DNA of 64,000 nt from Romanomermis culicivorax (lineage: Eukaryota; Nematoda; Enoplea; Mermithida; Mermithidae). The number at the start of each line of letters is the position of its first letter. The first letter of the stretch is position 1. The stretch spans positions 62,001 to 126,000 of the forward strand of contig CAWUHX010000111.1 of NCBI GenBank assembly GCA_963922205.1, given 5' to 3'. A program made the position numbers and the translations under genes. A model generated the notes under the pieces. That model worked only from the letters and a program-made list of their open reading frames with translations, was not told the DNA's origin and did not search any database. Shown one piece after another: positions 1-64,000 of the stretch.

Positions 1-28
1 GTGGACGGCGAATTGGCCACGTCTCGCG
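1..28 (+). CDS. HAO: HAO exon a (partial, left edge)
   Basis: It encodes DGELATSR and ends in phase 1 before the donor GTGAGT at 29-34. A 48-nt intron (29-76) ends in TGTCAG. Reading straight through the intron would insert a lysine-rich stretch absent from the family, so the intron is preferred. Confidence 0.75.
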
Positions 29-3000
29 GTGAGTCGAACAACAAAAAAAAGCGAAAAAGGAAAGAAACTATGTCAGAATTTTTAGCCGCCGCCAAAGCCC
101 AAACTTTGATGATAGTCAGTACTATAGCCACTTATAGTTTGGAAAGCGTGGCCCTTGCGGCTCCGAGCGCCCCGCGTTGGTTCCAATTGTACGTTTATAG
201 GGACAGGTCGAAAACTTTGGATTTGATCCGGCGAGCCGAAAAAGCCGGATACGGAGCCATCGTGGTGACGATCGATACACCCTTGTCGGGCAAAAGGCGC
301 AACGATATTAGAAATGAATTCAAATTGCCGCCTACCATGAAGTGAATTTCTTTATGCAATGGATCTTGTAGGAACAGGATTAATGCATGTCAGGTTTGGG
401 TGGTTTCCTCACTTCACCCATAAAATTTTTGACCTCAACCAGATTAAATCAAATAAGTTTTCAAGGTCTTATCCCTATTCAGCGAAATGCACAACAGCGA
501 AACTCAGAATAGCGAGACTCGATACACAATTCTCAAAACAGCGAAGTCTCAAAACAGCGATTCTCAATAGAGCGAAGTCTCGGTACAGATTTTCAAAATA
601 TCGAATTTTCAGGAAAGTTATCTTTAGAATGGAAAAATGGGGATTGGGCGGAGTAGACGTTTTGGCGCATGGCCTATTTAGTCCTTTCCGATCTGGTGGA
701 TGCTGGTTGTCACACACTTTGCCACCATATTATGTCTTTATAGTATGTGTTTTCACCACATTACAGCCTTTTATTCTGGTTTGTTTATTTTCAACATATG
801 CATGTTTTTTGTTTCTTTTTTCTTTCATTGACTTATTCCTTTTTATATTCTTCTTATTTTGAGCCACTTTTTGTTCTTTTTGTTTAATTTTTTCAGGTTA
901 GTGTGCTTTTGTTCTATTTTTTACCTACTTTTTATTACAGTATTTTGCTTTTCGTTTCTTTATTATTTGTTTTTTGTTCTGCCTTTGCTGCTTAATTATT
1001 TTATTCATTTCATTTTATTTGCTTATTTCATTTTTTATTTCATTAATTCAATTAGCTTTACGTACGCAATAGGAAACAATAATCAATATGCAATCGACTG
1101 GCTCAAATCCTCTCAAAAATTCAACAATGTTGATATGCCCATCCAAGAATATTTGATCAAAATTTCTAATGCGCCAACTAGCAAAAACAATTTAATATAC
1201 CTAATTTGCATATTTATTGTAAAAAGGATGTGTGCGTTTACTCCAACGCATAAGGCCTTTTACTATCCGCTGTATTGAGATTCGCCCTTTTGAGAATCGC
1301 CGTCTTGAGACCTTGCTGTTTTGAGAATCGCTCTATTGAGATTTTGCTGTATTGAGAATCGTTGTTTTGAGACTTCGCTGTCATGAGAAACGCCGTTCCG
1401 AGTTTTGATATTTTGAGTTTCGCTGTTGTGCGTTTCGCTATATTGGGGGCACGCCGATTAGACGAGAAGGTAAAATCACTGGTACAATTTTCACAATGAT
1501 TTTATACCATAGGATATTCATCTATTCAGCAATTTAATTGAAAAAATCGAAGCTGTGAGTTTAATGTTGCGAAATAAATATCGGCTCCGCTGTGAAAAAG
1601 TGCTCTACCATTAGAGGCACACTGTTTCACACCACAGTTTGTCAGCCAGGTCAAAATAAATTAAATGATAGTCGATTGTAGCGCCATCTCAATGGAGAAA
1701 AAACATAGGAACAACTCCTGCCGTTTTCCTTTAGTAGATTTCAAAGAATAACTTGATTACTGAACTTCAATAATAATTTTAAAAATTTTCGATTGCGCAT
1801 TTGAAACATATCGTTCAGCCACCATCAAAGTTACATCAATAAAAATTTATCAAGACTTCGAATCACATCTGTTCTCTTTATGTTTAGAGTAATGATGCAT
1901 TCTGTTTTCTCAGAACTCTATTGGTTGCGGGTTTATGCAGATTCAGGAAAATATTTGAATGATATTGTAGCGTGTGCAAGTCTCTACAGTTCCCAAAAAG
2001 ATGCTCAAATCGGATTGAAAACTTTACACAACTTGTTGAACAACAATGCTTACAGAAATTAAGCAAAAATTCTACGGCACCCTATGGGAGGGTGCCCGAA
2101 AAAAGCCAAAAATGACTTTTTCTACTTTTTTCTATCTCTTTTTTGACACGTTGAAAGAGCGTAAAACTGTAAGGTGCGAGATGAAAAAAATTTTTCGTAC
2201 GAAATTAAACGGGGATTGTCTCTCACGTATAATGTATGTTCTACTGTGGGGTTATGCCATTTCTATGCTTTGATATTCTGCATCGCGTGTACATTACATA
2301 AAATGCTAACAAATTGGAAAATTCTGAAGTTTAGGATACTGTAAAGACGCGAATTTTGACTTTCCTGCAGAATACATTCTGGAATGATACTTAGCAAGTA
2401 AAACTACCCAATATGCTAGATTTTCTGGTATCCTTGATTTTAAACTTATAATAGTCAAAAGGAGATATGCATGGCAAAGGTTTTCCAGGGAGAGGGTTCT
2501 CAGATCTTTCATCGAAGAGGATGGGGGCTGAGTGAGCATACAAACAAAAAGAAAACTCCACAAGCATGTTTTTCATACAAAATATGCACAAAAAAATCAA
2601 AAATCTGCCTTCAAAAAAGTTCAAGGGATGGCGTTTGACGATTTTTTCGGGCCCGGATTGTGTCCAGTGTCTCAGTTAGGAGTTTTTACCCTTATATTAC
2701 CTATGCTCATGTAAGGTAAACGCTGAATTTCACAGAAACTGCATCTTATAATAGTGTACCTTTTGTTTTTGATGGAGTTATAGATAGTTATAGTCCGATA
2801 CAAAGTCGGTAGTCCTTACATGATAGGTTCAGAGGGAAATATAGAAATGTGAAATAATACTTGTACATTTTTATTGCTCAGAAGTAAAGAAGAACGAAAT
2901 GTTAGGGAATATAGAAATATGGAATATAGCTCAGATTTATTCCATCCCGGATTTTACCTTAGATGTGTGTTGGAAAAAAATTTGAACTCATGGTCACATT

Positions 3001-5284
3001 GTCTTGCAAACTAGGGCATATTCGATATCTGTATCTTGTGCATTGGGAAGCAAAATTATTCTAGTATGTATCATTCGCCAGAATTTAAGGAAATTTCGAA
3101 ACTCTAATGCTGTTCGGTGTAGCTTCTTAGTGCAGAAGCGCTCACATTTGTGGATTTCCGTGAATCATTTTGGACAAATTCTGGAAAAAAGTGTCTCAGT
3201 CCTTGGCGTTGTGCTAACAATGAGAAACAATGAGAAAGATTAGTTTCATATAAAGGAAGATGTGGCGAAAACACAACTGTCCCTATGCAATATCAGCCAA
3301 AATCTTGAAAATGTATTAGAACACCCTGTTTCACGTGACGGTTTTCTGAAAACATTTTAAGGTCTGATGACCGCAATGGCTTGAAAATTTTTCAAGAGTG
3401 TGAGGTAAAGAACTCTCTACTATTACTGAGAATTTTACGCCTCAAAGACCTCAAGACCTCAAACCGGTCATGAATAAGAGTGCTCGAAAACTTATCGAGC
3501 TCACGACTGATTGAATATTAATCATATTATTCATTAAGAATGGCCAATTTCGACGATTCATCGGAATCAGTTTCGGGAGGCATGAACGAAAAAGGCGATA
3601 CAGGATCGGGCTTCGCTTCCTACGTTAATTCATTATTCGATCCTTCTTTAACCTGGTCGATTATAGATTGGTTGAAAACTGTAACGAAATTGCCAATTAT
3701 ACTGAAAGGCATTTTGACAGGTAAGAAAACCGATACTGTAACACTGTACTGCAAAATTCAGCTGCTTAATTTCGCTATTGTAGCCGAAGACGCCAAAGTA
3801 GCCTGCAAATATAACGTTGCGGCAATAATAGTGTCCAACCATGGCGCTAGACAGTTGGATTCAGCTCCTGCTACAGTAAGCTATCTTCAATGGGGAGATT
3901 TAAGAAGCAAGTCACAGAGCGTCAAAAAAATGTTCACCATAAGGCAACATGAATCTAAACTAATGTTGGGGATATTGATTTCAATGTATAGGTTTCGCGC
4001 TTAGGAGTTCTACAATTCAAAACTGATTTACTTTTATACAGGATGCAGCAAAATACGTCGCAGTAAAAGCTTCAATGTGCAATGACTTGAGCAGGTCTGA
4101 CTGAGATGCGACATGGGTGAATATTTTGTAAAATTAATTCAGTATCCCTTGCTTGAATTTAATTAATTTTCAACCATCATTACATTGATCGGATGGCTTA
4201 AGCACGAAACCAATAATTTTGTGTGTTGTCAGGTTTTAACAAATTCCACAAAAATCAACAAATCTTGTTGAAAATTTCGTTTAAGAATTTTATTTTGAGT
4301 ACCTAACTGGATCTTTTTTTTACAAGAATTGAACTTCGGTTTAGTTTTAACAGATCACCTTCGAATTGAGAAGGACTGAAGGGAAATTTTAATGCTGGCT
4401 GTAATTTTCTCTATTTAAAAGATGATTCTTCCAATTTCATTCGTGATTATTTTAGAGTAGGGTCAACTAGCAACAACGGACGGCTACTGGTGAATACTTG
4501 ATTTGTAGTTAAACAGTAATATTAGAGCTAACGCCAGAAAGCAGTAATTTACTGTAGATACTATAGCTAGTATCCGAAGTTTTGAATCAACAACCTGTAA
4601 AACATGCCTATAAAACATGCCTCATGGACTATATTGAACAGATTTTAGAAAAATCAACAACTCCAGTGGACAATACCGCAATAGGTGGTTAGGTCTGAAT
4701 AAAAAATGCATTGACATCAAAAATCAATAGCTTACGATGAATAACTTCTGCTCTACTGCACCTACAGAGATGAAATTTCAAGATGAGAAACTTTTGTGGA
4801 TTAGCTATCTGAAGAACAAAACTTGAATACTCTCGTGACAGCTAGGAATAGGCCTCTTGGACATGCCGTACTATTCTGATTAATTTTTTATGTTTTCTTT
4901 TCCCGAAATTAGTAATTTCAGATTGAAGCCTTACCGGAAATATTTCAAGCCGTAGAGGGCAAACTCGAAATTTATATAGATGGCGGAATAAGAACCGGAA
5001 ACAGCGTCCTGAAGGCCATCGCGCTCGGCGCCAGAGCAGTCTTTGTCGGTAGACCCGTGCTTTGGGGGCTAGCTTATGACGTAAAATTTAATTGTAACGG
5101 TTTTTATGCCTCAGCGGAAAAATTTTTGTCTTAGGGTCAAGCTGGAGTCAATCAAGTGCTGGATATCTTAAACAATGAATTCCAAACTACGATGGCCTTA
5201 TCCGGATGCCGTAGCTTAGAAGATATTCGAGATAAAAATAGGAAATTGGTCGTTCACGAAACACATTTTGCATCCAGACTTTAA
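1..5284 (+). CDS. HAO: Peroxisomal (S)-2-hydroxyacid oxidase, 3' part of gene (six exons)
   Basis: This FMN-dependent enzyme oxidises glycolate or longer 2-hydroxyacids to 2-oxoacids and hydrogen peroxide in peroxisomes. Exons as read from splice sites and family alignment are 1-28, 77-341, 3539-3720, 3784-3875, 4922-5080 and 5135-5284. All junctions keep frame. The sequence shows [17 protein letters not shown], the VTIDTP segment with the active-site Asp, the PIILKGILT lysine, the SNHGARQLD catalytic His/Arg, the DGGIRTG FMN-phosphate loop, and [14 protein letters not shown]. The protein ends in SRL, a type 1 peroxisomal signal. The N-terminal third (including the first active-site Tyr) lies left of the window. 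Intron 2 (3.2 kb) and intron 4 (1.0 kb) are large. Whether it is orthologous to HAO1 or HAO2 cannot be decided here. The family call is secure; exon ends are inferred without transcript data. Confidence 0.9.
77..341 (+). CDS. HAO: HAO exon b
   Basis: It encodes the region from [10 protein letters not shown] through [10 protein letters not shown] and [11 protein letters not shown] to FKLPPTM. The active-site Asp in TIDTP is present. The donor is GTGAAT at 342. The split AA|A codon joins to exon c to give the expected lysine before MANF. Confidence 0.9.
342..3538 (+). other. HAO intron 2 (3.2 kb)
   Basis: It holds a foldback element (472-1449), then AT-rich DNA in which no coding signal was recognised. 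The open frames seen here (for example 359-862 and 859-1278) are low-complexity translations of pyrimidine-rich loop DNA. Confidence 0.7.
472..1449. repeat. Foldback element FB1, minisatellite inverted arms
   Basis: The left arm (472-~610) is built from ~16-nt units of the type CTCAAAACAGCGAAGT. The right arm (~1275-1449) carries the reverse complement (TTGAGACTTCGCTGT type). The outer ends match as inverted repeats: the left reads TCCCTATTCAGCGAAA and the right, reverse-complemented, reads CCAATATAGCGAAA, followed in both by GCACAACAGCGAAACTCA with one mismatch upstream. The ~660-bp loop is strongly pyrimidine-rich on this strand. No coding capacity was recognised. It sits inside intron 2 of the hydroxyacid oxidase gene. 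Confidence 0.75.
3539..3720 (+). CDS. HAO: HAO exon c
   Basis: The acceptor is TCATTAAG at 3531-3538 and the donor is GTAAGA at 3721. It starts with the nucleotide that completes lysine and then MANFDD, and continues to the PIILKGILT segment holding the conserved catalytic lysine. Confidence 0.9.
3784..3875 (+). CDS. HAO: HAO exon d
   Basis: It follows a 63-nt intron ending in TATTGTAG. It encodes [21 protein letters not shown] then [10 protein letters not shown], which contains the catalytic histidine and arginine. The donor is GTAAGC at 3876, phase 0. Confidence 0.92.
3876..4921 (+). other. HAO intron 4
   Basis: This 1.05-kb intron runs between donor GTAAGC and acceptor AATTTCAG. It is AT-rich and I recognised no gene or repeat inside it. 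Confidence 0.7.
4922..5080 (+). CDS. HAO: HAO exon e
   Basis: It encodes [14 protein letters not shown], then [16 protein letters not shown] and [16 protein letters not shown]. This is the FMN phosphate-binding part of the TIM barrel. It is 53 codons, phase 0 at both ends, with donor GTAAAA at 5081. Confidence 0.93.
5135..5284 (+). CDS. HAO: HAO terminal exon f
   Basis: It follows a 54-nt intron ending TGTCTTAG. It encodes the C-terminal helices ([12 protein letters not shown] through [10 protein letters not shown]) and ends HFASRL, a canonical PTS1 tripeptide, then TAA at 5282-5284. Confidence 0.93.
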
Positions 5285-5288
5285 TAAA
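5283..5288 (+). terminator. Poly(A) signal of HAO overlapping its stop codon
   Basis: AATAAA begins on the second base of the TAA stop codon, so the 3' UTR would be only a few tens of bases. On the opposite strand, positions 5280-5285 read ATTAAA, a variant signal for the convergent galectin-like gene. Confidence 0.6.
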
Positions 5289-5311
5289 TTTTCTTGCCAA
5301 AATCGAAAAAT

Positions 5312-5509
5312 TCACGTAGGACAGGTTGCCAAAGTCTCCCCGCCGTACACCACATCGTAGACTAAAGGTGTTGCGGCCTGGGCTTGGACTTGGATCGACG
5401 GATCCGGACCCATTGTCACTACAAATTTCGCTATACCTCGATAATTGTAGTCCATTGGTCCGAGCTCAACGTACGATCTCGCCCGACCCTTCGCTGTGAG
5501 GAAAGTTAT
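5312..5509 (-). CDS. Galectin-like gene, terminal exon
   Basis: The acceptor reads TTATTTTAG (complement of 5510-5518). It is 66 codons including TGA at 5312-5314. It encodes [18 protein letters not shown], then [18 protein letters not shown] and a C-terminus [13 protein letters not shown]. It is convergent with the oxidase gene, whose stop is 27 bp away. Confidence 0.65.
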   Translation of the reverse strand: MTFLTAKGRARSYVELGPMDYNYRGIAKFVVTMGPDPSIQVQAQAATPLVYDVVYGGETLATCPT

Positions 5510-8500
5510 CTAAAATAAAATAAGGTTGTCATGGAAGCTTAATATGATACGATTTTTCCTTTTCATACACGCTCATCAGAAACCTGCGGAATTTGTATGC
5601 TTCATAAGTTTTTTTCAAGAGTTTGGTACAGTTGTTTGACCGAATAGAAATGTTATCGCCGAGGTACATAATGTTCGTGACTAAAAACCGAAATTCTGAA
5701 AGTTCTGAGACTCTCGAGTCTCCTTCTTTTTTAGCCGAATTTTGTCGTATTACGTGCTCGTATGCCCTCGGCTACCTAGCTGCGGTTCTTGGGAGATCCA
5801 ATCTAGTACGGCCCCTGACGCTAACCCGGTGTTAGACACTGTCCTACTGTAGATCTCGGAGACGTAAGAAACAAAGATATTTATTTTGGGAAACTGACAA
5901 GGGTGCAAATACAACCGTGAGCAAATGATGAACACAAATACAAAATGCCAAAGTATGAATACGAACACTGAACACCTCCCTAAGTCGCTGACCCTTCTTA
6001 AGTCCCTGTACGCAGAGTCCCAGGGACCTTCGGGTACCTTAATCCACGACCTAAGCTGAAAGCCTAAGAAAAAGATCAGTCTACCTTTTGAACTAACACT
6101 CACTCTTCTCCTCAACAAAGTTTGAACGTCGAAAGTCCTCTCAGGTCGCGGGAGTTTCTCCAAACGAGTCAGCGACGCGAAGTTGAAAATACAAAACAAT
6201 ACGAACAATAAAAGGCGTCCGCTATCCTTCCACAGTTGCCACCAGTCTTCTTCGAAGACGCACAGGAAAACGCGACCGGCTCGCAATAAGACGATTAATA
6301 ATAATAATGAAACAAAACTGCCACGCGTCTAACATCGACTTTGCAGATGCATGCAAAACATTCACGTCACCATTTATGTATTTTTGAGCCAAAAATGTAT
6401 ATGACACAAACCGTTTTACTGGTTTGTTTGCCCAAGAATAAATGAAACCACTTTAACAACAAAGGAGCTTTAGAGAATAAAATGAGGTAGTTAGAGGACC
6501 AAAGGTCAGAGGAATTGACCCTCTGACATCCCTCCCCCCCAAAGGCAAGACTTTTCCCGCCAGCGAAGGGAAAAGTCAGGAGGTCCCCCAAGGGCCCCAG
6601 ACCCTCGACGCCGACGATCGACGCCTCCAATCGTTCCAAAAAGGACGACGCTACGCGCCGTTGACGCAATTTGTATACAATAAAAAATAAAATGTCCGTT
6701 TCGAACGGTATCGTTCCACCATGGGGCCAATGGCGCCGGATGCTACCCCCGACGCTAAAAAAGTTTTCAAATAAGAATGCCCCGTGGGCCGGTTGTCCCC
6801 GAATAATAAAACAAAAATGTTCGAACGAATAGCGTTCGCGGCGCTCGGGCCGAATTTGATCGAATAAAAAATAAAATCGTATGACCGGCGGCGACCCCCG
6901 CGGTGCCCGGGTTACGTTGTGGGCCGCTCCCCACTGCCGTCGATGTGTATTTTATCGGCGGCTCCTCCTTCATCGATTTTGGCGTTCGTCTCCATCCTCT
7001 CCGGAGGGGGGGTGTTGACGGTGGAGAGCCCGCAAAACTTTCTCAATTTCCGCCGCCGTTGTTCCTCTGGCCCCTTGGCCGGACACTGGCCCCCCCAACG
7101 CCTTTGGTATTATCTGCCCCCAGGGAGAAAGGATGCCCGAAAACCAAATCCTCTGGCCCTTTGGCTGTCTAGATTTTGAATCAAAAATGTTTATGGTATT
7201 TGTTGTTAAAGTGATTTTGCCTTATTGAAGGGTAAACTTAAACCAGTAACACGGTTTGTGCCATAAAAAAAAAGAATTTTGAATTGAAAATATGTTTTGG
7301 AAAAAAGGTAAAGAGAAATGTGAAAAATGGTTACGCGAAAGCTGCCTACACACTGCACGATGCTAGTTGGCAACTGCATTGGAAGAAAAAGAAAGGCCAA
7401 AACTTACGCCAATACAAAATTTGGATTATCGTTTACAAGTTCACCGAAAAAATGAGGTACAAAATGTGCTTGTGCAGGTTCAAATAAAATAAAACACAGA
7501 TGAAGAGAAAGAATAAACGGAACAAACTGAGATTAGTACAAAAGGCAATTTTAAGGCAATTTTAAAGAGGCACAACCGGTTTCTGATTTTGTAATACTAA
7601 CGCCCGGAAAAAGATAAGTGATCTAAGCAATACCCGAAAAAATTACAACTTGAAAAAATTACGCTTATATTGACCTCACAAAGAGCGGGGTCATTATTAA
7701 CAATTAATTTACTTCTGTCGATGACCGCTGTGGTCCCGCCCCGGCTGACCGATACCTTGATCTCTCTTCAGCGGCGATATATACTCGGGGTTTCCTATCG
7801 GCGGTGGTCCTTGCGGCACTTGCATTCCCGTCGACGTACCCGGAATTTCCATCCTTTCTTCGCCTTGCCCGTTGCGTGTCGGCGGAATTACTGACGGCGG
7901 CGGCATTTGTATTCCGGGCGGAACCAAGAACTGGTGATAATATTGCTGTTGGCCCGGCTGGAATTGTAAAACCGGAAATTGCGAAACTTGAAATTGCTGC
8001 GGCGGAGGTATCATTGTATTGGGCAATAGTTGACCTGAAAAGAGAGGGCGAGTCATACAGTCAACTCCTACCATAGGTAATCCCGGATAATTCGGCGGCA
8101 TATACGGCAATTGTTGTTGCTGCGCCATCATCATTGCATTAGGGTCGGCCATTGACACTCCCTGCTGACTCGCTTCGTTGGCCCTAGGCCTATCCAGTGA
8201 GGCCGTACGACTGGAATAGGACACGTCCAATCGATCATCATGCTGATAATATCCGGGTGTTCTTTTTCGGCTTCGCGATTTTCGATTCTCTTTTCTCTCC
8301 TCCATTTCTCTTCTTTCTTTCTCTTTTCGCTCGAATTTCTCCTCGTATTCCTCAATTTCCTTACGCCAGCTTTCCTCCTCATTCTCTCTCCGCCTTTTTT
8401 CTCTTGACATCGACTTTTCATGCCGACTTTCGTCCCGATGCCGACTTTCATATCTCCTTTTTCGTTCTTTTTCTGGCGTAGCCGATTTTTCTTTTTTCTG

Positions 8501-11500
8501 TTTATCATCGTCTTTTCTCGTCCAATGTCTGGATACCTTTCCTGCCGCAGGCCTGCTGTAGGGGTGCTTGACTCGGTATCCAATTTTCTTTTTCAACTTT
8601 TTCTCGAGTTCCAATAGATCGCGAGCTTTCTTTCTATCAATAATTTCCCAAAAGCGTATTCGCGGATCCGTATTATCGATTTCTTTCTTCCAAACTTGAA
8701 TGTTCGTATAATTTGGTTCCGGGTCTTTTTTATCCTGAAGTACAGCTTTCGCAATTGTATACGCTAACCCTGATGCCTTGGATTGGCAAGCGGCGTATAG
8801 CGTATGAAAGTTACTAGCTGGTCCTTCTTGCCCCGCATTAAACTCGCGGCGCAGTTTCATGGCGATGTAAGCATGAGCCTGGTAATGGAAACCAGCGAAA
8901 TTCTGCGGAATCCTGCCCAACCGTGACAGTTTCATAAATAGGCAGGCGCAAGCCCACACTGCGGCTTCATAGGCTTTTTCCGGAGCCCGAGTTGTGGCCC
9001 ATTCTGTCAATTGCCTCTCGAATATATTCCACAATTTTTCTGGTAAATTGGCCTGCAATACGTGAAATTGCAGCTCATAATAGCGTATAGTTTCGATTTC
9101 TACTCCCGCTTCGTCGTAAATACGATTTATCAGATCCGTGGTCATAAGAGCCACTTCTTCATCCAAAGCAGGATTCATATGTGCGAGATACTTCTGAACG
9201 CACGGATTCGACAACGACACTCTGCCATATTGAAAATCGATGACGTACTTTCCTTCTTTCAAAGCTTTCTTCAAAAGCTGCCCACGCTTCCCGAGGCCTC
9301 GTCGATACTTTATTCTGTCATTCGGGTTTCCAGGCGGTTGATGAAATTTCCCGCTCTTCACTTGATCCAATTCGGCTTTGTTTTCATCTTTCGATATTCG
9401 ATTTTCTTTTTCTTGCCTTTTATTATGCATTACTCTCGCAAACTTTGTCGGATTAGTTATGTTTTCTACACTCTGCCCACCAGCTTTGGCATAAACCGGC
9501 GGTGCGGGCAGAGTGTTAGTTTCGGGAGATTCGTCCTCACTTCCAATTTCAGAAACGACTTCCACATATGGCTCCTCGCTCGTTTCCTCCTCCTCGGCGT
9601 TGATAGTTTCCAGTTGTTTCGCCAGCTCAATCGCGGCCTTCCCATACTTCTCTTTTTCTAACGTTTCGATTTTTTCTTGCATTTCTTTTATCTGCTCTGT
9701 CAATCTTTCCACATCAGGTTGTGTCTCGCATTCGGGTTCAACTATTTCCATCAATTTTTCTTCTCCCCCGACATTTTTGTTTTCGTCAATGGGCGCGTTG
9801 GCCGTGGGGGAATCCGGGATAATTACTTCCACGGGCTTTTCCTGGTCCATTTCGACACCTGAAACATTCAAATTATCGTTTTCAGAGGGTACGTTTTCTG
9901 TCTGCTCCTTCGAAGTTCCTTCTATAGGACCCTGGCTAGCCGGGACCACAACTTCTACTTGGGGAAACAGATCCGAATCGTCCCACTTAGTTACTGACTT
10001 AAAAGTTGCAGAAGTGCTTGGGACCCATAGGTCCTTAGCCTCGAATATGGACGCGGAAACATTCCAATAAATAAGATTTTTGCTCGCCGCGTGAATATGC
10101 AAAAAATGAAACACGTTATAAAAATTATGGTTCAAAAAATAAATAGAGTTATCACGTAAATCCGTTTCTATTTCTTCCTCTGGTTCTTTCAGGGAACGCG
10201 GTATCCATTTTATAGGTAGGACACAGAAAGTATTTTGGACCGACTTCTGCGTGCGTACCTTCGGATACCGATCCATCATTTGTTCGGCCTGATCGGTCAT
10301 TTTGTTATTTAGAAGGTCTTGGCCCATCCATTTCATAAATTCGATCCGCTCTTGCTCGTTTCTCCAAACAGTAGACCACATACCCGAAGTAAATCCAGGG
10401 ACCCAAGATCTCCATTCCTGCGCCGAGTGAGGCCACAAGAAATAGATAATAGGATTTATATTCTTCTCGTACAATTCTTTGACCACGGGGACGATTGATC
10501 GATTGATCTTTTTATGGTAGTAGTCCTTGAGCGACGATACCTGTTCTTGCAATTTATTCGTAAAATGGATCACTTTATTGGGCCACCTTCCTTGCTTCAT
10601 TTCCATTTCTCGTGGCTCTATTGGACGTCCGAACTGTCGCGCCGCTATTATATCTTCTAGGTCCCAATCGTTGGTTGGCGTTACTACCGATTCTTCAGTA
10701 TCCTTTCTTTTTCGTGATGCTTTCACTTTTCTTTCTATCCACGGGTACCAACCACGGGGTACTGGTTGCGGATCTTTTTCGCTATTCGAGAAATGTGGAG
10801 GGCAATAGAAATTTCCAGCCGTTTGGTCTTCCGACAATTTATAAGTTGATATGGCTTCCCCGCGCATCATAAAGTACAACGCATTGATATTGCCAGTCAT
10901 TTCTTCAACCCCATATGCGCCTTTCCACTGCGGGTCCGTATATTTGTCTTCAAACGTTTCTCGAAACCTTCGGGCTAAATCGGATACCAATTCTGGCTCC
11001 ATCGTATCGTGAGGATATAGTCTGAAGCAATTTTGCACATCACTAGCGAACCCGTATCGTAACAGTGCCAAAAAACATAGAAGAGACCCGCGCGCGTCGA
11101 GCGTCGCGTATCGTAAAACTTCTATGTTTAGTTTGTCCGCTTCCATTAGCTGCCGAAATTCTAAAGAGCTCAATTGGCCCCACGAAATCTTAAAAGCGTC
11201 GGCCCACAAAAACAGAAGTTCCGTCATAAAAGCCTTCAAGTTCAGGGCTTCCGGGCTAATTCCTACCATTCTAGTCTTCGCTTTATCTTTCATTTCGGCT
11301 AAGACGATTTCTAGATCGTAAACGCAGCACGACAAGATGTAGTCAATATTGTCGCGTCTTTTTCGGGCTAATTCCTTTTCTTGATCTAGATATCCGAACC
11401 TAGTCAAGACTAACGTGATATCTTCTCAGATATGAAAACCGACGATGATGTTTTCTTCGCGGAAAATTGTATTATATACCTTGTGAAAATGTTCTTGGTC

Positions 11501-14500
11501 CCAAAACTTTAGATCTATTATAAAGTTTTTTCCACACATGGTCGAAATTGTTAAGAGCCGTAAGGCGTCGCTGGGTCTCGAACCCGCCGTTTTGGGTTTC
11601 CTCCCACTTTCAGTATCTAGCGCGATGAGTACTCGTCCTCTAAATTTTGACTGATTTATCGCCTTGATAAACGCTTTTATGTTCTCGGGCGCAAGAAATA
11701 ATGGTTCCTCGATGGCCGCATGAGGCACACCGAACAACGACGAAAAATAATTAAAGATATCTGTTGAGCGTACCATTCTCCGAACATTGTAATCTTAAAA
11801 TTTTCATACAATTTTTTAACTACAATTTTCTGTGATAATTTCGAAACAAAACGACTCAAATGCACAAGAATAAATTTGGACATAGGTGAGTTGATCAGTC
11901 TCTCAAATACCCAAAATCCTCAGCATATAAATTGCCGCGCGGTCAATTTAGAGTCTTATTCCGAATACAAAATTTCTACCACATATTTTAACCTTTTCAC
12001 ACTTACTACTAAGTCGGAAATTTGTATTATCTTGGCGATCTTGCGGTTCCCCGAAACTACTGTCTACTTCGACGAAACTGGACGTGGCCATATCGCGTTC
12101 GAATTTGAACTTCAAAAATCCTCCAGTCGACGATAATAATAAATATTATAATACTTTGCAAATGAAATCTAAAAAGTAGCTCCATAACAGCTTCGATTTT
12201 ATGGGATCTATAACTCGGGAAGGGTTTTTTCGGGACTTATAAACATTTTCATTTCTTCACACCAAGCGCGTGAAAAAATATAATTTTTGCCCATTAAAAT
12301 AAATTTTCGGCGTCGTAATTTTTTACAAGTGCCTAAAACTGCCATAAAATTGCCAAAAATAAGTTAGAACGATAAAAATTCAAAGGGAAAAAACGAGGAG
12401 AAATGGGGAAAATTATGATACACGGAAGATTAAAAAGGGCCACATAAAACAAAATTTGAACACAACGCGCAAATAAAACGATAAAAATGAATTATGAACT
12501 ACAGTAAAAATCAGGTATCCGCGTAATAAAAGGCATTACGCGATTTACGGAGACTATTTGTACACGCGAATCTGGTTTCCCAGCGCGGCGTATTTTTATA
12601 ACATTTTTATCTAAATTTTGTGTTTCAATTACTTCGTAGGGGCCGTCATTTGTAGTGTCGGCCTTTCCTTTGATAATTCCCTTTTGATAGAGGACAAGTT
12701 CACCCGTTTGGAAGGTCTTCTCGCGAGCCTTCTTATCATACTGTAATTTTCTTTCGGCCGCCGATTTTTTATGGTTTTCATTTATAGTTTTATACGTGTT
12801 AAGGAGATGCTCCGTTAACATGTATCTATAGGTGTCGTAATTATTCTGAATAATTATGGGCCTCGCTATTTCGTTGTCTATCTGGAACCTTGCCTCGTGC
12901 CCGTATAGTAGGCTATGGGGGGAATTCTTTGTAGTTTTGTGAGGCGTAATCCGGTACGCAAATAAAATCTGTTCCAAATAATGGGGCCAATCGTCGGGGT
13001 CGGTAATTGCCACTCTTCGAATCTGCTCAATTAGCGTTCTATTAAATCTTTCCACCATACCATTACATTGTGGGTGGTATGGTGTCGTATTTATTTTCTT
13101 GATTTTGAGAAGGTCGCACATGTTGCGCATTAATTCGGACATGTATGCTGAGCCTTGGTCGCTCAGCAAGTGTTTTGGCGCGCCGTGAGTATAAATTACT
13201 TTCTCCATGAAGGCCTTTACTATAGTATCGGCTTTTTGATCGGGAATACACTTGGCCTCCACCCATTTCGTGAAATAATCCATGAATACGATAACGTAAG
13301 GCCTTTTTTCTCGTAAGGGCGAAATACTAACCACATCAGTGGCTACTATTTCCCAAGGATATGAAACGGGTATAGGGTTGAGTGGTTGAATTGGGTTCGC
13401 TATTGGGCGACATAATTGGCATACGACACAGGATTTTATCCACTTAATGATGTCGTCTTCCATATTTGACCACCAAAATTTATTCCCAATTGCGGCAATG
13501 ATTCTATCTATCCCTTGATGTCCCATCAAGGTATCGCCGTGGTACTGGTGTAGGACAAGATGCCTAAGCTTAGTAGGAATTACTAATTGATTTCTTCTGT
13601 GGATACTTTCCCGATACAATACCTCGTTTTCCAAGTGAAAACTATTGAAGTATTTCTTTGAGCTATTTTCACCAATATTCCGAAAAATTTCCACCAACTT
13701 TGGGTCTAATCGCTGTTGTTTCTTGATCAGTTCCAGAGAGAATAAGTCATACTCCTTTTTTGCTTCCTCTGGCGTTTGGTCTATTTCTTGTTGAGTTGGT
13801 GGTGGGGGATCAATAAATACTTCTTGTGTCTCTGGTTCAAGCATCTGTCTTGTCATAGCTCTTGTTACCGCCATGCATTCGGGTTCCGTATCCACTTTTT
13901 TGTCCTCGATTTTCTCGTTGCCTTCTGGTTTCTTGTTTCGGACCTTTTCTGTTTCCTCTGATCTTGATAAAAAATCTGCAAAGGCGTTCTCGCGTCCGGC
14001 TACGTATTCAAATGTGTAGTTGAACTGTCCAATATATATAGCCCATTTCAATAATCTTTGATTTTGTTGTTTCTCTGCGGAGAGCCAGGTAAGTGGTTTA
14101 TGATCTGTTCTAATTGTGACCCTAAACCCCATAACATAATGTCGATACTGTTTGAATCCATATACTACGGCTAAGCACTCTCTTTCCGTTGTCGAATATC
14201 TTGTCTCGGCGTCGTTTAAAACTCTACTTGAATATGCTATCGTCCAGCGATCGTTTTCCGTTTCCTGATATAGAATCGCACCTATCGCTGTCCCCGATGC
14301 ATCCGTTTGAATTACAAACTTCGCCGATCCATCGAATACTGGGTACCGCAGAAATGGTGCCGTCATTAGGGCATCCTTTACCCCTCTAAACGCCGTTAAT
14401 TGCTCTTCCGAAAGTTCAAACTTCTCTTTTCTATTCTTTTTTACAAGGGCTTTAAATAACGGCTGAGCGATAAAGGCTAAGTTATGTATAAATCGTTTGG

Positions 14501-17500
14501 ACCATTGCACTAATCCCAAAAATTTTTGCAACTGCTTGATCGACTTGGGTACTTCAAAGTTCTTTACCGCTTCTATCTTCTGGGGGTCAACTGACATTCC
14601 ATTTTTGTCCAATATGTGGCCTAAAAATTTTACACTGGCCGGCATAAAGGAGCATTTGTCAGGTTTCAATGTAAGGTATGCGTTTGTCAAACATCGAAAA
14701 ATGGTCTCTATATTTTGTAAATGCTCCTCGACTGTTTTTGAAAAGATTATCACGTCGTCAATATATACTAAACATATTTTCCACACGTATGGATAAAGAA
14801 TTCGCTCCATGAGACGCTGAAATTCTGCGGGGGCATTTTTTAAACCGAACGGCATCACCTTGAACTGGAACAGGCCGTCTTGACATATAAATGCTGTTTT
14901 TTCTTTCGATTCTGAGTGCATGGGTACCTGCCAATATCCGGACTTTAGATCCAAGGTCGAAAAATAGCGCGCACCTCCTAACGCATCTAAATAATCGTCG
15001 ATTCGTGGTATCGGGAATTTATCGTCCTTTGTCACCTGATTAATTCCTCTGTAGTCGACGACTGGTCTCCATGTACCATCTTTTTTGCCCACTAGAAACA
15101 ATGGTGCGGCCCAAGGGCTTCTAGAAGGCTCAATGACCCCTTTTTCCATCATATCCTTTACGTGTTCGCGGATAATATCCCTTTGCATTATAGGGGCTCT
15201 CCAGTAGTGTTTTTGGACTGGCAACGCGTCTCCTGTGTCGATTCTGTGTTGTGCCTCGTGAGTCATCGTTAGAGGGTCGTTCTTCATACTAAATGCGTGC
15301 CTATGTTTAAGTAGGACGTTCATAAGCTGTTGTTGCCCTTGTCGATCAATACTTGATTCTTTTACTAATTGCGTTATGATTTTGATGAATTCAGGTTCGC
15401 TCTGTTGTTGAATTTGCGGTTCGGCCTGGAGTTGATGTATCTTTTCATCGAATTCTGGCCCCACGAATTTCGTTCTGGATTTTGCTATTAGCTCGTTACT
15501 ACGCAATTTTATTCCCTTGTTGGTTTCGTTTATTAGTAGAATTTGAAAATTATTATCCCTGGCATCCACAATTGAGGCATCAACGTCGAACAAAGTATTT
15601 TTCCCCGTTTCTTCTATCACTATGGGGCCCTTTGTCCAATCTTTCTGTGGCCAAACCACAGCTTGTACAAAGGAAGTGGTATTCGGGGGTATATACGTCC
15701 CATTTTTTGTCCAAATAAAGGTTTCCTCGCTCATTTCGGTAATTCGCATGACTTGTTCTTGATCGTCATCGCTTTCTAACTCAGGCAAATCTTCTTCCTT
15801 GATTTCCTCTTTTATGGGTACGTGATCCAAAACCATCGGATTTGCTGGGATTGGCAACCGCGGCGGTATTTGCATATCGTCAAATAGTGTTTCACTAATT
15901 ATTTGTCTTTCTACATTCGCTAGGCGTATATGGCCGTTTCGAAAATCAATAGATGCCTGTATGCTAGGATGGGTTAGAAAATCTAGACCCAATATAATAC
16001 CTTCATTTAGGTTATCTAGCAATGCGAATCTAGCGAGAAAATTTCCAAAACCAGTTCCCACATATATAAATGTAGGACCATATGTTGTTACGCGTTTTCC
16101 AACCGCTGTTACTACTGAATTCAAAATCGGAAATTTCGTCTTTGATATATTCAACAATCTCGACGCTGTGTCCGTCCTCATAAAACTAGATTGTGCTCCC
16201 GTATCGATTAGAGCTTTAAATTCTTCTCCACGTATTTTGACGGGTATTAACAGTGGTTGACATTTGCGAAAATTTTCCAAAAATAAATGTTCGTTATCGT
16301 TGGCGAGTCTAGGCTTTGCTTCTGAGGTGGAGCTGATAACATTCGCCAAGCTTAACTCATAATTTTCTATAAGTACTCCATCTAGGGCTATAATTTCTGG
16401 TTTATCATGTTTTTTAGCCTCTTGTGAATTTATGACGTTTATGGAATTATTCGGAGGATTATTGATCGGTTGCGATGTTATTGGTGGTGCAATATTCGAT
16501 GGTGGCTGCGGGACATTATTTTGACGATAATAATACGCCGTGTTTGGATTTTGTTCGATATTATTATTGTATGGCATTCGTTGACCAAAATTTGCAAAAC
16601 CGGCTCGCCCACGATTCACGAAACCACCGCGATGGTCGAAATTTCGATTATAGAAGTTGTTACCACGATTCCACGGTCTTCCTTGATCTGTTGGCTGAAT
16701 CAGTTCCGGGTGAAGAATAAAACAATTTTCGGACGAGTGGCTATTGGACTTATGATATGAACAATACGGTCGGCGATATGGATTCCCCAAAACTCTATCA
16801 GGTAGATTATTATATTGAGCATTATTAGAATTATTATTGACTCCCCAACGATTAGGAGCTGGAGGGCCCTGATTCCTGATTGCGTCATTGACCATTTTCA
16901 TAATATCTTGTTGAGATACGGGATTTTGAAATACCGGGGGAGGTGGAAAAATTTGCTGAGGCCTTGTAACTTGTTGTTGTTGACCTATAGTACTATCCTG
17001 CTGACGAATCTGCACATTATTAAATCTTCGGTTTTCATAGACTCGATTCAGCCGATCGTCCTCGCCGTCCTCTTGTTCCTCGCTGAATTCCTTCCAGGCC
17101 GTCGTATCGGCTTTCAATTTATTTACGAATTCTGCCAAAGAGGCGATATTTTTGAATTCGTGGAGCCGACCTTCCATCCGAGTTTGGACGTACACTGGAG
17201 CCTTGTGAAAATATGTTTCAATAACAATTCGATTTCTTTCGTTTTCTGTTTTTTCGTAATTCAATAAATGTACATACGTCTTTATTCGTCGCAAAAAATC
17301 CTTCGTAGTTTCCCCTTTTCGTTTTTTCATATCATGTAATTCCCTTCTAAGTGCAGGAGTATCCATTTTAGGGGCGATCATTCTGATTACGCTTGCTTTT
17401 CCTTCTTCATAGCTGCCATTTTTGTCTACGTAAGTCGACGTTTCAAAATCACAACAACGCCAAAGCACTTCAATTCTCAGGTCCTCTGTGTCTTCGGGCT

Positions 17501-20500
17501 TGAATGTGCCCTCCAGACAGGCGAAAAAATTGAGTATTTCTGCAGCCTCCATTTTATCGGATATTTCTTTATTTTTCATTCGGCTTAAAATTATCTTCAT
17601 CCGTTTTTCCGGATCTTCACAATATCTTCCATACTCTTGCCGATTTCGAGGACTTCCTCCAGGTATGGGTTGCTCTCGTCCTTGATTCCATGACGTAGTC
17701 GGTATATCTTCTTCCCTCATTCGATATTGGGCACCTTGAGCCTTGGCCTGAGCCAAGTGGTCTTCGAACCAGTTCAATTTTCTTTCCAAACTCCTGTCTA
17801 AATGGTCTTTGACCGTTTCAGACGGAAGTATTTCCATATCTCCGGTATTCAATATTCTTTCGTCAGGTCTTTTATCCATTTTCTTCATCAGTTCCCGCAT
17901 TTGCTTTTCAACTTCTTCCATTATTTTTCTTGAATTTTGTTGTTCTTGTTCCCGGAATTTTTCTTCCCATAACTTGCGTTCCGCTCTTTCTCGCATGAGT
18001 TGATCCAGTATTTCTTGTTCTCGTAATGCCGCCTTGGTTCTTTCCACATTAACCGCATTAGTTGATTTGTCAACGGCTCTTTGCATGGATTCCAGGATGG
18101 CTAAAGTGGCCACATCCTGTATATTTCCACTCGTTATCCTTTCCATTTCATTTTTCGGTTTCGGTTCAATGTCGACCTTCGCGTCCGTTTTCGGTACTGT
18201 AGGCGTATATCTTGAGTTATAAAATGATACCGCATTCGTTTCGGGGGGTAAACTAATTTTCTCAAAAGATGATACTGAATCAGAGGACATCTGTATCCGG
18301 TGATCCGCATAATCATATGTTTCCGCATCAATAGTTTGATCTTTATCACTATCCTCGGGTAAATTCGCAAATTTCTTTGCTACTTGCTCGATAGTCGCCT
18401 CCATATTCGCCATTCGTTCCGTTTGATCCTCTTTATTTACTTCAGGTTGTAATAATGTTACCTTTGGTCGTCTGCAAGGTTGTTTCCGTACCGTTAATTT
18501 CAGTTTTAATGCTTTCTTCATCCTTTACCTTCGTAGCTGTACAAGTCACCAATGTCGTATTACGTGCTCGTATGCCCTCGGCTACCTAGCTGCGGTTCTT
18601 GGGAGATCCAATCTAGTACGGCCCCTGACGCTAACCCGGTGTTAGACACTGTCCTACTGTAGATCTCGGAGACGTAAGAAACAAAGATATTTATTTTGGG
18701 AAACTGACAAGGGTGCAAATACAACCGTGAGCAAATGATGAACACAAATACAAAATGCCAAAGTATGAATACGAACACTGAACACCTCCCTAAGTCGCTG
18801 ACCCTTCTTAAGTCCCTGTACGCAGAGTCCCAGGGACCTTCGGGTACCTTAATCCACGACCTAAGCTGAAAGCCTAAGAAAAAGATCAGTCTACCTTTTG
18901 AACTAACACTCACTCTTCTCCTCAACAAAGTTTGAACGTCGAAAGTCCTCTCAGGTCGCGGGAGTTTCTCCAAACGAGTCAGCGACGCGAAGTCGAAAAT
19001 ACAAAACAATACGAACAATAAAAGGCGTCCGCTATCCTTCCACAGTTGCCACCAGTCTTCTTCGAAGACGCACAGGAAAACGCGACCGGCTCGCAATAAG
19101 ACGATTAATAATAATAATGAAACAAAACTGCCACGCGTCTAACATCGACTTTGCAGATGCATGCAAAACATTCACGTCACCATTTATGTATTTTTGAGCC
19201 AAAAATGTATATGACACAAACCGTTTTACTGGTTTGTTTGCCCAAGAATAAATGAAACCACTTTAACAACAAAGGAGCTTTAGAGAATAAAATGAGGTAG
19301 TTAGAGGACCAAAGGTCAGAGGAATTGACCCTCTGACAATTTCACAATCACTTCACAAATTTTATGAGAAACGCTACTGTCAATTGGAAAGCTAATTTTC
19401 GTTTTTCTTGTCATCCACTTTTTTTCTGCTCATGAAACAACACATTACAAGTTGTCATTTTAAATAGCCGTAATCTCCTGTATAATTTTTGTACAGTTCG
19501 ACATGCTTGAGTCTTTAATCGTTGTAAGTGTGAAAATTTCCATAAAAGACATAAACAAAAGAATGGTGGAAGAAACAAAACATCAAGAAAAAGGAAATGC
19601 CAACAAAAAATGAAGACATTAAAAATAAGTGAAAATAGATGAAAAAGCATTAGAAAAAGAAAGAAAAAAATGACAAGAAAAAAGAAGCAACATAGAGAAA
19701 GCAGCAAGAAAGAAAGAAAAAAATGTGAAAAAAAGACAGAATCAGGAGAGGTCAAAAGCAAAAAATTAAGATGAAAAGTAATGAAGGAAATATCTCGAAG
19801 GATAAAATAATATAGGAAATAGAGTATGCCGAGTTGTATAAGAATTACACGGAAGACAATGCTTATTAAAAATGACAACTTGTAATTTGTTGTTTTATCA
19901 GCAAGAAAGAAAAAAGTAGATGAAAAGAAAAACGAAAATGATAGAAAGCAGAGACAAAAGATGAAAACGTAAAAACATAATAAACGAAAACATTAAAAAT
20001 ACACACAAAAAACGAAAGAAAAAAGAAATACACAATAAAAAATATGAGGTAAATAAGGAAAATATGAAGAAAGTTTTATTACATTCTCGATCGCTCGTTT
20101 GGAGTCGCTCAATTGGGAATTCGCTTATTTGGGAATTTGATGAGTTGGAAATTGCTCACATGAGAATACTCCGTGTGAGGCCATGGTTAAAGATATGGCG
20201 TGCGGTTGAGATGCATCACTGTGGACCTCAACGTCGGCAAGGCTCGGCAAAAATTTTCCCTAACTACAGAATACCCGTCCGGTCTATCAAAGCCAGAGCA
20301 CGCAAAAAGCTATCCTAAAGCAGGGGTTTTGACGTCCGACTCATGAACTTATCATAATCGACGATATCAAATATGTCAAGATAATTTCTGACAAATAATC
20401 CCTAGAAAATAGAAAATGACTTTTGCCTTCTGTCTGTCGATGAAGTTTTTAGCTTTAAGTAATTTACCAACGAAACAGCATATTTGTAGTTAAATATTTT

Positions 20501-21158
20501 ACTGATTCGAAGCCAAATAGGAACTTGGCTAATTCAGTAAAAATGGGTAGCGTGAGTCAGAGGCTCTAAGCATGGGACTGAGCCTTAGCACGAGCACAGG
20601 TTTAGAACTTCACCTCAAAAGCTTGGATGCAGTAAACATTGGCTTACATCTGAAGGATGTGAAACTGAACCCGGATCCTACAGTTTCCGATTCAGACTTT
20701 CACCTTGAATCTGTGTGTAGTATACTCTAGAAATCAGAATTTTCCAGTGAGTGTATCCAAAGCACCAGGCATTACCTCGGTCGTCGGTCTCGTCCTTTTA
20801 GCCGTAAACGTCAGTTTAAATTTCAGATGGAATGAAGTATTGGGTTCGTGCGGCACTTGGTGCCAAATATCTTTCTTCCATTCTGGACCGCGGCAGGTTT
20901 TCGTTGAGGCTGTGTCCCTTGTTTGCTGAAAAAGTCAAAGAATCATCTCCATTTCGAAATAAAATTTTAAATTTTGATTTTTACTGTAGTGGGACTAAAT
21001 TTGACTTCGTATTGCAACGGTATGTCGTTATCCGGATCGGTAAATTGCACGATAAGTGTATATGCAGTCGGTACTACTGGTCCACGACCAATTATGGCTA
21101 TGTAAGAGCCGTTTCTGTTGAAAGTAGGTTGCTCAAAAGTATAAACGAAAGGCAAAAT
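5312..21158 (-). CDS. Galectin-like protein, last three exons of gene split by LTR element 1
   Basis: The exons on the minus strand are 21158-20985, 20925-20776 and 5509-5312, all phase 0 and joining without a frame break. The joined segment (173 residues) reads like a diverged galectin carbohydrate-recognition sandwich: [20 protein letters not shown] (sugar-free early strands), [10 protein letters not shown] (DIxLHFxxRF position), [16 protein letters not shown] (WGxEE..PFxxG position), SFHLKFKLT (FxLxI position), then a C-terminal strand pair and ATCPT stop. The canonical H-N-R-W-E sugar ligands are not all conserved, so binding specificity is uncertain. An acceptor at 21159-21160 shows that at least one upstream exon exists; I could not place it. 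The last intron is 15.3 kb, nearly all of it retrotransposon. Fold assignment is by eye and moderate. Confidence 0.55.
5743..6528 (-). repeat. Element 1, 3' LTR
   Basis: This 786-bp terminal repeat is the left copy on the plus strand and the 3' LTR of the minus-strand element. AATAAA occurs on the minus strand at 5880-5885. The 178-codon frame inside it is also present in the other LTR and is not treated as a gene. Confidence 0.95.
6529..6540 (-). other. Element 1 polypurine tract
   Basis: On the minus strand this reads GGGGGGGAGGGA directly abutting the TG of the 3' LTR. That is the expected position for the plus-strand DNA primer of an LTR retrotransposon. Confidence 0.8.
6541..7708 (-). 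other. Element 1 3' untranslated region, GC-rich part
   Basis: This lies between the end of the second frame and the polypurine tract. The segment ~6540-7170 is unusually GC-rich for the window, and AATAAAAAATAAAAT recurs near 6680 and 6865 with similar flanks, suggesting an internal duplication. I see no conserved coding frame. Confidence 0.5.
7709..11776 (-). CDS. Element 1 second frame: DEDDy 3'-5' exonuclease-domain protein, with one in-frame TGA
   Basis: The frame (~1355 codons) starts at ATG 11776 and is open except for TGA at 11426-11428. Motif I is LIALDTES (~residue 52). Motif II is VGFHI-stop-EDI (~118, conserved Asp present). Motif III is RYATLDARG (~225, YxxxD). These match the RNase D / WRN / MUT-7 exonuclease fold in order and spacing. 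A middle region follows (with [10 protein letters not shown], conserved in element 2). Then come an acidic coiled-coil segment ([14 protein letters not shown]), a helical domain ([17 protein letters not shown]), a long Lys/Arg/Glu- and RS-rich stretch, and a Gln/Pro-rich tail. There is no signal peptide or membrane segment, so it is not an envelope protein despite the env position. The TGA falls where element 2 has a sense codon, which suggests a recent nonsense mutation in this copy. The role in the element is unknown. Confidence 0.8.
11777..12491 (-). other. Element 1 spacer between gag-pol and second frame
   Basis: This is a 0.7-kb AT-rich non-coding stretch. The second frame would need a spliced or separately initiated mRNA, but I could not identify a specific splice acceptor. 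Confidence 0.5.
12492..18521 (-). CDS. gag-pol: Element 1 gag-pol polyprotein (2009 aa)
   Basis: One uninterrupted frame begins 31 bp after the 5' LTR. A Gag region with coiled coil is followed by a zinc knuckle [14 protein letters not shown] (~585; CX2HX4HX4C). The aspartic protease shows [10 protein letters not shown] (~773). The reverse transcriptase shows [26 protein letters not shown] and the YIDD box (~1253). RNase H shows QTDASG (~1401) and [12 protein letters not shown]. The integrase has an HHCC zinc domain ([17 protein letters not shown], ~1660) and a D,D,E core ([15 protein letters not shown] ~1785, GMVERFNR ~1823). Protease-RT-RNaseH-integrase order is Ty3/gypsy. All catalytic residues visible are intact. 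Gag and Pol share one frame here, unlike in element 2. Confidence 0.95.
18522..18552 (-). other. Element 1 primer-binding-site candidate
   Basis: Immediately inside the 5' LTR the minus strand reads T then TGGTGACTTGTACAGC. TGG is the expected complement of a tRNA CCA end. The tRNA was not identified. Confidence 0.5.
18553..19338 (-). repeat. Element 1, 5' LTR
   Basis: This 786-bp copy was read as identical to the other LTR except C at the AGTCGAAAAT site (near 18994) where the left copy has T. It should carry the element promoter for minus-strand transcription. Confidence 0.95.
19391..19942. repeat. Inverted-repeat element FB6 with purine-rich interior
   Basis: The ~71-bp arms at 19391-19461 and 19869-19942 are inverted copies. 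The core ACAAGTTGTCATTTT pairs with AAAATGACAACTTGT, and CGTTTTTCTTGTCATCCAC pairs with GTAGATGAAAAGAAAAACG. The interior is A/G-rich. A further minisatellite-like stretch at 20085-20185 (TCGCTCGTTTGGAG, TCGCTCAATTGGGAA units) may be an unpaired arm of another such element. Confidence 0.65.
19943..20775. other. Remainder of galectin-like gene intron
   Basis: It holds purine-rich DNA to ~20070 and a short GC-richer degenerate repeat at 20085-20185, then AT-rich DNA. I saw no supportable gene. Confidence 0.5.
20776..20925 (-). CDS. Galectin-like gene, penultimate exon
   Basis: The acceptor is GACTTTTTCAG, and donor GTAATG follows E of RPTTE. It is 50 codons in phase 0. It encodes [19 protein letters not shown] and [14 protein letters not shown], corresponding to the WG-x-E and PFxxG-x-x-FxL blocks of galectins. 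Confidence 0.65.
20985..21158 (-). CDS. Galectin-like gene, antepenultimate exon
   Basis: The acceptor is ATTTTTTTCAG and the donor is GTAAAA after SPTT. It is 58 codons in phase 0 and encodes [21 protein letters not shown], and [12 protein letters not shown]. It is separated from the next exon by a 59-nt intron. Confidence 0.65.
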
Positions 21159-24100
21159 CTGAAAAAAATGAGCTCTAAAAATTGAAAAAAATCTAGAGCA
21201 CATTTGCCTTAAAATGACATATGTTGCGACGGGAACAAGGGTTAATTCAATTTGACAGGCAATTTTTCTGTAGTGAAAATTTTTATACTGTAGAAAAAAT
21301 ATGAATTTCTTAGGCCGCCAAAATCAAAGGAATAAAATGATGCTCACTCATTTTTGATTTGGATATAACGTTATCGACACATGAGTGCGTTTAACCTAAT
21401 CATTTGAAAAAAGTTTTGATGTTCATCGCTGACGGACGAGAAAATTTTTATCATTAATTACAGCAATAAACTCACTATTTTTTCGAATTGAAATTCTTTC
21501 ATCGGTTCGCTGCATCTGTCATTTTAAGATAAATAGACAATAGATGGCGCATGGAACGATGACAGTAGTGTCCTGCAGCATGCATTTTTATTGGTACAAT
21601 GAAATCGTTTGGATAAAATACGTTATTGCCATATACGCAATAGGGCTCTGAGTTTTTGTGGATCAACGGGCTTTGTTCGATGGGTGAAATTAACAGAATG
21701 CCAAAATTTATGGAGGTTAATAAAAAAAAACGTCCAAATTTCGGTTTCATAGATTGGGAAAGTGATCCAAAGAATGTCCTTTTTGGTTCAAGTGTCACAC
21801 TTTTTCTACCATCCCAGTGAAGGGCTCCAAACCCATAGCCCTATGGTTGACATATGATCGACAGTTCTTGGGGTTGTCATATATCGCAGTTCTTGGGGTC
21901 GTCGTTATCGACACAAACCAGAAGGAATTGATATGACACTACGTGTATATTTCTATGTCTGGTGCCCGGCCCCATACTCTTAAGCCCAATTCAGAAATGC
22001 AGCGCCAAACGACTGTCGCCGATTGTTGCCGACGGTCGCCGATTGTCGGCGACAAAAATCCTAGGGCTTTTCACTTCTCAATAGGGCTTCATCGTTACTA
22101 TGTAAGACATCTACATCCCTGCTTTAGCTCAAGACTAAACCTATAGCACACTTAATCGACATATTTTGACATGAGTTATAAGATAGGTAGGAAGTGGTTT
22201 ATAATTAACGGTGTCATAAGTTCCTGATGAGAACCATGTTTTCTATGACATTGTTTTTCGTGGATTGATGCATGTTGAAGTTTGTAGAAAAATCTTTCCG
22301 TGTTTCATTAAAATATGTTTCGTGAAAGACTTTTAAACCATATATATGCACAGCCATACATATGCGATTTTTAATCCACTGCTAATCTGTAATTCTTTCT
22401 CTCATGAACTCACGATAGGATCAATCGATAAGGAAAGGCGAAACGTCGCAAATGCGATAAACTGAAAATGAAATTCTACAAAAACGATTGTCAATCGAAG
22501 ATGATCACTTTTTACCAATAGAGTGTGAAAATATTTTATTGGTAATAGCATCGAAAATTAAGTAAATTGTGAATATGTTAAAAAATATTAATTCTATTAG
22601 AAGCCGGTAGAAGGAAGCTTTAACATTCTCTTGGATTATTCAAGTGGGCTTTTATCATATAGCAGAACGCTCGGCGTTGAATTAAATGATGCGTATCTGA
22701 AAAGATGCATGATAATGAAGCAAACGTCAATCATGATGCATTTCTGCTACCCCATGTCTCATTGGCCACGTCTGCAGAACTAATGCTAAAGCAGCGCCAT
22801 ATTTATCACTGGTGAAATACAATACTAAAAGGGCCAGATTTAGCATGTCCGTACATAAGTAACGAAGATGATGCGGAAGTGGACAAGCAGATTTTCATCA
22901 AACATTGTTCATGTAACTCCGTCAAAAATAAAGATGTCGCATTAAGTTGTGTCTTATTTTATCTTATCGTGGTGTGTCGAGTGATGTTCAATGTCTTAGA
23001 TTTCAATGAGAAAACTACCTACTCAATAATATATTCTGGGGCAGGTTGAAAGGGTTCCGGATATGCGAGATATTGTCCAACTGAGGTCAAAACTCCCCAC
23101 ACAAGCCTATGTTTGAGGATGAATCATTTTTTCAATATTATTCGTTTTGGCAGACTGCACGTCATAGCCCAATATGTGCATAATTATCGAGCTTGAGTCA
23201 CAAGGAAACTTCCTATGAAAATTTATTCAGTAACGTTAGTCTTGAAAAATTCAATTTTTTTGTGAAACTCATCTACAAATTGAAACAACGTGTATTGGGC
23301 AAGAATCGAAAGTTGGGTTTCATTATTTCAACCGTAAACACGGCATTAATTCGCATATTTTTGTTACAACCAAACTATCGTTCAGAATCCAGTAACAAAT
23401 AGCAAGCGTCTACTTATTTTTAATCATGTGTAACAATGGAACAGACTATATAAAAATAATGTCAGTGAATCGAGAAGCGAAGTTTAGTTTCTAATGCCAG
23501 ACAGTCACAAAGATCACACAACGTTTCACCAGAGTCACGTTACCAGAAGCATTCTACTCGATAGAATGGTGCTAAAAACCAGATTCCTTTCTAGAAGTAC
23601 GATTCACAACTATAATATTCAGGGTGATCCCGTAAAAAATATCGTCGGTATTTTCAAAGGACTTAATTAATTCAAAAGAGCTTTAATCAATTCAATTAAT
23701 TTTTGTATGTTTTCTCAATGCATAAAATTGAGCATTGATTATGTCCAACTTCGTTGAAAATTAGTTGAATATAATATGAAGAACACATAAATTATTTCTT
23801 GCAGTTTAGATGTTTCTAACTGGTCCGGAAAAGATGACACTCATAATGCATTATCCAGATTCATGCACGGGCACTTAATTCGACTGCATTTAGGATGATT
23901 GATCAAGAATCAGAACAACCGTTCATTTTTCTCAAGTTTAGCGGCCAAAGTGCGAATAACTCTGTTCATCTAGAAATGTTAGAAATAAACGTGTTATGAA
24001 TATGTGTTGCATAACTCGTATCGTTATCTAAATTATTTGAAAAAACAGTCGTCTGGTTACTGTATGAATTATACTTTGCAAATTGAAAATATTGACAATG

Positions 24101-24780
24101 ACTTGTGAGAATCTCTCAATAAATTCAGGCCGAAACTCAAATTTATCCACAATTTTCATCATCCAAAATTACAGCCACATTTTTGACCGGTTGTCCGTTT
24201 TTTCCTGATAGTCGAAATTTTTCAATTTTTAGAAATTTATCTTTCTAGCTAGCTTTACCTGGTTCATTTTTGATTTTTAGATTTTGTAGACATTTAGAAG
24301 ACAAGGTTTGTAAAAAAGCTGGTGCGGCAAAGCTGTGCATTCATGTCTGCTAGATTTGAGTTCGGCAATCAAAATATTATTCACTAAACATTTTGTGGAA
24401 TAACATTAGACTCTCATTCGAGGCAATGGTATCATCATTTCACATTCCCACCTTACTTCTGACTAAAAACATCTTGATCAGTATATAAACGTTTAATTGT
24501 CATGAACAACATGGATTATATCTCCACAGTAATCAAAAAGGTTCAATCCCACGTAAAATAAAACTTTAGAGCTACAGAACCGTTAAATTATGTACTTGAT
24601 AAAAGTAAGTATACGTTCATAACAAGTTAGAATATGCTTCAGTAATCTACGAGTTCAGCTTTACGACGTTCTAGGCGTCATATACGGTGGGTGTCTGATA
24701 TGTTTGATGTCATGAAATCATACTCATATTTTTGATGACGATTCCGAAATAGTATCATCGTGACGCTTATCGCATCATCT
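21159..24780. other. Region without confident gene (21.2-24.8 kb)
   Basis: It is mostly AT-rich DNA. Notable pieces are a short tandem motif around 21850-21915 (AGTTCTTGGGGT twice), and a GC-rich palindromic repeat at 22005-22055 (GTCGCCGATTGT units). There is also a TATA-like TATATAAAA at ~23449 followed by a 58-codon frame from ATG 23494 that I do not trust. The missing 5' exon(s) of the galectin-like gene should lie here. Confidence 0.5.
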
Positions 24781-24788
24781 GTGGGCAT

Positions 24789-24795
24789 TATAAAA
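24789..24795 (+). promoter_or_regulatory. TATA box of small secreted-protein gene
   Basis: TATAAAA lies 52 bp before the ATG at 24841. A TCA-containing initiator-like site follows ~26 bp downstream, near 24815. Spacing fits a TATA-dependent core promoter. Confidence 0.5.
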
Positions 24796-24840
24796 TGATT
24801 CCGGGTATTCACATTCAAGCATTTCACCACGATCACGATC

Positions 24841-25230
24841 ATGAAGATTTTGATCTCTCTGATCCTCTTATTCAACTGTGCCTACTGTATGGTAACTGTA
24901 GCTACCGAGGTTACTACTAGAAAATTGTCGAGTACTGATTCGAAAAAACAATTGATGATGATTACTAAACTGATCAACGATTTGATGAAACGGGATGATA
25001 GGAAAATTCGAATTTTATTGTTGAAAAACCGCCGAAAATTGGGCACGCTTGGCAAAGTTGTAGACGAAAATGGAATTTTGGCTACTGATACTGGTCATTT
25101 GTATTCGAAGATCGCTCATCAACTGGACCATTCGGCAAGTTTAATCAACGAAATTATTCAAAGGCGAATGCTGATGAATAAACAACTGGAACATTTGGCT
25201 ACGGTCCAAAAGTATATGAACGCTTTATAG
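24841..25230 (+). CDS. Small secreted helical protein (129 aa), intronless
   Basis: The protein begins with a clear signal peptide (MKILISLILLFNCAYC). A short Thr/Val-rich linker follows, then a fully alpha-helical, Lys/Arg-rich and Leu/Ile-rich body (for example MMITKLINDLMKR, IRILLLKNRRKLG, SASLINEIIQRRMLMNKQL). The mature part has no cysteines. It starts at an ATG with a TATA box at 24789 and ends with TAG at 25228-25230, and AATAAA follows at 25305-25310. I do not recognise the family. It lies between two lectin-like genes on the opposite strand. It could be a secreted effector or structural peptide, but no function is supported. Confidence 0.7.
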   Translation: MKILISLILLFNCAYCMVTVATEVTTRKLSSTDSKKQLMMITKLINDLMKRDDRKIRILLLKNRRKLGTLGKVVDENGILATDTGHLYSKIAHQLDHSASLINEIIQRRMLMNKQLEHLATVQKYMNAL

Positions 25231-25304
25231 TATAAAGAAGACGATAGATTCTGTGAAAATTTGATCTGTATGTTGAACATGTCACGTGATACACGTTCTG
25301 TATC

Positions 25305-25310
25305 AATAAA
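25305..25310 (+). terminator. Poly(A) signal of small secreted-protein gene
   Basis: AATAAA lies 75 bp after the TAG stop of the 129-aa frame. Confidence 0.6.
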
Positions 25311-26605
25311 CTAGGGGCTGAAACGAGACTTGACAGAGTAAAGATTCAGGTGGAGTAAATTCAATAGTTCAAGAGTCATTCTAGTAAGTAGCATAAAAAA
25401 GTATCGAAATGGTCGTGAGAAATGCGGTCCGAGTTTTGACGAGGGAAATATGAGGCGAAATTTTCGAGCAATAAATACTAGAAGAAAAGAAAAAATATGA
25501 AAGAGAAAAAGATTAAAAAAAATTAAATTTGAATTGGAATGAGAAAAAAAACATCAACGAGAAAAAAGAAAAGAAAGAAGAAAAAGAAGACAACGCGGAA
25601 GAAACAAAAAGAAAAAACAACGAAAATAAACAGAAAATAGGAGAAAAAAATGCGAGAAAAACAAACATAAAATATACTGAGATTAAAAGTTTCCTAAAAA
25701 ACGGCCCGAATATAAGACGGTAAAAGCTAATAAGCTGAAAACCTTTCACACTCAACTTAAGGTCTATTATTTCTTCACTGGAAATGTAATATGCATTGTA
25801 GAAAGAATTGATCGGAAAATTGAGATTCTCGATGGAATTTGTACACGACATGGAAAATATACAGAAGTTTATCACCGGACTTAAAGTGACCACGGTAGGT
25901 AGGAAATTTAAGTTTTCAAGATTCCGGCTGTGCCCTCTTTGTGAATAAATAATCGGTCTCCGCATGGATTCCAGATATAACGTGTATACGCAGTAGGAGC
26001 TGAGCTTTGTTATTTAAGATATCAATTCTGTTTGAGTCTGTCTAATTAAATATGCAGAAATGTGCGCAAAATTCAACGTTTTTGGGCGATTTTGCAATAT
26101 TCGGCCTTCAAACAGCTTCGAATTCTTTCAAAATCTGCTGTATTTTTTACACATATTCGACGTATAGGACTGATACCATTTTATCTTTTTGTTGAGCTCT
26201 GGTCAGAATAATTCGCTTAAGCTAGCATTAACCATGATTTTGCCAGTCGTTGAAACAATAGAACTATGAAGTAATCCCTTCCGCACGTATTTTTTGGAGC
26301 AGGAGCTCCCAATTGCTACTATTCCATCGTCGGTAATGATGATTCTCCGTGCCATGTCAAATCGTTGTGACCCAGCAATATCTCATCAAATTCAGCTTAG
26401 CAATCATGCACCGGCTTGAACGGTTGGGGGTTTTTGACTTTAACTGGAAAGATTGGTGTTTGATCCCATCCAAATAGCGACAGGAATTTTTTTCTTTAAA
26501 AAACGAAACATGATAAAGATAAATATAGAATTCGACAAAAATCACGACGACTGACCAAGTGTCAGATTCACACTACACCACACGACACTATGGAAATTCG
26601 GTAAC
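25311..26605. other. Intergenic region with purine-rich tract
   Basis: 25477-25720 is almost pure A/G on the plus strand (AAGAAAAGAAAGAAGAAAAAG type), like the interiors of FB1 and FB6. The rest is AT-rich and unassigned. Confidence 0.5.
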
Positions 26606-26611
26606 TTTATT
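26606..26611 (-). terminator. Poly(A) signal of the repeat-domain gene
   Basis: On the minus strand AATAAA occurs ~60 bp after the TAA stop at 26672-26674. Confidence 0.6.
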
Positions 26612-26671
26612 TTACAGTTTATAAATGAGAAAATTAATTTGTGGAAATACACAAAATGACATAAAGCACAA

Positions 26672-26941
26672 TTATTGTATAGGATTCATACTGTAGCCTA
26701 AAAATCGGTACTCGTGAACCCAACTGTACGCTATTCCGCAATTAGTACAGCTTTGCCGCTGTCGACTGACCGTCAAATGGCAAACGTCGTCTGGTCGCTT
26801 AAGGGTCAAATCGTCGGGTTTACCGGGCAGGTCGTACTGTTCATTCGAATCAAAAACTGACATTAATTTCCACGTCTGTCCGACGTTACGCGTTCCGATT
26901 TCTTTCACTAGAATGTCGCCTTCGGAAGTCAAAGTGATCGC
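26672..26941 (-). CDS. Repeat-domain gene, terminal exon (repeat 9, second half)
   Basis: The acceptor is AAATTTTCAG, phase 0. It encodes [15 protein letters not shown] and [11 protein letters not shown], a QxW-type block, then a Cys-containing tail ([14 protein letters not shown]) and TAA. It completes the ninth repeat begun in the preceding exon. Confidence 0.7.
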   Translation of the reverse strand, partial: AITLTSEGDILVKEIGTRNVGQTWKLMSVFDSNEQYDLPGKPDDLTLKRPDDVCHLTVSRQRQSCTNCGIAYSWVHEYRFLGYSMNPIQ

Positions 26942-29900
26942 CTGAAAATTTATTAATTATTGATTCTGAGTTCGGATAGGGACTATGTGAGTTGAAATTT
27001 GACGACAAAAGTAAACATTGGGATAAAATCAACCGATTGTGTGTCGATTCATCAAATGTCCCTATTCCTTGAAAGTCCAAATTCTTCGAACAGTGCTTAA
27101 AATTTTATCTACAAAGTAACGTTGCAGCGAAAGTCCCGATACCTCGAAAATTTTTTTCTTCAAAAAATCCTATTTCCTCGAAAATAATAAATGTGCAGAT
27201 TTAAATTTACTGTTTTGTAACGTAAAGGTTCCCACGACATAAAATTCCCACGGTTTTTTTCCACCTTGAAAAGTAAAAAATTGAGGTCAAAATCGAAATC
27301 GGTAACGTGTTACAGAACTATTCTTTCCTGAATTGCGGCCTTTTAAATTTGAGATGGATTATGGTCTAAGTCTAAGCCTAAGCCTAAGCCTAAGCCTAAG
27401 CCTAAGCCTAAGCCTAAGCCTAAGCCTAAGCCTAAGCCTAAGCCTAAGCCTAAGCCTAAGCCTAAGCCTAAGCCTAAGCCTAAGCCTAAGCCTAAGCCTA
27501 AGCCTAAGCCTAAGCCTAAGCCTAAGCCTAAGCCTAAGCCTAAGCCTAAGCCTAGGCCTAAGGCTTGGCGTAAGCCTTAGCGTAAGTTTTAGCGTAAGCC
27601 TAAGCCTAAGCTCGATGAATTATGAATTTTATCTCGTTTCGAGGAATCGGGAAAAAAATTCATGATGCACTAAAGCATGTTTTGAGGAATCGGGAATTTT
27701 ATCCTCTTTTCGAGGAATCGGGACTTTCGGAGAGTCGGGACTTTAGAGGAAAGGGAACGTTCGAGGTATAGGGATACAACCAATCAACCTAGAATATAGT
27801 TCATTTCCGTGCATTTGCAGAACTTTTCTACAATCAATGATCCACCAAAATCGACCATCATAATTTTATGAGGCGACCTTGTTCATTGTGTTTTCGCCTG
27901 TTCGTCTAAATGCCAATCTTTCCTACACTGTTATTGATAATTCCTGAAAATGTGACGTGTAATTGATGAGCTCGTACTTCATAAGAGAACACGTGACACA
28001 CAAGACGCGAATCTCATGATACCGTGTATTTATGATAAGAAAATTTGCGACTTCTATTTCTAGGCTTTTATTGCGAATTCTATTCTTTTTTTAAAGATAA
28101 TTAACTTGAAGCGATTCGAAATTTCGTCAAAGCAATCGGTCTATCTTCAACTAATATTAAATCAAAATAAAATCATCACTATATTTATCAAGTTGTCTGC
28201 TAAACATTAGTGTGACCACAGATCTTTGTTGCTGATTTTTGAGAGGGAGGAGAGTGCTTTTCCATATAGTAAAGTTTTGGATTTATCAGAACTCCTGTAT
28301 TAGAGAGCTGGTCTTGAAAAATGTTAGCTTCTTATAAGGGTTCGGTTGAAGGAATAATTTCATGTGAATGAATACTATATTTCTGTATAATGAGTTCAAC
28401 TGAATAAATTAGCTATAGTCTGTTTTTCTTGAAATGCTTCTAAATAATGAAAGTGCAAAGCAAGTAGTATTTCAGATTTTCACGATTTTCTGATGAACAA
28501 TATATCATACAGGAATGGAAATTGGTGAGCATACTGACCTAACCCTTTACAATTTTTCGAGTGAAAAATTTTATAATAAGAGCTCTATGTAAACGATTTT
28601 GATAACGATACAGATTTGTGTCACGTTTCTATTTGGAAGCATTTTATAAAAAACAGACAATAGAAGAGCAAAAATCATGAATACAAATTTAGGATTGGGG
28701 TTTTCCAGAAGGTTTTTGATACTGTCATTCATTCACAAATCCATATTTTTTTCGCATGCAATGTGTAACTGAATCTGTTGAAGTCGAATCGACTCGGTTT
28801 GGAAGGATCGGCACTTCTAGGAGAAAAGTCGGTGACTAAATTGGCACATGACGCTTTTCATTACCTGATTTGGTTCACTCGCCAGCCTAATGTACGGCCT
28901 GCTGAAAGTGAACAACTGTCTATCCCTGAACGGTCTCCTAGACTTTTGGCACGAGTACAACTTTCGATTGACGGCCGAAACGCACAAAACGTCGGGCGGT
29001 CGTTTCGCATCCCTAATTCTCATTTGTATGAAAAAGGTGTCCTCTCTGCAGGGTTCCAGTTCCCAAACGAAGTGCAGTTGTAGTTCCACGGGGGCTTCCA
29101 TGTCTACATTTTCGACCGTTACTTGTTGATTTTGGAGCCAAAACGCATTGGGCGGTAAGGCGAACGTTTTCGGTTGATCGTCGAGCATGATAAGGAAACG
29201 GACCATCGGTGAAGCACTGGAAAAAAGGGCGGATGTGAATACAGTGGACAAGAGAACGTTCCTCACGTTAGGAATGTGTTTAAAGGGAACAGCACTCCAG
29301 TTTGGAACAAGCTCAGTTTTCCAAAGGTTTGGAGTTCAGTTCAATAAAAGGCCTACAAATCAGAGTTAGAAAGTAAACTATCTACTCCTACTTTCTGGAA
29401 GTTAATATTTATTCCTAAACTATATCACGAGCTATACTTTTTACACTTTGACAGTTTTAGCCATTTGGTACAAGTAATTGTAAATTGCTTTTTATGCCAG
29501 TTTTAACTCCACCCCTTAAAAATTCACTTAACAACTGTATTCGGCCATTTCAATGTGAACTTACTCTAAAAATGACACCGTCAATGACACGTAAACGTCT
29601 TGTTTCAGACGTTGTAATATGGTTGATTTAGTGCGAATTTTATACAGAATTCCGTGGTTTTATTCAAACAAAAACGTGTTAAACGCAACCACATTATACA
29701 CTTCAATGTTTTCAGGCAATAGGCTTTGTCTATGATCAGTGAATGCTCCACATCAAGTGATACCAAAGAAGCTAAGTTGAATTTCAGGATTTTTTCAGCA
29801 ATTTTCAAAATCAGTGTTTAAGTTTAATTCAAATTCCTTTTTGGCTTTTGAGGTTTCCACCTAATTTTTTAATGCCTGGCCAATAAAAATCTGTTTCTGT

Positions 29901-32900
29901 CCACCACAGTTATTCAAAAATTCAATATGACGGTTACTTTGCTTATTTATGCAAACTGATGAGTGCTTTTTGGTGTTGGTCATCAACAATTTTAAACAAC
30001 AAATTTGCATAAACTACACTCGAAAATTTTTACATCTGTGCTATGTGATCCGACCCATGCTGTTAACTCAAAGTACGCAGCTTAGTTGCTGATAACAACG
30101 CAATGTTGCAAATTCAGTAAGAATGAGTAGCTTGAACAGATCACCAGAAATATTACACAGTAATCATGTTTAACACAATATGAGTTTGAACTTGATTTCC
30201 GCTTAATTTGGTGCAAATTTTATCAAAAACCCATATTTAATGCAATTTAGTGCTTGATAGGTTGATTCGACGCAATTTGATGCAAAAAACTTTATAGTAG
30301 AGCATTTAAAATGTTTTTTGACGTTTCTTGTCATCCAGATATTTCTAAAAGCATAAAAAAAATTTGTTGCAGTACCAAATTTTGCAAGTTCTAGTTATAA
30401 GTCTCGAATCAATGGTGTATAATTTCTTAGCTACTGTCGTAAATGTGATAATCATAAGCAAAAGTATTTTTTGCAAGAATATTTGCGATTTCCTATGATT
30501 CTCAATACCGTTTGTAGAAAAAGAGCTGCGGAAAGATCCGGCAAATGTTTAGAGCTAATCGAATCTGTATTTTTTAGTAGGAACTGATTCTTCAGCAGTA
30601 TTGTCCCTAAAATATGTCGATTATTCTCGAATCTGCTGAAACAATAATAAACGAAAAACCACAAAAATGAGGAGTTTTGCGCTAAGCCACATCCCCTCTC
30701 TTTACATGACGAAAACACAGGAAATTGTAAAATCTGGTACCAGAGTAATTTTTCTATTGAAAGTAAAATACCGCTATCTCTGATCTGGTTTTATTACTGT
30801 TTAGCAACACTTTTAGGTGAGACGTTTTTCGAACTATTTCGCATAGAAATGTAGGGTCTATGAGCTCGTAAGTTTCAAGAATTTGTGCAAGTTCTGTAAA
30901 AATATGTTGCATAATTTGGCAAGTATGTCATTCCTATTCTAACTTAATGTATCTAAATCACGATTCCGTTATATGAGACTTGCGAATCACGTTATGAAAG
31001 ATTTGGATGTTGTTTCCTTAAAATTTTCACTGAATTATTTGCAGTGGGTAAAAAAACACGGTTTGCTTTTCAAAACCTTTTCAGAAATTTAATATTTTTC
31101 ACGCAATAGAGATTATTCTCAAAAACTTCTAAATCGTAGGACCTAGGTGGAGTTCTTGAAATTTCTCACATAAAAAACCCACCTTTCTCCACTTTTGTAT
31201 GTACACTTGTCCTGTTCACTCATTGGTGTATAGTCGTCTGGCTGTGAAGGTGGCGGTAATATGGGCACTTGTGGTCCGACGGGCAAGGGTCCGGGCTGAT
31301 CTGTTTTCATTTTCATCAAATTGTCGATGATGACCTCCAGAAGAATGACCTGGCCAGGTTGCTCGGGTAGACTCATCGCCCATTTGAAAGGTGCACCTAA
31401 TGCCGCACTTTCTACACTCATCAATGTCAGGTCGACGGATTGGTCGAAAGTCGTTGGAATGGTGTGAGCGCCGATATATACCCTAGAATTGCCGGCCGGT
31501 CGAATATTACCATTTTTGAAAACAAAAACTATTCCGGCCAAATCGTTGGGTCTGTTTTGCACGACCAACGGGTTGCCCGGATCGTATCGTCCATCCAAAG
31601 GCCCCAGAACAAGATTTTCGAACCCGTCCACTTGAATTATGAAATTGGGTGGTTCAATTAGGACTATCCGGAATTTAGAGGGCGACTGGCCGTTGAGCTC
31701 CGTTTTTTTGACCACGAGTTTAGCGCCCGGTGACGGGCTATCTGCAATCCAAATCGCGATTGTCTCGTCAGGTAAAGGACGTAGGATGATAGGACCAGTT
31801 TTTCTATAAATTTGAGATATTTTTACAATGTCATCAACATAATTGAGGTGCCACCAAAAGTGTGCTTTTCAGAGCTTCATTTTTCTCTTTTCAGACAATA
31901 CAAAAATCTGATCGGGGTCAGTATTCATAATGGTACAAATTTTCTACTATAAAACTTGTGGAATGTAAATTTTGCGAGCTTTAAAAATGCAACTAAACGT
32001 TCAAGAAACCGGACGTTAGTCATGCACAAGTATCTCTGTTCTTACAAATAAGTAATGTGATGTATGGAGGTTTTTGAGCAATAGTTAAATATTCCATACT
32101 AAAATTAAAAACCGTATAAAGTTGGCAATCTGCGTGGTGTTCAGTCATCAGGCCAAACTTTTCAAGATCGTAATGCCCGTCACAGCTTCATGGCACAACA
32201 CTCCCTCGATTAGACCATGGAGAGTTGACGTTTTCGAGTGAAAATCTGGGCGATGTCAAACACTTATATAATGAGAAACCCCGCGCCTGTGGATTCTGGA
32301 TTTGCATGCTGTAGGCTTCTTTGTCTGCTAATGCATGTACTACATGCTCGTATTATGAACATCACGCATACAATTTTTAGTGTAGATACTGCTCTGGAAA
32401 GAATGACTATACTCCATTCAATGTGAAATGATCGATGCAGGGAGGTTGCAGCTAAAATTTTATTCAAAATTATTTAAGACTCGTTGAGTCTATTCAATAA
32501 ATTTTTCCTTCGTGATACGCACTCCAGGATGATGAGTCTTTTCAATTATTTTAAGATTATGGAAATTGATTTCCTGATCTCAAGTCGAAACTCAAACCGC
32601 TGCATCGATCGTTTCAAAATAAATGGAGTATAGTAACATTTTCCATGCGAGTCCGTTTCGGAAAATGATCCACCAGCAATAATCAAAATATTGGCGATAT
32701 TATAGCGCATTTAATTTATAATGATTCAAATGGTTCAATTTGATATGCAATTTTCACTTGGTGAAAATTATACTGTAGAAAAACACCAAAGTACTTTGTG
32801 GTAATGGAAAAGGCCAAAATCATTGAAAAAATGAAATCATGCTTATTCACTGTCGATTTTAACAGAACTTCGTCGATACTTGAGAGCCATTCGAGAAATT

Positions 32901-35900
32901 TTAATCATTCAAGCCAGGTTATTGAAGGAAATTTTCATCTATTGAGCTTTACCATTCATGGACGAGAATTGTTATTTTTTGATTACTGTCGCAAGCTTAC
33001 TAGTTTTTTCCGTATTGATCTTACATCCGTGGGATCACTGCATCGATCATTTCAAAATGGATGGAGTATAATAATAATATTGGTAAAGCGTTATGTAAAA
33101 TTTTACAACTTCTCAATTAAAAAATCAATTTAATTGGTAAAAATATTGCCTCCTGTTTCTAAAATAAACAATATGAAATATATGGGAAATTTATTCCACT
33201 TTTGGGAATATGTTTCGTTAGAAAAACTTACAAAATATTTCATAACACACTTTCTGAGAAATTCGACCTTGTGTTTCATTGACCCATGATAACTTAAAAA
33301 TCAACAATGCCGTTTTCTAAAAAAAGTGATCTTGTCAATGATAAATTAAAAATTAATCATACGTGAAAATCAGACATATTGAATAGTTATACACGCTGAG
33401 TATCAATTTAGTTTGCATGAAACTCCAAATTCACATGGCTGCAGTATCTCAAGCTTTGGAATTTTAAAAATTTTCAGCATTTTCTGCGACGTACACGCGA
33501 TTTGAAATATGAAGCAAATATTTAAAAAATTTCAATCTCCTACATTACACTTTTTATGCCATTTTAAAGTGTCAAAAACATGGAAAAACCCGAGGTCATT
33601 TGAAACCCCTTTTCCCATAGGCACCTTCCCAATTTCCATTGGATGCCGCATAATTTTTTCACCCACTGATGTCAGACATATTATATTAAAATCTCTGTCA
33701 GATTGGTGACCGGTTTGGGAGCAAATTGACGAAAAATGCAGATCGATCCCACTAAATATGTTATCAATAAGATGTGGGAACATTGGATGCATTCAAGCTC
33801 GACAAATCGAAAGAGTAAATGTTTACTGAAGCTGAATGAAGATGGTGTGAGTTGGTGACACCCTGTTCCACATCGGATGATATTACCCAGATGGAAACAA
33901 ATCAAAGGATACTAGATTGCAGTAATAAAGCAGAAGACATTCGTATAATTCTCGCTGTTCTCTTTGAAATGTACATCGAAAAATCACTTGATTTCAGAAA
34001 TTTAGCGAAAATTTCCATACTTCCGACCTCACTTGAACTATCGTTCAGCAACCATGGAAGCTAAATCAATTAAACTTTACTAGGACTTCGACCCACTTTT
34101 TGGCGCTATGCCATTAGGACGCAAGACATTAGAACGCAGACATTAGGACGCAGACATTACGATGCAGACATTAGGACGCTGGAACATTAGGACGCAAGGA
34201 CATTAGGATGCAGGACATTAGGACGCAAGGACATTAGGACGCAAAAACACTAGGACGCAGAACTTTTAACATCCGAGGACGTTAAAACATATAATCGTGT
34301 CACAAAATAATCGAATTTATTGCTGCATGGAAATTTTTCCCAGCATTAATTTTATTATATAAAAGATATGTGTTAATAATGTACTATTTCGTGTTCATGA
34401 TTTCATTTTTTCTAATGAGAGAAAGTGACACTCAAGAAAAATCAAGCCCTTGTCTTTTCGAGATCCAGTGACACACCTGATCCATTTGCATGTCCAAATG
34501 CTAACATAAGAGAAACACTTAGAGTAGAGCAATCGCTAATGGAAACTCGCAGGCAAGAGATTAATGCTGGCTATCAACCTCCAATGTTTACGAAATCGAT
34601 CTATCGACTGATCAATCAACGTCTATGGAATCTCATAGCTGATTATGAAAACCAGAACTCAATTGATTTTATGAGTGGGTGTTCATACAATTTTGACTTT
34701 AACTGAATTGTACTTATGGCTTTAAAAAATAAATAGATATTCTATCGTCTGAGCTGACACTGCTTTTCAAACTCATTCGAAAATAGAAAAAGTTGCAATG
34801 TGGGAGGCATTCAAGACTCTTCAGTTTCTTTGAACCCACTTCTAAGTGAGCCTCCAGGACAGTGAATAATACCCTTCAGATTGACTTTCACAATTTCTGG
34901 GGTTAAATTTCTGCGTCCTAATGTCTTGCGTCCTTGCGTCCTAATGTCCTTGCATCCTAATGTCCTGCGTCCTAATGTCTTTGCGTCCTAATGTCTTTGC
35001 GTCCTAATGTCTTGCGTCCCAGTGTCCTGCGTCCTAATGTCCCTGCGTCTTAATGTCTGCGTCCTATTGTCTGCGTCCTAATGTCTTGCATCCTAGTGAC
35101 ACGTCATGCCACTTTTCTCCTTCTGATGTGTTCGGTAAGACCGCTTCCTGTGTTCTCATGCCCTCATTGATCGAGAATTTACTCTGATTCAAAAGCATAT
35201 TCCAATAAAGGTAAAGTGCGTGCACATCTCTAAGGCTCCAAAAAAAGCGGAACACAAATTGGATTGAAACTTTGAAGCAAATGTTGAACACAACTACCTA
35301 AAATTCTCCGGCATTCTGTGACCTTCTCGGAAGTAAAGAGTACGAGGTTAAAAAATTTTCTAAGGAAAATTTCAATATAGAGCCTTTTCTACGCTTTAGT
35401 GTTTTGAACCACGCGTTTGCGACAGAAAATGCAGAAAGAATACTGTAGCTATTCGAATTTCGATTTCCACGCGAAATAAATGCAGCATTGATACTCAACA
35501 CCTAAAACTACCCAATATGTTGAGTATCAATCAGAGTAACAATCACCCCGCATAAAAAATAAAACTCGCATAGCTACAGTACACCAAATTTGCGAAATTT
35601 TGTTTTTTTGACGTTTTTTTAGTCCATAATCAGACTTGAGATATATCTGCCCGGGGACAGTGTGACTCTATCATTGAGCTCTCATTAGATGCGGAATTCA
35701 ATGTTCTATAATGTGATATAAAAATACTTGCCTTAATTTGCATTTTACGCTTTTTATGAAATTTTAAAATGTCAAAATTCAAGCAGCTAAGAATAGTGAA
35801 AAAGCAGTTTTTGTCAAAAAATGACCGTTAACCTATCGCTGAGGCTAAAAAAATAGAATGTTGTGGAAATCTTACGATGTCTTCTAGTTGCTGGAAAAAA

Positions 35901-38900
35901 GTGGTCGAAATTTGTTTCTTACTGCTAGGGGGTTAAATTTAAAAAAGACTCCATACTCAATTGAAAAAAATCAAGCATTCAATTTTCAATCTACAAACTT
36001 TGTTTTTCTTCAAATAACAGATTTTTTCTTCCTGTAGAATAAATAAATAGCTCACATGTAGAAAATCACACCAAAGGATCTATTTTTTCATACGAAGAGT
36101 GTTCAATACAAACTTGAGTCTTCTATCAAACTGCATTACATTGAGCACAATGGCTGCTAAACACGATGCATCAAATGAAACTAAAACCTGTCTCTCCGGT
36201 TATAGATTGATGGGTCTGCTGCTCAGGTATTTGGAGTTTTCACATGGCGCGTTAGAGAGCATAGATGAAGGTGGAAATACAGCTAAATTTTTGAAATTTT
36301 TTTGAAAACAAGGATTTTTCTTTGTCATTTGTGATAACTTTTTCATCAACTGCCTAAGCAGGATCAATACTATTTAACGAGCGCATGGGCTTGAGTATTG
36401 TCTTCAATTAAAGCGAATTGCATCAAGTGTTTTAAGCATACTGAACAGAAAACGCAAGGTTCCATTCACGACACCCTGATCACCAACTATTGCAGTTAGG
36501 CGAATTACACTTTACTTGTGTTTTGATGCATGTCTCCTCTGATTGAAGTTGTGGTCAAACCTTCTCAGCGTCATTGGCAGGCGATTTTTGAATTTATTGA
36601 CATTTAATACCTTTTTGGTATGAACTTGGTGCAAACCAATACAGCTCAACAAATGTCAATCTGATTGAAACTTCTGCAAAACATTTTAGATAAAAGAAGC
36701 TACAAACATAATTGAATGATTATCTGCGGCATCGTAGCTGGGATAGGAGAGCACATTCATCCTTTTCACTAAGTTTATCAACCAATATTTAGTATTTTAA
36801 AATTTCATGAAAATATTGTATGATAACATACAACATTCCACCCGTAAGATTGATGATTTAGCCAATCCACGGGTCCCGAACCCGGCCATTGATGTTGACC
36901 TCTGGTTGGGATGGTCACACCTATCCCGACATGGCCAGTTTTGGGACAGCTCCGGCGTCATCCAGGAAACTCTTTAACAAAAATCGTAAACTACAAAGTA
37001 GAGAAATATTCTTATATCACGCTCTGCATCTAATAAATGTTCAACGGTAAAGTTACGTCATTCCCATTCCGATATATCTCAAGTCTCGATATAGACTAGA
37101 AAACGTCAAAAAATGCTAAAAATCCTAACTTTGGGATACTGAGGCAATGTGAATTACGTTTTTTATACGCGGCGACTGTTACCTTGATATTCAGAATATA
37201 AAACTTTTTATAATTTTTCATTTTTGAAATTTTTCAATTTTGTCATTTTTCCGTAATAGAGATTGCAATTCTCAGAAAATTCAGTGATGGAATGTTGTAC
37301 AAGCTAAAAGTTCTGAAAACCATGTCATTTCATTTCATTTCATTTCATTTCATTTTAATTTGGAGCAGCATTGGTTTGCATGAATTTTCGTAATTTTTTG
37401 TAAGTAGGCAGAAGACATCCTAAGATATCTACTTCATACGGAATTTTTGGTGTTTCTGAAACTTAGGGGTAGATATTGCATTTTTTGTAGAAAAATCTTC
37501 AAATTTTGCACATAAAATTTTTTTGTTTCAAACTCTGTTGTATTTTCAATACGCACTTTACACTCATTGTTTCTACAGTATATTGCAGCCCGAGCATTTG
37601 CCTAATATTGATGGCTTAATCTACAGAACATAATGTTTGACGTACACAAATCTGCAGAAGTATGAAAGAAATGTGTATCAAAAATGAAAGAAATGTGTAT
37701 CAAAAATGAAAAAAGTCGAAAATGGTCAATTTTTGCCCCACTGCAGCCATGCGAATTTTGACTTTTAGATAAAATGAATGTCATTTTCTTTCCTAACGCA
37801 TCAGCTTACCTCATATTTATGATTTTCAGGTAGGAGTGATTTTTAACTTATCACAATTATGTTGAATCCTACCAGAAATCGTGTCATAATATTTGTACCC
37901 AGATCAATAAATGGATCATCGACTCCACTTGTTTTCAAATTAAAAAATTACTCACATCAACAGGATAATCTCGATTTTTGGCATGAATGAACCTCGAAGC
38001 TCACTATAGTTTCATCCTGTCCATAAAAATCACAGTAATACTGTTTTACTCAAAGTATATGCTGAATGAGTAATTTTTATGGCTACTGATAACTTTTGAG
38101 TGCTATAGATTTCAATGCTTCACGGAATTTCGGTTGCGACAGTGGATCAGTTTTGCACACTCTCGATGGAAAAAACACATTACTGTAGTGTGAATCCGCC
38201 ATAAGCGCTTGTTTGTTGCCAAAAACATACAGGGATTTTTTATGGCCAAATAATCTTGCTGGCGAATAGTAATTTTAACGATATTTTTTTCTAGTATGGC
38301 TCTGACGAAACGGACTTCCGAGAACTACTATGGTTGATAATATTTATTTTATTAAATAATCATGTCCAAGACTAATATTTCGTATCTAACGCTTTTCATT
38401 GGTCCAAATAAATGTTGGTAATATTCCAATATGACTATACTCTGTTCATTTTGAAATGATCTATACATGAACATACTTCAATAGAAAAAACTATTACGTT
38501 CACTACTGTGATCAATGAAAAAGATTTTTCGTCTGTTAGCGGAAAACAGAACAGCTGAAAATTTTCTCCGATAACCTGAGGCCGGTTTCATCAAAGTGAC
38601 TTAAGCTCCAGCTGAGCTGCAACTTAAGCTGTGGCTTAACTCTATATGTTATACCGTTGTCGTTAAGCTGCAGCTGAGCTGCACTGTTATAACATACAGA
38701 GTTAAGCTAAAGCTCAGCTGCAGCTTAACTTCCTCGATATGTTTTGTTTGCATGAGTAAGGTTGCAGCTGAGCAGCAGCTTAACGGGCAATTATATAGTT
38801 AAGCTACAGCTTAAGCTGCAGCTCAGCTGGAGCTTAAGTCTCTTTGATGAAACTGGCTCCTGGTTAATTGGTCAAAATTTCTCGAGTGTATACGCAGTTC

Positions 38901-41900
38901 TGTCCAAATCAAAAGTGGATAAGCATGATGATTTTCGATGATTTTGGCCTTTCCCATTCTCATGAAGAAATTTAGCGTTTTTTCAGTTCAAAATTTTTTT
39001 CCAAATGGACATTGATTATCAAACAGAACTTTCTTTTTGGTTTTCAGTGCTTCTATGATTTTTTATTAAATGGGCAGTTTATGAAATAGGCTTTGGGGAC
39101 GTCTTGATGAAAATTGGATATTTACTTGTCAAGATCAAGAAAGAATTATCAATGAATAAAGTTGAACGTTGATTTCATTTATCCCTAAATTCGAACGATC
39201 ATCAAATGTCAGAATTTTAATTGTGCAGTATAACTTTTGATATATTAAGTCATTATCCTTTTTTTGCACTGCGAAATACGTAGACAAGGCATGAGCAGTT
39301 AGTAATATCGAGTAAGATCTCAAAGCACAGAGGTATCAACAAACAACCCAACGTCTCAGGTTTAAACACTGTGTCAGGGGATATTTGACAAATGACATTC
39401 GAAACATACACAATAAATTGAAATTTGAAGTCCATGAAGATCAAACTTATTTGTAAAATCATGGATCCATCGATCGGATCTTTATATCAAGTTATAACAT
39501 ATACTGGTCATGTTAGTATAAAGCACGGTAACAACAATTTATTAATTTGCACAAATCAATGCAGTCTGTATTATTTTACATGAAAGTGGGACAACGTCGA
39601 AGCATTGATAATGTCGTTCAACTTACGTGATACTGTTCGGTCCTGGTGAGGGATTGTTCGCTGTCGATTTTTTAATTAAATTAGATACAAGTTCGGGCAA
39701 ACCCATAACTTGATCAAGTTGAGCTTTCGGACTGATCGACCATGGAACGGTGTCGGGCGGCAGGGAATTTTTATTGACTAAAATTAAACTTTTTCTATCT
39801 GGTGATAGACCCACTGCGATATTTGGAGCATTAACCGGTTGAACGAATGGACCATTGACAGTAAACAATCCCGTATTGCCACATGGAATTTCGGGGGTTT
39901 GTTGAAGAACCAGTGGCGTATTAGCTTCCAAGTTGCCCTGGGGAGCGATTAGTTGACCTTGTATACCTGCTGGCTCGAATATGAAGTTAGGAGGGGCGAC
40001 CATTTTCACGTGCCAAAAATGGCTGCTCGGGCTTTTAGGCATACCAATAATGATTGAACCAGACGTTTTCGGTGGGGCGATTCCAATGGTAATATCTTCC
40101 GGCTGAAGAGTAACGTGTATTACCACTGGACCGCTCCTTCTATAAGAAAAAGAAAATGTAGACTTGAGTGAACATTCATAAAGTAGTATTCACTCCAGAA
40201 TCATTGATACTATTTGATCCTCTGAGTTCAAGTCGATACAAAATACTTGTATTGCAAACTACAGCCACTTTGCTGTGTAACCCATACTTTTTTTAAATGT
40301 TCTTTGTGGTAAATATGATAATGAAGCAGTGTTTAACCTGACCAAATTTGTAGAGAACAGTTTATGGTGTGAATGGAATCGATAGTCATTTAATAATAAT
40401 CCTTTTTTCCTGTTGTCAGCAAAGTGTGAGCGCAAAGCAAGCAATGAACTTGATGTATTTATGGGGATGCTAGCATGAAATTCCGTTGTGTATCGGTATG
40501 CAGAATGTATCCATATCCCGAATGCATCGGTATACCGAATGTATCTTTATACCGAGTGTATCGTTAATCCGAGTAATGCATTAATTCTCGGTATCCCGAG
40601 CACATACAAATATATTTTTTATTCGATAACATTGACTGATTCTCGTTATCCAGAATACACATGTTTTGTATATTTTGCGTGGTGCTTACGTTTTGACTCT
40701 GGCTTTGGAGGCTTAGGCCGAGACTTAGGTTTAGGCTTGGGCTTAGGCTTAGGCTTAGGCTAAGGCTTAGGCTTAGGCTTAGGCTTAGGCTTAGGCTTAG
40801 GCTTAGGCTTAGGCTTAGGCTTAGGCTTAGGCTTAGGCTTAGGCTTAGGCTTAGGCTTAGGCTTAGGCTTAGGCTTAGGCTTAGGCTTAGGCTTAGGCTT
40901 AGGCTCAGGCTTAGGCTTAGGCTTAGGCTTAGGCTTAGGCTTAGGCTTAGGCTTAGGCTTAGAGTTAGGCTCAGGCTTAGGCTTAGGCTTAGGCTTAGGC
41001 TTAGGCTCAGGCTTAGGCTTAGGTTTAGGCTTAGACCTACGCTTAGGCTTAAGGATCATTTATACCTGCCTTTTTTGACGGAACGGAGGGGAATGGAATG
41101 CAATCGACACATCGTCACCGAACGAAAGAAAAATTTCCTTTCCATTCAGTTTGGTTGAAGGTTACCGTCGGCTATTTTCCAGAAAATTGCAGTTATCCTT
41201 TCCAATCGAAAGTAAATTTTCTGGCTGAACGTTTCAAGCTGTTGGCGATCCGTTCCGTCGAAAAAGACAAGTGTAAATGACCCTTTAGGCTTTGGCGTTA
41301 TTCAGGGTTTATGCTACAGAGAGGTTGTTTTTCTTCTGAACATTTTTCGCGATGCTAATACATTCAGGATACCGATATGTTCGGTATGCAGAGAAGTTTT
41401 GATTTTGTTGTAGAATGTTGAAATGAGACTTGGGGTTAGATTGAGAAATATAAATAAAGGATTTGATACCAAAAATAGACCTAATCAGTCACTAGCTAAT
41501 TCACCTAATCAGGCCGAAACCTTAGGTAGAATCAGATTGCAACAGTTCGGTCAGTCTCTAAATCAACAAAGATCTCCTGCTTTCGTCCCGAAGAACTGCA
41601 GAAGAAATGATAACACCCTGAGCTCAAGTAACTTCAAACCAGGGGCAAAATCAGAAGTCAGGCCGAGAACTGAGTTGTAAATGTAGACTTGCACGCTGGG
41701 TGGCTCTCCAGAAATCCGGGGTCTAACCTGCGTTCCCTCCGCTGCGAGTAATCCAAAGGCGATCGGCCGAGGGTCGTTGTATTTCTGGCGGAAATGCTCC
41801 ACCACAAATAAAATAACAAATTAATATAATATTATGCCCTACTGGGCCGCCGATACAAACAATAATCAATGAATGACCAAAAACATAGACGACCGGCATA

Positions 41901-44900
41901 TTTATGCACGGTGTCTATGCAAATCGGCGTCGACGCAAAACGCGTCGACTTCGGCTATTTCTTCACAACTTGGAGATAGACTATGTCCATCCCTGACATC
42001 CCTCGAGCCTCGAAACTGACCAACGGGAGGTTAAAAAGATTCATATTACGCCGCAATGACAATTTTGGAACCTTTTCAGGCCCTAATACAGTCGAAGCAG
42101 TTTTCTGAACCTTTTTGGTCATTCATGCCCCCTTGCGGAAAGCTTTCCGAATGACCACCCTCTTACGTCAAGTCTTTTACCAGGCATACCGGAATGTCCA
42201 CAAGGCCGTCCGGGTGCGCTACCTCCTGGTCTGGACGCCGACGGATCGACGACTCCGCGTCGGCTTGACTTTGTTGGCGTACCGCCGAAATCCAATTTGA
42301 CCTGCACCAGGGCCGAGGGTCTTCGGTTGCCGTCCATCCCGTGACCTTTCGTTTCGTGCTTTACGCTGGACGCCAGGGACAGAACATTTGTCTGTCTATC
42401 TCTTTCTGGTTGTGTGTTTCGCTGTGAAGCCTCCGCCTTTTTTCCAACGTTGCCCTCGCCAAAAAACATTTTCTAAAATATCTAAATAATTTACAAAATA
42501 TATACATTAGTACGCATATCACAAAAAAAAAATCAAAATCTCCCGGGCGTATCGATTTGAGCAAAAAAAAAAGAAAAATAAGGCGAGATTTAAATGAGAT
42601 TAAGTGAAAAAATAAATTTTTTGTACATGCCCGTTTGGCGATGCGAGGTACGAAAACGAATAAAAATTTAAAGCACGCAACAAATAAGAAAAATTTTTTT
42701 TTTGTATTTTGTATTTTATATTTTTTTTGTATTTTTGTGGTTTTGTATTTTTTTTTTTTGTATTTTGTGTTTTTTATGAAAAATAAATGCGAAAACAATA
42801 TTTTTTGGCCAAAAATTATGCGGCTAAGTTACTGTTGCGGCCCGCCGCCTCCTTGCGCCCCTCTCTGGGCTCCTCCACGACCTCCGTAAGGTCTCCATAC
42901 CCACTGGCCCTGCTGGCCTCCTCTGCCTTGCACCTGAGGCGCGGCACCTCTGCCACGCAGCGCTCCACGACCACCCCGGTTGGGGTTGTGGAACTGAAAC
43001 TGGCCTCGGCCTCGGTTACCAGTCTTTTGCACCTTTCCTTGCGTACTTGGAGCTATTTCCTGGCTTCCTTGGCCTTGACCCTGACCTTGAGGTCCGGGAA
43101 CCTTCAAAGTAGCGCCAGTTTTTCCGTCTTGAGCTTTACTGAACTTAACAGAGCTTTGCAAGTCTGAACTGGCACTTCTTTTGGCTCCCATCACTCCGAC
43201 CTGGTGATTGCTACTAAGCATCACAGATCGAAAGGCCGTTTTATATTCCAAGGGGGTATCGTGGTTATTATACACCCTCAACAGTCGGTTATTCGCCGCC
43301 ACCATCGCCCTGGCATAAATGTTTCCAATATGCATCGGGGATAGGGGGGCGCATTCCAACACGAGGAATAGCATCATAACCAAATACCTTACCGAGGAAA
43401 AAGCATCAGGTGCTCTCTCCGACTTGAGCCACCTGGGGAGAAAGTCATACATGACCCTCTCCCAGAGTTCTTCAGGTAAATTTGTCCGATCATAGAGAAA
43501 CGCTCCCTGGACTCTGAACTGTTGTTCATAGTCCCGGTAGATTTCCCTAACGGCGTCATTTACCATGAAGAAAACTCTTTCTGACTCAAATTGCTCGAAA
43601 GCAAAATATTTGGCCACTGCACTCGTAAAAAATGATATTGGGCCAGCTTCTCTGGCTTTTGGTTGGTAGACATCCCAGAAGTCCAAGAGACTGTCCTTGA
43701 ATTTTTCCGCAGTCACTTCCGGCGTTTCAGTTACCTGAGCAGCCTGTGCCTGCTTAATTTTACTGGGACCAGCCACTTGCACTTGACTAGCTGCCACTCC
43801 TGGTTTTTGGTCCTTGCTGGGTTTTGCCTGGCCTTTCGGCATCGGTTTCCCCATCGCAAGGCCTATTGCGCCTGGAGCTTGACTAGTTGTGGATGTGCTA
43901 TCCAGAGTTGCAGTGACCACTGAAGATGTGGCCAATGATGGTGTTCCAGTTGAGGTAGAAGTAATTTGAGAAGTGGGGGTAGTAGTGGAGGTAATCGTAG
44001 GAGTTGAGGTCGATATGACGGACGAAGACGCCGTCTTACTTTCTTCCTCTTTCGCTTCTACTTTTGCTCCCTTACTACCCTTCTTCCTCTTTTCCTTCTC
44101 CTTTACTCTCATTTTCTTTTTCCTTTCAGCCATAAACAATATTTTCTCGTCGTTCCAACCCTTTTCTCTCATACTTTGAACGACTTTGGCTGAGTATAAA
44201 CCTGGAACACCCCCATCAGCAGAAAACGCTATTACCTCCCTACTTTCCGTCATCTCCGAATCCGGCGTTTCCGCTTTCGTTTCGTCAATAACCAGCTTAT
44301 CGGAGGGCATATCGTCGTCTACCTTCATCGGCGATGGTGGCTCTAATACGACTACTTTTGTTTCCAATTCGGGCGCTGCGGTATCGTCTTTTTGGAGTCC
44401 GAATTGAATTGACATCTGGCGAAGTTTTTCGTTGTAAATCGCCGCGTTCTTTGCAAATTCTTCCTCCATCTGTTCACGTTGGAGCCGAATTCTTTGCTTC
44501 GCCTCCTCTTCAATCTTTAGAATGATTTCTAATCGACGTTGGTTGTCGAGGTCGGACTGCGTCTGAGCAGTTTGAGCTTGCATCAGTTCCGTTGCCGGAA
44601 CCGATTGCTCTTGCTGCTGCTCATCTTCCGACAGCTCAGTCACGTCCTCGTCCTGAAGTCCTTGGTCTGGCGATTCATCTTCAGCCGGCAGTCCAACTGC
44701 ATCGCTGAAGATTTCGCTTTCCGACGTTTGGACTTCCTGACCTGAAAGTATCGGAAATTCAACTACACCTAGTTCAGCTTGCTGTTTGTCCTCACCTTTC
44801 AGACTATCAGTCTTGATGGGACTAATCTTGCCAGCTAATTTGGTGACAGTACCTTCACCTGTCTTATAACTAAATGTGTGCTGAATTCCCGGTAAATCCG

Positions 44901-47900
44901 AGGCCAGAGGTCTATAGTCAAAGATCCTTTTAGGGAAGGCTATACTATACTCCCTATTTTCAGCCAATGACCCATAGATGTCTCCAACCTTGTCGATGTT
45001 GGTTTGCCAGGTTACCCCATATCTTAATGAAGGCCTCCTTTGTGCTAGCCCGATATGGTAGAACCTAACATAATAATACGGATTTGAGCTATAGCTCTTA
45101 CCGTCCGTAGTTATTGTGTCAGGGCTGCCAGGGATCGGCGCGCACACATCAGCATTTTTCCACAATCTTAATCGAATCGGCATAAATCCGAATCGATTCA
45201 TCCAAACATATATTCCGGCACCTTTGCGGGGTACCTCATACTCTATGTTTGGAAGAGTTTTTGCCAACATAAGATATTGGGACAGCCTTTCGTCTGACCG
45301 CCAAGCCATTTCTTTTATTTTGCCCTGCAGCTCTGGGCTGAACGATGTAATGAACCTGTAACTGAACATTTCGGCCATTACAAAGTCCAGTTCCTTTCTG
45401 CTGTGGGGCCAGATCACGTGAAAGGCTAGCGGGACTAAGGCACAAGCGGCTTGCAGTTCCGAGAACCACTTTTCCTCGAATGCCTTAGCATACTCCGCTA
45501 ACTGAGGCTTCCAGTGATCTTTGTCAAAATAGCCTACCCCAGGATCAATATCAATAGGCACATGAACCAGATGATTTTTTAGGGCATCTAGTAGTGCTTG
45601 CTTTTGACGATCTTGGGGTAGTTTGACAACTTTCCTGGCTGTGTCGATGAACCAAACTAAAGACGCTGGTTGAGTGAGTTCCTGATACTGCTTTCCCTGC
45701 GCCATCTCCTCTACTAACTGTAGGCGCAACCTATCCTTGGCCGACAAGCGCTGTTCAGGCCTAATCATTTCGTCGTCGTCGGGATCACTTGCCTCATCAT
45801 AGGAATTGGGCTTTAATTTTTTACCCTGGCGATAAGCACTTGGATAAATGCCTCGCCACAGCAAATTTTCTTTCCCCTTCCTAGGATTGCATATGTCCCG
45901 ATGGCAACGAAAATTAGGCCCTATTTCTTGCACTTGTGTGGCCCATCTTGCGTAAATTTCTTGGCGCATCATGTGGTAGGTGGCCTCAGGCTGCCAAACC
46001 ACAATATCAGGTGTACCCACAAAGTTACGTAATTTGTAGTCCGTAACTATATATGAGTAGAACTGATAAAATTTATATGAGAGTATTTCAATCTGGGCCG
46101 GATCGACTATATCGTGAGGAAAGTTGGCAACTCCCCCACATAGCTCAATCACATACCCATAGTGAAATGCTCCCATAAAAATTGCCAACGAAAAGTACGC
46201 ATCCATACCAGCGTACTGCAGCATCTCCTCAGGAACTCTTTCTTTGGCAACACTTTGTCTATTACGTAAGAGACTGAAATCAGTCTGGTGAGGACCGATG
46301 TCAGCCAAATACATTTCGGCAAAGAGGCCTTTCAACTTCAATGTCTCAGGGCAGATACCTGCTTTCCTGGATTTGGTAATCTCGCTTCCCATGATCTGCT
46401 TTGCCGTGACGCTTAGGTCGTAGTACCTTCCTAGATTTCCATCTTTGATACTACACCTAATCGCGTCAGACAAATCGCGACCATCGGTGCTTTTTCCGCA
46501 TCCACGGACATTGATAATTGAAACTATATCTTCTAAAACGGCGTAACCGACTAACAACGTCGCTGAGCGTAAAAAGTGTAACAATATGTTCTACTCTTGC
46601 TCTTGCAGCAACGTTAAGTCGATTACGAACGTTTTGCCATTTAGATGGGCGAACGAAACTAATCTGGCAAACTGGTTGCCTTTTTCGTTTTCGAACCCCC
46701 ACCTAAACAGCTTTCTAGCGTCCTCTCGGTTCACCTTTTCTACATCGAAGCCGATAATGCTCATGTCTCGGAAAGTGCTGCTTTCTAGGTGTTTTACCAC
46801 CCTTTCCACACTTCCCATGGGAACAATTATCGGCTCGATGGGGTTGGTCGGCCAGAACTCAAAAGTGGCAAAAAACCACCTTTCCAACTCCGCTATCCGC
46901 ATTGCCCGACGGATATTGTGGTCTAAAAAATTCAGGAGAGATTTAAATTTTAGCCAGACATACTCTACTAACTCCTTATGTGCATTTTCGTGACCCTTTT
47001 TACACTCTTTGGGTAATTTTACCCACTATTACTCCTTTAACTCTTTGGGGAAAAACTCTAGCACCTTTGTGCAGAACACCGCTTTAACTTTTGAACTTTT
47101 GAAATTTTGGAGCGGGAACTTGATTTTTAGCCTTTCTGGCCATTGGGTGTCCCTTTATAGAAACCAAAATTGATAGGCAAAAGTATGTGAAATTAGGTGT
47201 TTTTCACTCTAAACCCAACACACTCTTGCTACTCGATGAGCTCAATCGATCACAATCTTGATCTCCACGACTAACTCCTGCTAATCCCCTTCTTCGCCGC
47301 TTTGCGGAAACCAGAGGGAGCGGGAATGACAAAAACCTCCCCTAATCGGATCACCTAATTCGACCGAAGTCTTTTTCGGATCACCTAGGTTCGGCCTTTG
47401 CCACCCCCTTCTACCTAATTTTTTGTGTTAAATTCTCAACTCCCAGTTGGTAGCTCGTCCGAGAAAGGGCACAGAAACAGTCTTACAAAACACCCCTGAC
47501 GAGCGTAACCTCCGCTCATTTTCTTACCTAACTATTTACAAATATAAAATGGTTGCTTACCGTCGACCAAAAAATAGCGATTGTTCTGCCGCGGGTGCGG
47601 CTCCCCAAACTGGACCTCATCGTCCGTCGCGTTGTACATTGGAGTACACTCATTCGGCGTGCCCATTCGAAATTTTTGGGCCCGATTCTTTGCACCAAAA
47701 TATTTTTAAAAGTTTTTAAAACCGGATTTGCAGCTGTGAAAAGTAGACAGATGTATAAAACATTTACAGTCTATTCCCTTGCGGCTGCAAATTACCTTAT
47801 GGGAGGGTTCTTCCCTTCACAATGTTTTCGAAAAAGATTTGAAAAAAATAAGAGCAGACGGGGGACAAGACTTTTGAAAGTTTTGAATGATTTGGAGTTG

Positions 47901-50900
47901 TTAACCAAGAAAGTGTAAAATGAAAAAATGTACGAAAACGGGTCTTTCGCTTTAAAAGCTTTTCCCCCGCTTCGTTAAAACACAATCCTACATATCAAAA
48001 AATATGAAAACGGATTTTAACCGTTACAAGACACGATTAGGATAAATATTTATTAAATACAAAAAATAAATACACGCAAATCGGCAGATTTTGCCGCTAC
48101 AAAACTACATCAGGCGTCGCACTACTCTCCGCTAATTGCGAAGGTACAGTAAGACGATTCGATCGAGTTTTTACGTAGTTCTGCCATCGTGTAGTCTCGT
48201 AGCAAAAAATTTTCAGCCTACTTGCTGAAACCTTTTGCCGTAGCAAAAGATTATCATAACGTGCAATTGTTATGACATTATCCTCCAACCTGGAAACATC
48301 AGTTATAATGAAGGGTCCTTCCCAAGTTAAGCCTAGTTTCTTTTGCTTATCAACTTTAAGAAGTACCCAATCATTTTCTTTAAAAACCGAGGTTTTAATT
48401 TTCTTGTCGAAATATCTTTTGCTAGCTTCCGCTGCTTTCTGGATATTTTCGGCAATAATACCATAAAGCCTGGTTAAGTGGTCTGTTAGGATGAATTTGT
48501 ATGCCTCATAACTCATGGGCATTACTAGTTTAAGGGCTTTTGACAAATTCATCCCGAACTTTGCCTCATGGCCCCGTAACAACGCAAATGGCGAGGCCTT
48601 CGTCACTGCGTGTGGGGTAGCATTGTAGGCAAAGACCACTGATTTGAGATATCTTGGCCAGCTATCGGGTTCACCGATAGCTACTTTTCTCAGTTGTTTT
48701 ATTAGAGTTTGGTTGAACCTCTCTACCATACCATTACCCTGAGGGTGGTAAGCAGTAGTGAAGATCTTCTTACACTCTAATAAATGACAAACTGATTTCA
48801 TTAAATCCGAAGTAAAACAAGATCCATTGTCACTTAGGAGTTTCGTTGGTGTTCCATGCCTAAATATTATAGCTTCTAAGAATGCATTCACAACTGAATT
48901 TGCTGATTGATCTGGGATCATCTCAGCTTCAACCCATTTTGTGAAATAGTCCTGAAAAACTATAACATAAGGCATTCTTTCTCCCAAAGGCGAAATTCCT
49001 ACTATATCCACAGATACAATGTCGAATGGACCTCGTGGCACAATGGGTATCAACGGAGGAATGGATGGCTTTCCTGCAGTTGCCATTTGACAGACAACGC
49101 AGTATTTTATCCATTCCCTGACATCTTTTTCCATGCCAGGCCACCAATAGTGCAATTTCATGACACTCAGAGTTCTTTTGAAACCCTGGTGTGTCATTAT
49201 TACAGCACCATGATGCTGATGCAGCACAGAGTCCCTGAGGTTTGCGGGTACGACCAATTGGTCTTCGCTTTCTGCCTCAGTTTCCCTATACAATACACCA
49301 TTTTCTTCGTAGAACCCAGTGTGGTACTTCGTGGTGCTATTTGCACCTAATCCATCCCAGATTGGCTTTAAGCTTTCGTCTGCTTTTTGCAGTTTGCTCA
49401 TCAAGTCATCTGGGATCAGGCCAATAGATATCTCTTCTCCTCCTGATGTTCCTGGTTTATCAAACTCCTCTTCCTTTCTAGGGTGTAACCACTGCACATT
49501 GTCTTGTTCCTTAGGTATCGCAGATCTATCAGTTTCCTGATTTTCTTTCTGCACCTTTTCAGAAACACGAGCTTTGCTTCGGGTTACTACCGCTTCTACT
49601 CCTTTAGGATGCTCTCTTTCGTCCTCAGGACTATTTCGAGCACTCTCTTCTTCCTTTTTATCCTTGTGGGATTTATTCTTTTCGGGGATGTTGTTCCTCT
49701 TGGCCTCCAAGGAAATTTGTTGTTGTTCTTGTTGTTCTTTTATTATTCCTTTGACATCGGAGGAAACAACATCCGACTTGAACATACTTTCCCACTTCGG
49801 TGGTGATTTCACCACATCCTCTGGCTCATCCTTTCTAGAGAGAAAATCAGCCATAGCATTTTGTCTACCTGGCACGTATTCTAACTTGTGGTTGTATTGA
49901 TTTATGATCGCATACCACCGTTTCAATTTATCATTTGTTGTAGTGTTGACTTTCATTGATAACAGTGGTCTGTGATCTGTCTTAATCAATACTTTCTGCC
50001 CCAATAAATAGTGCCGGTAGATTTTGAGGCCGTAGATAATCGCGAGGCACTCCCTTTCGGTTGCGCACCACTTTTTCTCGTCCTCTTTTAGCACACGGCT
50101 ATTGTATGCTATGACCCACTTATCTTCTCCAGATTCTTGATACAGAACAGCCCCTAGTGCTGTTCCACTGGCATCGGTTTGTAGAATGAATTGGGCTGAG
50201 CCATCCATTACTGGGTACCTAAGAAATGGAACCGATACCAGTGCTTCTTTCAAAGCATTAAATACTTTGTAGTGATCCTCTGTGACGAGCCATTTATTCC
50301 TTTTCTTGGCCGTCAGCTTATACAAAGGTTCTGCGTGCTTTGCCAGGTGTGGTATAAATTTTTTACACCACTGGAGCATTCCGAGAAACCTTTGCATACG
50401 CTTGACCGAGTCCGGGAATTCAAACTCCTTAATAGCTTGCACTTTTTTCAGATCGGGCGAAATTCCATTAGAATCCAAAATGTGATCAAGAAAATGAACC
50501 TTCTTTGGCAGGAATTCGCATTTTTCCGGTTTAAGTGTAAGCTGGGCTCGTCTCAGAGCATCTAGGACCAATTTCAAATTTTCTACGTGTTCCTCGAACG
50601 TATTCGAGAACACTATGATATCGTCTATGTAAACTAGACATATCTTCCACACATGAGGATGAAGGATTCTCTCCATCATCCTCTGGAACTCGGCTGGTGC
50701 ATTTTTCAGTCCAAAGGGCATTACTTTGAACTGAAACAACCCTTCTTGACACAGGAAAGCAGTCTTTTCCTTACTGCCTTCTTCCATTGGCACTTGCCAA
50801 TAGCCAGACTTAGGGTCAAGAGTCGTATAAAATTTTGCTCTCCCGAGGCAGTCCAGATAATCATCCATTCTTGGTATTGGATATCGATCATCCTTCGTAA

Positions 50901-53900
50901 CCTCTTTCAAGCCTCTGAAATCAACAACCGGCCTGAGCGACCCATCTTTCTTCCCTACTAGGAATAATGGCGCCGCCCAGGGCGATCTCGATGGCTCTAT
51001 GACTCCTTTGTCTAGCATTTCCTGCACATGTTGTCTGATATATGGTCGACGTTCAATGGCAGCTCTGTAGTAATGTTTCCCCACAGGGCTAGCATCACCT
51101 GTATTGATTTTACAAGTAAGATGGGGAGTAGTTGTCAGAGGATCATGAGGTAGGCTAAATACATCTCGGTATTTCACGAGTTGCCGTATCGCCATCTCTT
51201 TCTGTTCCTCTGACACTGTAGCTTTAGAGGTCATTTTGTACAATGCTTCCAGAAACACAACTCCATCGAATTTTGATTCCTTGGCATCGAAAATGCCCTC
51301 TAGGCTACTTTCTCCACTATTTCCTGCCTGTAAAATTGATACACCTGATTCTCCCCGAAATACGGAGTTACAGTAGCCAAGAACTTGATTAGGTTCTATC
51401 AGGCAACCGGAACCCGTATTGTTGGAGATCATCAATACAAAGTCCTCCTTTGAACCATCAACTATAGTATCATCTACTCTGAATCTCGTTTCTGAATCAT
51501 CTCCTTCAACGATGATTCCATTTATTCTATTTGCCGAGGATTTATTCCACAATTTAGCTTTCACTAGCTGATCTGTTCCATGTGGAATGTAAATTCTATT
51601 ACAAGCCACTACTGGAACTAGATCTTCCAGCTGCTCAATTGTCGAACATTGATCTTCTTCAATAGGATTCTCCTGTATTGATTCTGCTATCATCGGATTA
51701 TGCATCCCAACTATTGGAATTGCTTTCTTATCAGATGTTAACAAATCAATACTTTTCTTTACACCCATCATAGTCATTGAACCTTTTCCAAAATCTATTA
51801 CCGTATTGACTTCCGGATGCGCCAGGAAGTCTGTTCCCAATATCAAATCTTCTGCGGACCCTGGTATTATGATAGCTTTAACTGGAAAACGGCCATAATC
51901 ACATTGCATTTGAAATTGGACGTAACCATGTGCACTAACTACTTTACCATTGGCGACAGTGACTTTTAGGATCTTAGGGTACGCTGTATACTCCAGTCCA
52001 AGTGATTTTTTCAAGAAATCACCTGACATCACCGAACACTGAGCTCCCGTGTCAATCAGTGCCTTTGCAGTAGTAGCACACACAGTTACTTTAATGTGAA
52101 ATGGCTGTGTTCTAGGGTACTTCGCTAACATATCCAGTTCCTCTGCAGTCGCCTTTCTACCATACTCGGCACTGCATTCTATTTCTGGCACATTTTCCTC
52201 TTTCTCCATGGCACAATTATGTAAACCACACAACTTCATCTCCATCATTGGTTCTTGCTGTACACTATTGATACCACTACTTGGCGGTTGGTCTGTCTGC
52301 CCGGAGGCTTGCGACGGACTAACTACCTTTTGCGGAACCAACAGGGTATTTGAACTCTGATTTGCGATTACTGGTTGTTGGTCCATTAGATTTGGTCCTG
52401 GTAACATCAGCTGGGTGGTAGCCTGTAACAACCTCATCTGCTCCCTGAGCTTCTTCAACTTTACGTATTCCTGAAACTCGGCATATTCTTGCAAATTTTC
52501 CGCCTCGTCGTCAGGAAACGAAACTTGATAAGCTCCCCTTTCGCCTTCGTTACCAAAACCTCCTCTACTTCCTCCGTAATTTCCTCTGAAATTACCTCTG
52601 AAATTTCCTCTACCTCGGAAATTTCCAAAACTTCCTCTAGGACTTCCTCTTCCAAAGCCTCTTCCACTATTTCCACCCCTTCCACGATTTTGCAGACCTT
52701 TATAAAAATTCAAAGTTCTACAATCAATCGTGTTGTGAGTGTTATTTTCGTGGTAAGTACACCATTTTCACTGCTGAACCTCTTGTTGACTTTTCACTTT
52801 CGCTTTATCAACTTTCTGAGTTAAAGCAGTTATGGCTTCCTCTTGAGCTTTGGTCGAGTTCCTAATCTCTTCATAACATTGTGCCATTTTGATAAACTCC
52901 TTAGATAAAGCCACCATGAGGGAGTCCTTTTTTGGCTCCTCAACAGGCTGTTGCCGAGGCATTATGGCCTGTTGCGGAGGTACTTCAAGTACTTCCTCAT
53001 CTGCTATATCTATCAATTGATTTTGCGAAGATTGCATTGGAGTTTGCCTTTCTGTGTTTGGTCTTCTAAAGTCCCTATTGCGTTTTTGGGCGCTTTCATA
53101 AGGTCTTTGGATTACATTCACATCGGCTTGCTGCTCCTCAGCAATTTCTGCTTGTGCCGTATTTATCATCATGGGCTGCTCTCTTGGCCCAAATGTTCTA
53201 ATCGCATTCCGGTACTTTAACTCTATCTCATAGACTGCCTGCGAAAGATCATACCAATTTTTGAATTTTGCTATGTCTTTCTGCAGTTCTAATTGATAAG
53301 TCAAAGAACTCCTATAGAAAAAGGTTTCAATGATTATTTTATTTTTAAACTCTTTCGTTTCACTCTGATAAACGAGATTCACATGTGCTCGAACCCTTTT
53401 TAGAAATTTGGTTGCTGCCTCGTCGGGTTCCTGCTTAATATCTAATAAATCCCGTTTGAGCATGTCCAGGTTACAATCTGGAGCACAATAATTCAAAATC
53501 TTGTCTCGGGCCTCCCTATATGTCGTTGACTCTTCGGCCAATTCTTTCGGCAAGTCCCTTGACAAACGGGTTAATGCTTCTAGTTTCACCTCATCGGGAG
53601 TATTCTTACGAAACTCACCTTCTAGCTCCACTAGAAAAGCAAGAACCTGTTTACTTGGCATATCAGATTGCAGTAATTTCGGTTTGATCGCCCTTTCAAT
53701 GTCATAGACAGTTGGGCCTACTTGAGCTGGATTGACCCATAAAGCTGGATCAATCGGAACCATTGTAGGCATGACCTGCTGCCTGACACTTGGGGTCTCT
53801 CCCCTAATACAACTGCTCTGTTGTGAGATAGTTGGATTTATCAGACTTGGGTTTTTTAGGCCTTCGTCAAAACCACAACTACTCACTCTCTGCTCCACTT

Positions 53901-56900
53901 TTGAGGTAGTGGGCAAATGAGACATATACTGCTCTTTAGGACCGAGACTTGACTTTTGGTCTTTCCGTCTACAGTCTTGCTGAAGAGTGATGCCATCATT
54001 TTGCCACGCTAACTCTTCCTGGCCCTGCTCAAACTTCAATGCACCACCTTGTTCCAAACAACCAGCATTGCTTTGCCTCGGTTCATTTGCCTTAGTGGCT
54101 TTCTGTGAACCTGTATTAGCAATGTTGGCGAATATGCTATCATAAACATCTAACCTGTTCATGATCTGGTCCAATTTGTCTTCTAATGAGCTCTTTCGAG
54201 GATTTTCTCGATGTTCCTCCCGCTCGTTATCCCAATATAATCGATGGTAGGTAACGAATAATTGGGCGGGTTTATTAATTGGCCGGCGCTGCTGTTGATC
54301 CAAAACCGGAATGTTCATCTTCGGTAATGGACGCGCCGGTCCCATAATAGGCGGATGTAAATATTCGCCTCTCTTGGGGAGGTTGGTCGACGATGGAATT
54401 TTAAAAATTTGATCTTCGTTGGCCGATAATATCGCGTCGTCGTCCTCCCTCTCGACAGCTGTCGAGGTCGTAGGTCGGTTGCCTTCATTTTCCACCAATA
54501 AAGGCCTGTGATCTGAGCAATTGTCCTCTTCAGCCGAGGTTTCAGCTGAAGTTAGGACAATTAACTTTTCTGCATCACGGGCCTTTTTTCCCGGTGGTGT
54601 TCGGGGCAAACCGGAGCTCTTGAGGCCACCTAGGTTGTCTTTATTCATTTTGTAACCTCCCAGTTCTCTATAAAAACCAATAGGTTTTTTGACTCCTCGA
54701 GTTTGCCTCTGATTTTCTGTTACTTTGAGAGTCAGAAGCCACCACTTGTTGAAATGAGACTTGGGGTTAGATTGAGAAATATAAATAAAGGATTTGATAC
54801 CAAAAATAGACCTAATCAGTCACTAGCTAATTCACCTAATCAGGCCGAAACCTTAGGTAGAATCAGATTGCAACAGTTCAGTCAGTCTCTAAATCAACAA
54901 AGATCTCCTGCTTTCGTCCCGAAGAACTGCAGAAGAAATGATAACACCCTGAGCTCAAGTAACTTCAAACCAGGGGCAAAATCAGAAGTCAGGCCGAGAA
55001 CTGAGTTGTAAATGTAGACTTGCACGCTGGGTGGCTCTCCAGAAATCCGGGGTCTAACCTGCGTTCCCTCCGCTGCGAGTAATCCAAAGGCGATCGGCCG
55101 AGGGTCGTTGTATTTCTGGCGGAAATGCTCCACCACAAATAAAATAACAAATTAATATAATATTATGCCCTACTGGGCCGCCGATATTCTCTTTCAATAA
55201 AAAACAAACAATAATCAATGAATGACCAAAAACATAGACGACTGGCATATTTATGCACGGTGTCTATGCAAATCGGCGTCGACGCAAAACGCGTCGACTT
55301 CGGCTATTTCTTCACAACTTGGAGATAGACTATGTCCATCCCTGACAAGAACACTGTTCGGAATACTGATACGTTCGGTATACGGATACACAACCTGAAA
55401 GTTTTCTTCCACCGATTCCAAAAACAAGCAGTGCTATTCCTGGGGCTCAGAGGCTGAATTATGCAGCTGATTTTTGAACAATATATAATTTTCAAAAGCT
55501 AAATCAGAATTTATGCTCAATAAATTAGTGTCTGACACTGTAATGCTTCAAATCTCTTCTACTCCCATGACTTACACAACTTTTCTCTTGGCCATTGGAA
55601 GTGAATGAGGGAAGCTGATGATCACAATTCCGCTATTTGGAGGTCGCGTTTTAGCTGTATTGACCAACTTTTCCACGATCGTTGTAAGTAACATTTTGTT
55701 GGCAGTGTTATCAACTGGAGCTACATAAAATGGTGGTTGCGGCGTCGAATGGCTCCTGTACGAAACCAAGGTGAGAACACTGGCTTGTGGACCCTGCATG
55801 TTTATTGTTGTCTTGATCATCAAGTCTGGATTGTTAGCCGGACATATCAATGAACCTTTGACTTTGAACATTTGATTGCTTTGCAGTGGATTTTCCAACA
55901 AACGCGCCACGACCAAGGGAGTATTGGGGTCTAGTTTTCCATTACGAGGCGCAAGGACTAATCGTTGGCCATCGTCAGTGACCACTCTAATCATGAAATA
56001 TGGCGGTTTGACGACGACAATTTGGACTTGAAGTGAACGGGGATTATTTTGACTTTTGATGTTTCGGCTTACGATAAGCTTTCCGTCAGCAGGACTACCT
56101 TGAATGCTGAGTATAATTTCCACGTCGATGAAAATGATTACGTTCGTAGTTTGCCTGAAAAACAGACGTCTGTGGATGCATCTTATTGAGTCTGTTTCTC
56201 TCGAATCGCTTCTAAATAATGAAAGTTCGAGCAATACGCTTACCTACTGAACCACAGAGGACTAAAAATTCATTCAACTAACCTCCAACTTTTTCTGTGA
56301 GACTCTGAATTGATGCTCGCTCATGATAAGTCGCCCAGGCTATCAATAACGTGTTAAAGTAGCAGACGTATTAGCCAGACCGTATACTGAATGTAACTTG
56401 AAGATCCTGCTCACCTTCTGATTGGCAATCTGGGTGTTCAAAATAATAGATAGTCCTTCAATGTTGAGGAAGACGATTTTTTTTCACTTTACGTCAATTA
56501 GTAATATCGAGTAAATAATCTAACAGATTAATTATATTACTGACAGCAAGACTTCTGTACATCTACAGGCTATCGCTCAGTGTGTTGCCAGAGCACAATT
56601 TGATGCAGCCGAAAGAGTATGGTTCAAACTCTGACAGACTGTTTCCACTTTTTAGAACTCAATTTAAAATGTTTGTCAGCTGTCAAACTTGATATCAAAA
56701 GTGGCATACATAGACGACAGTATCATCTTTTCATAGATCATTGGATCTGGATTCATTTACAATTGGCAAAAATACTGCAGTCACTTCAATATGATTGTTC
56801 GCTATATGGTCCACCTCTAATGTCATTTTTGGAGCGATAACAAGCTGGGCGTGATTCAGCCAGATGAAACAGAGTCCTCTTTTACTTGAAACATTCGTTA

Positions 56901-59900
56901 TATCCTTGCTCACACTATATTTTATTTACACGTGATGCACTAGTGCAAAAAGTCACCTTATCAGACAAAATTTAAAACAGTAGAGTTGAAAGCAATAAGA
57001 CCCGACTATACTCATCAGCGGCGCTTAGGAATCCTCAGCGGAATTCGCACACGATGAAAGAGTTCCGATTTTTTGCACGTTCATAAAGAATGTCATCAGT
57101 ATAACAATGATGCTATGAAAATATTCACGTAGACTCTGCCTGACATACTCGGGAATCGAACTATCCTTATACTATAGAATGATTTGCTATATGTTTACAG
57201 AAATTGGAAAACATGGATGGAAGTTCGGAAATCACTTTCTTACAAATCCAAAATCTATCTACGGTCTGTTTTTCTTGAAATGTTTCTAAATAATATAAGT
57301 GGAAAGCAAGTAGTATTTCAGATTTTCACGATTTTCTAATGAGCAATATGCGATATAGGCCTGAAAATTTCTGAGCATACTGACCTCCCTTTTAACAATT
57401 TTTGGAGTGTAAATGGTTTTGACGACAGTAATGATTTGTGTCACTTTTCTATTTGGAAGCATTTTATAAAAGACAGACTATATGTACGATTATATTTGTA
57501 TGTATGTATATGTACAGTTGTATGTAGTTTCGTTGCATGGCTCTACTGCGCACAGTCAGCAGTTCTCAACTTACACAACAGTATCATTTGTTGTTGTTTG
57601 CTGATCGGATAGTCTTAAACGTGTATTATCGGGTAGTTGACCCCTAGCAATTCCATTCTTGATCATTGCGTCCAAATATTCTGCTATGGTTATTGACAAA
57701 TCTCGTTGATCTGATGGACTGACACGCAGTGGTTTGATACCAGGTGGCATATTTTTGATGGACGTTAAGATTATGCTGGAACCGTCAGGGGCAAGACTCA
57801 TCGCTAGTTGTGGCACATTGAAGGGGGAAACGTAGATACCATTTATGGTGAACAATCCGCTAGTCGCTTGAGGAGTATCCATCATTGGACCAAGTACAAA
57901 CGGAGTATTAGGTGTCAACGATCCTTTAGAAGGCACTACAACTTTGCGCTCTGCTTCGAGGGATTCCAGAACAAAGTAAGGAGCTTGCATGAATACAATG
58001 CGCCATAGTGGACTCTTTGGGGCATTTGGTTGCCCAACGATCTTGGAACCGAGCTGCTTTGGACCCTCTATGCCCATCACAAGGTCACGCGGTTCCATGG
58101 AAATATGAATCACAATGGGTCCACTTCGGCTAGAATAGAAAGTTATGATTCATGTGAGACTAGTCCTAACCATTGGCAAACTAAGCAGCAGCAGGTAGAT
58201 GATTCAATTGTGATTTTGGAATGAGCGCTTACAGAACAAGACTGAGATCAGGGTAAAAATAATTGAGGAAGCAAAGCAAAAATTCAAATCTGCTTTCAGA
58301 ATAATCAAGCGTAATCAATGAAACTGAAGCAGTCTTTGACCTATTATTGCAACAGATCAAAATGAAAGATTGGAATTATAGAACTGGCTTCTACGAAACA
58401 ATTCAAAAATAAATAGACATAGAAGTATAGAAATATAGAATAGAAATAGAAATCAGAGACGCAATGCTCTAAGTCGAGGATCAATGAATCATAAAAGACG
58501 AAATAGTAGGATATTGCAATGATAAAAAAATTAGTTGAAAAAAATTAGATTTTTTAGAAATATGACCCTTGTTACAAAACAGAGTTTATAAGCTGAGATC
58601 TGAACATCAAAATGAATCAAAATGTAAAAATTTAGATTGCGATGATGACTCTAACTTTTGCCAGATCATGCTTGAAATATTAAAGTTTCTAGCAACAACA
58701 TTTACATAATAGTTCTCTTTATGCCAGGCACAATGGTCGGGAAGTTCACGATAATTGTTCCACTGTTGGGTGGTGCAGATTCGGCAGTTTTCACTAGTGT
58801 GGTAACCATTTGCGCAATGTCTATCCTTACTGTTGGGCTACTTGGAAAAGCCACAGAAAATTTGGCCGGCCGAGAATTTGGATGTAATTCCTGCAAGATG
58901 ATATTGACAGGAAATCCTTTGTCCAGATTCGCGTTGGTGACAACGAGGTTAGGGTTACGAGCAGCGCACGTGTAGCCATTTTTGATTACAAACATTTGGT
59001 CACTATTATAAGTATTTTGTTTGAAAACTACGATCACCAAATTGGCGCCAGGTCGCAGAGAACCGTTTTCTGGAGCGAGTACATAATTTTCTGACGAAGA
59101 CGATGCAACTTTGATGATAAAGTAGGGCGGTTTCGTGACTACCAATAACCAATGCATGGGCGGAGAAGTGAGCTTATTTCGATCTTGAATGATAACGCTT
59201 TTGCCAGGACTGAGTCCTTGTTGCACAGTGACAATAGTCGTATCAGTGAATGTCATCAGCAAAGGAGTGGATTGCCTAGAAAAAAGGTTGGAGAATCACA
59301 CAAATACCCGAACTAAGGCCGATTACTTTATGACATGAAATCAAGGTTCAGAGTGGAGTCCAGACTGGATCATTTGAAAATTAGATATTGAAGATAATGT
59401 TCAGACCGAAGCCAGATTCGAATCAGAATCTTTTGCCTGTAATCTGCTGATTTAATCAAGAAATCAAGTTTTGTAATGTCCGGAAACTAGAGAATCTATG
59501 AAATAATTATGCAGTGGGTATCTGCACCAGAATTCCAATACTAAGATTAAAGTTTGGCTCGAGTTAGTTTAGTTTCGTATCTATTTCGATAGAAAAGTAA
59601 CTGACACAAAATACTTTATTCAGCACTAGTCAAAATTTAAATTCAAAAGATCTAGAATCTCTGACTAAAAGGTTTGCCGATTTTAATTTGTTTCCTCGTT
59701 TTAAAATTTTCACTTAATTTCTGATTTTTGATTCCAGAGTTCAGCTATACATTCAATATAAAGTTCCCAAAATTCATTCTACTCCAAAAATGAACTATAA
59801 TTTTAACGTTGGAAAGCCAAGGTCAATAAAGTTCTGATTTTAACAATTCAAGTTTATCTAAATACGATTGTGAGTCTCAGTTTCAGTAAACATCAATGCT

Positions 59901-62900
59901 ATGTCAATCTACATACACAACAGTTTGTCGGCTAGGCAATGGTCCAAGTCCAGGAATTGGCACCACTACTACCCCACCATCCGTCGTCTTTGAAACATCC
60001 ATTTTGATCATAATTCTGATAAATCTGGCCATAGTCATTTGATTTGTCGGCTGATCTGCCGGTGCTATGATCCACAGGTCGGGAGGCGACTTTTTATTCA
60101 GAACAGCCAGGATTAGCCTCGTTTGATGAACGACAATGGTTACGGTGTCGGGACTGTCAGCCAATCCGATGTAGCCATTTTTGGTTGTGAACAGTTGGTG
60201 ACTTTGCCTAGGATTATTGCTTTTCTTGATCAGCACTAAAGGTGTCCCAGGATTCAAAGAGCCTGAATCGGGCCCCAGAACAATATCATTAGGGTTGTGC
60301 ATCGGACGTAACATGAAATAAGCCGAGTCGACAAGTTCGATTATCCACCTAGACGGAGGTTGGCCGTTTGGATTGTAAGGAACAACTGCTATACTTGTTC
60401 CCGGGGATGAGGAATCCGGTGAAATGAGGACTGTGGTTGACGTAATAAAAATAATAATCGGCGGTGATCTGCTGAAAATAAAAAATGGTCATAACTTCGG
60501 AATGACATTGCAGGTTTATGTGAAATGAGCATAGTTTTTTTTTAGCATTTTACAAGCCATGGCTTGTTGAACTGACAAAATGGCTTGTAGAATTTTAGTT
60601 CAACAAGCCAAGATGGCTTGTCCGAATTTTTTGAGTCATGTGTTTGATCATATCGGATACACAAAAGATGCATTTTGGTGCATTTTAGAAAGTCATAATC
60701 TCAAAATTTTCCGGCGCTTCGCGCCGGTTATAACCTAAATAAGCATTATTATTTATTTCCTAGCTCAGGTGCTGCTTCTAACATATCTACCTTCACTTAT
60801 CATTTAATCTTTAATAGTTTTAATCATCTCAAACGTATTATCTCATGTTTTAATTGGTAATCTTCAATATTTCATCTTGAAATTCAATGAAGATTCACAT
60901 TTTTCCCTTGACACATTTTTTGAGAAAGATCAATACGTCAAGTCTGTAAACTTTTTGAAGCAATTTTTCCTTTCTTAACGTAAAATCAATCCAAAAGCTT
61001 CATGGAAGTAGTTTTCGGGAATTTCTACGCTTCTTACTCATATCTTTTCGGTCAAGTTCATGAGAGTGTGTGAATAAAATAATGGTTTTAAAATTTTTCA
61101 AACATAAAATTCTAGCAATTACGACTTTTGAACAAAAAATTCGAATCTAATTCTTCGAATAAGTGATTGGGAAATTGATTTTCCAGCATCGCAGAATGTC
61201 GATACCCAAAAAATTTTCCCGGCGTTTCAGGCAGGAAAGATTAATAGTTTTGTTGGGCTCTTCTATTGTCATCATAGAGGACTTAACCGTCGATTTCTCA
61301 TGTAATTCAAAGTCATTATGTTCTTGGATAGTTTGTTGGAAAATTTGTTCCACTATGCTTGTAGATTAGACTTCGATCAAACTCAAAAATTTCAAGTGTT
61401 TCCTGAATTTTAATGAATTAACGGCTCTAAAATGTTATTGAATAAATGTTGAATGACGTCTCTTTTTTGATCGATTGTCATGATGCTCAATATATACATT
61501 TCTTTAAAAAATAACCTAGCATTGAAATTTATTCACGTATACTGATATTATAAAATTGGTTTGTAAAAATTTGGAATGGCTTCTAAAATTTTAGGTCAAC
61601 AAGCCACTTGGCTTGTGACTCGTAGGTCAAAAAAACCCCTGGAAATGAGCACTATGGCGCTATAGAATGTGCTCACGACTGCGAATGCAAAAACAGTTTG
61701 TTTGTTTTTTCAGTGAATTTTGACTCGGAAAACTCACACTATCACCCTCGATGGTGCATTCACAGGAGGCATTGGTCCTGGAAGAGGTACAATAATCGGG
61801 CCAACTGCTCGCTGTGCGTCAGGAAAATATTTGATCAATATTTCAATGATCATTGTGATGGGAAGTCTGTTGTTTGGTTGATCGATTGGTGCACAACTCC
61901 ATGGTTCTACAGGGACATTGGGGACGTAGATTTCCATCGTCAACTTCACGCTTTGACTTTGCGTCGGTTGATGTTTAGGCGCTATCAGGACTATGTTGGA
62001 GTTACTGGCGGGGAAGATGTTGCCATCCTTCGAAACGAAAAGCTGTTTCTGTTGCATAGGATCCACTGCTAGTGGTTGCAGAGTAAATTTGTTGCCTGGT
62101 TGCAATAATCCATTTTCAGGAGTCAAGGCCAAATATCCATAGTTTACAAAAATAACAATAGCGAAGTAAGGTGGCTGAATGACGATTAAAGTCCACTGCA
62201 TTGGTGGTTGATTAGGATTTTTCAGAACAATCACGACTCTACTGCCCGGAGAGGGCGAACTGTCAACAACCGTCAGGATGGTTTTCTCGGTCGGGTAGAT
62301 AATTATTGTAGGCGTTCTCCTGTGAAAGAAACACTGTAGTCATGTGATTGATACATTTGAGTGACAATAGGATGGTTTTTCAGTGAAAAAAATCTACGAT
62401 TGAAAGTTCTCATGCTTGCATGTAGAGTACAGACACTTTCATAAGCCACAAATTTCTAACCGAGAAATGTTGCATTTATTTCCCTACAATTTCACATCTT
62501 ACACATGGATCCTAGATTCTGGAGTTACAGGTACCAATGGTGGTGGTATTGGAATAACTACAGGGTCATTTTTCCATTGTAGGGTCGGATATTTGATGAT
62601 TATTGTTCTAATAATAATTTCAATGTCGATTATGTAATTTGGTTGACCGACTGGAGTGATTGTCCACGGCTGCACGAGTTCACCATATTTGAAACTATCG
62701 AAAATTAAATGTTTGGGTTGGCCATCAATCGGCTGTTGTCTCGGTACAGCAAGGATCACTTCGTTGTTATTTGCCGGGAATAGATTTCCATTCTTGTAAA
62801 TGAAGAGCTGATTCTTTGCCAAAGGGTTGTTATCCAATGGAACGACAATCAACTTCCTTCCCACTTTTATAGATCCATGTTCAGGTGTTAATGCCAAATT

Positions 62901-63084
62901 TTCTTTGCTGCCAAAAATTACTATTGCGAAATAAGGTGGCTTAACAACGACCAATGTCCATTGTATAGGTGTCCGACTAGAATTCTCGAGCATAACGACG
63001 ACCTCTGTTCCAGAAACTGGCGATTCTTTACTGACGGTCAATGTCATCTTTCCTTGGACGTATATAATAATTGGTGGTGTTTTC
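26672..63084 (-). CDS. Giant gene of tandem beta-trefoil-like (ricin B-type) domains, 3' ten exons
   Basis: The exons from 5' to 3' on the minus strand are 63084-62503, 62319-61738, 60471-59917, 59275-58706, 58129-57575, 56154-55576, 40139-39627, 31803-31183, 29216-28865 and 26941-26672. All join in frame, giving 1725 residues in the window. Exons 1-8 are phase-symmetric (each a multiple of 3, all split codons in the same phase), each holding one ~170-205-residue domain. The domain pattern is a Pro-rich start (xxPIIIxV), W-x-L-V-V-x-x-PPYF, an N/D-G-x-L-x-P-G turn, Q-x-F-x-x-x-N-G, then W-x-I-x-P and a helical end. The Q-x-F and PWT blocks resemble the QxW repeats of ricin B-type beta-trefoils, but this is read by eye and is only moderate. 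The 5' end lies beyond the window, so start, signal peptide and total repeat number are unknown. Introns carry element 2, FB2, FB3, FB4, FB5, FB7 and MITEs. Confidence 0.75.
27059..27774. repeat. Foldback element FB2 with a telomeric-repeat loop
   Basis: The left arm (27059-~27190) carries units such as TCCCTATTCCTTGAA and GTCCCGATACCTCGAAA. The right arm (~27630-27774) carries the reverse units TTCGAGGAATCGGGACTTT, and ends with the complement of TCCCTATACCTCGAA. Outer ends match as inverted repeats. The loop holds a (TAAGCC)n array. It lies in the last intron of the repeat-domain gene. Confidence 0.75.
27365..27610 (-). repeat. Interstitial telomeric array (TTAGGC)n, C-rich on plus strand
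   Basis: About 40 hexamers of TAAGCC on the plus strand, nearly perfect from 27371 to ~27555, then degenerate. TTAGGC reads on the minus strand. The apparent Ser-Leu repeat open frame is an artefact of this array. Confidence 0.95.
27775..28864. other. Intron between repeat-domain exons 9 and 10, outer part
   Basis: It contains a MITE (28413-28663) and otherwise AT-rich DNA. No gene was recognised. Confidence 0.6.
28413..28663. repeat. MITE copy A (~251 bp)
   Basis: It begins CTATAGTCTGTTTTT and ends with the inverted counterpart (AAAAAACAGACAATAG), with ~35-bp imperfect terminal inverted repeats (GAAATGCTTCTAAATA / ATTTGGAAGCATTTTA). A second copy lies at 57259-57483 and is similar over most of its length. 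One end (TTCTAAATAATGAAAGT) recurs at about 56188-56225. Confidence 0.7.
28865..29216 (-). CDS. Repeat-domain gene, exon 9 (repeat 9, first half)
   Basis: The acceptor is TTTTTTCCAG and the donor is GTAATG after SEPNQ (phase 0). It encodes [18 protein letters not shown] and [15 protein letters not shown], aligning with the PYFxI and QLFxxxNG blocks of other repeats. This is the only repeat divided by an intron. Confidence 0.7.
29217..31182. other. Repeat-domain gene intron 8
   Basis: AT-rich intron DNA, 2.0 kb. I recognised no repeat family or gene in it. Confidence 0.6.
31183..31803 (-). CDS. Repeat-domain gene, exon 8
   Basis: 621 nt, symmetric. It encodes [57 protein letters not shown] and [12 protein letters not shown], then a longer Pro-rich C-terminal extension ([16 protein letters not shown]). 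The donor GTGGGT at 31177-31182 (complement) was chosen because it restores frame into exon 9. Confidence 0.75.
32408..33070. repeat. Dispersed 33-bp motif in inverted and direct copies
   Basis: CTGCATCGATCATTTCAAAA followed by TGGATGGAGTATA occurs at 33038-33070 and, with changes, at 32600-32632. The reverse complement is at 32408-32440. A fourth, weaker inverted copy is at 38436-38466. They are probably terminal repeats of a small DNA transposon or its derivatives. Confidence 0.6.
34111..35099. repeat. Foldback element FB3, GGACGCAGACATTA minisatellite arms
   Basis: The left arm (34111-~34275) repeats ACATTAGGACGCAG-type units of ~14-17 bp. The right arm (~34910-35099) repeats the reverse complement (CTGCGTCCTAATGT). 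The ~640-bp loop contains a 93-codon frame (34425-34706). Confidence 0.8.
34425..34706 (+). CDS. Uncertain 93-codon frame in loop of FB3
   Basis: The frame opens with GTG and ends in TGA. Its composition ([34 protein letters not shown]) looks more protein-like than the surrounding AT-rich DNA. CTTTTCGAG before ATCCAGTGAC could be a splice acceptor. It may be a captured exon or chance. No homology was recognised. Confidence 0.2.
   Translation: MTLKKNQALVFSRSSDTPDPFACPNANIRETLRVEQSLMETRRQEINAGYQPPMFTKSIYRLINQRLWNLIADYENQNSIDFMSGCSYNFDFN
38578..38860. repeat. Foldback element FB4, 283 bp, AGCTGAGCTGC arms
   Basis: The ends GCCGGTTTCATCAAAG and (complement of right end) GCCAGTTTCATCAAAG are inverted repeats, continuing into GACTTAAGCTCCAGCTGAGC on both sides. 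The interior repeats self-complementary AGCTGCAGCTGAGC and TTAAGCTGCAGC units, so the whole element can form a long hairpin. Confidence 0.85.
39627..40139 (-). CDS. Repeat-domain gene, exon 7
   Basis: 513 nt, symmetric, with donor GTAAGT and acceptor TTTTTCTTATAG. It starts [16 protein letters not shown] and includes [14 protein letters not shown] and [12 protein letters not shown]. It is most similar to exon 5 ([16 protein letters not shown]). Confidence 0.8.
40709..41051 (+). repeat. Interstitial telomeric array (TTAGGC)n, G-rich on plus strand
   Basis: About 55 hexamers, mostly perfect with scattered variants (CTCAGG, AGAGTTAGG). The apparent Lys-Pro repeat frame on the minus strand is an artefact of this array. 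Orientation is opposite to the array at 27365-27610. Confidence 0.95.
41416..41998 (-). repeat. Element 2, 3' LTR
   Basis: 583 bp, TG...CA. It lacks the 18-bp segment found in the other LTR after GGGCCGCCGATA. Confidence 0.95.
41999..42828 (-). other. Element 2 3' untranslated region and polypurine tract
   Basis: Next to the LTR the minus strand reads TCGAGGCTCGAGGGA, a short polypurine-tract candidate ending in GGGA like element 1. The rest is non-coding, with T/A homopolymer runs at 42690-42790. Confidence 0.55.
42829..46902 (-). CDS. Element 2 second frame: DEDDy 3'-5' exonuclease-domain protein, with one in-frame TAG
   Basis: The frame from ATG 46902 is ~1357 codons, open except TAG at 46591-46593. 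Open frame without ATG extends upstream to ~47030. Motif I is [10 protein letters not shown] (~50), followed by GKTFVIDL. Motif II is [10 protein letters not shown] (~122). Motif III is [11 protein letters not shown] (~229). The middle region contains [10 protein letters not shown], matching [10 protein letters not shown] of element 1. An acidic, coiled-coil and Ser/Thr-rich section follows, then a helical domain ([19 protein letters not shown]) homologous to [17 protein letters not shown]. The tail is an RGG box ([20 protein letters not shown]), a typical RNA-binding tail. The in-frame TAG lies upstream of motif II and not at the element 1 position. No envelope features. Confidence 0.8.
47031..48096 (-). 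other. Element 2 spacer between pol and second frame
   Basis: 1.07 kb with stops in all frames. It would hold the start of any subgenomic or spliced mRNA for the second frame. No specific signal was recognised. Confidence 0.5.
48097..52713 (-). CDS. pol: Element 2 pol polyprotein
   Basis: The frame continues from the gag stop without shift. A zinc knuckle [14 protein letters not shown] lies between the TGA (52768-52770) and the first ATG at 52713, so natural translation probably enters from gag. An RGG/FRG-rich stretch opens the ATG part. The protease shows [12 protein letters not shown] (~219). The RT shows [13 protein letters not shown] and YIDD (~695). RNase H shows QTDASG (~843) and [12 protein letters not shown]. 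The integrase shows [11 protein letters not shown] (~1163), [21 protein letters not shown] (~1295) and GMVERFNQ (~1332). All visible catalytic residues are intact. Confidence 0.93.
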   Translation of the reverse strand: MNFYKGLQNRGRGGNSGRGFGRGSPRGSFGNFRGRGNFRGNFRGNYGGSRGGFGNEGERGAYQVSFPDDEAENLQEYAEFQEYVKLKKLREQMRLLQATTQLMLPGPNLMDQQPVIANQSSNTLLVPQKVVSPSQASGQTDQPPSSGINSVQQEPMMEMKLCGLHNCAMEKEENVPEIECSAEYGRKATAEELDMLAKYPRTQPFHIKVTVCATTAKALIDTGAQCSVMSGDFLKKSLGLEYTAYPKILKVTVANGKVVSAHGYVQFQMQCDYGRFPVKAIIIPGSAEDLILGTDFLAHPEVNTVIDFGKGSMTMMGVKKSIDLLTSDKKAIPIVGMHNPMIAESIQENPIEEDQCSTIEQLEDLVPVVACNRIYIPHGTDQLVKAKLWNKSSANRINGIIVEGDDSETRFRVDDTIVDGSKEDFVLMISNNTGSGCLIEPNQVLGYCNSVFRGESGVSILQAGNSGESSLEGIFDAKESKFDGVVFLEALYKMTSKATVSEEQKEMAIRQLVKYRDVFSLPHDPLTTTPHLTCKINTGDASPVGKHYYRAAIERRPYIRQHVQEMLDKGVIEPSRSPWAAPLFLVGKKDGSLRPVVDFRGLKEVTKDDRYPIPRMDDYLDCLGRAKFYTTLDPKSGYWQVPMEEGSKEKTAFLCQEGLFQFKVMPFGLKNAPAEFQRMMERILHPHVWKICLVYIDDIIVFSNTFEEHVENLKLVLDALRRAQLTLKPEKCEFLPKKVHFLDHILDSNGISPDLKKVQAIKEFEFPDSVKRMQRFLGMLQWCKKFIPHLAKHAEPLYKLTAKKRNKWLVTEDHYKVFNALKEALVSVPFLRYPVMDGSAQFILQTDASGTALGAVLYQESGEDKWVIAYNSRVLKEDEKKWCATERECLAIIYGLKIYRHYLLGQKVLIKTDHRPLLSMKVNTTTNDKLKRWYAIINQYNHKLEYVPGRQNAMADFLSRKDEPEDVVKSPPKWESMFKSDVVSSDVKGIIKEQQEQQQISLEAKRNNIPEKNKSHKDKKEEESARNSPEDEREHPKGVEAVVTRSKARVSEKVQKENQETDRSAIPKEQDNVQWLHPRKEEEFDKPGTSGGEEISIGLIPDDLMSKLQKADESLKPIWDGLGANSTTKYHTGFYEENGVLYRETEAESEDQLVVPANLRDSVLHQHHGAVIMTHQGFKRTLSVMKLHYWWPGMEKDVREWIKYCVVCQMATAGKPSIPPLIPIVPRGPFDIVSVDIVGISPLGERMPYVIVFQDYFTKWVEAEMIPDQSANSVVNAFLEAIIFRHGTPTKLLSDNGSCFTSDLMKSVCHLLECKKIFTTAYHPQGNGMVERFNQTLIKQLRKVAIGEPDSWPRYLKSVVFAYNATPHAVTKASPFALLRGHEAKFGMNLSKALKLVMPMSYEAYKFILTDHLTRLYGIIAENIQKAAEASKRYFDKKIKTSVFKENDWVLLKVDKQKKLGLTWEGPFIITDVSRLEDNVITIARYDNLLLRQKVSASRLKIFCYETTRWQNYVKTRSNRLTVPSQLAESSATPDVVL
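52768..54648 (-). CDS. gag: Element 2 Gag (626 aa), ending at in-frame TGA before the zinc knuckle
   Basis: Starts MNKDNLGG 98 bp after the 5' LTR. A disordered N-terminal third is followed by a retrotransposon-Gag capsid-like region ([40 protein letters not shown]) corresponding to [20 protein letters not shown] in element 1. It ends KSQQEVQQ then TGA AAA TGG, with the zinc knuckle immediately downstream in the same frame. In element 1 the equivalent region is uninterrupted. Confidence 0.88.
   Translation of the reverse strand: MNKDNLGGLKSSGLPRTPPGKKARDAEKLIVLTSAETSAEEDNCSDHRPLLVENEGNRPTTSTAVEREDDDAILSANEDQIFKIPSSTNLPKRGEYLHPPIMGPARPLPKMNIPVLDQQQRRPINKPAQLFVTYHRLYWDNEREEHRENPRKSSLEDKLDQIMNRLDVYDSIFANIANTGSQKATKANEPRQSNAGCLEQGGALKFEQGQEELAWQNDGITLQQDCRRKDQKSSLGPKEQYMSHLPTTSKVEQRVSSCGFDEGLKNPSLINPTISQQSSCIRGETPSVRQQVMPTMVPIDPALWVNPAQVGPTVYDIERAIKPKLLQSDMPSKQVLAFLVELEGEFRKNTPDEVKLEALTRLSRDLPKELAEESTTYREARDKILNYCAPDCNLDMLKRDLLDIKQEPDEAATKFLKRVRAHVNLVYQSETKEFKNKIIIETFFYRSSLTYQLELQKDIAKFKNWYDLSQAVYEIELKYRNAIRTFGPREQPMMINTAQAEIAEEQQADVNVIQRPYESAQKRNRDFRRPNTERQTPMQSSQNQLIDIADEEVLEVPPQQAIMPRQQPVEEPKKDSLMVALSKEFIKMAQCYEEIRNSTKAQEEAITALTQKVDKAKVKSQQEVQQ
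54720..54746 (-). other. Element 2 primer-binding-site candidate
   Basis: Just inside the 5' LTR the minus strand reads AAG then TGGTGGCTTCTGACTCTC. TGG would pair with a tRNA CCA end. The tRNA was not identified. Confidence 0.5.
54747..55347 (-). repeat. Element 2, 5' LTR
   Basis: 601 bp, near-identical to the 3' LTR except for the 18-bp extra segment and two substitutions noticed (CAGTTCAGTC versus CAGTTCGGTC; GACGACTGGC versus GACGACCGGC). Confidence 0.95.
55576..56154 (-). CDS. Repeat-domain gene, exon 6
   Basis: 579 nt, symmetric, with acceptor CTGTTTTTCAG and donor GTAAGT. It encodes [48 protein letters not shown] and [12 protein letters not shown]. It is closest to exon 4 ([12 protein letters not shown]). 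Confidence 0.82.
56155..57574. other. Repeat-domain gene intron 5
   Basis: 1.4 kb. It contains MITE copy B (57259-57483) and a partial MITE end at 56188-56225, and a TATG/TATA-rich stretch at 57485-57525. No exon was recognised. Confidence 0.6.
57259..57483. repeat. MITE copy B (~225 bp)
   Basis: Matches MITE copy A at 28413-28663 in the same orientation, including the shared core GCAAGTAGTATTTCAGATTT and the end TATTTGGAAGCATTTTATAA, with a ~20-bp internal deletion relative to copy A. Confidence 0.75.
57575..58129 (-). CDS. Repeat-domain gene, exon 5
   Basis: 555 nt, symmetric, with acceptor TTTCTATTCTAG and donor GTAAGT. It encodes [44 protein letters not shown] and [13 protein letters not shown]. 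It is closest to exon 7. Confidence 0.82.
58130..58705. other. Repeat-domain gene intron 4
   Basis: A 576-bp AT-rich intron. Nothing else was recognised. Confidence 0.7.
58706..59275 (-). CDS. Repeat-domain gene, exon 4
   Basis: 570 nt, symmetric, with acceptor CTTTTTTCTAG and donor GTAAAT. It encodes [52 protein letters not shown] and [12 protein letters not shown]. Confidence 0.82.
59276..59916. other. Repeat-domain gene intron 3
   Basis: A 641-bp AT-rich intron with no recognised element. Confidence 0.7.
59917..60471 (-). CDS. Repeat-domain gene, exon 3
   Basis: 555 nt, symmetric, with acceptor TTTTATTTTCAG and donor GTATGT. It begins [16 protein letters not shown], then [34 protein letters not shown] and [10 protein letters not shown]. 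Confidence 0.82.
60472..61737. other. Repeat-domain gene intron 2
   Basis: Most of this intron is foldback element FB7. A perfect hairpin, CCGGCGCTTCGCGCCGG, lies at 60711-60727. No coding region was recognised. Confidence 0.6.
60551..61617. repeat. Foldback element FB7, CAAGCCATGGCTTG arms
   Basis: The left arm (60551-~60625) and right arm (~61570-61617) carry short self-complementary units (CAAGCCATGGCTTGTTGA, ATGGCTTGTAGAATTTTAG). The right arm reverse-complemented gives CAAGCCAAGTGGCTTGTTGA. Because the units are palindromic, arm orientation is less certain than in FB1-FB5. Confidence 0.55.
61738..62319 (-). CDS. Repeat-domain gene, exon 2
   Basis: 582 nt, symmetric, with acceptor TTTCTTTCACAG and donor GTGAGT. 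It encodes [50 protein letters not shown] and [11 protein letters not shown]. It is the same length as exon 1 and its closest relative. Confidence 0.83.
62503..63084 (-). CDS. Repeat-domain gene, exon 1 of this window (not the first exon)
   Basis: 582 nt, symmetric, with acceptor GATTTTTCAG and donor GTAAGA. It encodes [50 protein letters not shown] and [11 protein letters not shown]. The acceptor means more exons lie to the right of the window. Confidence 0.83.
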
Positions 63085-64000
63085 CTGAAAAATCATTTTC
63101 AAGGTCGAGTGATCGGATATGCTTCAGAGAGACATCATAAAAATTTATCCTAAAGACAACATTAACAGCTTTTTAACAAGCAGACCAAAGTCCAGTAAGC
63201 TTTCGTATTTTAGTCAAGTTTTATATCATTTCAACCAAAATAGGGTTAATTGCCACATAATGATAATCTTTTTACAGGTTTCATGAAGCGCACATAAATG
63301 TCAACGGTTATCTTCAGAAAAATTTTTCCATCAGTACACAAAAGTGAGAGCATCGGATTGCAGAGAATTTTTTTTCCTGTCGTGCCATCCCATTAACTTG
63401 CAGCTTGTTACTGTATAAGTATTTTTATGTGAAATAGTAGCACAAAAAAGTATCAAATGTTAAATAATGAAAATCCTTTGATACTTAAGGATGAATCCTT
63501 TGAAAGCTCGTTTGGTCGATCAGTTAATGTTCGACGACATAATGATCAAAATAATTAACTTTTTGTCTTGAAGATTAAACTTTCTGTAACACGTTCAAAT
63601 ATTTTGTAGATTAAAAGAAAATGAAAATAATTCTGACAGGTTTTTCAGTCTATAAGAGGTATTGTTGACCAATTTATTTCCTCTAAGCTTTCCTCATTTC
63701 GATAAATCAGAAAATCATAAAATGGTCATTTTTGTGAATTATGGCTATAACTTCAACTTAAATCAACTAAAAATCACTTCAGATAGTTTGACCCACTAAA
63801 ACTTGAAAAACACACCACCTTTCTAAAAGCTGTTTAGACGAATTACTCACTATGGATGGTGTGAAAATTCAAATTCTGAAACTTTGCATGCTATAGCATA
63901 TTTTTAAGTAAATTAAAATTTCTTATAACTGGTCCGACGAGGTTAAAATTCCATTTGATATCATTCAATGTAGAATAGATCAGTTACTCAGATGACGATA
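63085..64000. other. Start of upstream intron of repeat-domain gene
   Basis: AT-rich DNA to the window edge with no recognised exon or repeat. Confidence 0.6.

What the first reader, a model, noticed from the sequence alone, without database searches (positions are those of the whole stretch)
7709..11776. Gypsy retrotransposon with a DEDDy 3'-5' exonuclease in the env position (element 1)
Seen: DxE (ALDTES), an Asp after VGFxxxED, and YxxxD (YATLDARG) in the order and spacing of the RNase D/WRN/MUT-7 exonuclease family, within a ~1355-codon frame after gag-pol. Known: the family includes MUT-7 (transposon silencing in C. elegans) and EXD1 (piRNA pathway). Inference: the element may have captured a host exonuclease, perhaps to counter small-RNA silencing or to process its own nucleic acid. 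I know of no standard Ty3/gypsy element with this arrangement, but I could not search.
Basis: partly seen in the sequence, partly recalled or inferred. Interest (0 to 1): 0.88.

Follow-up and report, generated by a model that had tools for sequence, protein, structure and literature searches.

The report
Nematode retrotransposon carrying exonuclease gene
Two young jumping genes, very probably in a worm genome, each carry an extra gene that looks like an RNA- or DNA-trimming enzyme where retroviruses carry their envelope gene; a similar pairing is already known in rotifers, and both copies of the gene here are interrupted by a stop signal.

Summary
Element 1 (5743-19338, minus strand) is a complete Ty3/gypsy-type insertion; between pol and the 3' LTR lies a long frame with the DEDDy residues (DxE, D, YxxxD). 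Element 2 (41416-55347) has a homologous frame (22-29% identity by segment) with the same residues. A DEDDy profile hits the Exo I piece of element 1 (0 of 2,000 shuffles as high); Pfam's only match to the Exo III piece of element 2 is PF01612 (E = 0.012, below cut-off). The other two pieces fall in register but score weakly (29 and 534 of 2,000). Corrections: an in-frame TGA (11426-11428) separates Exo I from the Exo II Asp, and element 2 has a TAG 19-20 codons earlier, so both copies are broken; and bdelloid rotifer LTR elements already carry DEDDy ORF3s (PMC5408684). Different here: the host (TTAGGC arrays indicate a nematode), a frame of about 1,350 codons with further conserved stretches, an acceptor-like AG shared by both, and retention of the gene in elements whose pol is 51% identical. 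Fold, catalysis, other genomic copies and any counter-silencing role remain untested.

The parts
5743..6528 (-). Element 1, 3' LTR (786 bp, TG..CA ends)
   Evidence: 786 bp, 1 mismatch to the other LTR; ends, and 4-bp repeat ATTT at 5739-5742 and 19339-19342
18553..19338 (-). Element 1, 5' LTR
12492..18524 (-). Element 1 gag-pol in one frame (protease, RT, RNase H, integrase)
   Evidence: PF00078 2.6e-39, PF17917 6.3e-34, PF17921 1.5e-18, PF00665 4.7e-14, PF13975 2.9e-07
7709..11794 (-). Element 1 second frame (ORF2) between pol and the 3' LTR, interrupted by one TGA
11426..11428 (-). In-frame TGA inside the exonuclease domain, two codons before the Exo II Asp
11609..11617 (-). Exo I D-T-E, element 1
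   Evidence: in register with a DEDDy profile
11420..11422 (-). Exo II Asp, element 1
   Evidence: aligned with the Asp of VGYAVLEDI of element 2
11096..11110 (-). Exo III Y-A-T-L-D, element 1
11794..11795 (-). AG just before the first residues conserved between the two ORF2s (acceptor-like; inferred)
   Evidence: matching AG in element 2 at 46923-46924
8546..9253 (-). C-terminal region of ORF2 conserved in element 2 (NLPE.LW motif), no Pfam match
   Evidence: (E = 2e-06)
41416..41998 (-). Element 2, 3' LTR
   Evidence: 4-bp repeat AGAA at 41412-41415 and 55348-55351
54747..55347 (-). Element 2, 5' LTR (18 gap columns and 2 mismatches against the 3' LTR)
48097..52767 (-). Element 2 pol frame (nucleocapsid knuckle to integrase)
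52768..54819 (-). Element 2 gag frame, ending in an in-frame TGA before the pol frame
   Evidence: no Pfam match
42829..46590 (-). Element 2 ORF2 downstream of its in-frame stop (Exo II, Exo III and C-terminal regions)
   Evidence: PF01612 E = 0.012 on the first 180 residues
46591..47025 (-). Element 2 ORF2 upstream of its in-frame TAG (46591-46593), with Exo I D-V-E at 46738-46746
46201..46215 (-). Exo III Y-A-G-M-D, element 2

Best explanation
A lineage of Ty3/gypsy-type LTR retrotransposons, very probably in a nematode, carries a long accessory gene after pol. Shown: its N-terminal part has the residues and order of a DEDDy 3'-5' exonuclease of the RNase D/WRN/EXD2/MUT-7 group, followed by about 1,000 residues with further stretches conserved between the two elements and a basic tail. 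Inferred: it is expressed from a spliced subgenomic mRNA, and the intact protein is an RNA-binding nuclease that trims or degrades RNA 3' ends to help the element, most simply by processing its own transcripts or protecting them from host RNA control in the germ line. Shown: both copies in this window carry a stop inside the exonuclease domain. Inferred: these are recent nonsense mutations, and the copies would depend on intact relatives for this function.
For: Complete insertions: LTRs, 4-bp target repeats, gag-pol domains. ORF2 homology between the elements: BLASTP 6e-17 after the stop and 4e-10 before it. Catalytic residues shared. DEDDy profile on the Exo I piece of element 1, 12.0 bits, 0 of 2,000 shuffles; all four pieces place their catalytic motif in the right profile columns. 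PF01612 E = 0.012 for the Exo III piece of element 2. The only PDB sequence matched by the two-row profile after the stop is EXD2, in register at Exo III, E = 1.3 among 177,635; this lead and PF01612 rest on the same stretch. Acceptor-like AG at the same place in both. Tails: 3 RGG and 9 RG in the last 123 residues (element 2), 8 RS/SR in the last 300 (element 1), net charge +15 and +16. Expected nonsense mutations since insertion 0.33 and 0.94 against 1 and 2 seen.
Against: Both copies are interrupted in the exonuclease domain. Profile scores are weak: PF01612 is below its curated cut-off; with the 23-sequence DEDDy profile 29, 68 and 534 of 2,000 shuffles equal the other three pieces; hhalign of the pieces against an RNase D-like profile is not significant (P 0.15 in register, 0.2 out of register); the two-row profile of the pieces before the stop matched no exonuclease in the PDB; the reverse search gave scores near zero. 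No structure could be predicted. No relative of ORF2 was found in the 5.8-billion protein collection. Function, substrate and splicing are inferred. Two stops 19-20 codons apart in two elements are not specifically explained by random decay.
Confidence: 0.4

Rival explanations
1. The domain is a DEDDy relative that now serves only as an RNA-binding or structural module (as PMC5408684 says of Maelstrom and EXD1), or ORF2 has a CERV-like role in nuclear export of genomic RNA.
For: ORF2 sits where Cer1 of C. elegans has its spliced CERV gene, a nuclear protein needed for genomic RNA export (PMC10309623, passages). PMC5408684 calls Maelstrom and EXD1 inactive DEDD derivatives that still bind RNA (passage). 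Most of ORF2 is not the nuclease.
Against: All five catalytic residues are kept in both elements although the aligned segments are only 22-29% identical. CERV is described with H, M and G domains; the word exonuclease does not occur in that paper's main text.
Confidence: 0.25
2. The nuclease counters host small-RNA silencing by degrading or mis-trimming piRNAs or siRNAs.
For: The family includes MUT-7 and the piRNA trimmer Nibbler (membership recalled; Nibbler's trimming of piRNAs in a passage of PMC13269885). A nematode host is likely.
Against: Nothing in the sequence names the substrate. PMC5408684 found no unambiguous link between ORF3 activity and copy number in rotifers and thought a self-silencing role unlikely to last.
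Confidence: 0.15
3. The motif match is chance or only a distant RNase H-like fold; ORF2 is a lineage-specific structural or envelope-like protein.
For: No family match above a curated cut-off and no significant hhalign match. The best 19-residue hydropathy mean in element 2 is 1.79, high enough for a membrane helix by the usual rule of thumb (recalled, 1.6).
Against: 0 of 2,000 shuffles for Exo I of element 1 and the PF01612 and EXD2 leads at Exo III of element 2. In element 1 the best hydropathy mean after the stop is 1.29, so no membrane segment is shared.
Confidence: 0.1
4. The two in-frame stops are programmed (readthrough, or removal by splicing) rather than nonsense mutations.
For: Young insertions (LTR differences: 1 of 786; 2 plus 18 gap columns) both carry a stop within 19-20 codons of each other in the same domain.
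Against: Different codons (TGA, TAG) at different aligned places; by eye no shared intron signal in the two stretches (no splice-site program was run); expected chance numbers of 0.33 and 0.94 make one or two stops unremarkable.
Confidence: 0.08

Closest known systems
Bdelloid rotifer LTR retrotransposons Vesta and Juno with DEDDy ORF3 (PMC5408684; abstract and passages seen)
   Same: LTR element, RNase D-like DEDDy exonuclease ORF downstream of pol in the env position, no fusion glycoprotein
   Different: Host here is probably a nematode; the pattern reported there is DEED, here DEDD; here the exonuclease is the N-terminal part of a frame of about 1,350 codons. The lengths and sequences of the bdelloid ORFs were not seen, so size and descent could not be compared.
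Athena Terminons of bdelloid rotifers (PMC5408684 and PMC6431247, passages)
   Same: Retroelements carrying DEDDy exonucleases; described at telomeres, and element 2 here lies about 365 bp from a telomere-type repeat array
   Different: Penelope-like rather than LTR gag-pol; up to 40 kb
Cer1 of C. elegans with CERV (PMC10309623, passages)
   Same: Nematode LTR element with a non-envelope gene after pol, expressed from a spliced mRNA there; an acceptor-like site here
   Different: CERV is 517 aa with H, M and G domains and no exonuclease reported
Cellular DEDDy exonucleases (PF01612: RNase D, WRN, EXD2, MUT-7, EXD1)
   Same: DxE, D and YxxxD in order; PF01612 lead at Exo III of element 2 and a DEDDy profile hit at Exo I of element 1
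   Different: About 38 extra residues between Exo II and Exo III relative to RNase D; below Pfam's cut-off

Membership tests
DEDDy 3'-5' exonuclease (PF01612) | Exo I DxE, Exo II D and Exo III YxxxD in order | tested here: met
   Both elements; the frame is interrupted by a stop in each
DEDDy 3'-5' exonuclease (PF01612) | Score above Pfam's curated cut-off | tested here: not met
   Best 15.8 bits against 23.6; searched as pieces, which lowers the score
DEDDy 3'-5' exonuclease (PF01612) | Profile similarity beyond chance | tested here: met
   Met by one piece: element 1 Exo I, 12.0 bits, 0 of 2,000 shuffles. For the other three 29, 68 and 534 of 2,000 shuffles scored as high, though in register
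DEDDy 3'-5' exonuclease (PF01612) | RNase H-like fold with clustered acids | not tested
DEDDy 3'-5' exonuclease (PF01612) | 3'-5' exonuclease activity | not testable with these tools
   needs an assay
Ty3/gypsy LTR retrotransposon | LTRs, short target repeat, protease-RT-RNase H-integrase order | tested here: met
   no BEL/Pao peptidase A17 (PF05380) among the hits; no tree was built
LTR element with DEDDy ORF3, as in bdelloids | DEDDy exonuclease ORF downstream of pol | tested here: met
   to the strength of the exonuclease call
LTR element with DEDDy ORF3, as in bdelloids | Common descent of the ORF with the bdelloid ORFs | not tested
   Bdelloid sequences were not at hand
Envelope-bearing retrovirus-like element | Fusion glycoprotein with membrane anchor | tested here: inconclusive
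   No envelope family in Pfam at E <= 10 for ORF2 of either element; hydropathy 1.79 at best in element 2, 1.29 in element 1, not shared; no dedicated predictor was run

The most novel reading that the evidence does not exclude
A nematode retrotransposon lineage has kept, across elements whose pol is 51% identical, a catalytically competent MUT-7/EXD-like exonuclease as a counter-silencing factor that degrades or mis-trims host small RNAs; copies with a broken exonuclease survive by borrowing the protein from intact relatives.
Probability: 0.1. Interest if true: 0.85.

Novelty: new variant of a known kind. Interest (0 to 1): 0.5.

Why it matters
If right, DEDDy exonucleases in the env position are not a rotifer oddity but recur in another animal phylum, one with model species in which element function and small-RNA pathways can be studied directly. 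That would make testable what such nucleases do for retroelements, and whether retroelements exchange such ORFs or capture host genes, both left open in the rotifer work (PMC5408684).

Tried and rejected
Envelope protein: no family match, no membrane segment shared by both elements. Relatives in public collections: none for ORF2 in the protein collection (6,363 and 6,389 candidates, none at E <= 0.001 and E <= 1) or in viral contigs; none for a pol stretch in viral contigs. The 120 pol relatives listed of 3,871 hold no ORF2-like stretch (blastp E <= 0.01) and no DEDDy-profile match (E <= 1). Single-sequence PDB searches with the long pieces after the stops: only unrelated hits at E 1.2 or worse. 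Two-row profile of the pieces before the stop against the PDB: one unrelated hit, E = 0.52. hhalign against an RNase D-like profile: not significant. The first DEDDy profile, of 5 sequences, did worse than the 23-sequence one: 84 and 696 of 2,000 shuffles for the element 1 pieces, no match for the Exo I piece of element 2, 10 of 2,000 for its Exo III piece. Reverse search: the profile of the pieces before the stop put exonuclease-bearing sequences at 15 of the top 20 (83 of the 282 searched are such, many of them near-copies of one another) but with scores near zero; the profile after the stop put 8 of 20. Of the RNase D loci only L002-L004 went into that set. DNA comparison of the two elements: no blastn match at E <= 1e-3. 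Paper searches listed no nematode element with an exonuclease.
Full report
What is there. Two LTR retrotransposons lie on the minus strand. Element 1 spans 5743-19338 (13,596 bp) with 786-bp LTRs that differ at one base, TG..CA ends and a 4-bp repeat ATTT on either side. Element 2 spans 41416-55347 (13,932 bp); its LTRs differ by 2 mismatches and 18 gap columns over a 601-column alignment, and its flanking repeat is AGAA. [quoted passage not shown] element 2 has the same domains, with an in-frame TGA between its gag and pol frames. Their RT-to-integrase regions are 50.6% identical; the best-scoring other sequence among the 120 listed relatives is 44.6% identical. The two elements share no DNA match (blastn E <= 1e-3). 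They are distinct members of one lineage, as far as a comparison without a tree can say.

The second frame. After pol each element has a long frame (ORF2). In element 1 it runs from 11794 to 7709 and in element 2 from 47025 to 42829, each with one in-frame stop: TGA at 11426-11428 and TAG at 46591-46593. The pieces after the stops match each other (26% identity, E = 6e-17), as do the pieces before them (26% over 103 columns, E = 4e-10). Identity over MAFFT alignments is 26%, 22% for the N pieces and 29% for the C-terminal region. Because homology lies on both sides of each stop, and tblastn aligns element 2 straight across the stop of element 1, each stop falls inside one ancestral protein.

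Is it a DEDDy exonuclease? Shared by both are D-x-E (columns D58 and E60), the Exo II Asp (VGYAVLEDI opposite VGFHI*EDI), and YAxxD (Y126 and D130 of element 2). I kept the pieces apart. With the whole 1,253-residue piece the E-value is 0.16. The two-row profile of the pieces after the stop matches one of 177,635 PDB sequences at E <= 10: EXD2, in register, E = 1.3. The two-row profile of the pieces before the stop matched no exonuclease, nor did single-sequence searches. A profile built from 23 diverse DEDDy domains scores 12.0 bits on the Exo I piece of element 1; 0 of 2,000 shuffles and 0 of 299 window ORF chunks reach that (the nearest chunk, 11.9, is this same frame; the next is 4.0). The other three pieces align with their catalytic residues in the right columns, but 29, 68 and 534 of 2,000 shuffles score as high. 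hhalign against five RNase D-like sequences was not significant. My probability that the domain is DEDDy-type is about 0.88. It rests on one strong piece (Exo I, element 1), two overlapping weak leads at Exo III, and conservation of the residues.

Host. Tandem TTAGGC arrays lie at 27366-27611 (29 exact units in a row, on the other strand) and 40709-41051 (23 exact units in a row). TTAGGC is recalled as the nematode telomere repeat. A weak major sperm protein match (E = 0.034) agrees. The species is unknown, and its genome could not be searched.

Expression and state. Just upstream of the first residues shared by the two ORF2s (D-x-N-x-R-R, before the first ATG of each) both elements have an AG at the same codon place (11794-11795 and 46923-46924), after T-rich stretches. 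With Cer1's spliced CERV in the same position (PMC10309623, passages), a spliced mRNA is the likeliest way to make the protein; this is inferred, and no donor was identified. From LTR divergence the expected numbers of nonsense mutations per copy are 0.33 and 0.94; seen are 1 and 2, counting the gag-pol TGA of element 2. Decay after insertion is therefore sufficient, though the closeness of the two ORF2 stops remains odd. The tails are basic: RG/RGG-rich in element 2, with some RS/SR in element 1, as in many RNA-binding proteins (recalled). Hydropathy peaks at 1.79 in element 2 and 1.29 in element 1, so a membrane anchor is not shared, though no dedicated predictor was run.

Compared with what is known. 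Rodriguez, Kenefick and Arkhipova (2017, PMC5408684; abstract and passages seen) described DEDDy ORF3s in bdelloid LTR elements, acquired at least twice, and in Athena Terminons. They proposed RNA 3'-end processing and mentioned a MUT-7-like role. Three further papers mention such exonucleases as accessory domains or ORFs of retroelements (PMC6338049, PMC6431247, PMC5718144; passages). The listings of searches (titles and starts of abstracts; one search listed 20 of 24) showed no nematode case; most subscription papers are outside that library. This finding is therefore a new variant of a known kind: another host phylum, a long frame with other conserved stretches, and a lineage that has kept the gene. 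It is not categorically new.

How it may work. Most likely an accessory RNA 3'-5' exonuclease acting on the element's own or host RNA in the germ line (0.4 for this mechanism as a whole). Counter-silencing is possible (0.15), as is a non-catalytic RNA-binding or export role (0.25).

Noticed in passing
window 27366-27611 and 40709-41051: Interstitial tandem arrays of the telomere-type hexamer TTAGGC in opposite orientations (32 of 41 and 45 of 57 six-base steps exact); element 2 begins about 365 bp from the second. They suggest a nematode host.
   Followed up: partly
window 52768-52770: In-frame TGA between gag and pol of element 2, where element 1 has an uninterrupted gag-pol frame: nonsense mutation or a readthrough signal.
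   Followed up: partly
window 11426-11428 and 46591-46593: The only stops inside the two ORF2 frames fall within 19-20 codons of each other in the same domain, in two separately inserted elements.
   Followed up: partly
window 3540-5270 (+): Host gene with an FMN-dependent dehydrogenase match (PF01070, 6.8e-21); a later exon by reading follows a TTTCAG acceptor-like site.
   Followed up: partly
window 58705-59262 (-): Frame with a weak major sperm protein match (E = 0.034).
   Followed up: no
window 5750-6286 and 18560-19096 (-): A 178-aa open frame inside both LTRs of element 1; the copy at 5753-6286 has no Pfam match at E <= 1.
   Followed up: partly
window 34112-34260 and 34912-35095: Two minisatellites with units of 15-16 bp that look like reverse complements of each other, about 650 bp apart.
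   Followed up: no
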